The notes under the pieces were generated by a model. That model ran no database searches. It worked only from the letters and a program-made list of their open reading frames with translations, and was not told the DNA's origin. This document shows, piece by piece, positions 1 to 64,000 of a stretch of 64,000 bases of DNA (position 1 is the stretch's first letter; each line of letters starts with the position of its first letter). The position numbers and the translations under genes are program-made. Source of the stretch: Lasiosphaeria ovina (Eukaryota > Ascomycota > Sordariomycetes > Sordariales > Lasiosphaeriaceae); the NCBI GenBank assembly GCA_033439765.1, contig JAULSN010000001.1:1-64000 (forward strand). The letters are read 5' to 3'.

Positions 1-3000
1 TATTTCCACGTCCTTGAAGGTCATTTTCCGCAGTGGGCTGAGCGCTGTAAAGGACTGCTACGGCAGGAACAGTGGCTCTTCAACACAGAGGGCAAGATCA
101 CACGTTTGAGCCTCCTGTATTTTCAGGAAGATCTGCTTGTAGAAGCCCGGAATTCCGCGTCTTCTACTAGCCAGCAGTATCTTACCCTGCAGGCCCGCTA
201 TAGGCAGGGCTCTCAGGGAAAGAAAAAGGACTCCAAGAACCGTAAGGAGCAAAAGAACGGTAAAAAGGAGGACTCCAAAGATCAGGGTAGTAAAAAGGCT
301 ACCCAAGAATCTAAAAAGGACCTCAGGAAATCAAACATAGAGTCTTTCAGTACTGAGGACCCTCCTGAAGACCTTTCTTCTAGGTCCTCGACTCCTAAAC
401 CAGTAAACGAACCGCCAGATTCGCCTACCAACGAAGCCTTCGCTATAGGCTATAACCTTGAGTCTGGGACCCTATTCAGCACCTCCCTAGACGACTCAGA
501 GCCTAAGGAAGCCCTTAAACTTACCCCTGAATTCAACCACCATACCTACCACAACAGTGAGTGGCTCTTCGATACAGGCTCTACAGTACATATCTGTACT
601 AACAAAAGCCTATTCACCGAGCTATAGCGTTCAACGACCCTAGGACCTATCAAAACCGGTGGTGGCCTCGTTCAACCACAGGGCATAGGCACTGTGAAGG
701 TCGAATTCTTCATAGGGCTTATAGAGGGCAAAGCCGAGTACAGCTCGATCTCTCTCAAAGAGACCCTCTACATTCCAGGCTTCCCGCTCAATATCGTTAG
801 TGGGCAGAAGCTCTATAAGTCAGGCGGCACCCTTATTAAGGAAAAGATTTATACTACCTCGAGGAAGCTTATAGCATTACTAGACTTCCAAAAGTCGGGA
901 TTCTTCCTCACCACCAAAGGCCAGAAGGCTCAAATTCGTCATAAGCCCCAACGACAGGCCTACGGAACTATTTGGCAGTGCTATAATAGTTCCACCACTT
1001 CGAATTCAGACTCTGAAGCCCCTGAATCTATAGAGGGGGCAGTGGCAACCCCTGAATCCACAGAGGGGGCTACAAAGCTCACTACTACCCTGAAGGCTCC
1101 CTCAGAGGCCCTAATCAAGTCTGCCTACCTCTGGCATGTCCGCTTAGGATATATAGGCCTAGACCTTCTGAAAAAGACTGCCTTGATCACTAAGGGTATG
1201 CCTAACTTTCAAAGGATCCAGCCTAAGGACCTCGCCTGCAAGAGCTGTGACGCCGCTAAAATACTTCGAAGACCTTCTAAGAAGCCTGTTGCCGACCCAC
1301 CACATGCCCTAGGCCGCCTAGAGGGGGATATCTTCATTATTCGGCCTATACTACTGAATAATAAGCCCTACGGCCTTCTTCTAGTAGATCGAAAGATACG
1401 CTTCCGGCTACTCAGGCTGCTAAAATCCAAGGACGAAGCAGCCCTAGCAATTCAGTCAGTTATAGAAGGCCTCTATAATACCTACAGGCGTTACCCTGCA
1501 GAGGTTCACTACGACGGAGGCACTGAAATCAAAAGGGCACTCCCTTACTTCGCTGAAAAGGGCATTGGCTATAGTGAGTCCAGTCCCTACGCCCACCACC
1601 AAAACGGCCTACCTGAACGCTCTATACGGGTCCTTTTAGAGCGCCTCAGAGCCACTATGGTAGCTTCTGGGCTACCACCTACTCTCTGGGGCTACGTTAT
1701 AGGCCCTGTACTGCAGCTCATCAACAAGACTGCCAATAGTACTAAGGAGCTTACGCCCTACCAACTCTTTCACGACGAACTCGTACCCTCTCAGGCACCT
1801 CACGTCCCCAGCCTCGAAGACTATAGGGCTATAGGCACTGAATGTCTGGTGCTTATACCCCCTGAACGCCGAGTTATAGCGGACAAGCTCGCGCCTAAAG
1901 GAGAGAAAGGGAGGCTGCTGGCTGTACTAGGGCATCAAACCTACTTAGTATGGCTAGGGCGCCGAAGAGTGGTCCAAACTAGTTTCATCAAACTATACGA
2001 GGACCCCTATACCCAGACTTAAGGACCTTCAAAGCCTATAGGCTCCCTTCTACTCCCTGAAGTAGAAGAAGAGGCTGAAGACGAAGCCCCTGAGCAAGCC
2101 CCTGAGCAAGCCCCTGAGCAAGCCCCTGAGCGAGCCCCTGAGCAAGCCCCTGAGTCAGTCCCTGAGCCGGAATTCAAACGCCTAGAAGTACACCATCCAC
2201 AGGCTACAAAGGCCTAACGGGAGGAATTCCAACGCCTGGACCCTATGGATACTAGTGAGTTAGTAACTTACCTAGTAACTAAGGGTGTTGAAGCTGCCTG
2301 TTACAAAGCCAAGAGGGCAAAAGGCAGTAAGTCTGACGAACCTACCACCTTTAAACAGGCTCTTAAACACCCACAAAAGGCACAGTGGCTTCCAGCCTTC
2401 TTCAAGGAGCTTGAACAACTACTAAAAACGAAGACCTTCTACTTCGTTAGCCGTAGTAAAGCCCTAAAAGCCCCTATAACCAGCCGCTGGGTCACAAGGG
2501 CAAAGAAGAATCCACAAGGCCAAATTACCAAGTTCAAGGCCAGGCTCGTTGTGAGAGGCTTCCAATAGATCCCTGGAACCGATTTTACAGAGACCTTTGC
2601 AGCCACTTCAGCACCACCAACTTGGCGGGTAATACTCGCTATAGCGGCCCTACAAGACCTGGAAATCGAGCAGGTCGACTTCGTAGGGGCCTTTCTGAAT
2701 TCTGAGACTGACGTGGACCTCTATATAGAGCTCCCGGAAGGCCTATATGAATACAGTCTTAGCAGTCCACAGGCTGCTGAACTGTTGAAGCAGTTAGGCT
2801 GGGACCCTACGCAGGACCAAGTCATACTGCTGAAGAAGTCCCTATATGGCTTGAAGCAGGCACCCTACCTGTGGCAACAAAAGCTCTCTACCCTACTGAA
2901 GAATCTAGAGTACAACCCTCTAGCCTCTGACGTAGCCACCTACTATAATAGGGAGCTTCAGATCTACGTAGTTAGCCACGTGGATGACTGCCTACTGATC

Positions 3001-3942
3001 GGACCCTCCAAAAAGGACCTCAACGCTCTGAAACGACAACTGGCCCGAGCCTACGATATCGAAGATTTAGGGCCCGCCCAGTACTTCCTTGGCGTAGAAA
3101 TCGTCCGCCAACGCTCTGAAAGACGGCTCTGGCTTCACCAACGTGCCTATATTACAGAGGCAGTCGAGTACTTCAGGCTTAGCACTACTGGACCAAAAAT
3201 CCCACTTTCCCCGGGCATCACAGGCCCTGACTCACCTGGCCAGCCTCTCAACGCCACTGAAAAGAAGCTCTACTAACGCCTAGTCGGTACTGCTATGTAT
3301 GCTGCAACCTAGACCCGGCCTGATATCGCTTTCAGTATAGGTTGGCTATCTAGGCAGCTACAAGAGCCAGCTATAGGGCATCTCAAGGCAGTCAAAAAGC
3401 TGCTGAGCTACCTGTACGGCTCTCGGGACCTCGCCATTCAGTACGGTCCCTGCAGTAGCCTAGCCCCTGAAGGTTACTCTGATAGTGACTGGGCAGGCTG
3501 TAAGACTACAGCTCGCTCAACCTACGGCTACCTTTTTACCGTTGGAAAAGGTCCTGTAAGCTGGAAATCTAAGCGGGCTAATACAGTGGCCTACTCGACC
3601 CTGGAGGCTGAGTATACAGCACTCATCGAAGCTAATAAGGAGGCTCAGTGGCTCAGAGGACTGTTTACCGAAATACAGCAGCCTCTACAAGGTCCTATAC
3701 CCCTGAAAAGCGACAATACAGGTGCTATAGACACTGCTTATAACCCCAAGCACCATAACCGTACCAAGCATACGCTCATACGGTTCCAAGGGCTAAAAGA
3801 GAGTGTTACGGAGGGCAGTATCACTGTAGACTATATACCTATAGAGGATATGCCAGCCGATGGACTAACTAAAGCCCTTCCTCACGCTAAGTTTGAGAGG
3901 TTCCTAGCACTGCTAAACCTCTCTAAGCCCCCTATAACATAG
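1..3942 (+). pseudogene. Ty1/copia gag-pol polyprotein, 5'-truncated by the window edge
   Basis: One reading frame stays open from base 1 to 3942 apart from stops at 625, 2020, 2215, 2566, 3274 and 3310. I see no frameshift between them. Domains in order: Gag C-terminal region (Lys/Ser-rich, about 190-330); retroviral-type protease with a DTG at 571-579; GAG-pre-integrase with Trp-His at 1130-1135 and CxxC at 1237-1248; integrase core with D, D and E (LEGD, HYDGG, LPERS); a linker with a Pro-Glu-Gln-Ala repeat at 2085-2165; reverse transcriptase with HVDD at 2977-2988; RNase H (SDSDWAG, LEAEYTAL). The domain order (integrase before RT) is that of Ty1/copia. The element would copy RNA to DNA and integrate it, but it is dead here. 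The stops fit Gln or Trp codons changed by C-to-T or G-to-A, which suggests light RIP. The second zinc-ligand His of the pre-integrase appears as Tyr, another C-to-T outcome. The 5' LTR lies outside the window. Confidence 0.93.
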
Positions 3943-3987
3943 AGGGGGTCTTCTAAGCTATAGTACCTAGTACAGCCATAGAGGGGG

Positions 3988-4410
3988 TGTTAAAGTATGG
4001 CTAGTTACTAGGGTTGTAGGTCCTGAAGTGTAGGGCACTGTAGTAGCTGTGTTGGAGTTGTGAGTGTTGTGGCTATTGTGTAGTGCTGAGGGCGCTATAC
4101 CTAGATTATTTACTTTGCCCCATAGCACCCTCTCGAAACCCCTATACGTCTTGGCATACGTAAGACAAGCCCACTAGAAGACTATAGAATATAGAGCTGT
4201 CTACGAAGCCTGTGGGCCTCTAGAACCTTCTAGAGAGCCCACCTTAGGTCTATATAGACCTGTCCTTTCTCTTAGATAGATTTCCTTAAGTAAGTAAGCA
4301 AGCCTCTTGTTGTGAGTACAAAAGAAAGCAACAAGTAAGCACTGCACTCACTACTCTTTGTATTATACTTCTTCTATAATACAACTCCTCTCTGTCTTCT
4401 TCAGCACCCA
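3988..4410 (+). repeat. 3' LTR of the copia element
   Basis: A purine tract of AGAGGGGG ends at 3987 and is followed at once by TGTTA, the usual copia polypurine-tract/LTR junction. The 3' boundary is uncertain: a CA-ending candidate lies near 4395-4410, and no 5' LTR is available for comparison. A TATA-like GTATTATAC lies near 4360. Confidence 0.6.
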
Positions 4411-4634
4411 CAGTTGGTCCCGAAGACCCTGACTGTAGGGCAGAGTCCCCTACAGCCTACGAGGTAGACTGCTGAGCAGAGTCCTCACAGTCTGAGTAGC
4501 AGGCCTATAGCAGAGTTCTACAGACTTGTAGTCAGTCAGCCTGCTTCCCTCAGTGCCTTGCAGAAGCACTGTTGTATCGGACCGTAGGGCACAGCTCCCT
4601 ACAGTCTACCCTGCACTTGATCGACCTACCCTGC
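4411..4634. other. Unassigned repeat-like stretch between LTR and direct repeat
   Basis: No coding region is seen. The stretch holds several internal near-repeats (gggcagagtcccctac-like and a doubled ctaccctgcacttg at about 4608-4640). It is not RIP-saturated, since CA and TG are common. It may be leader sequence of a nested copia copy or another repeat. Confidence 0.4.
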
Positions 4635-4739
4635 ACTTGGTTCCCGATATACGCTACACGCCTTGCTTCCGCTGCGCCTGCTGCCCTGCGCACCCTATAT
4701 AGGTGCTGAGTTCAGGCCTATACAGGAACGTAGTTCAAT
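4635..4739 (+). repeat. Left copy of ~100-bp direct repeat flanking the RIP block
   Basis: This segment is about 80% identical by eye to 21908-22005 in the same orientation. It contains a shared core around ccctatataRgtgctgagttc with a TATA-like motif. It ends next to the left inverted repeat and is not RIP-saturated. It may be part of an LTR or promoter of a dispersed repeat. Confidence 0.75.
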
Positions 4740-4741
4740 AG

Positions 4742-4876
4742 TAGTAAACCTAGTTTAACTATATTACCCGTATAATAGGAGCTTGCCCTTTATTCATTTT
4801 TTATACCTATTCTTTAGACCCCTAATACCTATATACGATACGAACCTTAACCTATATAATCGAGCGGTTTATAATA
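4742..4876 (+). repeat. Left terminal inverted repeat
   Basis: Read forward, this matches the reverse complement of 21413-21548 at roughly 85% by eye. Shared blocks include ttaactatattacccgtat and aatacctatatacgata. Similarity stops sharply on the inner side after tttataata. Most differences are C/T or G/A, as RIP would leave. Confidence 0.85.
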
Positions 4877-4962
4877 TAGGACCTTCGCTATCTCGGCCTT
4901 AAAGGCGGTTTTAAGCTTACGAACGTATAATAATTACTCTAAGTAATAATAAGATAGTAGCT

Positions 4963-5042
4963 TTTCTACTACTTAATAATATAAATAAAGAGTACTATTT
5001 ATTTAAATAGTACTATTTAATAATCTTTCTAAGTAGTATAAT
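4963..5042. repeat. 80-bp palindrome H1
   Basis: This is an 80-bp imperfect hairpin of the family running through the block (arms like tactacttaata...aataaagagtact). It lies between the left inverted repeat and the 3' end of the helicase fossil. Confidence 0.75.
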
Positions 5043-6464
5043 TCGAGGAATTAATTACGGTTCTATACTAGTCTAAATCCGTAAATAGGTAGATTTTCTC
5101 TCGAAATTAGGTAGCGACCTAGCTACTAGATTAGACCCGATCGTTATATAGCTATATAGAGCTATATCTTACCTTACCCGTAGTCATAAAGCGACGATAG
5201 AGAGTAAGGTATAGATCGTAACTACCGTAATACTAGCCTTTTATATATTATATAACCCAGTCTATATCTAACCCCTTATTCGCTATCCTATTCTACCCCC
5301 TTACCCCGACTATATCGCTTACGGGCCTTAATAGGCGCCTTCGTTTATTTACGCTTACTAGAGGCCGCGATAGGCGCCTTCCTAATCTCTATACTAGTAG
5401 CCTCCTCGGCTACCGTACTATCTATAGGCGTTACTTAGGGCGCTAGCTTCTTAGAAGGTCCGGCCTCTCCCTCCGAATCCTCTATATTAATATCGGACTA
5501 ATCCTTATTCGTATCTTACTCGGCCGGACCTTTATCGGTAAGTAGCGAGCCTTATCTAGAGACGGAAACGTCGTCCTCTATATCGATATCGGGAGTCCTA
5601 CTACGGCGCTTATTATAGTCGATATTAGGAACCCGGCCGACGTTAGGCTCCTCGTCGAGGTCGGGGAGTCCGGTCTTACCGGAATATATAAGTTCCTCCC
5701 GGGCGAGACGTATATCTTCCCTCTCCTACTTCTTACGCTTTATAGTTATCTCCTTTACCGCCTACTTAGCTAGCTTTATATCGAGAGGCTTGGGCTTAGG
5801 AATCTTCACTACCTTCTTAGGAGTAGACTTCTCGCCGTCGGCCGCCTTCGCCTTAAGGGCCTTCTTATATATCTTCTACTCGTCTATACGGTAGGGGAAT
5901 AGCTCGTTTAAGGTAGCGATATAGCCGATACTTTCTATCGACTCCCGAGCCCGCTCGTACTTCTAGTTCTAAGACGCCGACGGCTCCCCGATCGAGGCTC
6001 GACCTAGGACTTACGTATACTTCCGCGTACTCTTATTAATCTCCGGTATAAGGGTAAGGACCGACTCCTAAGTAATACTCGAGAGATCTAGCGGCGTATA
6101 TATATCCTTCGTAAACTCCGTATAGTATACGTCGAAGAAGGCGGGACCTATAAATATTATATATTTAGCGACGGCCTCGATTCTCTCCTTCGTAGTATTA
6201 AGGGCTTCTGGCTTATTGGCTATAATTAAGTAGACTAATCGAGAGTAGAATTATCCGATCCGACGTACGCGTTCGCTATTATGGTCTCGAGCCGATTAAG
6301 GCGGCTTTACTACCTAGGAAAAGCGATTAAACGGCTACGTTAGTATAATCTATACCGCCTTATATATATATAGCTATTTAAGTTATAGGGAGAGGATACC
6401 GGGTAGGTTAAGGCGAGGAACTAATTCGACTACTTACTAAATTATATATTAGTATACTTCTCCG

Positions 6465-6544
6465 ATTCTACTACCTAGAAGATTAAATAAAGAGTACTAC
6501 TTATATAGATAGCGCTATTTATTTAATCTTCTAAGTAATATAAT
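6465..6544. repeat. 80-bp palindrome H2 inside a helicase intron
   Basis: The arms pair over about 33 bp around a short loop. On the minus strand a GTTAGT donor at 6562 and a tactaat branch site with tttag acceptor ending at 6437 define a 126-nt intron around it. Joining the exons keeps the helicase frame. Confidence 0.8.
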
Positions 6545-8241
6545 TCGCGGGGCTATACTAACCTTCTTAAGTATTTTATCCTCCTACTAGTCGTTAATAG
6601 TGCCGTTAATCTGGACGAGAAACTATTCGACTAGGGTAAACTATCCGATCCGATATAGCCGGCCGATAAATTAGAGGATCGTCGCTATATTCTAGATTAT
6701 ATATAGGGCGATACCGACGTAGTATACTTTATAGTAGTTTAAACTAGTATTCGATACGGCGGAGTTTAGGATAAGGACGTCGAGGCGTTTAGAGCTATCG
6801 TTCTAGTCCGCCATAATAGTCTCTTACTCGTATAGAGATATACTAGACCGGATCGAGGCTACGACGAAGCTAGCCTTACGGAGGATCGCCGCCAGGTATT
6901 TAGATAGTTAGAGATAGTTAGTATACGTCTAGCCGGTACTAACCCTAGGGATACTTATAGCTAGATCTAAGACGAGTTAATAACGATTAGTACGTACTTC
7001 TTTAGGTTATAGTACTTTATAACCTTCTCTATATAGAAGGTATATATAGGTGCTTCCGATATAAGGAAATGGATTATCGCCGCCCTATCGCCGGCCGGGG
7101 CTAGGTGGCCGGGGTCCTAATTTAGGATCTAGAATATCTATACTAATCCGCCGTCGCTAGTAGTAGTACGCACCCGCTCGACCATATCCACCCCGAGCTT
7201 GGTAGCGCCATCGGCGGCGAGGTTAGCCTTCTCGGCCTAGCGTACGGTCTTATATAACGTATATATATACTTACCCGCTACCGCTACGATCCTCTAGTTA
7301 TATAAGGCCTCGAAGTCTTCCTCGTTTATATCCGTAATCTCGTCGCGCTCGTATATTACGTATTAGGCTTTATAGTCGATCGCTATATACTATAGAGCCC
7401 GGATTAGACCTATACTAAGTACGAGGGTATACTCTCCCCTACTAAGCTCGTCCGTTATATCGTTACCGTCGGGCGGTACTATCGTATAAATATTCCTTAA
7501 GAGGGCGTCCGTCTCCTCGACTACCATTAGGAAGTACGTAACGTAGGCGAGTTCTACCTACGCTATCTTTATCGGAGGGATATTATCTTACGGGAATACC
7601 GGCTACCCGTTAGGTAGCGTTAGACGCGTATTTATACCCCGGTTAACGTAGTAGATACCGGTTTACTGTATTACGTACTCCGTACGGTCGTAGAGCGTAT
7701 ACGAGTCTACTAATATCTTCTAGACTTTAGGGTAAAGATACTACTACTTCTATCCCGTAGTAAGGTACTACTATTTTAATAAGGTAACGACCTTCGCGTA
7801 CTCCTTACTAATCTTAATAATATAATAAGCGTCTCCTGCCTAGTAGCTCGGTACGAAATCCTCTTCTATAATCGAAGTCGTAAAGAGCCCGTCCGGTAAT
7901 TTAAAGACCTCGTATAGGCGTCCCGTAAGCTAGGTTAGGATTCCGTAGGCCTTTATATCGGATACTTTATTATATACGGACGTCGCGGTAGTAAAGCCGA
8001 TACTAAGTTTCGGAATCGCGAGGATTATCGCCTAGTATATCCCTTTAATATTACGAACGATCTAAGCCTTATCGAGCGCGATATTACTAAACTTGAAGTC
8101 GGGTATATCGGGGTCTAGAATAAGCTTGGAACTTATAATCCGCTAAATATAGCCCTCGAACCTATCGCTATATAAGCTACCTTAGGCTATAGTAATGGCC
8201 TCGTTATATAGATATATTAGTAAATATCCTAAATACTATAG

Positions 8242-8321
8242 ATTATACTACTTAGTAAATTAAATAAAGAATACTACTTAAGTAGATAGCGCTCTTTATT
8301 TAATCTACTAAGTAGTATAAT
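8242..8321. repeat. 80-bp palindrome H3 inside a helicase intron
   Basis: This near-perfect hairpin starts attatactac and ends gtagtataat. On the minus strand a GTAAGC donor lies at 8336 and a tactaat branch site follows the hairpin. The acceptor ending at 8177 keeps frame (160 nt). A closer AG at 8200 does not, so the acceptor is uncertain. Confidence 0.78.
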
Positions 8322-8945
8322 CGGGAATAAGCTTACCTATCGCCTAGTTTATACTTCTCTAGTTCTTCGAAATAGTCCTCGTCGTCCTTAGTAATCTCCC
8401 CCTCTTCGTTTTCGGGCCGCGTAGTCTTATCCGGCCGCTAATCTCCGCTATATTCTTCTACGTCGAATTCCTTTATAAACTTCTTTATCTAGTAGTAGTA
8501 TAGAGTTATATAAGACGAGATAACGATATAACTAGCCGTCTTAAGGTCGAGACGCGCCTAATATTATATCTTAATAAGGATCCGAAGCTAGTCGATCGAT
8601 ACGGTCGCCAGCTTCCGCGGGTTATCTTAGGGGAGGTTAGTAATAGTTCCGTAGAAGCTATAGAAAGTAAGACCCGGGAAGTTCTCGTATCCTTCTCGAA
8701 ATATCTAGGCGACGAGGTTAGCTAGTATTACGACGAGCTAGGGACCGGTCTTAATATAGTTTCCCTTCTTATACTCCCTCTTAAGGTATTCTATCCTTAG
8801 ATAGACGTTAAAGAGGTATGTAAACGTCTTACTAGTACCGACCTCGTTTATTAGTATTTAGGATACGAGAGGGGAAGTCTTTATCTAGTATATTATCTAA
8901 GTATCTATATAATATATTAGTAATAACCCTATATTAGAGCCTTAG

Positions 8946-9025
8946 ATTATACTACTTAATAAATAAAATAAAGAGTACTATCTATATAAGTAGTACTCTT
9001 TATTTAATCTATTAAGTAGCGTAAT
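8946..9025. repeat. 80-bp palindrome H4 inside a helicase intron
   Basis: On the minus strand a perfect GTAAGT donor at 9044, a tactaat branch site and a tatatag acceptor ending at 8905 frame a 140-nt intron. Splicing restores frame just before the Walker A motif. Confidence 0.85.
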
Positions 9026-10407
9026 CCGGGAAGAAGATACTTACCGACTAACTAGTACGGTATTATAGCTCTCTAGTTAACTCCGCCAAGGTCCTATTAG
9101 GCCTACTTATATAGCTCTTTAAGCGTACTATAGTTAAACGAACCCTATTTCCGATCGTCGGGGATCGGGTCCGGTCCACGGGCGTCTAGCTCTACGATAT
9201 ACGCCTATACGTCCTCTACTAATATCTATCCTCTAAGCTCTACGGCCTTAATTAATATCTACTCGTCCGTAAACCTTAGTACCTCCTTAAAGGGGTAACC
9301 TCGGGTAATAATCGACTTAATTTAGAAGCTCTACTATAGGTCGTTCGCTACCCGTTCGCGGGTAGTCTCCTAGTCTACGTCCGCGCCGTCGGCTTCGCTA
9401 GCGAGCCTATTTACGAGTAGTTCCTAGGTACCTATATAGTCGCTAAACGACTACTTATTAGGGAAAAATATAGGAAACGTCTTAGCGACGTCTTCCTTAA
9501 TATAGCTTATTACTAGCTAGTAGAGGCGTCCATTCTCGTACTAGACGGCCGTAAGACGGCGGATAAGCTTAACGTCGAGCGGGGGTAGGTCGATATCCTC
9601 CGGCGGGGTACCCTACGATAGGTTAGACCCTCTCGCTACTAGGCGGTTTAGATAGCGGAACGAGTTTACGCCTAAGAGTACTACCGTATAGCGGTATATA
9701 CGCTTAACCGCCTCGGTAGTAGTTAGCTCCTCCTCCTCCTCGACCGTCTTATCCTTACCCTTCTCTAGAGTCTATATAACGTTAATCGTAAATATGGCCG
9801 CTACGTTATATACTACGAGGTGGTGTTCCGCCTTAGTAAGGACGGAGTCGAGGTCCTAGGGACGGAATACCTATACGGGCTTCGCCGTAGCCCTAGAACC
9901 TTCCTAGCCGTTAATAGGGTTCTTACGGCGGCGTTATAGGAAGAATATCAAATAGTAGAAACTACGTAGCTAGTCGTCCGGTACGAAACTACTAATAGCG
10001 TTAGGCTTATTAAAGTCCTATACGAACCGCTTATCCCCGCTAAAGCCGGGCTCTATTATAACGGTCTTAAGATAGAGGAGTATAGTAGCGACGATCGTAA
10101 CGTAGACGTTAATCCTAGTAAGATCCTCTTCGGTCTCTCCGCTAGCGATACCCTTAGTAACGTCGCCCTTACGGATCGTAATAGGCTAGGTCTAGTTATT
10201 ACTCGTAGCTAGCTATATAAATAGTACTATATACGGGTTCTGGTTAAATAGGGCGGGAATTTAGCTATAAACCGATCCCTAGTCGTCTAGCGATATACCC
10301 GCCTATTTCGGCTCGATATTAGCCCTATATCCCGTATTATCCTTTAGGAAGAAGGCGACTAGGCTAAAGATATCCGATACTAGAATAAAGTTAATTAGAG
10401 CTCTTAA

Positions 10408-10487
10408 ATTCTACTACTTAGTATATTAAATAAAGAGTACTATTTATATAGATAGTACTCTTTATTTAATATACTAAGTAGTAGAAT
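10408..10487. repeat. 80-bp palindrome H5 inside an intron
   Basis: A minus-strand donor GTAAGC at 10515 and an acceptor ttctag ending at 10380 define a 136-nt intron. Its exons join in frame, linking the hydrophobic N-terminal segment to the rest of the protein. Confidence 0.78.
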
Positions 10488-11150
10488 TAGAAGAGGGGGT
10501 ATTAATAGAGCTTACTATTTATATTAGTATAATAGGTTAGTAGACCCGCTATCTTATACCCGAGGATTCCCGCGATAGTACCGGCGGCCGCGCCGAAAGA
10601 GAAGAGTATTAGGGCGGCGAGCTTCTGGCCGTCTAGTCGGACCTTCTTCGCGTTCTTAATAAAGTCTACGCTAACGCCGCTATCCTAATTTAGGAACTTC
10701 GTATCCGGGTATACCACCTCGAAGGTCGGGCGGTATTCGCGCTTTAAGGTCTTCTAGTACGCGGGCGAGGGGTTTATAGGTAGTTTAGCGAGATTATAAT
10801 ACCCTATATAGAGGCGGATTCCTTTCTATATTATCTAACTACTCGGGTAGTCGCGCTACTACCGTTTCCAGTCTTTATCGGTCGATATAAGGCGCTATTT
10901 CTCCTACGGCGGGAGCGGAATAATCTAATATAATTAGATCTCCGAGTTATTAACGAAGAACGTTATATAGATAATATCGAAGTTACCGACTATAAGCTTA
11001 AAGACGACCTTCGTCTTCTTCGGAGTTTCGGTAGGCTCTTTCGTAATAGCCTTATCCTTCTTAGGCCGACTACGCCCGCGTTTAGGTTAAGCTATAGGCG
11101 TAACCGTAGCTCCGTCGGAGTCGGAGCCTTCTTCGTCGCTATACTTATCG

Positions 11151-11238
11151 ATTATACTACTTAGTAAAATTTAAAAATAGTACTACTCGAATAGATAGCC
11201 CTATTTTAAAAATACTACTACTATATAAGTAGTATAAT
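11151..11238. repeat. 88-bp variant palindrome H6 upstream of the helicase fossil
   Basis: It has the same termini as the 80-bp family (attatactac...gtagtataat) with a different centre containing ttttaaaa. It lies at the presumed 5' end of the helicase gene. A degenerate partial copy follows at 11386-11435. Confidence 0.7.
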
Positions 11239-11710
11239 CCTTAAAAAGAATAGAAGGGAGAGTTTAGTTAGTAATATAACTATCTACGGGGGCGAGGAAG
11301 TAGGCCTTATATAGTTACGTACGGGAGCGTATAGTAGCCCTACTTCTAGTCTCTACCTACTAGATTTACGAAGGTAAGACGAGAGTACTACTCCGTTAAG
11401 TAGTACTATTAATAAATTATACTAAGTAGTAGTATTTAGAAAAGGCCTTATTATATATTATATTATATAACTATTATATATTATATAACTATTACTTACG
11501 CCTTGGCTTCGCCGCTATACTAACGGACCGAGTCCCCTTACTAGTCCCGTACCCCGTACCCGGACGCGGGTCCTTCTCGCTATCTATCCGAGGCCCCGCG
11601 CCGGAACCCCGGCTTAGTACTAAGCAGTTATACCGAGTATAGTTATAAAGCTAATACTAATTACCTCTCTATAGGAGATACGTTCGGATACGGTTCTAAT
11701 ATATAATAAG

Positions 11711-11914
11711 AGAGATAGAAGACGACCGAGATAGGAGATCGAAATAGAAGACCGAGATAGAAGATCGAGATAGAAGACGACCGAGATAGGAGATCGAGAT
11801 AGAAGACCGAGATAGAAGATCGAGATAGAAGACCGAGATAGAAGACCGAGATAGAAGACCGAGATGGAAGACCGAGATAGAAGACCGAGATGGAAGACCG
11901 AGATAGAAGACGAC
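11711..11914 (+). repeat. 14-bp tandem repeat (gatagaagaccga-type)
   Basis: About 14 imperfect copies of a purine-rich unit, gagatagaagacc, with gac/gat and tag/tgg variants. It is a simple satellite between the helicase and the next fossil gene. Confidence 0.85.
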
Positions 11915-11939
11915 TATTATTTATAGTAGGCGAGGCTTC

Positions 11940-14900
11940 GCCCGTAGGCGATCTAGGCCTTCGCGGTATCGGCGTTAGTAACTCTATCTAGATAACCGGG
12001 CACTAGCGCGGGAGCCCTTACGGCCTTATACTCGTCCTTCGCGACGGCGACGGCTCTCGCGATAGAGATCTACGATAAGCCCCGCGGTACGGTATCGATA
12101 GCCTATAGAGGATAAAAGACGAATAATATCCGTATATATTACTTACTTACCTACTATATCGAGCCGTTACTATCTAGGTAGGGTAGCGCGCTATACTACT
12201 CGAAGAAGCGGTACGCGAGTATCTCTCTTAGCCGTCCGACCGTCGCGGAAGTATACCCTTTTACCCGAGGCTATCGGAGGCTATACGGTAGAGCGTCCGG
12301 TACGATAGGTGCTCGGTATATACCCGTCCGAACCCGATATCGGTACTATCCTACGTCTAGACGAAGAAGGCGTCTATCTACTTAAAGCGTCTCTTATTAC
12401 CCTTAACTATCCCGACTATCCCTACCGACCTTCCTAGCCTCTTCTCGTAGTCCCGGGAAATAAAAGGAGCGGCCGCTAACCGGGGTTAGGGGCTACTTCT
12501 ACTTATCGCCGAGTAGCTTAAGGAACGCTACTTAGCGATAGTTCTAGAGTAGGAGGTAGGCGTATTTCTCGAGGACGAACTCGGAGACTTCGCGCGGCGT
12601 CTAGTCGTCGATAATCTCTAGGAGCTCGTCGAGGAAGGACCGGGTCTCCTAGTACTCTATAATAGGTAGATACCTCGTAACGACTTAGAAGCCCGGAAGA
12701 GTTACGCTACTAACGTACTCCTTAGAGATCTTTAACTACTATAGTCGACTACGCTATAGTAGAAGAACCCGAAGCCGAGCTGGTTTATCGTCTCTCGTAG
12801 CCCGAAGCCGGGCTTCCTAGTCTCGAGGGTAGAGCGGCGTAGCGGGGTATTAAGTATTTAGGCCTCGCTTAGCGGGAGATACGAGATGAAGTGGCGTAGG
12901 CCGAGGACGAGTAACCTATATAGTCTCGCGACCTCTAACGGCGTAGCCTACTTAGGACTATATAGAGCCCTAATAGTATCGAGTACTATAAGGTACTTAT
13001 AAATATTACCCCGTATAAAGTCCCTAAACTCGTCGGTCCTATAGATATAGAAGGCGTCGGAGGGGAACGTAATATTATTTACGTCGGCCTACGCTTCCCC
13101 CGAGGAGATAACCCTAGTAAATTACCCCGAGCTCTAGACCCGCGTCTCCCGGGATAGCTCGCCGAGGAATTCCGCCTAGCTCTCGTCTTCTTACTAGATA
13201 ATAGTATACGAGGCCGAGGGTTACGCGGAGTTCGGTACGCTACCTAAAGTTCTCGGTCTTAGTATACTATAGAGTATACGCGACGCGCCTCCTAGATCGG
13301 ATATCCGCTCTCTTAGCGGCTAACCGGTCGTTATTCGTCTTCTAGAGGATATTAATACTATTATAGTCGGCCTCGTTATAGCCTAGGTTAGCGATACCGG
13401 GGTAGGAGAACGGATAGATCCTCTATACGTTAAAGCGCTCCTTAAGCGGGCTATACGTCTATATATATACTAGCCCGTACGCGGCGTATAGGTAGTTACG
13501 CTTAGGCTCGGCCGTAAGCGTTACGGCGTCCTAAGGAGGCCGATAGGGTACTCGGTTAGGGTGGCCCTCTATACGGGAGGTGGTTAGAACGGCGTATTAC
13601 GAGACCCCCCGGCCGCTACTATCGCCTAGTCGTCCTCCCCGGTATCGGAGTCGCTCGCGCTTTCCGACCCGCGCCTACCGGCTCGGCGAGGGTCTCTAAG
13701 CTACCCGTCTAGTACGAACTTTACCGTATTATACGCGTAGTAGCGCTTAGCGAGTAGCGTCGAGCCTTACGGATAGTTCCCGTCGGGAACCGATATAACC
13801 TCTACTACTAATATCGATATACTATCGGTCCTAGTTCTCGATAGATAAGACCTCGTCGAAGTACGTAGACTATCCGTACTAGAAGTCTCGGATATACTCT
13901 AAGAGGGTCCTCTACCGCTACGTCTCGAGTTTTAGGCCCTTACCGTCGTAGAGGAAGAATATACTATAGAATAGGCGGAGGGTGGAGTCTCGGGGGTCGT
14001 CGGTCTCGAACGCGTAGGCGGTCTCGAGCGTCCGTACTATACGGTACCAGACTACGGTATCTTTCGACGGGTTAATAGTAATACCGATCGGCCTCCTACG
14101 CGCGCCGCCGTCCTTACCGGACCTCTCTAGGTTAGCCCGGGAAGCGTTCTATACCGCGAGGAAGTCCGGGGGGATATACTAGGAGGTCTAGGAGATACGG
14201 TATCCCTAGTATACCTTACCGACTCTACCCTATATAAGAGTTCCTCGAGGGCGGGGCGTAGGAGATCGTTATAGAACGTCGTATACGTCTTATCGCTAAG
14301 GAAGATAGAATACTTAGGCTAGTATATTACGGGGAAGAACGCGTAGATTAGGTAAGACTAGGTGCCGGTAGTAGCGAATAGGATATAGGGGATCTTATAA
14401 ATAGGGACCTCGGTTATCTTCCCCTCGACCTCTAGATCGAATTAGAGGTAGATAGAATACCCTAGGAGCGTAGTAGGCTACGCTATAACTAGAAGACTAA
14501 TTAACGTACGGAAGGAGTTTAGGTCCAAGAAGACGGCGATAGAGCTATCGATATCCTTAAGCGAGTATTATAGAGGTAGCTTATAGGGCGTATCCCTATA
14601 GAGGTATATCTCCTCGCCCTCTTATAGCGGTCCGGAGAAGAGGTTCTAAAGGCGGCCGGGGCTAGGGAAGGCGAGGCGATCCCTATTAAGCTAGAGACCT
14701 AGGATATCTTCGCGGGTACGATAGATCCCTAGATTAAGATCTAGCTCGGTAGCGCTCGAGGGGTAGCTCCTATCTTCGACGTTATAAGTATAATATAGCC
14801 CCTAGTAGCGCGTATATAATCTCCGATAGCCCTCTTCGTCAAGAGCGTAGGCTACCGGCGGATACGGAATTATACCGACGTAAAGTATAGTAAATAATAC

Positions 14901-15130
14901 GGCGGGCGAGCCTACGCTTACTATCTTAGGCGCCTCGGATCTACTCTAATATAGAGGTAACTAGTAGGAGCCGTAGTTACTACCTAACGGGGCCGTTACT
15001 ATTATTAAGCTACTCCGAGATATAATCCGGGAATTCCTACTCCTCCTACTCTTATAACGGCTTAGATCCCTACCGGAGGGTATAGCTATCCTACTCCGTA
15101 TCGCTCTATAATCTACTAGAGGGAGATTCG
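11940..15130 (-). pseudogene. Unrecognised long coding fossil B
   Basis: The minus strand carries one long interpretable frame from about 15130 down to about 12000. Residue composition is protein-like: aromatic- and Leu-rich, with stretches such as IPYILFATTGT and FDLEVEGKITE near 14330-14470. Interruptions are almost only TAA/TAG. I do not recognise a domain. It lies downstream of fossil C and upstream of the helicase in the same orientation. Many Tyr residues may have been His or Cys before mutation, which blurs motif recognition. Confidence 0.5.
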
Positions 15131-15374
15131 GAAGGCTCCTCGTTCTCGTCGCCGGCCGGAGTAGCCCTATAGCGGTCCTCCCTTATCTTCTACCTTTTTA
15201 GAGTTACCTAGGGGTTAGTAGGGGTAGGACGTTTATTCTAGGACCTAGATAGATACGAAAACGAGTAAGTATTAATTAATATTAGTAGTTATATTTCGGG
15301 AGAGAGATACCTAACTATAAGTCCTTATTAGCTCCCGCCCGGTAGTTAACGCTAAGTCGCGTAAGCGTAGCTAG

Positions 15375-15664
15375 TAAGGCCGTAGGTCCGGCCGGGGATA
15401 ATAACCTCGATCCTACTAATACTAGAGGTGGTCGAGGTTTCCGCTAAGCGTTCGGTAAGGCTAGGAGAGTATAGGTATTATAAATACCGTAGTATATTAC
15501 GTAGAATAGTAGTTGGAGTAAGGGTACTAGCCGGCTATATTATAAGGAGTACGGCCGGTAAGGCTATGGGCCTAGCTAGGGATAATAACCTCGATCCTAT
15601 TAGTTCTAGAGGTGGTCGAGGTTTCCGCTAAGAGTTCGGTAAGGCTAGGAGAGTATAGACGTTA
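15375..15664 (+). repeat. 184-bp-period direct duplication
   Basis: Two ~105-bp copies (15375-15480 and 15559-15664) share gataataacctcgatcct and gaggtggtcgaggtttcc. They lie between fossils B and C. A 67-codon open frame across them (15428-15631, plus strand) is chance. Confidence 0.75.
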
Positions 15665-15949
15665 TACCCCCTTACGAGGTATAGTAGTAGTAGAGTTTTC
15701 GGAGTCTTATATATATAGGAGAGAGAGGTTAACTATATAAGAGAAGGAGTCTAACTATTATATAAACCCGAAGGTAGGATAGCTATAGATATAATACTCG
15801 GATTAGAAAGTCTCTTCCCCGTACTTATAGAATCCCCTAGACCCTATTACGAACGTAGCCCGCGATACGCTACTATAGCGTCTATACCCCCGAGCTCTCT
15901 TATAAGTTATCTTAATATCGTATAATACTCGATTAGGCTCCGCTCTTAT

Positions 15950-17830
15950 AGTAATAAGGTTTAACCCGCCTCGTATTCGTCCGAGATAGCCTAGGGCGAA
16001 ATGCCCGTCCCTACCTATATCCGAGCCCCTCCTAGCGCTACCTTAGACCGTAGAGCGAGAACTCGTATTTCCCGGTCTCGTCGGACTAACTACCCGGCCT
16101 TAGATATCTCGTAGAGATAATTTCCTAGCTATCCTAACGCCGAGGTAACGCTCGTATCTCCCTAGCCTATTAGACGAATCGCTGGCGTCGAATCTCCTAG
16201 CCGTAGAGTATCTCTACCCTTATCCGTATTTATAGCGTTAAGGCCTAGTCCGAGCCTCGTAGGATATTTAGCCCCCCCGGCCTCGGAACGTTACGGGGTC
16301 GCGTTTATATAGATAAGGCCCCCGGCCTTAGGATATCTCGGCGTCGCGTTTATATAGATAAGGCCTAGTACGTAGAGATCGCGTCGGAACTAAGTATCTA
16401 TACGACCGTCTAATATAGGGCGATACGTCGTCGAGCGCTATAGAGATTTATAAAATTTATATATAATATCTCTTCGGCCCCTCTTAGCGGTCTCTAGTCT
16501 AAATCGGAGAAGTTTACCTCCCTAGCTACGTCTCTATCGTTAGTCTCTAATCTATCCCCGTCTTATAATTTAATAACCCTTAGTACGGGGCTCGTACTAG
16601 CTCCGCTCGTTACTAACTCCTATACGCCCTTAGAACGGAACGTCGAGATTTCCCCTACGTCTAGAAGCGCGAGGCCTAAGGTCGGTCGTAGGTCGCTCTA
16701 TTCGAAGATAGGCTCTACTAAGCTACCTAGCGCCTCGGAGTAGAGGTCGGTAATACCGGGAAACTCCTACTTCATCTTTACGATAATTATAGAGAGCGCT
16801 TACCCTCCTTCTTTTACTACTACGATACGTACCCGATAGAAGAGTACGAGTAGCCTACTCCGAGGTACGAAAGCTAATATACCCTCTCCGAAATACCGAA
16901 CTAGGGTAAGGAGGGGTTTATAGCGGGAGGCGGTAATAGTGAATTTCTTATTAGAAATACCTAATTAGTATACGACGAACGAGGTTAGGTATGACTTATA
17001 CGTACTACCCCGTTTACCGAGGAGTTTATTATCGCTAAGGAATTCCTAGAAGGTATTAGAATAGCGAAGGACCTTGAGCTCTTCTAGCCGGTTCGCGTCC
17101 CGTAGGTTAATGGATTCCTAAATCCGGACTAGCTCGAGGTACGCCTTAAGGTGCCGTAAGTCTATATACCTTAGACCTTCGGCCTCTTCCTATTTTAAGC
17201 CGCTCTATAGTATTATAAACCGTAATAACGTCGTATAGCCTAGCTCCTAGAGCTCGGAAGTAATAGTTATCGATATCGTTAATACGGTTTTATACTCCTT
17301 ACGCCTTATATAGTACTCTTTATATAGCGACCGGAAGTAGTCCTATCCTTACTAGCTAAAGATATAGTTAAGAAGCGAGAGGACTATTAAGATCTCCGCT
17401 TCTCGATCGGCCATCTCGGGCTACTATAGAACCTTATCGCTAACGGTCTAGACTATAGAGTATAGGCGATAGTACTCCTTATAAATAATAAGGGGATCTT
17501 AGGGTTTAAGGTTCTTAATAAGCTAGCTTAGCGTAGATACCTCGACTCTCTTAACCCGCTTAGCTTTCGGCTTAGCGCTAGACGTAGTAGGTCTCTTATA
17601 ACCGCTACTCGTACTAAGTCCTTCGTCGTCGTTATTACTATCGTCGCCGTCGTCGTCCTCTAATCCTTATAAGTCTCTATACGGCTAACTACTATCCCTA
17701 TTACGTAATTTAATACCGATATTCCTACCGTCCCTACTATTATATTCAGATCCCGGTAGAGATTCGTTATATCGGGTACCGTCTATATAGTCGTCGGTAT
17801 CGTCCTAGGATCCTAGGGAAAACTTATTAT
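15950..17830 (-). pseudogene. Unrecognised coding fossil C
   Basis: The minus-strand frame starts with an acidic Asp/Asn/Glu stretch (about 17600-17680), then a Lys-rich linker, then about 250 residues of helical-looking sequence (examples MADREAEILIVLSLLNYIFS near 17400 and FGEGILAFVPRSRLLVLFYR near 16860). Stops are TAA/TAG only. I do not recognise the family. No DDE, tyrosine-recombinase or RT motif is apparent, but RIP would mask His and Cys ligands. Confidence 0.45.
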
Positions 17831-18497
17831 TATATAATAGCTATAAACGAATTTAGAATATATATACCGTTATAAGATTCCCTACTTCTCGATTTCTATA
17901 CGCTTCGTAGAAATTTATCGACTTCGTCGAATATAAGATAACGAGAATCGGGTTATAATAACGTAGAATATCGGATAAAAAGATACTTTAATTCTCCTTT
18001 AAATTATTTAAGAGAATAATCGGGTAGTTCTATACTTCTACCGCTCGTTTATATCGTTTAGGTTATTAGAATTATAGTAAGAGTAGTAGAAATAATATAT
18101 AAGGATCGAAGCTAGTATAGGTTAAAACCGAGGAGGAGGAAAAGAAAACTTCTAATAGCTAGAAGGTAGAGAACGCGCTAAAAAATTATAGGTTTAGTAG
18201 CTACTCTTATTTAGCGTTGGCCGTCTTGGAATTGACCCCGCCTTTCTTAGTTATCTTAACGAAAATCGTCGATTAAACTATCGAGGAAAATATTTCCGAC
18301 CTCCTTACGCTCGGAAGTAGCCCCGCGACGTTAATACCTCTTAGCTCTATTTATTCTATTTCCCTAAATAGCCCGCGCTAAGTACGTATAGTAAAGGACT
18401 AAGTATAGATATAAGGGCTAGTATAGTCGTAGGTCTAAGTAGGGTAGGAGGGACTAACTCAACTACCTATTAAAATATATACTAGAATATTTCTAGA

Positions 18498-19004
18498 TTT
18501 ATACTACTTAGAAAATTAAATAAAGACTACTATTTATATAGAAGGCGCTCTTTATTTAATTTTCCAAGTAGTATAAATAAATAAATACTATTATTTATAT
18601 AGATAGCGCTCTTTATTTAATTTTCTAAGTAGTATAAGTAAATAAATACTACTATTTATATAGATAGCGCTCTTTATTTAATTTTCTAAGTAGTATAAGT
18701 AAATAAATACTACTATTTATATAGATAGCGCTCTTTATTTAATTTTCCAAGTAGTATAAGTAAATAAATACTACTATTTATATAGATAGCGCTCTTTATT
18801 TAATTTTCCAAGTAGTATAAGTAAATAAATACTATTATTTATATAGATGGCGCTCTTTATTTAATTTTCTAAGTTATATAAGTAAATAAATACTATTATT
18901 TATATAGATGGCGCTCTTTATTTAATTTTCCAAGTTATATAAGTAAATAAATACTACTATTTATATAGATAGCGCTCTTTATTTAATTTTCTAAGTAGTA
19001 TAAT
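18498..19004. repeat. 80-bp palindrome plus seven 61-bp tandem copies of its right half
   Basis: A complete hairpin occupies 18498-18577. The motif agtagtata then recurs at 18567, 18628, 18689, 18750, 18811, 18872, 18933 and 18994, an exact 61-bp period. Each unit carries the ctctttatttaatttt arm. Flanks on both sides resemble the flanks of H2, including the splice-site region, so this looks like a second copy of that helicase intron whose hairpin has expanded. Confidence 0.9.
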
Positions 19005-19686
19005 TAGCGGATATAAATAAACGAACCTTTCTAAGTATTTTATCCTCCCGCTATTCGTAGGAATATACTTCTAACTTCTTAAATAATAATTACTATATAT
19101 CCGACGACGAGGAGCCTAATTATCCGGTTAAAATAGAGACTAGGCTCCGAGGGCCTCCGAGTACTTAGCGGGCGAGCTAACCTATATATATATACTTATA
19201 TACGGCGGCTATAGCTAATTATAATACCCGGGATAACCTTTTTCTCGATTTACCTTCAAACTACTATATAGTATTTATACCTCTATTAAAAATAAAAATA
19301 AAGGTACTCTTGAAATATACTAAAATAGGGCTTTCTAATAGTACTACCCGCGTTCTATTTAGATAAAGATTAGCTACGATATAAGGTAAAATAGAAAAGG
19401 ATTCCTACGAAAATAAACGTATAGACCATTTTTATAACGGGGCGCCCCTAACCCCTCGCTTTTACTTATCGCTAACGCCGAACGAAGGGGAAAACGCGTA
19501 AAATAGCGCGACCGCGTACTTTTAAAAAAATAATAATACTCTCTAACTTTATCTTTACTCTTTTTTAATTATAATCGCGTACTTATATATAACCCCGTAG
19601 ATAACTACGCGTAACGACGAGATAATATATTTAAGATAAGTACTTTAATCTTTTATCTTAATCGTGGATTTTAATATACTTAGGAG

Positions 19687-20245
19687 ATCGAGATCGGAAT
19701 AGCCCGAGCGCTTTAGTATCTTAGTATCTCGTAAAGCTAGGATCGGAGTAGCCCGAGCGCTTTAGTATCTTAGTATCTTATAAAGCTAGGATCGGAGTAG
19801 CCTAAGCGCTTTAGTATCTTAGTATCTCGTGAAGCTAGGATCGGAGTAGCCCGAGCGCTTTAGTATCTTAGTATTTCGTAAAGCTAGGATCGGAGTAGCC
19901 TAAGCGCTTTAGCATCTTAGTATCTCGTAAAGCTAGGATCGGAGTGGCCCGAGCGCTTTAGTATCTTAGTATCTCGTAAAGCTGGGATCGGAGTAGCCCG
20001 AGCGCTTTAGTATCTTAGTATCTCGTGAAGCTGGGATCGGAGTGGCCCGAGCGCTTTAGTATCTTAGTATCTCGTGAAGCTAGGATCGGAGTAGCCCGAG
20101 CGCTTCAGCATCTTAGCATCTCGTAAAGCTAGGATCGGAGTAGCCCGAACGCTTTAGTATCTTAGTATCTCGTAAAGCTAGGATTAGAGTAGCCCGAGTA
20201 CTTTAGTATTTTAATATCTCGTAAAGTTAGGATTAGAATAGCTTA
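19687..20245 (+). repeat. 49-bp tandem array, about 11 copies
   Basis: The unit gctaggatcggagtagcccg... recurs every 49 bp (19736, 19785, 19834 and on). Each unit contains the doubled ttagtatc motif. Copies decay toward the right end. Most copies differ by C/T and G/A changes. Confidence 0.92.
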
Positions 20246-20399
20246 AGTATTTATTTATATTTTTTTAAAGACTTTAATATATTAATATTTTAAATTTTTT
20301 TATCTTTAAAAAACCTTAAACCTAAACCGAAAGCGCTTATTTAAATTACTTACCTTTTAAAAAATCATCTTTAACGATTTTTTTCATCCGTCCTTCTTC

Positions 20400-21360
20400 T
20401 CTTAACGCTTCTTACTTTTACGCTAGAACTATTAGTTATTAATATTAATTACCGCGTTAATATACTCCCGTAACGTCTCCGGGCGAGGCGTCTTATAGAG
20501 TTCGTCCTTAATATAATCCTTTAAGCTATTATAGAATATAAGTAACTATCCCTAGACTAACTATTTAAGACGTAATATATAGGTCTAGAACTTAATTATA
20601 TACTTAACTATTAAACGAGTTTATCTTAGCCTCTTAATCTACTCTTTAGCCTTCTTCTAAATATAACGTTTTATAAAGAATTCCCTTATTTACTTAAGGA
20701 CTCCTTCTACTCCCTTCTAGATAGTAACTTATATAACGGGGTTCCTATCTCTTACTACTTACGTTAACGCCTTTTAGTATAGTTCGAACTAAACGGTTAC
20801 TTTTCCGACGAGTCGTATTCCGACGTATATTACTCCGTCCTTCTAGAGTAGGATTTCATTAATATTATACGTTAGGAAGGAGAGTACTAAATCCTTCTAA
20901 TTCTCGAACTTATCCTTATCTCTATTATAGAGCTTAGGGTACGGGATCTTTAGCTTCTTCTTAGGAGGAGCCGGGGTAGGTAGAGGTAGCGCCGCCCTAG
21001 CTATTTCTAGTCCTATAATCCTTTCTACGGCTACCCTTATATTATAATCGTATCTCCTTACTTACTCTCTTAGCTAGGCTATTTCGTTCTAGAGCTATTC
21101 GTTCGCGGCTATATTATTACTTATCGAAAGAGGCTCTAATTATTATATAAGGCTAGTAATCTCCCCGTTATTAGCTAGCTCTTCTAGTATTAGAGCGTCT
21201 ACGTCCTGAACTTCCGTATCCTTAGGTTAGACTAATCCGGCCTTATTACTATTACTATTAGACTCGTCGTCGCTAAACGATCTAACTTCTTCTTCTAGCT
21301 TAGTATTTAGAAGGACCGTATCCTCTCTAGGTATAATTAGGTTATCGTATATATAAGAGT
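20400..21360 (-). pseudogene. Retrotransposon Gag-like coding fossil
   Basis: The minus-strand frame reads, across TAA/TAG stops, as a charged N-terminal region, a coiled-coil-like segment, a Pro/Lys linker and then a module matching Ty3/gypsy Gag: a basic Pro-rich lead-in ending YPKLYNRDKDKFEN near 20930, a hydrophobic core and a basic tail. No protease, RT or integrase frame follows on the minus strand. The next sequence is the 49-bp array. It may be a Gag-only gene of the large element, or the end of a truncated Ty3 insertion. Confidence 0.6.
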
Positions 21361-21412
21361 ACTCTATTCAATTAATACTAAGGGTCTTAGAAACTAAAGA
21401 AGTAAGTAACGT

Positions 21413-21548
21413 ATTATAAACCGCTTAACTATATAGATTAAGGTTATATCGTATATAGGTATTAAGGGTTTAAGAAGTAGATATAAAGAATAAATAAAGG
21501 GTAAGCTCTTAATATACGGGTAATATAGTTAAATTAGGTTTATTACTT
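21413..21548 (-). repeat. Right terminal inverted repeat
   Basis: This is the inverted partner of 4742-4876. It lies about 50 bp upstream of the Gag-like fossil on the minus strand, so it could also be a promoter or leader region. Confidence 0.85.
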
Positions 21549-21907
21549 AAAGTATATAAGTATAAAGAATATATATTACTTACTTAAGGAATTAAGTAAG
21601 CTCTATCTAAGACCGTAACTACGGTTATTATATATATCTATCTCTAATAGCTAATAAGAGCCTAGCTCTTACTTACCTACCGTATCGGTATTACCTAACA
21701 CTAAGCAGTACCAAGTAGTCGGGCAACCGTTTACCCGGTGTTAAGTAATACCCTCTTACCGGGCATATCCTAATTGGTTAGGTAACTACGCGCCCGGCGC
21801 TAGTTAAGCTTTCCTCGCCGGGCATGCGCTAATTAGCAGGGCGGGTCCCGCACCGGACCTCCCCGCACGTGCAGGCTGCCCAGTATGTGACGGGATCCGT
21901 AATATAT
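21549..21907. other. Transition from RIP-saturated to normal DNA
   Basis: No gene is seen. CA and TG dinucleotides return gradually from about 21690 and are normal by 21840. Near-repeats of a cccggYgcta-like motif occur at about 21735-21830 and may be a short dispersed repeat. Confidence 0.5.
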
Positions 21908-22005
21908 ACTTAGTTCCCGACTACGCTACCGCTTCCGCTCCGCCTACTGCATTATGCACCCTATATAAGTGCTGAGTTCAGGCCTATATAGGCACGCAGT
22001 TTAAC
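21908..22005 (+). repeat. Right copy of ~100-bp direct repeat
   Basis: Direct-orientation partner of 4635-4739, with the same ccctatata and gctgagttcaggcctata cores. It overlaps the stop codon (22001-22003) of the neighbouring kinase gene, so the repeat now supplies that gene's end. Confidence 0.75.
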
Positions 22006-23419
22006 AAATGGGCATAGTGCCGTATACCTCCCTTAGTTGTTCCCAAGTCACGCCGTTTCCGTAAATAAGCTTCGCAATCATCCTACCAGCCCAAAGACTT
22101 CCTTTTGGCGAAGCCATATACTGGCGGTACGTAATCTCGGCACCTCTAGAAGCTATATAAGTAGAGAGGGGCGTAAGATTCGGACGCAGTGCTGTGTCTA
22201 CCTCTAGGTTATCTAGCGGCGGCTTATTTTCCTGACGTCTCTCCGTTTCCCTTATATACTCCACAACAAGATCCCTCAGCTCGATGATGGGACGATTCTC
22301 CTCTTCTGACAACCCTGGGAAGGCGACAAATTCTGGGCAGACTGATAGCTGCTCAAGGGGGGCAGCCTGTGCACTGCTCCAGTCGATAATTCCCGTTAGA
22401 TTATACTCGTCATCAAAAAGCATGTTGCCGTAATGCAGGTCGAGATGACATAGGGGGAAAGGGCCTCGGACCCTATCTTCAATGATAATGTGGGTTAGCG
22501 CCATTTTCAGCACCCAACATGCCGTCAGCCAGTCTGGGTCATCTGGATGCATGGCAATCATCTGCCGATTGTCGCTCTGTCTCTGGTTGTAGAAATATTC
22601 CAGCGATGTTTCTAGGGGGCCAGGAGAAGAGTGCCAGGCCATAGCCGTGATCTCGACGGGTTGATCGGCATTCTCTCCACACCAAAGGCGCCCAATGCGG
22701 CTGAAGGTGAGATTCTGGAGCTCCGCGAATATATTTGCAAGTTGCTTGGCCACTTTGGCATGAAATTGGTGAGGTATGACTGTCGCCACCCCTTTCGGAA
22801 GGGTGCGGCCACCCAGGTACTCCATGAAAATGTACGGGTAGCCAAAGGGTTGGTTCGCGGACGCTTCGAAGTCGAAGACCTGAGGGATCGGGATAGTGGT
22901 ATGCTTTTTGACGATTTTCATCGTAGCGATCTCACTCAGCATCGAGGTTCTATCGTCGTCGTCGAGGGTTTGGTGCGGGATCCGAACGATCCAAAACACA
23001 TCGTCTGAGAATGCGAGCTCCAGGACCAGATTATCGAAACCGGACGCAAAGTGTGTTAGATTAATGCTACAATCGACATGCGAGGGTACGTATGGTTGGT
23101 ATTTTCTCCGCGATTCTATTCCGCGTATCTTCAGATGCTCGAAGTTTGCTGTGGAGAGAAGGAGCTCGATTCGCTTATGCTTATCCGAATCTGGACTTAT
23201 GGTGGCAAAACCTTGCCAGTGGTTGCTTGGTCTTTCCATCTCGCCAGACAACTTCAGTGGAGAAGACAGTTTAATAAGAGCTCGCGGGCTTATGGGCTTG
23301 TGGGCTTGTGGGCTGAGAGAAAGCAATGAAAATAGAGCATGCGACGGTGAAGAAAGCGAGGAGAGGATTGTTTCGCAGTCAATGTTGGAGTTGGATAGAG
23401 GCACGTGACTGCGGAACAA
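22001..23419 (-). CDS. Aminoglycoside phosphotransferase/choline-kinase-like protein (APH family)
   Basis: An intronless 472-residue frame. The kinase-like fold is marked by a Brenner-type HLDLHYGN at residues 325-332 (catalytic Asp327, Asn332) and a metal-binding IIDW at 344-347. A hinge-like segment ending FMEYLGG lies at 198-204. Fungal members phosphorylate unknown small molecules, and few have known substrates. The Ser-rich first 60 residues look unlike the family. Met61 (codon at 23239-23237) is an alternative start. The C-terminus ends inside a dispersed repeat, so the last few residues may not be ancestral. It is the first intact gene beyond the RIP block and shows no RIP-type stops. 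Confidence 0.85.
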   Translation of the reverse strand: MFRSHVPLSNSNIDCETILSSLSSPSHALFSLLSLSPQAHKPISPRALIKLSSPLKLSGEMERPSNHWQGFATISPDSDKHKRIELLLSTANFEHLKIRGIESRRKYQPYVPSHVDCSINLTHFASGFDNLVLELAFSDDVFWIVRIPHQTLDDDDRTSMLSEIATMKIVKKHTTIPIPQVFDFEASANQPFGYPYIFMEYLGGRTLPKGVATVIPHQFHAKVAKQLANIFAELQNLTFSRIGRLWCGENADQPVEITAMAWHSSPGPLETSLEYFYNQRQSDNRQMIAMHPDDPDWLTACWVLKMALTHIIIEDRVRGPFPLCHLDLHYGNMLFDDEYNLTGIIDWSSAQAAPLEQLSVCPEFVAFPGLSEEENRPIIELRDLVVEYIRETERRQENKPPLDNLEVDTALRPNLTPLSTYIASRGAEITYRQYMASPKGSLWAGRMIAKLIYGNGVTWEQLREVYGTMPIC

Positions 23420-24800
23420 CGAAACCCCGCTATGCCTCAGGCTGATGTTGATGGATGTTGTATTTGAACTCTCTTAAATTTGAGAGACTCTGTGCCGTGA
23501 ATTCAGCTATCACACTAATCCTAAGCTTCTAATTGGCCCAGGCCACTACTGGAACCACTCAATCCTCGGCCTCGGCGGTGCTGGCAGCGGTGGCAACGAC
23601 AATGGTAATCAGACGGCTGGACTAGCGTATGTTGCCAGCCTTCTTCGCGCCGCGAGTGGTCTAGCGTGTGCTACAGGTCTTTGTGATCCTTCCCCTCGTT
23701 GTTCTTGGTGTTGAGAAACCCGCACGCCTTGTAGGTAGTTGCCGGATCGCACCTTGTAAACGCCAAAGCTGGCAAGTCGGCCAAAGTCTTCGAGGGCCTC
23801 CGTCAGATCATCGAGACTGCTGAATTGCGAGGCGGCTCATGGTCTGGACCGGGGTTCGAGAGCGGCGGCGGCGCCCCGGTATCGCTTGATTGGTCCGAAT
23901 CGCTGTTAAGCGCTATCACTGCCTGTAGGTTAGCGCTGTATCCTGCTGAAGCGAGGCAACTTACCGTTGGCGATGGCGGCAGATTGATCGCGTTGGACGG
24001 CGTAGTTTAAGTGCGATTAGAGACAAGATTACGATCATTAGATGGAGCCACGGCTGTGTAGGCGCCTGGGCCACGGCTGTGTGGGCGCCTGGGCTACGGC
24101 GCCGCCGGATTAGGTGGAGCGGCACGATTGGTGGATTCCTGCACCTTCCCGCAGCACACAATCCACAGATGAGCCACTGTCTCCCCCGCGTGGATCTGCT
24201 GTCTGGCGCTCTCTGTAGAGTTGCGCTTGCCTAGATGAGGACTGACGAGTGGGGAATTTCACCTTGCGTTCTGCCCCTCTGCGGATCCGTACCATCTCCA
24301 CAATTCTATGAGATGCATGCAATTGGACAGTCCTCCAGATGTTGCGGTAAGGCTGGTACCAACAATCTGGGCGGCAACACGGTTTCACCCACTATGAGCC
24401 GTAGGCGCTAATGTGGTCCTCGGGATTCACCAACATATTTTATTCTTCCATATGAACAACTCGCAAATAACCACATGTAGCCTGCTAAGCGCTCAAGCTG
24501 ACCTGTTGGTCCGTCAAACAACTAGCTCGTTGGCCCTTACGCTATACTGTTGGTCCTCAAAATAACCCTCGCTCTGCTCGTTAACCATCTCGTAAGAGAA
24601 GCGCGAAACACGAAATAGGAGACCAACAATCATTTCGGCAGCGCTACGGCCCCGTCCACGTAGTTGGCCGCAGCGACTTATCATCTATCACGACAACCCC
24701 GGAGGAGGTCTCTCCAGCAGGTCTCAACTGCTTTCCATCATCTCCAAATAGAGATGTACGTCTGAGGCAGAACTCCAATGGCGCTTAGAGCTTTCCCAAC
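23420..24800. other. Intergenic with possible gene fragments
   Basis: No convincing gene. Two plus-strand stretches look faintly coding: a Gly-rich frame at about 23535-23710 and a second frame at about 23740-24010, joined by no obvious intron. They may be remains of one decayed gene. A duplicated ggcgcctgggccacggctgtgt motif lies at about 24045-24095. Confidence 0.35.
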
Positions 24801-24805
24801 ATGGT

Positions 24806-24813
24806 TATAAAAG
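24806..24813 (+). promoter_or_regulatory. TATA box of the small Cys-rich gene
   Basis: TATAAAAG lies 136 bp upstream of the chosen ATG. A run of cacaa repeats at about 24858-24882 follows in the presumed 5' leader. Confidence 0.55.
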
Positions 24814-24948
24814 AGGTAAGTGTTTCCTCTTCTGAGTAAGACAAACAATAATTCACCCAACACAACACAACACAACACAACAAGATTAATATATCATTAC
24901 CGAATTTTCTACACCTGCCTAAGCACCAATATTCCACTTCATCCAACC

Positions 24949-25262
24949 ATGGCTGCGTTTGCAAACACCACAAACCTCGTCAACCACGGGAAGCCCAAGC
25001 CTGTGACCTATCCGCAATGCCACAGTTGTGGTTCGAAGGCAGACGACAATCTGAATTGCACCAATGAGAAGTGCGCATACTACGGAACCGCGAACTGCTC
25101 CTGGTAAGTCTTGTCCCCTTTTCGCGCATAGTGCTTCTTATGGGTAGTTTTGTGCGTTTTCATGCTGACAGCCAAAAAGACTGTAGTTATGAATTTGCCA
25201 GCACCTCTGTATCTTATACCACAAATTTCGCGGGCGAGCAAGGCTGGTGTAGGAAACTCTGA
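24949..25262 (+). CDS. Small cysteine-rich protein, one intron
   Basis: ATG at 24949 sits in a good context (accATGg). Exon 1 runs 24949-25103 and is followed by a GTAAGT donor. Two in-frame acceptors exist. AG at 25171 gives 81 residues with 8 Cys. AG at 25186 gives 76 residues with 7 Cys and lies a more typical distance after the gctgac branch site. The exon 1 Cys pattern is CHSC...C....C.......C. No signal peptide or membrane segment is seen. The pattern could bind metal or form disulphides. I do not recognise the family. Without splicing the frame ends just after exon 1. Confidence 0.6.
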
Positions 25263-25554
25263 GCCGCGAGGTAGCATGGCGCTTACTGTACCATAAGTTT
25301 CCTTTGTTCTCAGATGTGTTGGGAGGCGGACGCAAAGGGCGAGAAAACACCAGAAAAAGCCTTAAACTTTTCATGAACAAATGATAGGTTTTAAGATGAC
25401 TGGCCGTGCCTTAATTATGCTACTTCCGAACACGAAACTCAAGCCTACTTAATTTTATAATTTTGTCTCTCCTTTTTGAGCTGAGCTCGTGCTGCTCCGA
25501 GTTGAGTCACTGCGGAGCTCAGCTGAAGAGCTCAAATACGGACCCATACTCCTA

Positions 25555-26622
25555 TTACTCGTCTAGGAGAGTAGAAACTTCATCATCTAAAATAATCTCG
25601 GACTCTGTCTCTGAGCCTTCCTCAACGGTCTTGCCATCCTCATCCCACGCACTACCGTCCTCCAAGATCATAGTCTTACCACTCAAGACATCTAACGAAT
25701 TTGTCTCAAACTGCGGAAGTGAGTGAGTCAAGATCCTCATGACTTTAGGGAACACCATTTGGGTCGCAAGAGCTTCTGCTTGTTCGAATAGATCCGCTTT
25801 CAGCTGAAGCAATCCTCCGCCTTGGGAACCGCATCGTTTAGAGTGAGCCGCTGATGTTATACCGGGTAGTTTCTCCGTCAGACTCAGGTTGATGACTACC
25901 TCGCTCAAGTGCAGACTGATATTGGGATCTCGGGGTATTAAAACGTCGGGGCAGATGCTGCGCATGCGTAGGTGAAGCGTTCGAAGTGTGCAAAGAAGGG
26001 CACTAATAGCTGGACAAATATGATGGCCGTTTCCTTGCTGTCCTGCCGAATTCAGAAAGCCGGTAGACAGATCCAGTACCAGAACCCTCAGATTCCCCAC
26101 CAAGAGCAAGGCTTGCATTGTGGGCAGCGGCAGATAACCCTCCGCGCTATCGAAGGGCTCAGGATAGGGAAAGCCCCAGGCTCGTATGCGCAAGGTATGC
26201 AGCCTGTGAGATTGTTGGGTAATGATCGCAAGCTGGTCGAGGTCTTTCTTTAGGGCCGTTATGGATCTCTTGATCGGATTGTTTCCGGGAGCCTCGTTCG
26301 GTGCAGTAGCCACCAGAGCATTCGACTCTTGCGTATATTCTGGGGGGTATGACGTGGAGATGCATAACCGATCCCCCCTCAGTTCAAGGTGTAAAGTTTC
26401 CAAGTTGTTTTGGAGCGGAGATGGCCTTTTGGTTACCCCAGAGGCCATTAGACTCCGCAGGGTCGTTTGAGAAAGTGTGATGCACTTGAGGCACGTGGGG
26501 AGAGCGAACTCAAACCACTGTTTGCAGACCGTAAGGCGGCGTAAGTCCTCGTGGAAAAACGACGACCCGATTTCGTCAAAGATTTGTCTTAGAGCCTCGG
26601 GAGGCAAATGTAGAAGTGACAT
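25555..26622 (-). CDS. F-box protein
   Basis: Single exon, 355 residues. Residues 1-45 form an F-box-like start (LHLPPEALRQIFDEI, then LRRLTVCKQWF), followed by Leu-rich segments and an acidic tail. F-box proteins link substrates to SCF ubiquitin ligases through Skp1. The substrate cannot be guessed. The ATG at 26622 fits, since the F-box begins at residue 3. Confidence 0.75.
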   Translation of the reverse strand: MSLLHLPPEALRQIFDEIGSSFFHEDLRRLTVCKQWFEFALPTCLKCITLSQTTLRSLMASGVTKRPSPLQNNLETLHLELRGDRLCISTSYPPEYTQESNALVATAPNEAPGNNPIKRSITALKKDLDQLAIITQQSHRLHTLRIRAWGFPYPEPFDSAEGYLPLPTMQALLLVGNLRVLVLDLSTGFLNSAGQQGNGHHICPAISALLCTLRTLHLRMRSICPDVLIPRDPNISLHLSEVVINLSLTEKLPGITSAAHSKRCGSQGGGLLQLKADLFEQAEALATQMVFPKVMRILTHSLPQFETNSLDVLSGKTMILEDGSAWDEDGKTVEEGSETESEIILDDEVSTLLDE

Positions 26623-27369
26623 TGTGAAAACTGAGCAACGCGAGTGAGGAGACGTTGTGACGAAAAGACAGCAAGCGGCTGGGCGAGAGGTGGGGCAGAC
26701 ACAGACTACAGACTTCGGAAGGTCATGGGACTCGTGACAAAAAGGGGATTTAGGCTTTATGTAAGCGCATATCCGCTGACGTAAGACGCATGTTGTCGGC
26801 CACCCTCTCTGCCAATCGGAGCCCAGTGCACGGAGCCACTCAACTTGTGTCCCCCAACCCTGGCGCTCTGTGTACTGGTTGCTTTGATCTCGGGGTCAAC
26901 TGTTCTTGATAAATACTCCATGCCCCGGCCCACCGATCCTCCTTCCCTTTTCCTTTTCCCTTCATTCCCTTTCGGTTCGACCGACCGCATTCCAGCCAAC
27001 GGCAAAATTGCCGTACGCCAGTTCAGACGTGCAATGTGTCGGCATTTTGTAACGAAAGCAATGTCCTGTACATAAGGTGAAGGAGACCCTCCCAAGAATC
27101 TTCAGCTGAATTTGGCCAAATAACAGCTTCTGTGCCTCTCCTTCTGAATACCTATTCTCCCCGGCCTTGATGAACAATCGGAGCTTTTGACGAGTCCAAG
27201 ACCCGCTCGACGGCTGGTGCGAGATGTTTCTTGACAGCCGAGGAAGATGGCGAGCTGGATTACCATCGCCATGATGCGGCTGCCTGGAGAGAACCCGGAC
27301 ATATGGCATCAGCTCTTTTGCTGCAGCCGGTTGCGCTACCACCAACAGGCATAGAAGTGTCTCGGGGCT
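26623..27369. other. No intact gene
   Basis: Short overlapping frames on both strands look like chance. This stretch may include the decayed 3' part of the Sir2-like gene. Confidence 0.4.
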
Positions 27370-27694
27370 GGACCCTTGTTGGGCTGGCATGCTTAATCTC
27401 CTGGCGCATCTTAGTAATGCCACTGTAGAAGAGAGGCCTCATTTTGGATCGGAGAGAACCGAGGAATAAGAGAAGACACGACGATGGCCGAGGGAATAAA
27501 CACCATTTCTCGATCGGAGGTCCTAAGTCAGGTGAGAGATGGCCAGGAAAGGAAGCGGGAATACGTACAGGAATACCTGCATTTGTGCTGATGCCTGCCC
27601 CTGCGATGGTCACAATCTTGGATGCGGCACCAAATAGGCTCGCGATGCTTTGCAGGTGGAGACGGTCTTCCAGTTGCAGATGGATGATGGCCAT
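27370..27694 (-). pseudogene. Fragment of a Sir2-type NAD-dependent deacetylase
   Basis: From ATG 27694 the minus strand encodes a sirtuin N-terminus with the NAD-binding GAGISTNAGIP at residues 34-44. An intron-like GTACGT follows directly. A later stretch reads RSKM...KHASPT (about 27450-27380), which resembles the region after the family's DFRS motif. The DFRS itself is incomplete, and the HG catalytic motif, the TQNIDGL motif and the zinc Cys pairs are not found. It therefore looks truncated or decayed. Active relatives deacetylate histones or other proteins. Confidence 0.5.
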
Positions 27695-28239
27695 TTTACA
27701 CCAAGGCAGCGGCGAACAGTGATTCCAGGAAATGACTCTGGGGGTATGCGAGGAGTAGGAATAGTCGTGAAAACGAATGTCGAGGTCGCTGGTTCGTTGA
27801 ATCCTTCAGCTTCTCCCGTATCAGCCAAGTGGCATGATCAACCGCTGGTAAGGTGGTTGGTTCGCTGACTTCCAAAGAGGGAAAAGGTTCAAGGACGAAG
27901 AGAGGGAAAACTGGAGGAGGGGCGACAGGGGGTTTATATACTCCGGGTCTCCAGGCATGCAGGCCTCGACCACTCCTCTTCCCGCTCCCTGACAAAGCCG
28001 GTGTCTCGGGTGGCTGCGCAGCAATGGCGACATTAGTGGCTGAGCAGGCAAACGAGGATCCATAGCAAGTACTCAGAAATTCTCCCGCACATATCTATAG
28101 GGTCTAAGTGGTGCTACCGTGGTTTCATGAAGGCTATCGACAGTTAGCTTGCAAAAACAAGCTCAAGTTATCGTTTCTAAGGCCCGGGAGATTGACGTAT
28201 GTGGGAGCTCGGGGGCAGCCATCCTTACCATACCGCCCG
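27695..28239. other. No gene seen
   Basis: Only short overlapping frames without recognisable features. Confidence 0.5.
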
Positions 28240-29182
28240 TCACAGCCATCGGAGGATCGGGTCAGGACTGAGACGTTTGACCGAGTTGCAGGGCACATGG
28301 TGCGATCCCGTGCTTCGGTTGACGGGCAACGTAGAGACCTTGAAGGGGTAGTCGCCGATCTACCAGATTTCGACATCTGCCGCGTCTGGCGGCGCAAATC
28401 TGGATTTGCAGGTCCCGTAGTCATCGTAGCCGCTGACGTATTCGGTGCTTGGGCACCTTTCTGATGCCTAGGTAACCATGGTTGTGAGATCTTCGCATCT
28501 GTGACACAGACCAAGTGTCGAGTACGTGATGCCACCACTTTCCGCAAAGGTGCAGTTCCCGGTGGGACAGCTGAAGGGAAAGGCGCTCGTCGATACAAGG
28601 TCCGGGTTTGTGAGACCCGCTTGGATGCCATTCATGGTTTCGGGGGACACCGCTACGATCTCTCCCACATACCCCGTCACTATTTCTTTGTTGGAGAGCT
28701 TGGCTGCCACTGGTATCAGCGCCCTGTCTTGGTTGGCCGCCGCGGCAGGAATATCGACAATCTGGCGGCACAGTGTTGTCTTGACGGCTTGCTGCGTCAA
28801 GGAGCCGGTGGTAAGCAAAATAATAGTTGTGACGGCGGCGATAAACGGTACGGCGGACGTGTAAGCAACGAGGAGCAGTTTTGCGCTACCCCATATGCCG
28901 CGACTCCCAAAGTCAAAGTCTTCAAGGTGACGGAGGGGGCATGGACGCTGGAACCAAAGCCACTTTTCTTGGCTGATGAACGGGGAAGAGCAGAAGCGCT
29001 CGTAGCATGGTCGCAAAGATGGCAACCAACGGGTTGAGGTTGAGGCGTACGGGCTAGCTGGGGACATTTTGCCCATTGAAGATCGATAGTGCGACGAAAA
29101 TAGCGGCGAGGAAACCCAAAGCTAGAACAAGCGACGTAACTTCAAGTTTCCACGACCCTACGGCGTTAAGTAAGGTCATAAG
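28240..29182 (-). pseudogene. DUF3176-type membrane protein, decayed
   Basis: Family features are recognisable in pieces. These are a membrane segment (LVLALGFLAAIFVAL, about 29130), NPLVAIFATMLRALLLFPV in another frame (about 29040-28985), the WLWFQRP...LEDFD block (about 28975-28930), a second hydrophobic segment, and the Cys-containing GNCTF/LGLCHRC block (about 28560-28490). Breaks: nonsense at 29056-29054 (PS*PY, expected Trp), 28470-28468 and 28362-28360, and frameshifts near 29045 and 28985. DUF3176 proteins are fungal membrane proteins of unknown role. Confidence 0.75.
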
Positions 29183-29414
29183 CTGTAAGCATAGTAGGGT
29201 GAATTAGGAGTGCTTCTAATAGTTTCTAAACACAACGGTCATTTTCTTCACTACCGTTGACCGGTGCCACCTGCTCCTCAGATAGGCGTTATCCTAATCT
29301 TTTAAACTACTACTCAATAGACTCTGCCCCCGGAAGCAGTAATGCTACGCCTCTACTAACTGCTGCGGACGATAAAGAACTTATAATACGTTATACCGTG
29401 ATATATATAACTCT
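29183..29414. other. Intergenic
   Basis: AT-rich, with no gene seen. Confidence 0.5.
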
Positions 29415-31547
29415 TTAATTCGTCGCCATTGTAGAAATAAGCGGCGACGGAGGAGAATAGCCTTCCTCCTCTCCTCCGTCCCGCGATCGTAGTGAGCTTA
29501 TCGTAGACGCGGTACCTTTATTTATCTTATCCCCGAGACTCTCTATCCTTTGCCGCGTAGGCGCGTCGCTACCCGGGAGCTCATATACGCCTCCCGGACT
29601 CTCTGCCACCGTTGGCAGAGGTCTTTGCACCTCATTTCCGTCGAGCTCTTTGTTTGGTCGGATTAGGGTTTCGTGGCCGTCCAGCTCGCTAATGGACAAT
29701 GCACCAGTGATACTCTCACCCACTATCCCTGAGCCGAGTCTAGCGTGCTCGGATGTTGACGTCGATTGTGGCTGGTTCGCGGAGATATCATCTGCGGAGA
29801 ATGGCATTGATCCGTCTGGAGTTGATGCTTGTCGCGATGGAGAATTAAAGACCGGACCCTTAAGGATAGATTCGTCAGGTGGCGAGTCCCGCGCCATCAC
29901 TGCGAAGCCAGCGCTCAACCACTTCCTCCGTTTCCGAAGGATTATCACAATGACGCTGGCGAAAACAAGAATTCCAACAATCACGGAAGCAGCCACGATG
30001 CCCGCTATGGCCCCGCCGCTTAGGCCGGAGCTGTTTGAAGTAGGCGGGGCGCTGGTCGGATTGGAGTCTTCGAACTCTGTGGAAGGGATGGTTATAATGG
30101 TCTGCTTTGCGCCTTGGTCCCAAATGCATGCTGATACGTTGAATGTCTTGCGCTCATAGTCAGCGGATAAATAGCTAGAAGATTGCTAATTAGTCACAGC
30201 CAGTCTAGTGAGCCCTTTGTGTGTTCGTTCACGTACGCTTCCTGCAAGAACGTCCGTCCAAGTGTGTACTGCCCCGGATTGTTGGCGCGTCTTAAGGGAA
30301 AGTAATAAGTGCGGTTGTCGACGAGGGGATAGTCTGCCGTAAGGTCAAATGCGTCGTAAGGGAGGGTTATCGTCACTGTATCTCCCCCTGACTTCACGTC
30401 TGAAAGCCGAAAGGACACTTCGGCCTTCGAGTCGAGCAAGGCGGCTCTGTGTGTGTCGTTTACCAAATATAATCCAGACTTGCTGTCAAGTCTAAGACCA
30501 AAGGCCTCTTCAAAAGCGTCGCAAGCATCTGCCGGAAGCCATATGTATGGATCTGTCGAGTCAATGAAGATATCAATAGGACTGGAGAGCAAGGTGGCAG
30601 AAGTTGACCCGCTATAGCTAATGGATTGAAGAGCGACCACGAGGTCCCGAGTAATATCATCTGCCATGGTAAATGAGACGGGGTTCTCTTTGAACCGAGA
30701 CGTGTCGTATCCCGAAAAGATTAACTGAGCCAAGACTTTTTTGAGGCCTAGGCGAACGAAAAGATATCTGTCAACCACGAGTAAGAGGTTCGCCTCGCCG
30801 GGGATACGCTTACGATACTTTGCACCAGCCGTGTAACTCCAACTCAGGCTCGGTATCTTCTTCTCGTCTTTGAGTGATGTAACGAATGAAGGCGACGAGT
30901 GGTTTCCCAAAGTGCTGAAATTGATAGGTTGGTTGTTGAGCCCAAAGATGCCACTGTAAAGTTCGGGTATTAGTGTCAATAGAGGCGAGAACTAAATATG
31001 TGCTGGTCCCTACAGGTAAAATGGCTCGGGTGTTGCAATGCCGCCGACAGTTTGGTTGTCGAAGCTGGGTCCCTCGAGCCCAATTCCCAAGTGCTCCAGA
31101 CCGAACTGGGCTGTCTGGTTGTATCCTAAATTTGCTTCGAGACCGACCCCATTTTGGTTGATTCCGTAGACACCCACGTCATGCCAGCTTGAGGTCTGTG
31201 TGAGATTGAACAAGTTGCCTCGGGACACGGCACAGTCTGGACGGACAGCTGTGAAAACCGAACTCGAGCAAGCAAACTCGGATAGAGGAACCAACGAGTG
31301 CGGGGAAGCCGTCGAGACTAGCGTTCTAATGTATTGCTCTGGGGTACCGACGCGAATGTCGAAGCTGCTCCAAGGCCCATCATTGCCGTCACTAACATCA
31401 AGTCAGCAACGTGGCCGGAAATGTACTCGATGGGCAGAATTACAAGTATTGACTTGGGGAAATCACGAGAGGCCCAGGTTGTGTGTTTTGGGAGGAAGAC
31501 ATTGTGATTGAAACTGCAATCACTAATAATATCGCAATGGATATCAT
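29415..31547 (-). CDS. Pepsin-like (A1) membrane-anchored protein with degenerate first active site, five exons
   Basis: Exons by phase: 31547-31444, 31391-31014, 30953-30814, 30747-30233 and 30185-29415, giving about 635 residues. The first four junctions are well supported. The acceptor at 30186 is less certain because the branch site is close. There is a signal peptide (MISIAILLVIAVS), an A1 protease fold, then one transmembrane segment (ASVIVGILVFASVIVIIL) and a Ser/Pro-rich cytoplasmic tail. The first catalytic motif, normally DTG, reads STA in LVSTASPHS. The second reads DST in IFIDSTDPYIW. The protein is probably not an active protease and could be a wall-binding or sensing protein. 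It is divergent with the GPI-type gene at 32273, across 725 bp. Confidence 0.82.
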
Positions 31548-32272
31548 GTTGTGGTGGATCACAAAACCCAAGCAGAGAAAACGAATAATTAATCTTCAAT
31601 TAAGGCTTATGCTCGGGGTAGGATAGAGAACGGGCACTGCCACCCACGCCAGCTTCTGTCCCAAGCTAGGAAATAACATAAAATAATCGACAATAATCAT
31701 TTTAACTCTGGAAGAGGACTGTTAATGAAGGCGACATCAACTTCACCCGTTGTGTTGGCGGTTATTGGTTAATGCTCCTGTTCCTGCGCTTGCCTGATAA
31801 CCTGGAAGTCTATGACGTGAGACAGGACATGGGTTGGCTCTCGTTCACCATGAAGACGTCACCCCGCAGTCTTGCTTCCAGATTCTTGGGGCTGATCTTT
31901 CCTCGTGGACCAATCAGCGCGCGCATGTACCGTGACATCGTGTCTTCGACCATTTTGGGAAAGCTTGCCACCACTAATTTGAGGCTCGAAGGTTTGGTAT
32001 TGCTACTCTTTCCATGCTTCCTAGTGCATCATTGCCAGAAAAGGAATACGAGTACCAAAAACAAGATGCAGAAACCAGGAACAGGAAAGGGGAACTGGCA
32101 GTTGACGTTTTGCGGCAATATCCACAGAGAAATTAAATGCAAACCCATTTGCGCTCATGCCTAAGTTTTTGTCCAATCTTTTATTCATCATTGCTTCAAT
32201 CATCGCTCGTTTTCTTCGCTCGTTATTATTGCACTCGTTTAACCCCAACGTTGCTGGTCGGGATCCGCAGCC
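31548..32272. promoter_or_regulatory. Shared divergent intergenic region
   Basis: 725 bp between two start codons pointing outward. No gene is seen. It presumably holds both promoters. Confidence 0.55.
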
Positions 32273-33892
32273 ATGTTGCAGACTTGGAGAACTTTAGCAG
32301 CATTCGGACTGCTGGTCCAATCAGCCAAGGGACGGCGCAACGATGGTACGGATATGGCTGCTGAATATCTTCGGTGATGAGGAGGAATAACTAACTCCCG
32401 ATTGCCTATAGTCGATGCCCAAGTCATCAGCACCACGATCTTTGATCCTGTCTGCACAGCCAATGTCACAGTCTATGACACCACCTCTGTGAAGATAACT
32501 CACTATGTGGACGTCGTGTGTACTGTGAATATCACCACGACCAACACCGTCTCGACGTACATCATCGAGGACATCACAACTACTCTACTATACTCTGTCT
32601 CGGTGACTGAGACCGACTCTGCAACAACAACAACTACTGAGGTAGACTCAGTGACAATCACAAACACAGAAAAAGACTGGGTGACGGTAACAAACACAGC
32701 AACAAGCTCTACGACCGTCACCAACACGGAAACAGACTCGGTAACCATCACCAACACGGAGACCACCACCTCCACAGTCCCGGCGACAATCACAACATAT
32801 ACCACTACCACGCGCACCATTTTCTCCACTACCGTTGACCCGTGTCCAAGTTCTTGTAGCATGTACGTTCTCCCAATGCCTTCCGCTTCTGGCTTGTCGC
32901 TTGATAATTAATTAACCTTGAAATGTCCACTTGTAGTTCTGTCGAAACTGTCAACCTCTATTTTTGGCCCACTGACAGACCCGCAACGTACCCTTCAACT
33001 TATGTTGATCACGATGTCGGATATACATTGTTAGTTCCTTCAGCCTCTATTCCTGCATCGGAAGCGGAGTGGCGGGATAACGGGCTAATGATGAGTTTGA
33101 AACAGTACATGGCCATCAGTGTACATGTTCATTCCCACAGCCGTGGGAATAAACACCGAGGGTGAGACGGTCGGGCCTTCAACGGCTAGCTGGATGCTTC
33201 CTCTCAACTTAAACGAGGTGTCTACCATTGCCCAGGGTTCATCCAACATCACACGGCAGCTCACGCTCAGCGATCTGGGCACCGATTGCCCACGAACGGC
33301 TGATCCTTCTGCCATTGCCACCATGGTTGACGCGCACTGCGACCCTGTTCTTGCGGCGCCGAGTCAAGTCCGGTCATGGGCTTACCCTTGTAACGCTTGC
33401 GGCCGGTTCGGTCTCTTCGATCCGCCGTATGCACTGCCCACCGTCACAGGTGGTCTCATTCCGCCTACGACGACCGTGCTGCTCATTCCGCCGACGACGA
33501 CCGTGCTGCCCCCTCCAGAGACCATTACGGCTGTGCCTCCAATCCCGACCCCCACCACTCCACCTGCTCCTCAGATGGGCGTTCTCCTGATCGTTTACTG
33601 TGATGCAGACGGAGATCCGCTAGCTACTGCGACAGTTACCGTCACGGGCATTAGCGGAACGGTGACAAGTTCCGTGTTTGCCCCACGAACATCAACGACC
33701 AGCCCAATAATCGACACAACTTCCGATTCTACAGTACCTACAACGGCTGCGCCATCCATTGTATCATCCTCCGGGCTGGTATCGCCAATCTCGACGTCAG
33801 TGGTAACTGCGTCTGCTTCGAGATATGCGGCGCCAGAACGACTCGGTATGTGGCTAATTCCAAGCGTTCTTATCACATTCTGTTGGTTATAA
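32273..33892 (+). CDS. Secreted Ser/Thr-rich protein with GPI-type C-terminus, four exons
   Basis: Exons 32273-32345, 32412-32862, 32937-33029 and 33106-33892 give 467 residues. All junctions have GT..AG and keep phase. A signal peptide (MLQTWRTLAAFGLLVQSAKG) is followed by a Thr-rich region with imperfect TVTNTETDSVTITNTE repeats. Next come a conserved-looking Cys domain (CPSSC, then WPTDRP and CNACGRFGLFDPPY), a Pro/Thr linker with a doubled IPPTTTVL, and a hydrophobic C-terminus typical of GPI addition. It is probably a cell-wall or surface protein. The repeats make length variation likely. Confidence 0.82.
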
Positions 33893-34658
33893 GTGTCAGA
33901 ACGTCATGGAATAATGCCTCTGAGTTCATTTTAATTATACCGTTCTATTCTACTGTCTCTCAGCAGTCTGGCTCTGTTTATCTGCGATGTATATAACATG
34001 TGTGCACAACGAGATGTGTTTTTGGGGGGTTGTAAATAATAATCTTGATACCAAAAGTAAATTTCCAACGTCGTGCGGATAATCACTTTTCTTTGCAGCA
34101 GCTGTGTCTTATTCAGAATTCTTAGTTGGACAATACCCTGCAAAAGGGTTGTGCGTCAAATCCGGTATGCAAATATTAATAGCCCCAGCACTCATCTCGT
34201 CTGTACGACGTGTATGCCACCATCAGACTGGTTGAGCCAAAATGATGAGGATCTTTCATATACCTGGTTGTTGAGTCTCAGGATGGAAAGGTTTGTTGCA
34301 AACCCGAATGAGAACTGCCCTCGGGCTGGTGGCTGAGCGGGTCCCGCTCGGTGGTCCGTGCAGCGGGTGAGCCCCTGCCCCTGAGGCAATCTAGCGGCCT
34401 GGTCCCAATTGGCTTTTTAACGCGTTTGGCAAACAGTCTGACTGCTGACGCCAAACAGGAGGCCTTGGAATTTTCTGGATTTCTTTTTGCTCTTGGTCAT
34501 TTTCTTGCTTTTACGACTTCCCGACCCATTTCCGCCTCCCATTCTTTTCTTGTTTTCCCTCTTACAGCGAGCAAATCTCTCTTCATTTCCCTCTGGGTTT
34601 TTTTTCGGGTGCCGACGCCGACAGGAAACCTTGAGGCGCACATGCCGCGGCTTTCTAC
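33893..34658. other. Intergenic and 5' region of the phosphoesterase gene
   Basis: No gene is seen. A pyrimidine-rich stretch at about 34490-34610 lies upstream of the ATG, as often in fungal promoters. Confidence 0.5.
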
Positions 34659-36473
34659 ATGACCCAACATTCCCCAACTGCGATACTTCGCAATGGCCTG
34701 CGACTACTTGTCCCGCTTTCGGTAGCTGCCACAATCTCCCTTTATTTCTACCCTATCTTCGCCGGCTGCGCGTTTCCCCTACCTCCAGACCAGTATGGCG
34801 TTGGCTCGGCCGACACGGGTCGGGCTGCTTTTGTCGAAACTGCCAAGCTTCACTGGCCATACTCGAACACAACCGACAACTCCTCCCTCCCCTCCCTCGC
34901 CGACCCCCTTCGAAGCCACGCGCCGTTTCGTCTGCTTGCGCTCGGGGATCCCCAGCTCGAAGGCGATACCTCGATCCCGACGGACTACCTCGGCGTCTTT
35001 CCGCATTTGAGGAGCCTGGTCCGGCGTCTGACGTTTCGGTCGAGCCATGCGTCGTTTCGCCACCGCGTTCGGGACAGCCTGCACGACGTGGTTGACATTC
35101 TGCTCGAAGATGTCTTCAATGCGCTCGAGTCGGTGCGCAAGCGTATCGACCTGTTCGGCAACGACTTCTACCTCGCCCATATATACCGTACATTACATTG
35201 GTGGACGCGCCCAACCCACGTCACCGTTCTGGGCGACCTGGTTGGAAGTCAGTGGCTCGAAGATGCCGAGTTTTTCCGTCGCGCCAGCCGCTTCTGGAGC
35301 CGCGTTTTTCGGGGTGCTGAGCGAGTCCCTGATCATCTGGCTGCGTACCCGGCCGATGAATACGATCTGGCGGGCTATCTCGACGGTGGGGCGTCAAACG
35401 AGTCGGAAGCCTGGACGCGCCGCGTCATCAATGTGGCGGGGAACCACGACATTGGCTATGCGGGAGATATAAACGAGAACAGGGTTGAAAGATTCGAGCG
35501 TGCGTTTGGCAAGGTCAATTACGAGCTCCGCTTCGAGCTGCCTTTGACCAACACGTCTCTGGCGGAGACAGCATACGACGCAACCAATAACCCCGATTCC
35601 AATCGCCTCCTTCCCGAGCTGCGCGTCGTTGTGCTCAACGACATGAACCTCGATACGCCCGCCGCCTCGACAGAACATCAGGATGCCACATACGCCTTCA
35701 TCAATAGCGTCATCAACACGGCTGCCGCTGTCGAGTTTAAGGGCCACTTCACGCTCGTCTTGACCCACATTCCCCTATACAAACCTGAGGGTGTCTGCGT
35801 GGATGACCCCTTCTTCGACTTTCATGGTCACGATGGCTCCCTCAAGGAGCAGAACCAGCTAAGCGCCGATGCCAGCAAGGGCTTTCTGGAAGGCATCATG
35901 GGCATTTCGGGCGATGTCCACGCTCCGGCCCACGGGCGCGGCAGGCGCGGCATCATTCTAAATGGGCATGACCACGAAGGCTGCGACACGTGGCATTACA
36001 TCAACCAGACCATTGCTGATCGGGAAAAACGAGGCTGGGAAGTCAAGCGTTGGCGGCAGGCCACCAAGAGCGCCATAGTTGGACAGCCCGATGTCCCTGG
36101 TCTCAGAGAAATCACGGTCCGCAGCATGATGGGCGAGTTTGGCGGAAACGCTGGATTGCTGAGCATTTGGTTTGACGAAGCCAACTGGGAATGGCGTGCC
36201 GAGTACGCGGCATGCCCGCTGGGCAAGCAATACTTTTGGTGGCTGGTTCATATTGTTGATCTAGTCGTCATTGTTGGCATTGTGCTCTCCGTCTCTCTCG
36301 GGGTACTTGCATCATCGGGCGTGGACGTGGACCAAGCAATTACCAACATTGCGTTGCGAATCCTCCGCATATTTTGGGGCGACCAAAGTCCTGGTGCGAT
36401 ACATCCTGGTGCTCCGACGTCTATAGCTAAAAGAGAGAGAGAGAAGGCGGCCATGAGGTTGACGCCTTCCTAA
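34659..36473 (+). CDS. Cdc1/Ted1-type metallophosphoesterase
   Basis: Single exon, 604 residues. There is a membrane segment at about 15-36 and a C-terminal one at 525-552. Calcineurin-like metal-binding motifs are complete: GDPQ (96-99), GDLVG (192-196), GNHD (261-264), THIPLY (369-374) and GHDHE (436-440). Relatives in yeast (Cdc1, Ted1) are ER/Golgi Mn-dependent enzymes that remove ethanolamine phosphate from GPI anchors, which helps export of GPI proteins. Between the membrane anchors the catalytic domain would face the lumen. A GPI-type substrate-like protein is encoded just upstream, but I take that to be coincidence. Confidence 0.88.
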   Translation: MTQHSPTAILRNGLRLLVPLSVAATISLYFYPIFAGCAFPLPPDQYGVGSADTGRAAFVETAKLHWPYSNTTDNSSLPSLADPLRSHAPFRLLALGDPQLEGDTSIPTDYLGVFPHLRSLVRRLTFRSSHASFRHRVRDSLHDVVDILLEDVFNALESVRKRIDLFGNDFYLAHIYRTLHWWTRPTHVTVLGDLVGSQWLEDAEFFRRASRFWSRVFRGAERVPDHLAAYPADEYDLAGYLDGGASNESEAWTRRVINVAGNHDIGYAGDINENRVERFERAFGKVNYELRFELPLTNTSLAETAYDATNNPDSNRLLPELRVVVLNDMNLDTPAASTEHQDATYAFINSVINTAAAVEFKGHFTLVLTHIPLYKPEGVCVDDPFFDFHGHDGSLKEQNQLSADASKGFLEGIMGISGDVHAPAHGRGRRGIILNGHDHEGCDTWHYINQTIADREKRGWEVKRWRQATKSAIVGQPDVPGLREITVRSMMGEFGGNAGLLSIWFDEANWEWRAEYAACPLGKQYFWWLVHIVDLVVIVGIVLSVSLGVLASSGVDVDQAITNIALRILRIFWGDQSPGAIHPGAPTSIAKREREKAAMRLTPS

Positions 36474-37287
36474 GATTGCATATTTGTTCCTTTTCTGTTG
36501 GATAAGGCCTTTTTTTACTGTAAAATAATTGTCGAGTTGGATACCACTGTTCCCTTTTGCCAATGACCCGCCCACATCACATAGTAAATGGATAGAAGTG
36601 TTGGGAAATAAGATAAAGACCTAAAGATAAAAGCTCTTCCTTGTCGTCTGAGACTAATACGAGTATCTCTCGACTTTTTCGGTTAGAGCAAAATGTTGAA
36701 GACTTGAAGAGCGCGAATATAATCAAATGACGGGTCCCTAATATAGCAAGACTAAAGGAGCAAAGTATAAAGGAGTGATATTTTGCTAAACGAGTGTGAC
36801 GTTGTAAGGTACTACATAATAACGAAAAAGACCGGCAAGTGTGCTTCACCCCATAACGTGAAATGGTACAGGTGCGAGAAATACCAAGAAATGTGACCGA
36901 ATATTGTCTAGCGATCCACGTTCCAAAGAATCCTTCACCTTGCCAGCCCCCTTTTCTAATTCTTTTGTCATCTTCCTCCCCTCTCTAGTCGTTCTTTCCG
37001 CCAGCTTCATGTTGTTCGGGTCCAACCAGTGAGCTTGGGCCTCCTGAATGTAGAATAGCTTTCCCTATAGCCTCACTAGTTACCTTGCCGCAACTCTGCA
37101 GTTTGTATTGTGTTTGCCCTAATTTGTCCACACACCGGCATTCTTACGAGTGTGGTCTTCGCCATGGTTACCTTGATCGAGATCGGCTGACTCGCTAATT
37201 TTCTCCCATGGCCTTCACTTCATTGTTAGCATGAAAATTGAGAGCGAAGGGGGGAGCAAAGGGTTTAAGTAGAAAATCCAAACACGT
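36474..37287. other. Intergenic
   Basis: No gene seen. AT-rich after the phosphoesterase gene. Confidence 0.55.
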
Positions 37288-39011
37288 TCAAATCCGAAAC
37301 CAAGGTATTCCGAGGCGCGAGACTTCGGAAGTAATAAGGAGAAAATAGCAAACATGAAATTGAAAAGATGAAAAGGCGTACTTTGCACCATACACGCTGT
37401 TGGCCTCGCACGACCCAACACACGCGTACTGTTTTTGGTGATCCTGATCGAGATTGTCCTCCCTCTGTGCACCACTCATCATCCGGCTTGTACCTTTCGC
37501 GCCAGGTTCGATATTCTCATCGTCTCTTTGATCTCGAGTTTGGAGGACGCTCTTCTCAGTCATGGGTGAGTCGACACCTGGCATCATCATATGCGCTTGC
37601 TTCATGGCATTGGACTCCGTGTCTCCGCCGTCACGCTGTGTTACTTGGCGCCAGTTGTGAATGATCTTCTTGTCGTTGTTATTGCCATTGCTGGTGCCGC
37701 TCTCGGATTTCCGGTTCGAATTCTCTGACCAGTTGTCGACCTTGTCAGATTCCTTCATCTCACCCTTGTTTCCTGTTTTGCTCGTCGTTTGGCCATTGCC
37801 TTCCCAGGTGAAATCAGCTTTCTGGCCAGACATGACATTGCCCATAGCTTCTCTCTCAAATCGTGGGTCTTTGCTTTGACCTTCGTTGAAAATGGACTCC
37901 GAATAGACCTGACCCGGCCCGGTATTGCCGATACGACCAGCAGCTTCTTGGGCATGAGGTTGGGGCTCTGAGTGGAATTGGCGCCGTGAAATTGGACGAG
38001 TAATGTCATCGTGCTTTGAGACTGACACGGGCCACAGTGTGTTATGTTGCATGTCTGAAACTGGGACTTGGCTGATAGAGCTGCGTCTCTGGCTGGGCGA
38101 GCTGCAGTCACATTCCCGCACATTGCTTCCTTGAAGATCATGCATCAGGGTCTTGTCGTTTTGCTGGGAAAGCATAGAGATACTCTCCTTGAGTGGTAAG
38201 TGGTGCGGAACGTCTTCCGCCTTCATACCCTTTCCGTGCGAGACAGCAATGGTGTCCATCGTAGCCCCGAAGTCACTCTCGTGGACTCGGTCCTCCCGGT
38301 CAGAGGGTTGAGGCTGACCGACACTGTCATCAGAGTGATCGTGACCAAGCCCTTTGACGAAGTCTCGGACTTTGACCTTGAACCCAATCTTCATGTTGGT
38401 GTTTCGGCTGATGGGGTCAGTGTCGTCAATGAAAGCTTCCTTGGCGGCGATGCTTGTGTGCTTTCCGTCTTCACGCGACTGTAGCTTCGAGTTCCAGTCT
38501 CCATCCATGTCGGGGATATTATGGTCCGTCTCCGACAGGTACTCGCTTCCTTTGGAAATCTCGGGATCCAGGAATAGCACATCGGCCTCAAGTTCCCCAT
38601 TGTTGCCCTTCTGTGCCACTCGAGTCTTGCCCACGTCCATAAGAATCGGGCTGGACTCCTGCTCGACGGAACGGCGCTGGGACATCATGCCGGAACCAGC
38701 TATATTGAACACACAGAGTCAGCAATTACTTCTCTCTGACGCAACGGAGACAATTTGTCTTGTTATAGCTTACAATGGCCCTGGGTCAACTTTCTGCCTT
38801 GGTTGGCTGAGTTGGCATTGTCCAGTTTCTCATGGAACGACGTCTCTTGACGATCCTGGCCCCTAATGTCGGAGATGTCAAGCTTGTCATGTCCACGTGC
38901 TTGGATGGCGTGGCATGCCTCGTCCGCTATATTGCCCGACGTGCATCTGGGCAATGCCGTAGTCGTGGTAGCCGCGAGGGCGATGGTGAGCACTGCACGA
39001 GTGAGATGCAT
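37288..39011 (-). CDS. Secreted, mostly disordered hydrophilic protein, two exons
   Basis: Exon 1 (39011-38774) encodes a signal peptide (MHLTRAVLTIALAATTTTALP). A GTAAGC donor, a gctgac branch site and an acceptor at 38700 lead to exon 2 (38699-37288), for 549 residues in all. The body is rich in Asp, Glu, Ser, Gln and Lys and has no repeats I can define and no domain I recognise. Cys occurs mainly near the N-terminus, in a CDCSSPS motif and in a C-terminal YACVGSC. The last ~25 residues are hydrophobic and look unlike the rest, so a 3' intron may have been missed. Confidence 0.65.
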
Positions 39012-40274
39012 CCTGTAGTTGCTTGGTGTTAAGCGGGTAGTGAGGCAGTGGAGGTGGTGATTTGCTCCGTTCGTGCTGGGTGGGGGATGCTTCTCTGGTT
39101 TCGAGCAGAGGAATTGAGGAGAAAGACGGTCATATTTATGCGCTCTTTCAAGTCACCGAGTCTTTACGATTACATAGGTCTGAGCTGTTCTCACTGGGCC
39201 CGATGCCGAACCATAACACATCAGTCCAGTATCCCAACAAAGACCGAATCAGGAAAACAGAAAGAATCAAGGACAGAATAGTGGATGGAGGGACTGGCTA
39301 CCTGGGTACCAGGCTTGGCGGTTTCACAGTGCCGTGAGATCAGGCAAACACATGTGACATGGGCAAATTTTTGTGGTATAACGAAAAACAAAAAGGTACA
39401 AAGAATTCAATTCTGAGTAGGCGGGAAATCCTTGTAGCAACGGGGCCTGAAGAAGCAGAACCGAACTCTTCGCCTTCGGTCACCAGCATTCGTGACATCC
39501 GCAGAGGCTGGGTGCAGATTTTGACAGCAAACACGTCGTCAAACAGGATGTCGGCAGTTCTCCGTTGATCTATTTCTAAGGAAGCTGGCCGACACACTTC
39601 TGCCGGCTGCCATGCGGAACCAATGCGGCAGATGTTTCTGTCGTCAATTGCCAATCATCCTCGTCATTTAGGTTGATCAGATGGAAGTCTGCGTCGGTAT
39701 ACTACTGCACCTCGCACAGATTGTTTTTCGATACCTTCTAAGCCAATATCACGTCATCTGGGGAAGGGTTCATGGTCTTGGTGATTGGGGACAACAGATA
39801 TTCGGTTCATCTGTCAGACGTTACGTACGGATAGCATTCCGGGACCCCCCGTAAGATAGAGGTGAGATCCCACAAGGGATAATGTAAGCCATTGTCTGCT
39901 GCTGTCTTCTAGCCTGAGACATCTCCCGTTCTATTGGAAGAGCATATCAATATCGAAGCTAGCAAAAGGCATCGCTCCGTATACACCCATGGGAACCGTT
40001 GAGCTTCTAAACGGATATATTCTCAACCGCCCATATTAGCAAACGTTAGTCTAATCTAAGTATTCTACAAGCCTTTCCAAACAACCTGTTTGCGCATTAT
40101 GGGTGATTATGTACGAGGTGCCCAATTAAGGCGGCCTTGGAATTCCAATACCATAGACGACATGGCCCGAAATAGAGGAGAGAGGACTAGCATCAGTAGT
40201 GGGTACTCTAGTGAAGGAATGGAGAGAAATGAAAATTGTGTTAGTACATGTTTAGCATATAAAAAAGACGCCTG
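39012..40274. other. Intergenic
   Basis: No gene seen. The frames present are short and have odd composition. Confidence 0.55.
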
Positions 40275-42055
40275 CTACGTCTTCTTGTCGGCACCATCCG
40301 TAGGGGCAGACTCCGGTTTCATCTCTTCTCCCGACTTCACAAACCAGCCAGAAAAGGAGCTCTGCATGTTCTTCATGGCTTCCTTTTGGAGCTTCTCTTG
40401 GGCTTCAGCCTCTTCCTTGAGCCATTTCTCACCATTGGTGCGGATCATCTCCTCCAGCGCAAGGTAATTGCGAATGCCGCGCTCGCGGGCAATATCTTGA
40501 AGCATCTTACCCTTTGCCAGGGCTTCAGCTGGGTTCTCTTCACCTCCTGGTGGTACCATCAAGCTCATATTGCTCGGCTTGAGGCCAAGATGGCTGCTAA
40601 GCCAGCTCAATGCTCCGGCCCCCTTTGAGCCTTTTCCATGGCTGGCTTCAATTCGCTTGTTATGCGCGGCGCGCGCAATAGCTTCCCGGCGCGCAAATTC
40701 GGTGGGGATATGTTTGCCGTCGAATGACTTCAGAACCTTCCGCACGTCGTCGTACTCCATCGTGTGGATGAACTCAAGGAAAGGGACCAGAGATACAAGT
40801 TCCGTGTCCTTGGGGTCACCTGTCCACTTTGGCAGAATAATAGCGTTGTCAGGCTGATCACGAACATGCAGGGCGCTAGTATCCACGATGATGACCTTGG
40901 ATAGATCTCTGTTGAGATAAGAAAGGTCCTGTGCCTGTGTTAGAATGCAAAAAAGAACTGCAGCTAATGGGAAGCTCATACCTTGACGACCTCACCATCT
41001 TTGTACTTGGTAGCCTCCCGATACAATGGCCACATAATGAAGTGATACGGATCGAGCTTGCGCACCAATGGCTCGGCAATGGCAAAAGGCACGGTCGTGA
41101 AAAGGACGATTTCGTAATACTGGCTGAGATAGTGCAGGAAGTAGTCGACACCAGGCCGCTTGGCTACCCGCCACCCGTGCTCGCGAGTCCATTCGCTATG
41201 CACGAGCATGTCCTCCATACTGATGCACAACGTGTATGGTCGCTCAAAGGACGGGTCGGGGTCCGGTAGTAACTTCTCAAAGGCCGGCTCTTGGTAGTAG
41301 GTCATCGTCTCACTGAGTCTTGCTGTGACACGATTCCACCACAGCGTCAGACCCCATCCATTGGGCACCTCTGGATGTTTTGCCAGGTCGTCTTCGTCCC
41401 AGTCCCTGCCGAGATATACCGTGCCTCCGACGATGGATAGGCCCGCCAGCGAAAACATCCAATTGGCCACTTTTTGACGGCGACGCTCCGACGAGGATAT
41501 GTATGCAGAGGCGGGGAGTTCGCCTTTGGCCCTCCCGCCGCCGCCGCCGCCGCCGCCGCCGCCTTCCGATGCAGAAGCCACCTCCTCTTCCGCAGAGGCT
41601 AGCGACGAGCGATTGGTGGTGCCGGCCGTCTCGTATTCTAAGGTAGAGGGGATCCCCTGCGTGAGATCGGGGAGCTTGGAAAGGTCAGGTATCGGCTCCG
41701 ACTCGGGCTCTAGCTCGGGCTGTTGCTGCTGTCTCTCGGTCGCTCTTGACGTGGCAGCCCCTTGGGCCTCGGCCTGGGCGTGTGCTCTGGCCGGGTCTTT
41801 GGGAGCAGAGGGTCGGACGGGTGTGGAGGGTGAGGAAGCGGGTGTTGTGGCTGGGTCGCTTGCTAGAGGGTATGATGTCTTGTGGGCGGCCGAGTTTGGC
41901 GGCTTGGCGAATCTCGGGTGCTGCTGTTTGTTGTCTTTGGCCATACCTCGAGTCCAGACGGCAGGCAAGCTGCGTGATGCCCGGGCATAACAACTCCCCG
42001 AGGATGCAGCTCTCGCGCCCGTGGCGGAGCGCGCAGCGGCTCTCGACAGCATCAT
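40275..42055 (-). CDS. TIM50: Tim50, mitochondrial inner-membrane translocase subunit, two exons
   Basis: Exons 42055-40982 and 40934-40275 with a 47-nt GTATGA..CAG intron, giving 577 residues. The N-terminus is Arg/Ala-rich without acidic residues, a matrix-targeting presequence. A Pro/Gln-rich linker follows, then a run of ten Gly (165-174), one transmembrane segment (198-216) and the FCP1/NIF-like domain in the intermembrane space (MEDMLVHSEW, RPGVDYFL, YEIVLFTT). As in other Tim50 proteins, the DxDxT phosphatase motif is not kept. Tim50 receives presequences from the TOM complex and guards the Tim23 channel. It is expected to be essential. Confidence 0.93.
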
Positions 42056-43082
42056 GAGCTCTGGCGTCGCCGGGCAGTTCGCAGTGCAAATTCGGCACCA
42101 GTGGCGCTAAAATGGGAGGTTATGGTCGTGGCACTGACAAAGTTTAGAATGGACTGGATAGCTTGGGCTGGTGCTCTGAGCTTCCTGGCCAAAAATTTCC
42201 ACAGCTCCTGATTAGATTTTCCTCGAGTTGTCGTGCACGGGCCAGTACCCGAATTCCTCCAACTTGCTTCACGCGGCACGGGCGATGTGGGTCCCGCCAG
42301 CAGTGGGCAAGGGGGTCTTTCCGAGGCGCTCCTCCCGATTCGACGGAGACTGAAGCGGGGTATTTCGTCATGGTGAGATCGGTCTGGGCGCAAGAACCCA
42401 AAATCCCAGTACTCCTCACGTGCCCCACCCGCCCGTTTTTTGCCGCCAGACTGGCTCACCTGCGTGCAGCGATGGAACTGTCGGAGGTTGCAGCACAAGG
42501 AGAAACCATAAGGTATACGCATTTGTCTCGACTGTCGCTTGCTCCCTTCACCAACCCGGCCTTCCCCTCACTTCCGGAACTTTGGCCTGGCCCTTATATA
42601 TTCCTCCCCATTTTGCCTGCACTGAGAGACGCGCGGTTTGTGAAACCCATCTGTGGTCTGGATCATTCTCCGAAAGGCGCCTGTCCTCTGCCATATTGCA
42701 ACAACGTTCAACCCCGCCCAAGCCTGCTTGCCCGCCATGGCCGCCTCAAATGCATTCTAGAGGGTGGTTCAATCGGTCGTCGCGCATCAGCACTCACGAT
42801 GGAACCACCCTCGGAGTTCTGCATTCTCGTCAGCTCGAGTCCCAAACCCGAAATCAGACGTCGATATCTTCGACCCTAATCGTGCCCTTGAGGTCAGCTC
42901 TTCGTCGTGTTTTGAACCCCCAAGTGTCAGTTAGGTCGCGGTTGCAGAGGGTGGTGACACTTGAACCCACATTCACGCAAAGCTGACATTGCATTTGCAG
43001 GTCACAATCCCCGTCCTCTGTCGTCGTTGTTCCCCCCCGAACCAACCCGCCCCCCAACTTTGCTTGACAAGGTCGCCACAAT
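42056..43082. promoter_or_regulatory. Divergent intergenic region between Tim50 and 2EXR gene
   Basis: 1,027 bp with no gene seen. It presumably carries both promoters. Overlapping frames on both strands look like chance. Confidence 0.5.
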
Positions 43083-44036
43083 ATGCCGCGCAGACCGACT
43101 ACAAAGGCGTCTCGCGCCGTCGGGCGAACACCCGCCATTCCAACGCCGATTCACTCGGCCTATACCACGCCCATCAGCTCCGCATACCCGTCTACCTACG
43201 CCTCCGAGGCCGAATTAGACCCCGACGATGACGTCTCCAAGATTGCCATTGGCGCCTTGTCTCTTGACGGCCCGGTCGAGAAGCCAAAGGCGAAGAAGCA
43301 GGCGTTCTGCTTCCTTGCTCTCCCGACCGAGTTGCGCCTCAAGATATATGGCTATCACTTTGCCGGTATCGGCGTGATCGACCTCGACACGGACAACTAC
43401 AAACGTATTCACAAGAAACTGGCAATTCTTCGCACCTGCCGGACAATCTACAACGAGGCCGCCTACTTGTTTTATAGCAGCCACACCTTCCGCATCTTTC
43501 CTACGCATGCAGGCCGCTTCTTCAAGACCAAAAAGCCGTTGCTCGCGAGGCTGAATACCCGCCAGCGCAGCCTGATCACGTCGCTCGAGCTGCGTCTGGG
43601 CCCTGGCTGGGGTCATAAACCCCCACGCGGCTGGGTGGTGAACTCGGCCCTCGGTCTGTTTGACTGTACCAGTGTGCGAAGACTGACAGTTTTTGTTGAG
43701 TGCGACCCCAGTGATGGTGTTTTCAACGGCTTTCGTCGGGATGATGACTTTTATGAAGGATTTTGCCGTATCCTCCTGAAGGACGTCCTTGGGGACATGG
43801 CTTTTGTCGATCGCGTCTATTTTGACGCCTGGAGCAGCGTGAAGAAGTCGGGCGCCATGATGCGCGGTCTCATTGACGTTGCCTTTGCCCAGGGAAGATC
43901 TATTGGCTGGGGGCCCGACAGAGGCTGGACCGATAATGACAGTGAGGAGAAAACGTTGGACACTGGCACTCAGCGTGACGCTACTGCGACAGCTCTATTA
44001 AACGGTGTTGGACTGAACGTCTTTGTAGTTGCATAG
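43083..44036 (+). CDS. 2EXR/F-box-like domain protein
   Basis: Single exon, 317 residues. After a low-complexity 75-residue start, residues 77-93 read FLALPTELRLKIYGYHF, the start of the fungal 2EXR or F-box-like module. A typical LRTCRTIYNEAAYLFY segment follows. Such proteins are very common in Pezizomycotina and have unknown roles. ATG at 43083 is the only Met before the domain. Confidence 0.78.
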   Translation: MPRRPTTKASRAVGRTPAIPTPIHSAYTTPISSAYPSTYASEAELDPDDDVSKIAIGALSLDGPVEKPKAKKQAFCFLALPTELRLKIYGYHFAGIGVIDLDTDNYKRIHKKLAILRTCRTIYNEAAYLFYSSHTFRIFPTHAGRFFKTKKPLLARLNTRQRSLITSLELRLGPGWGHKPPRGWVVNSALGLFDCTSVRRLTVFVECDPSDGVFNGFRRDDDFYEGFCRILLKDVLGDMAFVDRVYFDAWSSVKKSGAMMRGLIDVAFAQGRSIGWGPDRGWTDNDSEEKTLDTGTQRDATATALLNGVGLNVFVVA

Positions 44037-44688
44037 GGCTTTCTAAGGGAACTGGTTTGGTGGTTGGCTTCACCCTTGTGTTTCGCTCCCCTCTCAACAA
44101 TACTGTGATGTCTGCTCAGTTTAATATCGCAAAATAGGAAATGTATTGCGATATCCTTTGAGTCTGGGCCGAATATCCTTCACAGTGCCTCCCCCTAGAG
44201 CCCTGGCATTACAGCCTTTCGAAAGGAAGATTAACCCCGACAATATTTTAAGTGAGCTAAAGAAGTCCGTAAAACATTTTTGTCACCTTTACACCGGCTA
44301 CCTGCTACACTTGCGTGCCCTAAAAGTGATGGAGAAAAGAAATGGAGGTTCGTATTTAGTCTCGGTCTAGTCTAGTGCGTTTTATGGTGTACGAGCTGGG
44401 TCAAGCCTCGGGTGACTTTATTCCTTCGCGTTGACTTTACCTAGCGTTGGTATTTTAATTTGTTACACCCCGAGAAGTAGACATGTTCGGAATTGTTCGG
44501 CCATCGGGAAACTGCCGGAGTCGATAGTTTGTCATCGATCCCCGCATTCATCACATCTCCGCGGGAGATGGAGCCCGTGCCAGCACCGTTAGGGAACATT
44601 CATAAGTGAGGGATTCCATTACTTGGCAAAACATGAAGGAATTTAAGCAATGAACTATTGATCCGCTGACTACCAATTGCGTGTTGTC
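44037..44688. other. Intergenic
   Basis: No gene seen. Confidence 0.55.
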
Positions 44689-45816
44689 ATGGCAGGCACG
44701 AGCAAAATGCGCCACATCATGCACTCGATCGAGTTCGGACACCAGCTCTCGTTGGCATATCCTTGGACTTCAAAGCCTCTGCTAGTTGCAGCTCCGATGC
44801 GTGTTATTTCGGGCCCTCAACTTGCAGTAGCCGTCTCCAGGTCCGGCGGTCTTGGTTTCATCGGACCTGGCGAGAAACCGCAGACGACAGCTGTTGACCT
44901 TGAATCAGCCAAAGACATGCTGTCTCACTCGCCCATCTCGCAGCCCGCTTCCAATAGTTCTAGACTTGACGAGCGCAGCTCTCTCCTTCCAATTGGCGTT
45001 GGGTTTCAGTTATGGAACGGCGACATTGACGTGGCCGCTTCCGCTGTGTCACGGTACAGACCGGCTGCAGCATGGCTCTTCGCACCTCACCACGGGCAGA
45101 CCGAAGTCGACAATTGGGCGGTGCGTCTTCGTGAAGCTTGCCCAGGGACAAAGATTTGGCTTCAGGTCGGCACGTTCAATGAGGCGGTCGAGGCGGCAGC
45201 AAGCAACACGGCATCTCGGCCCGACGTATTGGTTGTGCAGGGTACCGAGGCAGGCGGACACGGGCGTGCTTTGGATGGAATGGGATTCATCACGTTACTG
45301 CCTGAAATCTCGGATGCTATACGAGGTTCGGGAATCCCATTGTTTGCAGCCGGCGGCATTGCGGACGGACGTGGAGCCGCTGCTGCGCTTGCGATTGGGG
45401 CCGCTGGTGTTGTCATGGGCACACGTTTCCTTGCTTCACAAGAGGCTCGCGTCAACAAGGACTACCAGAACGAGGTGGTTCGGGCAGCAGATGGCGCCAG
45501 TACCACGGTACGGACCCAGCTTTATAACCATCTTCGTGGAACATTTGGCTGGCCTGAGCAGTTTAGCCCACGCACCATTATTAACAAGAGTTGGGTTGAA
45601 CAACAAGCTGGGGCTGGATTCGAAGATCTCAAAAAGAGTCACGATCTAGCAGTTGAGGAAGGAAGAGGCTGGGGCCCCGAAGGCCGGACAGCGACATATG
45701 CTGGCGCGGGTGTTGGTCTCGTAAGGGTCGTTGATGGTGCGGGTGCAATTGTGGAGAAGACGAGGAGTGAAGCTATAGAAATCATTCGGAGACTACAGGA
45801 GCTTGGAAGGGATTGA
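44689..45816 (+). CDS. Nitronate monooxygenase (2-nitropropane dioxygenase family)
   Basis: Single exon, 375 residues from the ATG at 44689; the frame is open slightly further upstream with no Met. It is an FMN-dependent TIM barrel. The start shows LLVAAPMRV and GGLGFIGPG. VVQGTEAGGHG holds the conserved phosphate-binding and catalytic-His region, and PLFAAGGIADGRG plus GVVMGTRFL bind FMN phosphate. The enzyme oxidises nitronates such as propionate 3-nitronate, a detoxification role. It is convergent with the monooxygenase gene, with only 77 bp between stops. Confidence 0.9.
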   Translation: MAGTSKMRHIMHSIEFGHQLSLAYPWTSKPLLVAAPMRVISGPQLAVAVSRSGGLGFIGPGEKPQTTAVDLESAKDMLSHSPISQPASNSSRLDERSSLLPIGVGFQLWNGDIDVAASAVSRYRPAAAWLFAPHHGQTEVDNWAVRLREACPGTKIWLQVGTFNEAVEAAASNTASRPDVLVVQGTEAGGHGRALDGMGFITLLPEISDAIRGSGIPLFAAGGIADGRGAAAALAIGAAGVVMGTRFLASQEARVNKDYQNEVVRAADGASTTVRTQLYNHLRGTFGWPEQFSPRTIINKSWVEQQAGAGFEDLKKSHDLAVEEGRGWGPEGRTATYAGAGVGLVRVVDGAGAIVEKTRSEAIEIIRRLQELGRD

Positions 45817-45893
45817 TTGGCGTGATATCCAGAGAGAGGAGAAAGGAAAGAAAGAGCAAGATAGAGAAGCAATCTGTAGCTTTGAACTTATAT

Positions 45894-47611
45894 TTATAGC
45901 TTTGCCCTCCCTGATCCCTTCGCCTTGGCCCGTTCCTCCTGCTCGGCTTTCCTCCTCGAGTCTTCAAAGCCCCTAATCTTTGGCTCGATCATGCCCGCCC
46001 ATTCCTTCAGCCACTCAGGGTTGAATTTGGGAAGACTGCGCCCTGTCGTTCCCGCCACTGACTCTCCAGCGAGGTCGCGCAGAAATTCAAAGAATGCCTG
46101 ATAGTCAGGGGCAATGGAGTAGTAGTCTTTCCCACCTCGCTTCGCGGCGACACGCTGGGCTTCCCAGGCCTGCTGTTCCGCAATGGGGGGCAAAGCCTTG
46201 GCTCGACCGGCAAGGTGGCGGGCTACTGCCACCGCTTGCCATTCATAGACACGGAAAGTGAACCCGCCGCCGAGCTTTCCGCCGTTCATGTAACCGTCAG
46301 CGTTCTGCGCGCAACGTAACTTTGATGATAGCTTACCATGCCGATGAAGGTCAGCGACGGATCCAGAATGTCAAAGGTGTGCTGGTACACGCCGGGTAGG
46401 CGGCGGTATGCCTTTTGGATGCGGTCTTGAACATGAGCCAGGTATGGCAGGCTGAATGTGTAACCGGTGGCAAAGATGATGTGGTCAATACCGCTCAGGC
46501 TTGAGCCATCCGAGAAGTGGATGTCTCCCGTTGACGCATCGAGCCTTAATATCTCCTTCCGGACAAGAGAAATATGTGGGTGTTGAAATGGCGTCCATCC
46601 AAACGCCGGGATCGGCTCACCTCGGACTAATGCGTAGACGGGATGTTGGGCGAATGGGAGCACTTCGTGAACGATTTCGTGTGCAGAGACGGAGCCGCCA
46701 ATTACAATGACTCTCTGTAATCATCAGAGGAAATGCGCCCTTTGTTAGCCCATAAGATCTTCAAGACGCTTAATACCTTGGTCAGGAGGCTTTGACTTGC
46801 TTTGTTCTTGAACTGATCGCCGTTCCTGAAATGCTTGCTGTGGACAATACGGCCAGGAAAGCGCGTGTCATAAGACAGGAGACCGGGAATTTCTGGTAGC
46901 CATGGAAGATTGTAATGACCTGAGGCCACGACCAAGGCGTCAAACCGTTCTTGCCACCAGTAGTCGCGGCCGGGATTCTCTTTCCGTAAGGTTAAAATCC
47001 ACTCGCCGTCTCGTTTCTCGGCTCGTTCGACAGTGGTGCTGAGCTCAAGGAAGCGATTGTATCCACCACGTATGAAGATAGCTTCGACCCACTCACGGAT
47101 GGTCTCGCGGTGGCGGAAGGGAGCATTGGGGCCGTACTTGTCCAGCACCCGCGGCGAGAGAGTTTCCGGGAACGGCTCATTGGTATAGCTCATGATGGAG
47201 GGAATGATATTGCTGTGCAAGTGTTCGTGCTGGGCTGTGTCAGAGAAGCGCCTCTGGTGACTATTCACAGTTTCCGACTTGGCTGTCTCTGCCGGAAACT
47301 GCACTGGTATGGGGACCGGAACATCGGCTTTCCCTTCGAGCAAATCGCTCAGTGACGGAATCGCCGCAGGCAGATGAGGCGTATGGATCCTAGAAGTAGG
47401 TCAGACATCTTATCCCATTTCCCCAGACGCAAGTCCAGACCACTGAACTGATCAAGGGGCGCCAAAGTCCGTACCAAGTCCCGCCGGCAACCGGCCGGCG
47501 GTCAAACACACGGATTGTGTCGAAGACCTGCTCCTTGGCAAGTGCATCTGTGACAATAGCTCCCGCAGGCCCCGCGCCGATAACGGCCACTCGCCGTACT
47601 TTGACAGTCAT
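45894..47611 (-). CDS. Flavin-containing monooxygenase (FMO-like), four exons
   Basis: Exons 47611-47475, 47389-46777, 46714-46337 and 46274-45894 give 502 residues. FAD-binding VIGAGPAGAI is near residue 10 and GGTW near 45. An FMO-like FPGRIVHSKHF is followed by a second Rossmann motif (VIVIGGSVSAHE), and FATGYTFSLPYL comes near the end. The third intron ends at an AAG acceptor (46275). A CAG nearer the donor would leave an intron of only 32 nt, so I chose the longer one, which has a GCTGAC branch site. It uses NADPH and O2 to oxidise N or S atoms, or for Baeyer-Villiger chemistry. The substrate is unknown. Confidence 0.85.
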
Positions 47612-48879
47612 GCTCTTGGCAGGCCCGGATACTGTGGTAGGTCGGTTAATGAGTGCGCTTTCGGACGGTGATTGTTCTTGAGAAAGGAGCAGCTCACCTG
47701 ACCTCTGCTAGAGAATTGCAAACCAAGACTTTAAGCCCAGCTAATGACGAGGTGCCAGCGGTTCTTATAACTACCTTACCCTGCTGGTGTTGTGTACATT
47801 TGGCATCCAGCACTGACTGACGTGCTAGGATGGCGTCTTTGACTACCTGCATTACGCAAGCCTTAGAGATCACTGGCTGCAGGACTCGCTGCATGGCTTT
47901 CTAATTCCATTCCTCCACGTCCCACTGGGACTAATGCACATATCCCCCAATCCCCGGTCCACCTCATTGACAAGGGGCGATGTCAAGATCCTACTGGGCA
48001 TGGGAGGTTGTACTGAACGTCGGGAGCAAAATCAAGCACTAATTAATAGGTTACTTGTGCTTTTCTAAAAAAAGCATGGATATAAATAATAACATAATTA
48101 ACATCTAAAATCACCACCGCAGTTCCCACAATTTAGATTAATTAGTAATTAGGGCTGAAAAGGGATTGCATGAAGTGAATCCGAAATACCAACGTGCTAT
48201 CCACGGAGTGAATCCGGGATTGAGGATTACAGGCTATTTTTGGCCACCACGGTTGCTTCATTTTAAATATAAATAAATCAAAGCTACACTTGCTATGCTA
48301 GACTCTATAGTAGTCAATAGATCATTGCCACATCATATCGCTAGGTTAATTAAGCTATCTAGGTACCTAGTTGCCTTTGTTATAAACATTTCTTTACCTT
48401 TTTCATATAGCTTTTTATTAATCTCTCGTGCAATACCTTAGTACCTTCTTAACAACAGCAGAATATAGGAACTTGGGGTCTTCTAAGGCATTAATACCTA
48501 TCAGTAATACTTGAATACACAACCACAGTTATGCATTCTTTTTTTACTCCGAAACCATCAAATTATATTAGGAAAACATTAAAGGAGTGCTGAACGGCCG
48601 ACGTTACTCCAGATACATTTTTACTCAGGGAAAGAATTATGGTAGGCCCAGTGACAAAACCGTGGGAGCTTCCGAATCTTTTCGTTAGTGTTAGTTTTGG
48701 ACGGCTGCAGAAGTTCGGGGTTTCTCGGGTTCAACCCGGATTTGGGTCGGGTTGCGGGCAATCTCGTCTCTCTGAAAGAGAGGGAGTTAGTAAGCGGCGG
48801 CGGTGGCGCCACGCGACAGTTTGGGCGGAGGCGCGCGGAGGCGGACGTAATACGCTCTTGCAGCATGGGACCAAACAGA
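47612..48879. other. Intergenic, AT-rich
   Basis: No gene seen. 48000-48600 is AT-rich without the CA/TG depletion of the RIP block. Confidence 0.55.
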
Positions 48880-48887
48880 TATAAAAT
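48880..48887 (+). promoter_or_regulatory. TATA box of the peroxidase gene
   Basis: TATAAAAT lies 42 bp upstream of the ATG at 48929. Confidence 0.45.
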
Positions 48888-48928
48888 GCACAATTTGTCT
48901 TTTGCATTTCTTTCATCGCCTGCCGAAA

Positions 48929-50101
48929 ATGAACCTTGTGAGAAGCACCACGCTGGCCAAACAGAGAAGTGACACGCTTAGACGCCTTGGGATCCTCGCA
49001 TCTGGGCCACAGTTCTTCGCCGTCAGACCGTTGCACCTTTCTCGACGCTCGGTATTCCAAGCCCGATTTGGTCAGAGTCTCCCCCTCACAGCCAGCATGC
49101 CAGTGAGTGCAGACAGCCACGCGCATTCCCGCGTCGAGCCTCAGCGTGTCGACGCCCCTTTGACGCAGTCGGCCACCTTTCTTGTGCTCACCCTGACGGA
49201 CTCGCCGGGTGCCGCCAAGACGGTTCGCTCAGTGCTCGCCAACATCACTGATCTTAACAAGAATGTGTCCATCCGCGACCCATTTGCTGCACTCAACTGC
49301 ACTGTCGGTATCGGAGCCGACGCGTGGGACAGAATCATGGCGCCTGTGGGCTTGCTGAAACCGCCCGAGCTACATCCCTTCCGCGTCGTCCGCGGTGCTG
49401 TCCACACGGCTCCGTCGACGCCTGGCGACCTGATATTCCATATCCGTTCCGAGCGGCGCGACATGAACTTTGAGTTTGAGCGCCAGCTGCTTGACGCGCT
49501 CGGCGATTCCGTCTCGGTGGCTGACGAGACCATCGGTTTCCGCTATTTTGACGTGCGGGACCTGCTTGGCTTCGTCGATGGCACGGCGAATCCGGCAACC
49601 GCTACCCAGATCAGCAAAGCTGTTCTCGTCGCGTCTGACGATGGAGATTCGGCGGACTTGGCTGCCACGGGGGCAGTGGGCGGGAGTTATGTAGTTGTGC
49701 AGAAATACGTGCACGACATGAAGGCCTGGCGCAGTCTGTCGAGCGAAGCTCAAGAAGCCATCATTGGGCGCACGAAATGGGACAATGTCGAGCTGGCTGA
49801 CGCGGACGACTCCAAGCAAAAAGCGCACAAGACGCTTGCCAACATCACTGATGACGACGGAACTGAACATTCTATCCTCCGTGATAACATGCCATTTGGC
49901 TCGCCAGCTTCGGGCCAGTTCGGAACCTACTTCATCGGCTACTCGCGCCACCTGTGGGTTATTGAGCGCATGTTGGAGCGCATGTTTATTGGCGATCCTC
50001 CTGGTTTGCACGACCGCTTGCTCGACTACTCATCCGCATTGACCGGTTCCGTGTTTTTCGTCCCGAGTGCAACGACTCTTCAGAACTTGGATAAAGACTG
50101 A
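48929..50101 (+). CDS. Dye-decolorizing (Dyp-type) peroxidase
   Basis: Single exon, 390 residues. The family GxxDG motif is GFVDG at 214-218 (catalytic Asp217). The probable proximal haem His is His314 in DGTEHSILRDNMPFG, and the conserved Arg is 340 in GYSRH. The first 56 residues are basic and Ser/Arg-rich, resembling a mitochondrial presequence. Met57 (MPVSADS) is an alternative start that would give a cytosolic form. Length and motif order match bacterial-type (class B-like) Dyp enzymes. It would oxidise dyes or phenols, or act on porphyrins, using H2O2. Confidence 0.88.
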   Translation: MNLVRSTTLAKQRSDTLRRLGILASGPQFFAVRPLHLSRRSVFQARFGQSLPLTASMPVSADSHAHSRVEPQRVDAPLTQSATFLVLTLTDSPGAAKTVRSVLANITDLNKNVSIRDPFAALNCTVGIGADAWDRIMAPVGLLKPPELHPFRVVRGAVHTAPSTPGDLIFHIRSERRDMNFEFERQLLDALGDSVSVADETIGFRYFDVRDLLGFVDGTANPATATQISKAVLVASDDGDSADLAATGAVGGSYVVVQKYVHDMKAWRSLSSEAQEAIIGRTKWDNVELADADDSKQKAHKTLANITDDDGTEHSILRDNMPFGSPASGQFGTYFIGYSRHLWVIERMLERMFIGDPPGLHDRLLDYSSALTGSVFFVPSATTLQNLDKD

Positions 50102-50391
50102 TGCCATGATGTTCGGAAAGGACGATATCTAATTCGAAGTGGAGCACAGGCAGATGCAGCACGGTTCAAGTCCTGGAAGCACGTTATAACGGAAAAGATA
50201 TCAATCACAGTGCTTGAAGCCGATCACCCAGCATCGGCACCCATATGTCAAAGCTGAAGAAAGTCAAAAGCAGATATATTCTATTTCTAATACTGCTTTC
50301 CCAACTTTCCCAGAGCGAATACATGATATGTCCCATTGTATGACTATCCCACCCAACCAGTTAGCAGTCGAACTATCAAAGCCACCCATCT

Positions 50392-51121
50392 CTATCCTGT
50401 CGCGAGCTGAACAAGCCCGGTCATTGCGCCGTTGAAAATATCCGAGTCGCCACCATACGTGTACGTATCGGCGTTTTGCCAAATGGTCTGGTACGGCCAA
50501 CCGCCGGGAATGGTGCCGGGGCTACTTGCGTAGCGCGCGAGTACGAGAGGGTTCGTGTTGACAAAAGCGTTTGAGTTGCCCGTACACGTTGACCACCATG
50601 ATGGGTTCGTGTAGAGCATTGGGAAGCGTCCCGTGGTGCTGTGGTACCGGTCGCTGAAGGCCTTGATCCAAGCGACCATGGATGTTGTCGACAAGCCCCA
50701 GCACTGCGACGAGCTTGACGACTCCAAGTCGAGCATGCCAGGAAGCGTGATGCCATCCCCGGACCAGCCGCCCCCATGTGCGGTGAAGTAGTCGGCCTGT
50801 GCAGCTCCCGTGGTTTCACCTGGGTGTGCAAAGTGGTAGCCGCCTCGAATGAAGCCGGCACTAGTCGCTGCCGTGTATTTGGAGTTGAACGTGGGATCAA
50901 TGTAAGTGGTACCTTCAGTAGCCTGGATCGTGTTGGTTAGCTGCTGGATTGGTTGCAGGTTGCATCCGTCCAAAACCTGCCTTGATAATGACAAAACGTG
51001 CGCCGGACGAGTATGCAGCTGCAAAGTTGACGCTTGACTGGTAGTGCGAGACATCAAATCCCTGCACGGTAGCTCTGGCTCCCTCAATGAGAGCCAGGGC
51101 CGCGATGAAAACAGGCTTCAT
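50392..51121 (-). CDS. GH25 lysozyme (Chalaropsis type), secreted, with a GC-AG intron
   Basis: Exons 51121-50981 and 50922-50392 give 223 residues. There is a signal peptide (MKPVFIAALALIEGARA). GFDVSHYQ holds the first catalytic-site Asp (23), and MLDLES holds the DxE pair (112, 114). The only splice that restores the family's KATEGTTYIDP block uses a GC donor (AAG/GCAGGT), a gctaac branch site and a CAG acceptor, a 58-nt intron. Neighbouring GT sites break the frame. It hydrolyses bacterial peptidoglycan, so it may serve competition with or feeding on bacteria. Confidence 0.88.
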
Positions 51122-52450
51122 AGTGAGTTGTGTGGAATTCGCTCCAAGGTCCCACGTGTCATAACAATGCCAGTCAAATCCTAACAGGCACGAGCATGAA
51201 GAGAAAATGGGCTACGAGGACCAAGTGCCAATGCCTTTATAGCCACGCACCTACGTACAGATCAACAAGCCCGAACGCCGTGGACTAATTAAATACAAGA
51301 GTTAATCATGCCCACCCATCGACAAAAAGGTTGGGAAGAGGGTGGGAGGCGAACTGCATACCCCGCTGATCGTACTCGATGCAAACACCTCGGCGCCGCA
51401 TGGGGAAGGAGATACGGAAGCTTCAACGGGCAGCGCCTCTAGTTCAAGTAGGTAGGTAGGTAAAGTATCGATAACCACCTCAGCGCAGCAGCACCCACTG
51501 CATTTTCCCCACGCTCCGGCACAGCCCACATTCGGGCCAACCCCACCATCCACCAGCAAAAATCGCCATTCAACTGCTTCGTCTACAATCAATTATGCCG
51601 ACGCATAACCTGGAAGCTACACAAATACTGCTTCTTATGGCCTGGCCTCGACTTAGTGTCCTCACCCCCACGGCGCCTAAGGGGATGTTGATACCATGAA
51701 AGTATTTGATCGACCCGAAACCTAATGGGAATTGACAAGTCTTAGTCGACTTTGGACTTGAGGCCAATCCCGGAGTGGAAGGTGGTTCACGGCTCTGCAT
51801 GTTGAGGTTCCGGCACTGTTTGTTAGTCGCGGGATGACCCGTGGCTCCGATCACGATTACCAGGCATTGCCTCCAAAAACACGCCGGGCAACTGGCAGGA
51901 CTGGGAGGAGGGGTAACCAATGCGATGATGGAATAGGCGAAAATGTCACAATACATATAATATACCTTAGTATAAGCGAGCTCAGGAGTCTCCGGCTTGG
52001 CCCACACACAACCACGTATGGCTGCCCACCTAGTCAAAGTCAAGTTGTTGCCTTTCATTATAATAGACGTACTTTAAGTTATACTTTCAGCGTACGGTAC
52101 CTAGATAATTGAGTACCTGTACCTACCTATTCGGAAATCAACAGGATCTACTACGGGACTTGGTCACAATGTTGCATCATATCGCTAGGTGAGGGATTAA
52201 GGTAGACAGGGAGCTATGAGTTGACTATTTTTTTTTATCGAGAACTCAAGACTGAATGAAAATGAAGCATGATGCAAACAGGTAAAGGATCTGCGCGGCA
52301 ATTGCTGTCCATAACAAAAATAAACTACACTTGCTTGCATGGGCTGGATATTCGGGAAAAGCGCTTTCGGCTTCTATCCCTGGCACAAACCCCGTGCTGC
52401 TCAAATGTCGTGGTTAAACACAGACATAGGCCTCGTACACCCCTCTTGAT
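51122..52450. other. Intergenic
   Basis: No gene seen. Short frames on both strands have odd composition. Confidence 0.55.
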
Positions 52451-53519
52451 CTACTCTTGCTCCTCGCTCGCACTGCCCGAGTCCTCCCCGCTACCCTCGC
52501 GCTTCAGCGTGGCCTTGTTGCCCTTCTTAGCTCTACCTTTGCCACCTCTGCCACGCAGACCGGCAGGGACCTCCTTCCGAACCTCACCTTCTTCAAACAG
52601 TACACCGATATCGGGCCGACGAGCCACTGCCTTGTTCCACAGCGTCTTGGGTACCTCGTCAGCTGTGACGATAGCACCATTTTCGGTGCGCCGCCACACA
52701 ACACTCGGCTCTGTCTCTAGGGCTGTCCGCAAGTGGATCCAGATGCTGACATCTGCGGCCTCGCCGCCGGCCGACGACTGGCGAGACTCGGTCCCGTCTT
52801 CGCCCACGGTGACGGGGTAAAACACGAGCGACTGCGTACCACCAGGAGCACGTGCAATAGCACCTGAAGACAGGATTAGAGGGTACCGCTGGTACGACGT
52901 CTCGTAGACGACAAACTCTGGGAGGTCTGCCGTCTCGACATTCAGCTTATCGCCCACAGGGGCGGGCGCTTGAACGCTGTCGCGATTGTTGCCAATCCGG
53001 CGCACTTGCCACGACGCAGGCTCGTCAGTCTTGTCTGTTATGCCAGGAGCTTGTCGCAGGTTGAAGCGGGCCTTGGTTGCGTTGGCTACGACACGTTGCA
53101 CATCCTCAAAGTCTGCCTCGAGGACGGTAATCCTGGGATGCTCGAGCTGTGCAGCAAATCTATCTGTTAGCGGCATGTCCCTCTGGGAAGAGACGAACTG
53201 GGCGGGGCAAGCAGAAACATACTACGTCGTCGACACCAACCCAGCCCTCGGCATCCGCCACAAGGTTCTCGACCTCTTCTTCTTCGTCCACCTCACTCTC
53301 CTGGATAGTGCGCTTCAGGACGAACATGAGGGCCTTCGCAATGGTGACATCCCGCTCCTCGACCACACTGTACCCGCGGCCACGGCCGCCCTTCCCCTTC
53401 ATGCTCATCCCCCTGCTCCGCCCATGGCGGGGCGAGTGCTGCACAACGGCACTGGGCGGGAGAACGCCCCCGAGGTGTTCGCTAATAGCGGAGAAGGGGA
53501 CGGCAACAGCGGCAGCCAT
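52451..53519 (-). CDS. Tpt1/KptA-like RNA 2'-phosphotransferase homologue, two exons
   Basis: Exons 53519-53223 and 53146-52451 with a 76-nt GTATGT..CAG intron, giving 330 residues. The N-terminal region after a Gly/Arg-rich stretch (AKALMFVLKR, then GWVGVDDVLEHPRI) and the C-terminal region (RRTENGAIVTADEVP, GVLFEEGEVRKEVPAGL) align with the Tpt1 fold, which removes the splice-junction 2'-phosphate from tRNA with NAD. The usual LLRH, NxGHS and HGT catalytic positions read VLKR, NNRDS and YET. This is therefore probably an inactive or altered paralogue. The C-terminal tail is basic, then acidic. Confidence 0.65.
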
Positions 53520-56436
53520 GATATGCTTCGGATTTGAGGTAGCCGGTCGTAGTTGAAAATTTGGAGGGCGTCTAGTGATCTGTCGGGTTGTTTCGTGATG
53601 GTCTCGTGGCAAGTCGATAGAAATGTTTTGAAGACGAGGGGTAAAAGAACTAGAACCAAGTCTGGACCCCGGCAAAGGGCGCTCTCCCCGCTACTTAAAT
53701 CATGATCCGGTCCGCGTTAGAGTCGAGAGGAGAAGTCAGACCGAAATCGGAAGGCCGACCTCGATCCGCCGCCTCCCAACTTGCAAGTTCCTTGTCAAGT
53801 GACAAGGCATACTATGGGCAGCGGACCCTCCTCGGGCACTAATGAGGCACGTAATGAATCGGGCAGCGACCGCTGCTCGTGCAGAGCCGAGAAATCATCT
53901 GGCATATCCGCATTCTGTTGCGGTGGCACTGTGATGTTGGTCGCGAAGGCTCGCATGCCTAGCTCTGGACAGGCGAGGAGAACGCCAGCTTGGCCAGGCC
54001 AGAGACCCCCCTGACCCCTGTTCATTGGCTGCCTGCTAATTAATGGACCAGCCCGCCAGGCGCTTCCGTCACCTGCCCCGCACCCTTCCGGGCTCGACTC
54101 CACCACTCCACGTCTTTACCGCTTGAATGAGGTGGCGGAAGTGAGGAGTTCTTGCATGTCATGTCAGTGCAGGAGTCTGGACAGACCATGGTAAGAACTG
54201 TTTCCAAGTATTATTAGGTAAATTGAAACCCTTGTTGCATTCATCAACCGCGAAGAAAAAAACGAATTCCAAACTGTCCTTTGTGAATCCGACTTTTACC
54301 AACGAATGATAATAGGTAGGCCAAGGTATCTAGCTGAGAGACAGATGCAATGGTCTCGGTGGGCAAAAGACGGAACGAAGTGCAGGCGTGTGACTGGAGC
54401 GAGGACCCGCAAAACGACGAAGGTAACTGGGAAAGGTGACCCGCCCTGCTGCCAGCTCCCTCACCGCCTGTCTGTGTGTTTGCCTGCCTGCTACGTGTCT
54501 CTCCTGGATGGCAAGTCGAGCTGGCTTCGGCTCTGCGGCCAGAGACCGGGAGCATGCAGGTCGCGTGCTTTGCAGCATGCAATCCCTGAAATTGCTTCGT
54601 GTCACCGCCTGCCAAGCCTGCTTGTGTGTCACTGACCCGCAACCGATTTGTAAGGCCGAATGAGACAGCCACAAATTCTCCGCTCGACTCCAATTATCCC
54701 GTAGCTAAGGTAGGCATTGTCCACGAGTTCGGCGTCTTCGTGTGGATCCAAGGAGTTACCATGATGTGTTCCTTGGCAACCGGGAAAAAGTCGTCACTCC
54801 ATTGTGCTGCAGGATGACAGGTTCGTGAAGAATGAAGAAAATAGAATATATGTATGGAAAATATATAAAGAGCATTATTATGCACCCTGCCATCTTCGTT
54901 CGTGAGCAATAAGTGATAGGGTCATTATATAGAGCCTACAGACTGCATCGGCTCCTCTGCTTTCCCATGAGACTTTGGCGTTAGTGAGCTATGGATCAAC
55001 CGGGAATGGTACTGAGTAGCGAACCACCTCCTTTTTCTCCAAGCCTGGTTACATTAGTACCGCTAGACGTACATTTCGCTGGGGGAAGAATCCTCTATAG
55101 TCCTCAAGTAGGCCACCTATTATCGCTAATGATAGGAAATAATATAAATTACAGGACTTAAATATGAAGAGAAAGTCTATTCAATCTAGTAATTAAGTCT
55201 ATCCCCGTTGTAATGCTTGAGAAAGTCGGACTTAACGTTGTTTTAACGAATGAGTCTAGTGTGTAAAAGAGAGACAAGGCTTTGGGTTTTTCTATCATCA
55301 GGCCATAACATAATTAATTACCAAAAGTACCTTTTGCATACCTTAAGTAGGCTTCGGTTTTGAGTCTAAGCAGACGCTTTGAAGATTTCTAATGAACTTC
55401 CTCTTCGGAAATCATTATTCTTCAATTTGGGGGTTTTAATTAGACTAGCTAAAGTTGAACGTCTATTCTACCCAAGTTCGATGTAATCCCTTCGTCTCCT
55501 ACATCTTAACTTTTAACCTTATCAAAATCCATCTTGGTCAATCACTGCGTTTGTGATTCCCAGTCCAAGGAACGATCTTTGCGCTCTAGCTGCCTGGGTA
55601 CCTACCCGGCTTTATCAGGTATAAAATAATTATTTCGAGGCATTATTAACGGGTAGAATTACGCCACATCACCAGTCCCTACTCATCTACCTTGCTTAGA
55701 ATAGTTGGTAGGGACTTGGTTCGACCCCTTCTGTTACCAAGTATTTGTTTAAGACCGAGAGTATTGCCGTCTCGCGGAACGGCGTACGCGCCCCGACAGC
55801 AAGGAAAGCAGAATACCTGTTTTAGTTATAGGTATGTGGCAGTGTTCCTGGTCGGTGAACCATAGCTCCCCTCCCGTTCCCCACATATAGATTGAGATGC
55901 AATTGATTGTACAGCAAATAGTGTGTCCAGGTATAAGCTTTCCACGTAGTTGGGTCCCAATGGTGCTATTGCCAAGACTATCATTTTATGTGAACAATGC
56001 AGATAGGGTGCCACGCTCTCGGAGCCCGGGCCGACCGCAACTCCCCGCTAAACTTGGCGTAAACACAACCCCGGATTCGTGCAAACCCTGCTGGGTTTCC
56101 TGACATTCCTTTGGTACCGAACTATGCTGGCAAATTCCCCTCAACGGTAGGCGTTGAAGAGACCATGGCACGGGTTTGAAACCCGGGGAAGGCGGAATCG
56201 TACCTGGAAGCGGACCGCAAAACCCCACACGTTTTGCCACTACTCCTGAGAAGTTATTGGAAGCATGATATACTAGCCCAAGCCCGCGTTACATTCGTTT
56301 CTGGAAGCTGTGTTCCGCGTCCATTTCGAGAAGCTACAAGGGCCACGGGCACCGTCGACCGAAGGCAGTACGTGGTAGTTAGGTACTGGAAGTGTGCCAC
56401 AAAGAAACAGCACCAACGCCATAAGCATGATACAAG
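53520..56436. other. Long gene-poor interval
   Basis: About 2.9 kb with no convincing gene. 53520-54250 is GC-neutral. 54900-55800 is AT-rich with no clear repeats. I saw no tRNA-like cloverleaf. Confidence 0.5.
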
Positions 56437-56445
56437 TATATAAAG
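56437..56445 (+). promoter_or_regulatory. TATA box of the LPMO gene
   Basis: TATATAAAG lies 80 bp before the ATG at 56525. Confidence 0.55.
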
Positions 56446-56524
56446 CGTTGAGATATCTGCCCTGTTTGTCTTATATTGTCTTTTGAACTTCAATGTGGCC
56501 TGGACACCCTCGACACTGTCAAAC

Positions 56525-57661
56525 ATGAAGTTTCTAGCACTCCTTACGTTGGCTGCGGCCGCTGAAGCCCATACCATTTTCCAGAAAGTTTCAGTCAATG
56601 GTGTTGATCAGGGTCAACTCAAAGGTGTTCGCGCTCCTTCGAGTAACAACCCGATCGAGAATGTCAACCACGCAGAATTTGCTTGCAATGCAAACCTCAA
56701 GTTCAAGGACAGCAATATCATTATAATTCCGGCTGGTGCCAAGGTTGGAGCATGGTGGGGACATGAGATCGGCGGCGCATCTGGTCCCAACGACGCCGAC
56801 AACCCAATCGCAGCCAGCCATAAAGGTATGCAGGTACCAAAGGTATATACCTTAGCCAGAGAAGTTGTCTTGGCTAATAATGCAACCTGTTTAGGTCCCA
56901 TTATGGTATATCTTGCCAAGGTTGACAACGCTGCCACGACCGGCACGGCGGGTCTCAAGTGGTTCAAGATTGCCGAAAACGGACTGAACGGCGGCACCTG
57001 GGCAGTGGACAGCATGATTGCCAACCAGGGCTGGCACTACTTTTCTATGCCTTCGTGCATAGCCCCAGGAAACTACCTCATGCGCGTCGAGATTATTGCT
57101 CTTCATAGCGCCAGCACCCAAGGTTTGGCCCAGTTCTACATGGAATGTGCCCAGTAGGTTTCCCTTCCATCTCTTAAAAACGCCGAGACGGTCGAGGCTC
57201 ATTCCCCTGACTCTTCCTAGGATTCAAGTCACAGGTTCCGGCACGACGACTGGTTCCAACACGGTCAGCTTTCCGGGTGCATACTCAGCAACGCACCCAG
57301 GTATCCAGATAAGCATATACGATGCGAGCGGCAAGCCTACGAACGGTGGCCGACCCTATTCAATCCCCGGCCCTGCTGTACTTGTTTGCACCGATGGCGG
57401 CAATGGCGGCAATGGTGGCAATTCCGGTTCTACGCCTACGACTCTGTCCACAATTGCAACTCCTGCGCCCACGAGCGGATCAGGCTCCGTCCCACTCTAT
57501 GGCCAGTGCGGTGGAAGTGGCTGGACTGGGGCCACGGCCTGCCAATCTGGTAGTTGCAAAGCCTCAAATGAGTGGTATAGTGAGTTGACCCGGGATGAGA
57601 TTAGCTATGGCGAACCGAGACAAAAGCTGACACTGCGAAATTAGGCCAATGCCTTCCGTAA
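56525..57661 (+). CDS. AA9 lytic polysaccharide monooxygenase with CBM1, four exons
   Basis: Exons 56525-56825, 56895-57153, 57221-57579 and 57645-57661 give 311 residues. Signal peptide 1-15 leaves His16 as the mature N-terminus, half of the copper histidine brace. His99 is the second brace ligand, and Tyr182 in QFYMEC is the axial Tyr. His171 and Gln180 fit the second sphere. A Gly/Ser/Thr linker ([12 protein letters not shown]) leads to a C-terminal CBM1 ([11 protein letters not shown]...WYSQC). The last exon is only 17 nt and supplies the final CBM1 Cys and the stop. The enzyme oxidatively cleaves cellulose. Alternative retention of the last intron would lose the last CBM1 Cys. Confidence 0.93.
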
Positions 57662-59559
57662 ATTGAGTCTTGAATGGCAACCATAGCTTGTTGATGTCAA
57701 GGCGCGGAGCCAACCCTGTCCTGTCTATTGGGTGTGATTGGCATTGTATATAGAACATTCATGTTTTGTATGCCCTGAGAGACGTCTTGGAGTTCCTTTA
57801 CGGAGAGTATTATGCTTATCACGATCGTTGTTGTGTTCCATGAGTTTTTGCACTGGCAGAGACAAGTCTACCTCACTTTGTACTTGTTCATTGCTCTTAA
57901 AGGCATGCCAAAAGAGAAGTGACTAAGTGCTTGAAGGGAATTTAGCAAATATGCCGAGTAGATAGTTCGTTTAGTATTTTCACAGAGGTTACTACACAGG
58001 TGTTGAAGTTACCAGTCGAATACTAAATATGGTAAGCTTATTATATGTACATGTACGTACCTACACGAACATTCCAACGCTGGTCGGAACTTAAGAAGCC
58101 ATAACTACCCTGGCTAATTAAATATTGCCCGGTTTCTAATGAATTAAGCGATCCTAGAGGTTGGTACCGTAGTTTCAAGGATCTGGAAATATTTAGATAA
58201 CTACCTAGGTACATAAATAAGAACTCATTTCTTCAATATTTCCTATTGGCTGGTCCATTTTCAAGGCGGGGTTTCGGGCTTTCTAGGCTTGGGAAATGCG
58301 ACCCCTCCGATTCCCGATCTTAAGTCATTGGTTGGTGACTGTGGGAGTCACTCCTACATAGTAGAGTACCTAGGTAGGCGAAAGAAAACATCATTGGTTG
58401 GTGAACACTTGGTCATTTGATATCTTCGAATGCTACCCAAGATTGTGATCAAAGCTCCTGGAAAAATTGTCCATTATCCTTGTCTGGGGTGGGAGGACGT
58501 TGTAGCCCGAGCTCGGTAACGTTTCACGCTATTGGCCTGTATTTGGTGGTTCAGGCCACGTTATGCAGATTGAGGCGCTCGATAAGGGGACTGTGCCAAT
58601 CGTGCCGCAAGCACGCCACATCTGGCCCTCCGCTTCAGTGTAGTGGCAAGTGCACCCATATTCCTATGCCCTAATTAGCCAATAGCGATGCTATTTTTCT
58701 GATATTAGATCGCCAGAACCTTTAACCTAGCTGCAGATAGAACATACTGGAGCCTCGAAGTTCAGGCACTTTGGCCCCAAACAGATCCTCTCCGATTCAT
58801 CTCAGCTTGTACATGAAAAGCATCAGCTTCCATGTTCCTGGCGTCGGGCCTTGGCTGCCCCGCATCCCCGCATCGCAGTTCAGAACTGTGTCGTCTAGCG
58901 CACCCAATGGGGGGGGCTCGTGCGCCAAGAAAACCAGGATTGGACAGGCCAAATATCGACCTGCTCTCCCCGAAAGTGGAAAGTGAATGGGCGCTAAAGG
59001 ACAAATGTAACCCCACTTCCCCACCTCCGTCACCCGCCACCCCCAAAAATCCCGGCACAGGCGCTGGGAAAAGAAGTCGGGCAGGGGCAGGATCGACGCT
59101 CTCGAGCAGGATCCAAGCGCCTGTTGCCATCTACGTGAGCAGAAACAACTGGGACGGGCTTGCAAAATGCTTGTGCGTCTACTTTAAATTTGAGCTCGTT
59201 CGCTAGCAGCAACCTAACTATGGATGCGCAAACTTTCTTCGACCTCCTCCCGTCATCTTCACTGGCGTCGGACGGCTCGGGGCTTGGGTTCTCGGCTTAC
59301 GGTCTGCGCCTTTCTGCAGTGCAACCAATTTGCGCGTAATATTGAGACGGGGGCGAAAAGGGCCACTGCTACGATGGACTGGATGCAAGTCACTCTTCTT
59401 ACTACTCGTTCTTGATGGCAGTCAGCCCCGGAATCGCGGCGCGATTCTGTACTGAGCAGAGCTCGATCGCTCCCTGATCGCTACCCTAATCGCTTCGCTG
59501 ATCGACCACTGCACTGGGCGCTGCACCGATCACTGTCATCGTTGCGTCTCTTCTTCAAC
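57662..59559. other. Intergenic
   Basis: No gene seen. A short cluster of gatcgctN motifs (about 59463-59530) lies just upstream of the RhoGAP-like gene. Confidence 0.5.
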
Positions 59560-61691
59560 ATGGCTGATTCTAATCCCGAATCCGTGCTATCTAGATCGAT
59601 CAAAACGGGCTGTTTTGCCGCGAGCAATGCCATTGCGAAGACTTCCCTTGCCTTAAACCGATTTGTCCGCGACGTGCGAGAATCGCGCTCCGACCTCGAT
59701 GCCATATCCGGCGAGCTACACTCACTCGAGGGTGTCCTCGACCTGCTTAAAGACGATGCAGACTCGTTCCCGGCCCAGCTGGCCAACAAGACCCCCGGCG
59801 TGCTAGAAAAGTGCTTGACCATCGTCAGCGAGCTGGAAGGCTGCATATCGGTCCTCGGTCGCGAGGGCGTTTCTAAAGCGGACAAGAAGTCGAGGTGGAT
59901 GGCTAGCCGAGACCACATCGAGAAGCTCAGATGGACACTTGAAGGTTACAAGTCTACACTTGGGCTTGCCGTCGACCTGGTTGCTTTGTGAGAGCCACCG
60001 CGCCTGGTGCTTGGGTGTCAAGGTGCTTGGAGGCTAACGTATGCTTCCGTGTCAGAACTTCCTTTTCCACCGAGCTCAACAGTGTCAACTTGACCCTCGC
60101 AAGAGACCCGAACAAGGCCGAACACCCTGTCGATTTGGACGGAAAGAGCGAGTTGGCAAAAGTAGCGGCCCGGATCAGTGACGTTACGGTTAGGCTGCGG
60201 AATGAATCCCAGCAGAACGGGGCCGTGGCTAGAATCCAGCAGTTCCTTGATGCATTATATACCCATGCCGTGTCTGCGGTCGATACGGAGCTTGAACAGC
60301 TTGAGAACCGCCGTCCTGACGCCGCGTCATCCGTCGGAGAGGCTCCCGACAGTGCTATCGAGATGAGCGGGGACGAGACAAGCTTTCCAGCGATAAAACA
60401 CGGAAGATCATTAAGCGCACCTCATAGTGGTAGCAGTATTCCCGTCGACGAGATTGACGAACTTCTCGATGAGATCAGAGAGATGCCCCGCAGGGCCCCT
60501 ACTCCGCCGCCAAGGTCTCTGGCAAGGATGGGTGTTCCCTCTGTTCGCAGCTCTTCTGACATAGGTCCCACAACGTCTGAAAGCTGCCGCGGGCCCGTCG
60601 TTCGTACAGGCCAGTTGTCTGGTCACTCCCGCAGTTGGAGTTTCTCACCCCAAGGCTCGCAATATCCAGCTTCCGAGTCCTTCTTTACCGCTGTGACTGA
60701 GCTTGCTCCTCCTCTGAATCCTGAGCCTGTTGCTGGCGGTACCAGCAGGCCCAACAGCCGAATGGGTCGAGCCTTGAGCCAGGTGCGGCGATCAATTTGG
60801 GAAAACCCCAGCGATGATGGTCTTACCCCGCCTCGTCCGTCTACTTCAGGCTCGAGCATGCCAACTTCCGGTCCGGTCAGACATGGTCTAGTTCGGCGGA
60901 GCAGTTCACGCCTCTCAAGCACTTTCAGAAGCTTCAGCCACAAGGTACTGCCTTTCTCAAAGGCCGACGACCAAATCACCACACCGGCCGAGAGCCTAGA
61001 ACCAGATGCCATCTTTGGGGTGTCACTTGCAAAGAGCATGCACGTCGCAAAGGGGCTCGCAGGCACCCACCACGATGGCGGCAGGTCTTCGACTCGCGAG
61101 TATCCGCTGTGTGTTCTCCGGTGCATATACTTCATCCGAGATCAAGGAGTAAGTACACCACACGTCTTCGGCCAGGACGCCGACCCGCAATGTCTAGACG
61201 AATTAAAGGAAATATTTGCCTCGGCCTCGACAAATTTCGGCAAGGACCTCGATTGGCAGCGCTATACCGTCTTCGAGGCCGCCGACCTTATTCTACTGTT
61301 CCTGTCGGAGCTCCCACAACCGCTTGTGCCCGAGTCAGTTGGCAAGCGGTGGATCACACTCTCCAGGCAAGCTACCATTAGCGGGTCGCTGGCCATGCGC
61401 CTCGACCAAGGCATCGATTTCTGGGAAGAAGCTTTGTTAGGCCTTCGCGGGCCTGCCCGATCACTCTTCAAGCTACTGCTTGACCTGTGGGGCGACATTG
61501 CGGACGCTGCTGAGAGCAATGAGATGACGGCCGAACGCCTTGCCGGCCGTGTAGTGCGCTCCCTTATGCATGGCCCCGCCGGCCGCTACGATACCGATTT
61601 CCTTCTTGGTCTGGCCTTCATGATTCGGAAGCGTTCCGAGTATAGCCTCTCATTGCGAGGCGACGGGCGGAAAAGCAATGCCGCATTTTGA
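59560..61691 (+). CDS. RhoGAP-domain protein with fungal N-terminal helical domain, two exons
   Basis: Exons 59560-59987 and 60056-61691 with a 68-nt GTGAGA..CAG intron (branch ggctaac), giving 687 residues. Residues 1-200 are helical and resemble the N-terminal domain found on many fungal signalling and NLR-type proteins. A Ser/Pro-rich disordered region (about 230-430) follows. A RhoGAP-like domain is at about 440-640 (YPLCVLRCIYFIRDQG, FEAADLILLFLSELPQPLVP). The stretch that should hold the arginine finger (GIFR in active GAPs) reads STPHVFGQDAD, so GTPase activation is doubtful. ATG 59560 is chosen because the slightly longer open frame has no earlier Met. Confidence 0.78.
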
Positions 61692-62421
61692 TGGACTTGA
61701 CGCAATGGACTAATCATGCAAACCCCTTCGCTGCGCTATTTGTCGTTCCAGGATTGGGTATCTCACGCTCGGGCAACTATACATGTGTTTCTTTACTTTT
61801 TTAAATTTCCTCTCTGCAATCTGTTGCAATTGGGGTTTGGGGCTGATTGCCCGCCACGCGGCCGTAAGCTGGATATCGGCGTCCGTTATAATGATACCCG
61901 GAGTAAAGACGGATTCAATGTATTCAACACGTCACGAATATCACATATTTATCAAGGAACCTGCGTACTTTCAGCACAAGCCGACGTGAAACGGTGTTAG
62001 ATGGTATTATATTTTGCTACTGGATGCCCTTGACAAAGGCTTTTTCTCTACGGGTGTAGGTCAAAGCTTCAATATTGCTCAACCGACTGGTCCCCCTTTA
62101 CCCGTTCGGGTTGCAACTGACGGCGTTTGAACTATAATACTTACGGAATGCTTTAAGTGAAGAAATGTGAACGCAGGGCAACGGGCAGTTGTCCACCTAG
62201 TGCCAGGTAAATACCTAATTAAGTACCTTGACGACCAATATGGCGTCAATATGCCATCATCCATATGCAAAGGTAGGTATTTCCTTTCCGCTCCCTAAAT
62301 TGAAGAAAGAGTGGGTAATACCTTTAGCTGTACCAGTTTTCCGCCCCTTGTTTACCAGCGTTTATAATGAAGTAGACAAATAAGGACCGCTGTTTGCAGT
62401 CCGTTGCCGGGGTGTTTCACG
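61692..62421. other. Intergenic
   Basis: No gene seen. Confidence 0.55.
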
Positions 62422-63123
62422 ATGGGTAACATCACGATCGGCGACGATCTTCACTGGGCGTTTCACACCATGTCTTCCAAACCTGCCGACGTTCAGTGGC
62501 CGTATCATAGGCTGCCCTGGAGTACCGTCATCCTGTATGGCGCTGGCGCCGGGTTTCTCGGAGTGGCCGTGTGAGTCTCTTAGACTTTGCAGCTCTTCGA
62601 TGCTGTCAGCTTAGAAAGCTGACGAGGGTGACTTCACCAACGCAGCATGACCGCCAGCGAGAAGGTCGAGCAATTGTTCACGGGCCGAGCCAACTCCGAG
62701 GTACCCGGAAAGATGCTGGCACGCCTGCTCGGTACGAAACCGCGATCGGCTGAGCAGCTATGGCGCCTGAACATGGCGATGCACTACGGGTAGGGTGTTG
62801 TGGTTGGCGTTGCCCGTGCGCTGATGAGCTAACATGGAATCCGCGGCACGTTTGCGGATTTAGTGTTTACAAGTCTTCGGCTGCTAGTCGACCAGACTTT
62901 GGAAAACTGGACAGGCATTGGCGCCTTACCTTGGTAAGCTTCGTCCTGTGGCTCGGCTGACTATGGTCTCACCCCTCCTGTAACCAACGGCACATCGATA
63001 CGTAACGCACTAATTAATCGATCAAATGGCGGTGCCAGGACCTGGCCGGTTGGGGAGCAGATAATCAACTTAGCGCATAAAGCGGTTTATGCAATGGCAA
63101 CGGGATATTTCACAGAGCTTTAG
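62422..63123 (+). pseudogene. Small membrane protein gene (possibly YagU/DUF1440-like) with two nonsense codons
   Basis: Three exons with sound GT..AG junctions keep phase: 62422-62570, 62646-62933 and 63039-63123, equal to 173 codons. The frame carries TAG at 62791-62793 and TAA at 62830-62832. Sequence on both sides is plainly continuous (MTASEKVEQLFTGR, then HGIRGTFADLVFTSLRLL, ALPWTWP, ending ATGYFTEL). A hydrophobic segment near residue 40 (ILYGAGAGFLGVAV) suggests a membrane protein. The family assignment is a recollection of similar fungal proteins and is weak. The breaks are directly visible. No intron I can place removes both stops and keeps frame. Confidence 0.65.
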
Positions 63124-63377
63124 ATTCGGGTAAACGTCCTTTGGAGGTAAGCTTATTGCATTGAAATATCTGCGAATAACCTCACAAATTTCAATATCCA
63201 CTGATCTTTTGCTCATCACGGGCTCCCAGAACCAGCTGCGATTCATAGAGTTGCAAATTGCGTGCTACCGAGAGGAATGAATGCTTGTTGCGAGGATTTG
63301 CCAAAGGGGCTGAGATTGATTCATGTGGGAACAAGTATAGCTGGACCAGCGCTCCGGCGGCTTTCGGCTTCGCCCAG
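63124..63377. other. Intergenic
   Basis: No gene seen. Confidence 0.5.
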
Positions 63378-64000
63378 TCAGTGGATTAGCTGTGACTTGT
63401 AGCTCTCCCAGTCTACAATTGTCAGCACATCCGATATCTTTCCCTGTTCGAGCCAGTAAAAGGCGTGCTCGGAAAAGAAAACTTGCTTGCCATTTGGGAA
63501 GGCGCCCCCAAACGGCTTAACGGGCGTCCCTATGAAATCGATTCGCACAGCAATCTGTTGCCTCGCCTCATCAACCAAGACTGTGTGCGCGATAAACTCG
63601 AGCCCGTCGATAGCGTCAAATGCGCCCTCCATCAGCTTGCGGTACTGGTCCACGGCCAGCTTAGAACCATTCCAAGTGACACCGGTCGACTTGCAAAACC
63701 TCTGTAGCTCTCCGGTCATGTTGCCGCCGTTGATGCAAGCGATGTAGTCGGTGTAGAACTGTCCAAGGTCGATTGATACGCGAGGCGGCGGCGGTCGCAA
63801 GCCAGGAGGCGGCAGGATGTGCTTCGGCTCGCGGCGCCTCTCATCCTCGTCGGGGATGTCGCTGATCTCACTGATTTTACCAGCGGTATACTGCACGAAC
63901 ATGTGGCGCGCATATTCAAAGTGCCGTCTGGCTGCCGAGGCCAGGTAGGGACCCTGGACGACCTGATGCTTTACACGGAGGCGGGCGCCAATGGAGCCAT
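63378..64000 (-). CDS. SnoaL/NTF2-like domain protein, 5' end beyond the window
   Basis: The frame is open from the stop at 63378 to the window edge. Met at 63902 is internal, because sensible sequence (GPYLASAARRHFEYARH) precedes it. The C-terminal ~140 residues have the look of a SnoaL-like cone-shaped fold: FYTDYIACINGGN, a helix with VTWNG, then VRIDFIGTP and HAFYWLEQGKI. This fold serves as a polyketide cyclase, isomerase or binding domain. A Pro-rich linker (HILPPPGLRPPPPRV) separates it from the upstream part, which I do not recognise. Confidence 0.65.
   Translation of the reverse strand, partial: GSIGARLRVKHQVVQGPYLASAARRHFEYARHMFVQYTAGKISEISDIPDEDERRREPKHILPPPGLRPPPPRVSIDLGQFYTDYIACINGGNMTGELQRFCKSTGVTWNGSKLAVDQYRKLMEGAFDAIDGLEFIAHTVLVDEARQQIAVRIDFIGTPVKPFGGAFPNGKQVFFSEHAFYWLEQGKISDVLTIVDWESYKSQLIH

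Follow-up and report, generated by a model that had tools for sequence, protein, structure and literature searches.

The interval 4742-21548 near the start of a Lasiosphaeria ovina contig is very probably (roughly 80%) a composite, in which two fragments from one family of Ty3-type LTR retrotransposons enclose a subtelomeric unit with an SNF2-family gene that repeat-induced point mutation (RIP) has destroyed. (Positions are those of the window, the whole stretch of 64,000 nucleotides analysed.) The initial annotation had taken the interval for one transposon bounded by terminal inverted repeats (TIRs). For the composite, a unit with an SNF2-family gene and hairpin-bearing introns would have been copied to several chromosome ends, with RIP later destroying the copies; the copying may have proceeded by recombination of one chromosome end with another, or through a defined end that does the joining. 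The window copy would be flanked by two oppositely oriented fragments of one Ty3-type LTR family, with a Copia element interrupting the left one.

One LTR at both edges

1-4739, plus strand: Copia-type retrotransposon (RVT_2, E 9.6e-32, in ORF 2569-3276)
4740-4876, plus strand (sense): left arm of the inverted repeat, a Ty3-type LTR fragment matching inverted 21412-21547 at 86% over 137 bp
20345-21411, minus strand: truncated gag-like remnant of a Ty3-type element (frame signal, and residues by eye)
21412-21904, minus strand: full 493-bp LTR of a Ty3-type element, its first 136 bp being the claimed right arm

The inverted repeat, claimed at about 135 bp, is real: BLAST pairs the arms over 137 bp at 86% (E 1.5e-43), and a repeat search of the window gives a core of 101 nt at 87% (4740-4840 and 21447-21547). 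As bounds of an element the repeats do not hold, the two arms being derived from one 493-bp Ty3-type LTR whose right copy passes the outer edge of the claimed element to reach 21904. Matches to 21300-21700 extend beyond 21548 in 41 of 41 cases among the matches listed, self counted, and the left-arm piece reaches 230 bp on contigs C7, C18 and C30. In the window the left arm stops at 4740 because the Copia element sits there; this element runs off the contig start, is hardly RIPped as judged by its (CA+TG)/(AC+GT) index of 0.95, and by cutting the left LTR fragment with its inner edge makes the apparent element end.

Decayed copies of the Ty3-type element number at least dozens in the genome (at least 44 and at least 41 matches listed), and full LTR copies are 493 bp long. 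A solo LTR (C4:402020-402512) stands between 5-bp copies of CTTTC, which is the short target duplication of a Ty3-type LTR retrotransposon; none was found for the LTR pairs inspected on C28. The interior of a relative on C28 encodes reverse transcriptase (RT), RNase H, integrase and Tf2-type SH3 domains, with the order RT, RNase H, integrase at C28:3197001-3200000 on the minus strand, the integrase zinc-binding match there scoring below its cutoff. Such an element accounts for both ‘TIR’ and gag with no essential difference. The Gag-like gene of the initial annotation survives as a minus-strand fossil at about 20345-21411 but belongs to the Ty3-type element: it directly adjoins the right LTR and breaks off at 20345. 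It was called by visual inspection and from its position beside the LTR; no gag domain was matched by Pfam in 19600-24000, where the scan found only an APH gene.

That SNF2, Gag and two further genes form a single large transposon bounded by inverted repeats is very improbable. The 137-bp arms at 86% speak for this reading, as does the strand that the SNF2 fossil shares with that of gag, but the repeats act as an LTR continuing outside rather than as termini, an outcome that the initial annotation had itself named as refuting it, and at the seven other contig ends with the proximal end of the unit the window's gag is never at the junction (0/7). A TIR DNA transposon was rejected on the former ground. 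The arrangement shows clearly how nested LTR fragments can mimic a giant TIR transposon.

The subtelomeric unit

4877-20344, no strand: subtelomeric repeat unit, RIPped, 15.5 kb, with 90-96% blocks at C7, C18 and C30
11720-11911, no strand: 13-bp tandem repeat, 14.5 copies
13850-15299, minus strand: tentative gene fossil Y, weak periodicity
16251-17900, minus strand: tentative gene fossil X, weak periodicity
18517-19003, no strand: 61-bp tandem array, 8 copies, built of hairpin sequence
19692-20233, no strand: 49-bp tandem array, 11 copies
20304-20344, no strand: proximal terminus of the unit; CCTTAAACCTAAACC, telomere-like, at 20314-20328; shared sequence closing with GCGCTTATTTAA at 8/8 ends

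What does exist, in part support of the initial annotation, is a large recurrent unit with an SNF2 gene and perhaps others, at 4877-20344 and with a precise proximal end; with the tools used, it indeed matched no described element family. Partial copies are present at C8, C12, C23 and C29. Two unknown genes had also been claimed, and these persist as the tentative fossils X and Y, whose codon periodicity is weak; Y has one weak outside match (C27, E 0.009), and a search for un-RIPped paralogues of either found none.

All eight unit copies are RIPped. The index used above is 0.06 for the unit, and 0.00-0.23 for its parts at C8, C12, C23 and C29, versus 0.95 in an un-RIPped fragment on C6, while six pairwise comparisons of four copies gave 612-1158 transitions against 6-9 transversions. 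A second, distal unit copy was considered as a less damaged source and rejected, its GC content being 12-17% over most of its length.

A 30-base pattern for the proximal end, allowing up to 3 mismatches, found eight occurrences in the genome (control, 0), all at distances of 2.4-29 kb from contig ends and oriented alike, though on C18, a contig of 26.8 kb, no locus can be far from an end. With 8/8 proximal ends so placed, the unit is repeated near several chromosome ends, contig ends presumably being chromosome ends (telomere repeats are present on one of the eight contigs, C8). There, the unit copy abuts (TTAGGG)n at the point equivalent to window position 10956; C24 has a telomere array and no unit match among the matches listed. 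Not every relative of the unit is terminal, since a 1.4-kb SNF2 fragment is interior on C6, at 309 kb, and the 49-bp repeat recurs on C30 about 109 kb in from the contig end.

The last base is common to 8/8 proximal ends and the flanks differ in all of them, the DNA beyond GCGCTTATTTAA being, for example, the middle of gag in the window, a unit fragment on C7 and non-RIPped DNA on C29. The shared end is followed by AT in six copies, though not in those of C8 and C29, and the C29 copy has three extra bases just inside it. The telomere-like stretch sits 16-30 nt inside; a telomere array at the join is absent from 8/8 flanks, and no tRNAs were found at unit flanks. At the other edge, a second unit on C30 also has its start at exactly 4877, with other sequence next to it, so that this edge is known from two contexts.

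The SNF2-family gene fossil

5042-11500, minus strand: SNF2-family gene fossil (codon-position signal, read-through, tblastn with P0003, un-RIPped C6 relative)

The SNF2 helicase gene of the initial annotation is borne out, as a minus-strand fossil with coding blocks at about 11250-10481, 10398-9022, 8959-8312, 8250-6541 and 6460-5042. Its family membership comes through two steps of sequence homology, by way of the un-RIPped C6 relative (19.8 bits for PF00176 at E 4.6e-4, short of the 24.9 cutoff) and of a public relative, P0003, which at 25.8 bits for PF00176 is the one scored relative just above cutoff on which the homology depends. P0003 aligns by tblastn to window 8857-8501 at 33%. Six-frame Pfam scans of the damaged unit gave no SNF2 domain match, and none of the 57 PF00176 matches across the organism's own genome is in the window. 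Against a protein database, the fossil read-through yielded 0 of 7982 scored candidates, the long frame around the C6 exon 0 of 576, and the C6 exon alone 2 of 117; the last had no PDB match by sequence at E up to 1. NCBIfam gave one weak helicase match for the C6 exon and none for P0003, for which no match to viral contigs was confirmed.

Relation to chromosome-end systems

Telomere-linked helicases (TLHs) are RecQ-family helicases. The unit shares with their regions a helicase-type gene that recurs close to several chromosome ends, tandem repeats and, on C8, a copy that meets the telomere directly. It differs in that the gene scored is of the SNF2 family: RecQ-like ORFs adjoin the un-RIPped C6 fragment, with none in the unit as far as scorable. 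Because the RecQ character is lacking, the unit is better said to work like a TLH region than to be one. The best reading is of a subtelomeric, TLH-like unit that has SNF2 in the usual place of RecQ, which may have spread from end to end and whose protein, by analogy, may once have served at chromosome ends as TLHs are thought to. Even as ordinary subtelomere, it would have an SNF2 gene filling a niche usually that of RecQ TLHs. TLH subtelomeric regions of filamentous fungi are described in the available parts of PMC12857005, PMC8381367 and PMC4812632. Among the papers listed, as judged by their listings, no account stood out of an SNF2 gene in a subtelomeric or telomere-linked setting (the available part of PMC2441463 has none), and none concerned telomeres of L. 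ovina.

Simple end-to-end recombination does not alone account for copies that agree in their last base yet differ in their flanks, and the fixed proximal end hints at a mobile unit that joins chromosome ends. A mobile element that joined ends or breaks by a fixed proximal terminus, and whose distal end could gain a telomere, take on further copies or be truncated, would explain why GCGCTTATTTAA is last in 8/8 copies with differing sequence beyond, and the second C30 unit starting at 4877 agrees with it. The odds for it are somewhat short of even, as the irregularities of C29 and C8 at the terminus, and an edge at 4877 seen in just two contexts, count against it, as does the outcome of six-frame Pfam scans (stops read as X). 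These scored no RT, transposase or recombinase in the unit and gave one chance-level DUF match as the sole Pfam family, so far as such a general scan can tell for the hallmark genes of Polintons, KDZ or Plavaka elements. RIP damage lowers sensitivity for a transposase. The same method detected RT in the equally RIPped Ty3 interior.

That positive control also bears on the idea of a telomere-attaching retroelement, FoTeR/MoTeR-like or Terminon-like, with an RT made unrecognisable by RIP. In the parts available, Terminons are described as bearing telomeric stretches, short and in reverse complement, at the end by which they attach (PMC6431247) and FoTeRs as carrying VNTRs and co-occurring with TLHs (PMC12857005), and the unit likewise has chromosome-end location, a fixed attached end, adjoining tandem arrays and the telomere-like stretch just inside. 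However, RT was found in no frame of the unit and its junction flanks are not telomere repeats, leaving such an element improbable. Somewhat less doubtful, though still unlikely, is a fuller version of the end-joining proposal: an undescribed chromosome-end-specific mobile element without terminal repeats or detectable RT that joins broken or eroded ends by its fixed proximal terminus, leaves the distal end free to receive a telomere or to be stacked upon, and encodes an SNF2-family ATPase; its private palindromic hairpins, intronic or in the array near the joining end, could be sites recognised by the machinery of that ATPase. If the fixed end does reflect mobility, a new route of chromosome-end capping or repair, built around an SNF2-type ATPase, would be implied.

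Hairpins and introns

10370-10534, minus strand: hairpin at frame change, probable intron (GTAAGC upstream, CTAG downstream; z -10.95)
8902-9045, minus strand: predicted hairpin-bearing intron (un-RIPped relative GTAAGT...CTAAC...ACAG; z -5.9)
8197-8336, minus strand: predicted hairpin-bearing intron (un-RIPped relative GTAAGC...CTAAT...GTAG; z -8.0)
6415-6565, minus strand: hairpin at frame change, probable intron (GTTAGT upstream, CTAAT...TTTAG downstream; z -4.8)
4963-5043, minus strand: further hairpin near the distal end, without clear splice sites, found by repeat search

The shared hairpins reported throughout were recovered as five single ones (4963-5043, 6443-6546, 8241-8322, 8945-9033 and 10385-10487) and the array at 18475-19005. 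Six were folded, four of the five in the window and two from a relative, with z from -4.8 to -11.0 and, for each, 0 of 200 shuffles as stable. Each of the four SNF2 frame changes falls on a palindromic hairpin of about 80 nt, and two of the four clearly read as introns in the un-RIPped C6 fragment. No Rfam match was found over 1-24000 at the gathering threshold.

Similar introns with long inverted repeats are also a feature of the symmetrical sister introns and stwintrons of Hypoxylaceae, there in many genes (PMC8469720, in the part available), and of introner-like elements. In contrast to the former, as there described, the arm pattern here is confined to the SNF2 unit family and the sequence differs by eye. 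Near-identical introns in many unrelated genes, as introner-like elements would give, were not seen: the arm-pattern search, which misses copies with more than 3 mismatches, gave 81 matches (control, 0), of which unit copies account for 76, the C6 fragment for 4 and C9 for 1. The hairpin introns would appear to have multiplied within a single gene.

A RIPped repeat near contig ends

The stretch from 4877 to 20344 is a repeat found near contig ends, with near-identical copies that were RIPped afterwards and a single common proximal end (the 20344 side; the 4877 side is distal). Within and beside this unit are the following.

1-4739: Copia element (RVT_2, E 9.6e-32)
Between 11500 and 5042, minus strand: coding blocks of a SNF2 fossil, from codon-position signals, in alternating frames
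18517-19003: 61-bp array of hairpin sequence
20345-21411, minus strand: gag-like frame

Blocks of 90-96% identity to the unit occur on contigs C7, C18 and C30 of the same genome, and the six pairs among the four copies differ by 612-1158 transitions and 6-9 transversions. The index (CA+TG)/(AC+GT), low in RIPped sequence, is 0.06 within the unit versus about 1.2 in DNA from 24 kb onward, and 0.00-0.23 in unit parts at C8, C12, C23 and C29. The transition excess together with the low index is RIP on nearly identical copies. Distally, at C7:3000-8000 and the C30 tip (loci L009, L017, L038), RIP has lowered the GC of a second SNF2 copy to 12-17%, a far stronger effect than on the copy in the window. 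The C18 copy contains a non-RIPped insertion of 5.7 kb (C18:11408-17091, index 1.06), thus a later arrival.

A 30-base proximal-end pattern has 8 matches in 51.7 Mb with up to 3 mismatches (control 0). All eight ends share one orientation and are 2.4 to 29 kb away from the end of a contig, those on C1 (the window's contig) and C7 being at contig starts, with the caveat on location that C18 is only 26.8 kb long. Among the eight unit-bearing contig ends telomere is visible on C8 only, where the copy passes into (TTAGGG)n at the point corresponding to window 10956, within the SNF2 fossil. On C24, where a telomere array is present, there was no unit match among the matches listed, nor with the 30-base pattern. 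Contig C30 terminates (C30:3161900-3162221) in degenerate TTAAGG-like repeats, not clean TTAGGG. Published work deals with telomere-linked helicases and FoTeRs (PMC12857005), subtelomeres (PMC8381367), their absence in Trichoderma reesei (PMC4812632) and Terminons (PMC6431247).

Unit edges and possible modes of spread

The last bases common to the proximal ends are GCGCTTATTTAA (8/8), with AT next in six of the eight (absent at C8 and C29), and C29 has 3 additional bases just within the end. The flank in the window is the middle of a gag, that at C7 a piece of the unit itself (16719-17220), and that at C29 non-RIPped DNA (GC 0.52, index 1.09). Pairwise comparison of flanks revealed a repeat common to C30 and C8 only, from at least 91 bp off the edge, and the C12 flank weakly resembles AT-rich sequence of C7 and C30. 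A second, more strongly RIPped C30 unit also starts at 4877, where it adjoins other sequence than the window unit does, and stops near 11302. Since edges are shared beside differing flanks, 20344 behaves as a defined end, and 4877, seen in two contexts, is probably another. No terminal inverted repeat linking the two ends was evident by eye.

Copying would have been by recombination between chromosome ends, or by the unit joining ends through a fixed terminus, and the two are about equally probable. Location and stacking are accounted for by either; recombination leaves the common last base unexplained, whereas joining through a fixed terminus accounts for it also, but no mobility enzyme was found in the unit. 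This negative result is of some weight, since reverse transcriptase was picked up by the identical scan in a Ty3 interior RIPped to the same degree (index 0.08).

The inverted repeat and flanking retroelements

The initial annotation had 4742..21548 as one transposon, bounded by inverted repeats and carrying a SNF2 helicase, a Gag-like gene and two unknown genes. The repeat is present (4740-4876 versus 21412-21547, 137 bp, 86%), but its arms are not the termini of an element: both are pieces of a Ty3-type element's LTR. A genome search with 21300-21700, scoring the best 40 of 124 candidates, so that copy numbers are lower bounds, gave at least 41 matches including self, 41/41 extending beyond the supposed end at 21548, and the complete repeat is 493 bp (21412-21904). 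A solo LTR at C4:402020-402512 is flanked by CTTTC on both sides; no duplication was seen at the LTR pairs on C28. The interior of a C28 relative has, in this order and on the matching strand, reverse transcriptase, RNase H, integrase zinc-binding (a match under its cutoff) and Tf2-type SH3. The left arm seems terminal because the Copia element fills the sequence up to it, and this LTR piece is 230 bp long at C7, C18 and C30. A palindrome at C28:3195592-3196155 (L047) is made by a pair of LTRs from the family, placed head to head with only a few bases between them.

As to the Gag-like gene, the frame is there, directly adjoining the LTR. It ends where the subtelomeric unit starts, and since a Pfam scan of it gave no score, the call rests on position and residues judged by eye. 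Adjoining the Ty3-type LTR on its other side is a second Copia LTR piece (21908-22004, ~100 bp, 80% similar to the Copia end at 4635-4738). Just inside the retroelement, in non-RIPped DNA, is an intact ORF of 490 aa that encodes an APH phosphotransferase domain (22001-23473, minus strand, E 4.6e-17).

The SNF2 fossil and its hairpins

That the unit contains the remains of a SNF2 helicase gene is borne out through P0003, a public relative of 159 aa that scores 25.8 bits against PF00176 (cutoff 24.9) and is 42% identical to the exon in a C6 fragment of the same gene and 33% to the window. The C6 fragment, the only un-RIPped one (1384 bp, 83%, gapless, index 0.95), has an exon scoring 19.8 bits, under cutoff. 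RecQ-like ORFs adjoin it (L029 2-1034; TIGR00614, E 1.3e-16, under the full-length cutoff) and match WRN and RecQ chains in PDB from E 1.5e-8. Telomere-linked helicases are RecQ-type. A public protein record, P0002 (Lasiosphaeria ovina B0T24DRAFT_600317), is a gene model covering the RIPped fossil on C18; several pieces of it are 100% identical to C18, and two hairpins fall in the gaps between the matching pieces. Two more SNF2 domains, at C23:5701720-5702571 and C23:5499968-5500837, contain 9-10 stops in frame and are possibly further RIPped genes.

Four frame changes in the window fossil coincide with ~80-nt palindromes. In the un-RIPped C6 copy, one palindrome lies between GTAAGT and CTAAC...ACAG and another between GTAAGC and CTAAT...GTAG, so that the two are intronic; the introns are similar from the donor through the hairpin (symmetrical introns feature in PMC8469720). 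Among the three remaining window hairpins, splice sites look plausible around those at 10385 and 6443 and are not clear at 4963. Six hairpin sequences (two C6, four window) are each more stable than every one of 200 shuffles. The sharing of hairpins originally noticed holds: a 25-base arm pattern with up to 3 mismatches has 81 matches (control 0), of which unit copies account for 76, the C6 fragment for 4 and C9 for 1, and a search with one C6 hairpin gave 15, in the same places; relatives that have diverged further would escape these searches. The C9 copy (C9:119930-120007; L040 2930-3007) is a lone hairpin of the same family with no unit around it, so the hairpin is able to exist outside the unit.
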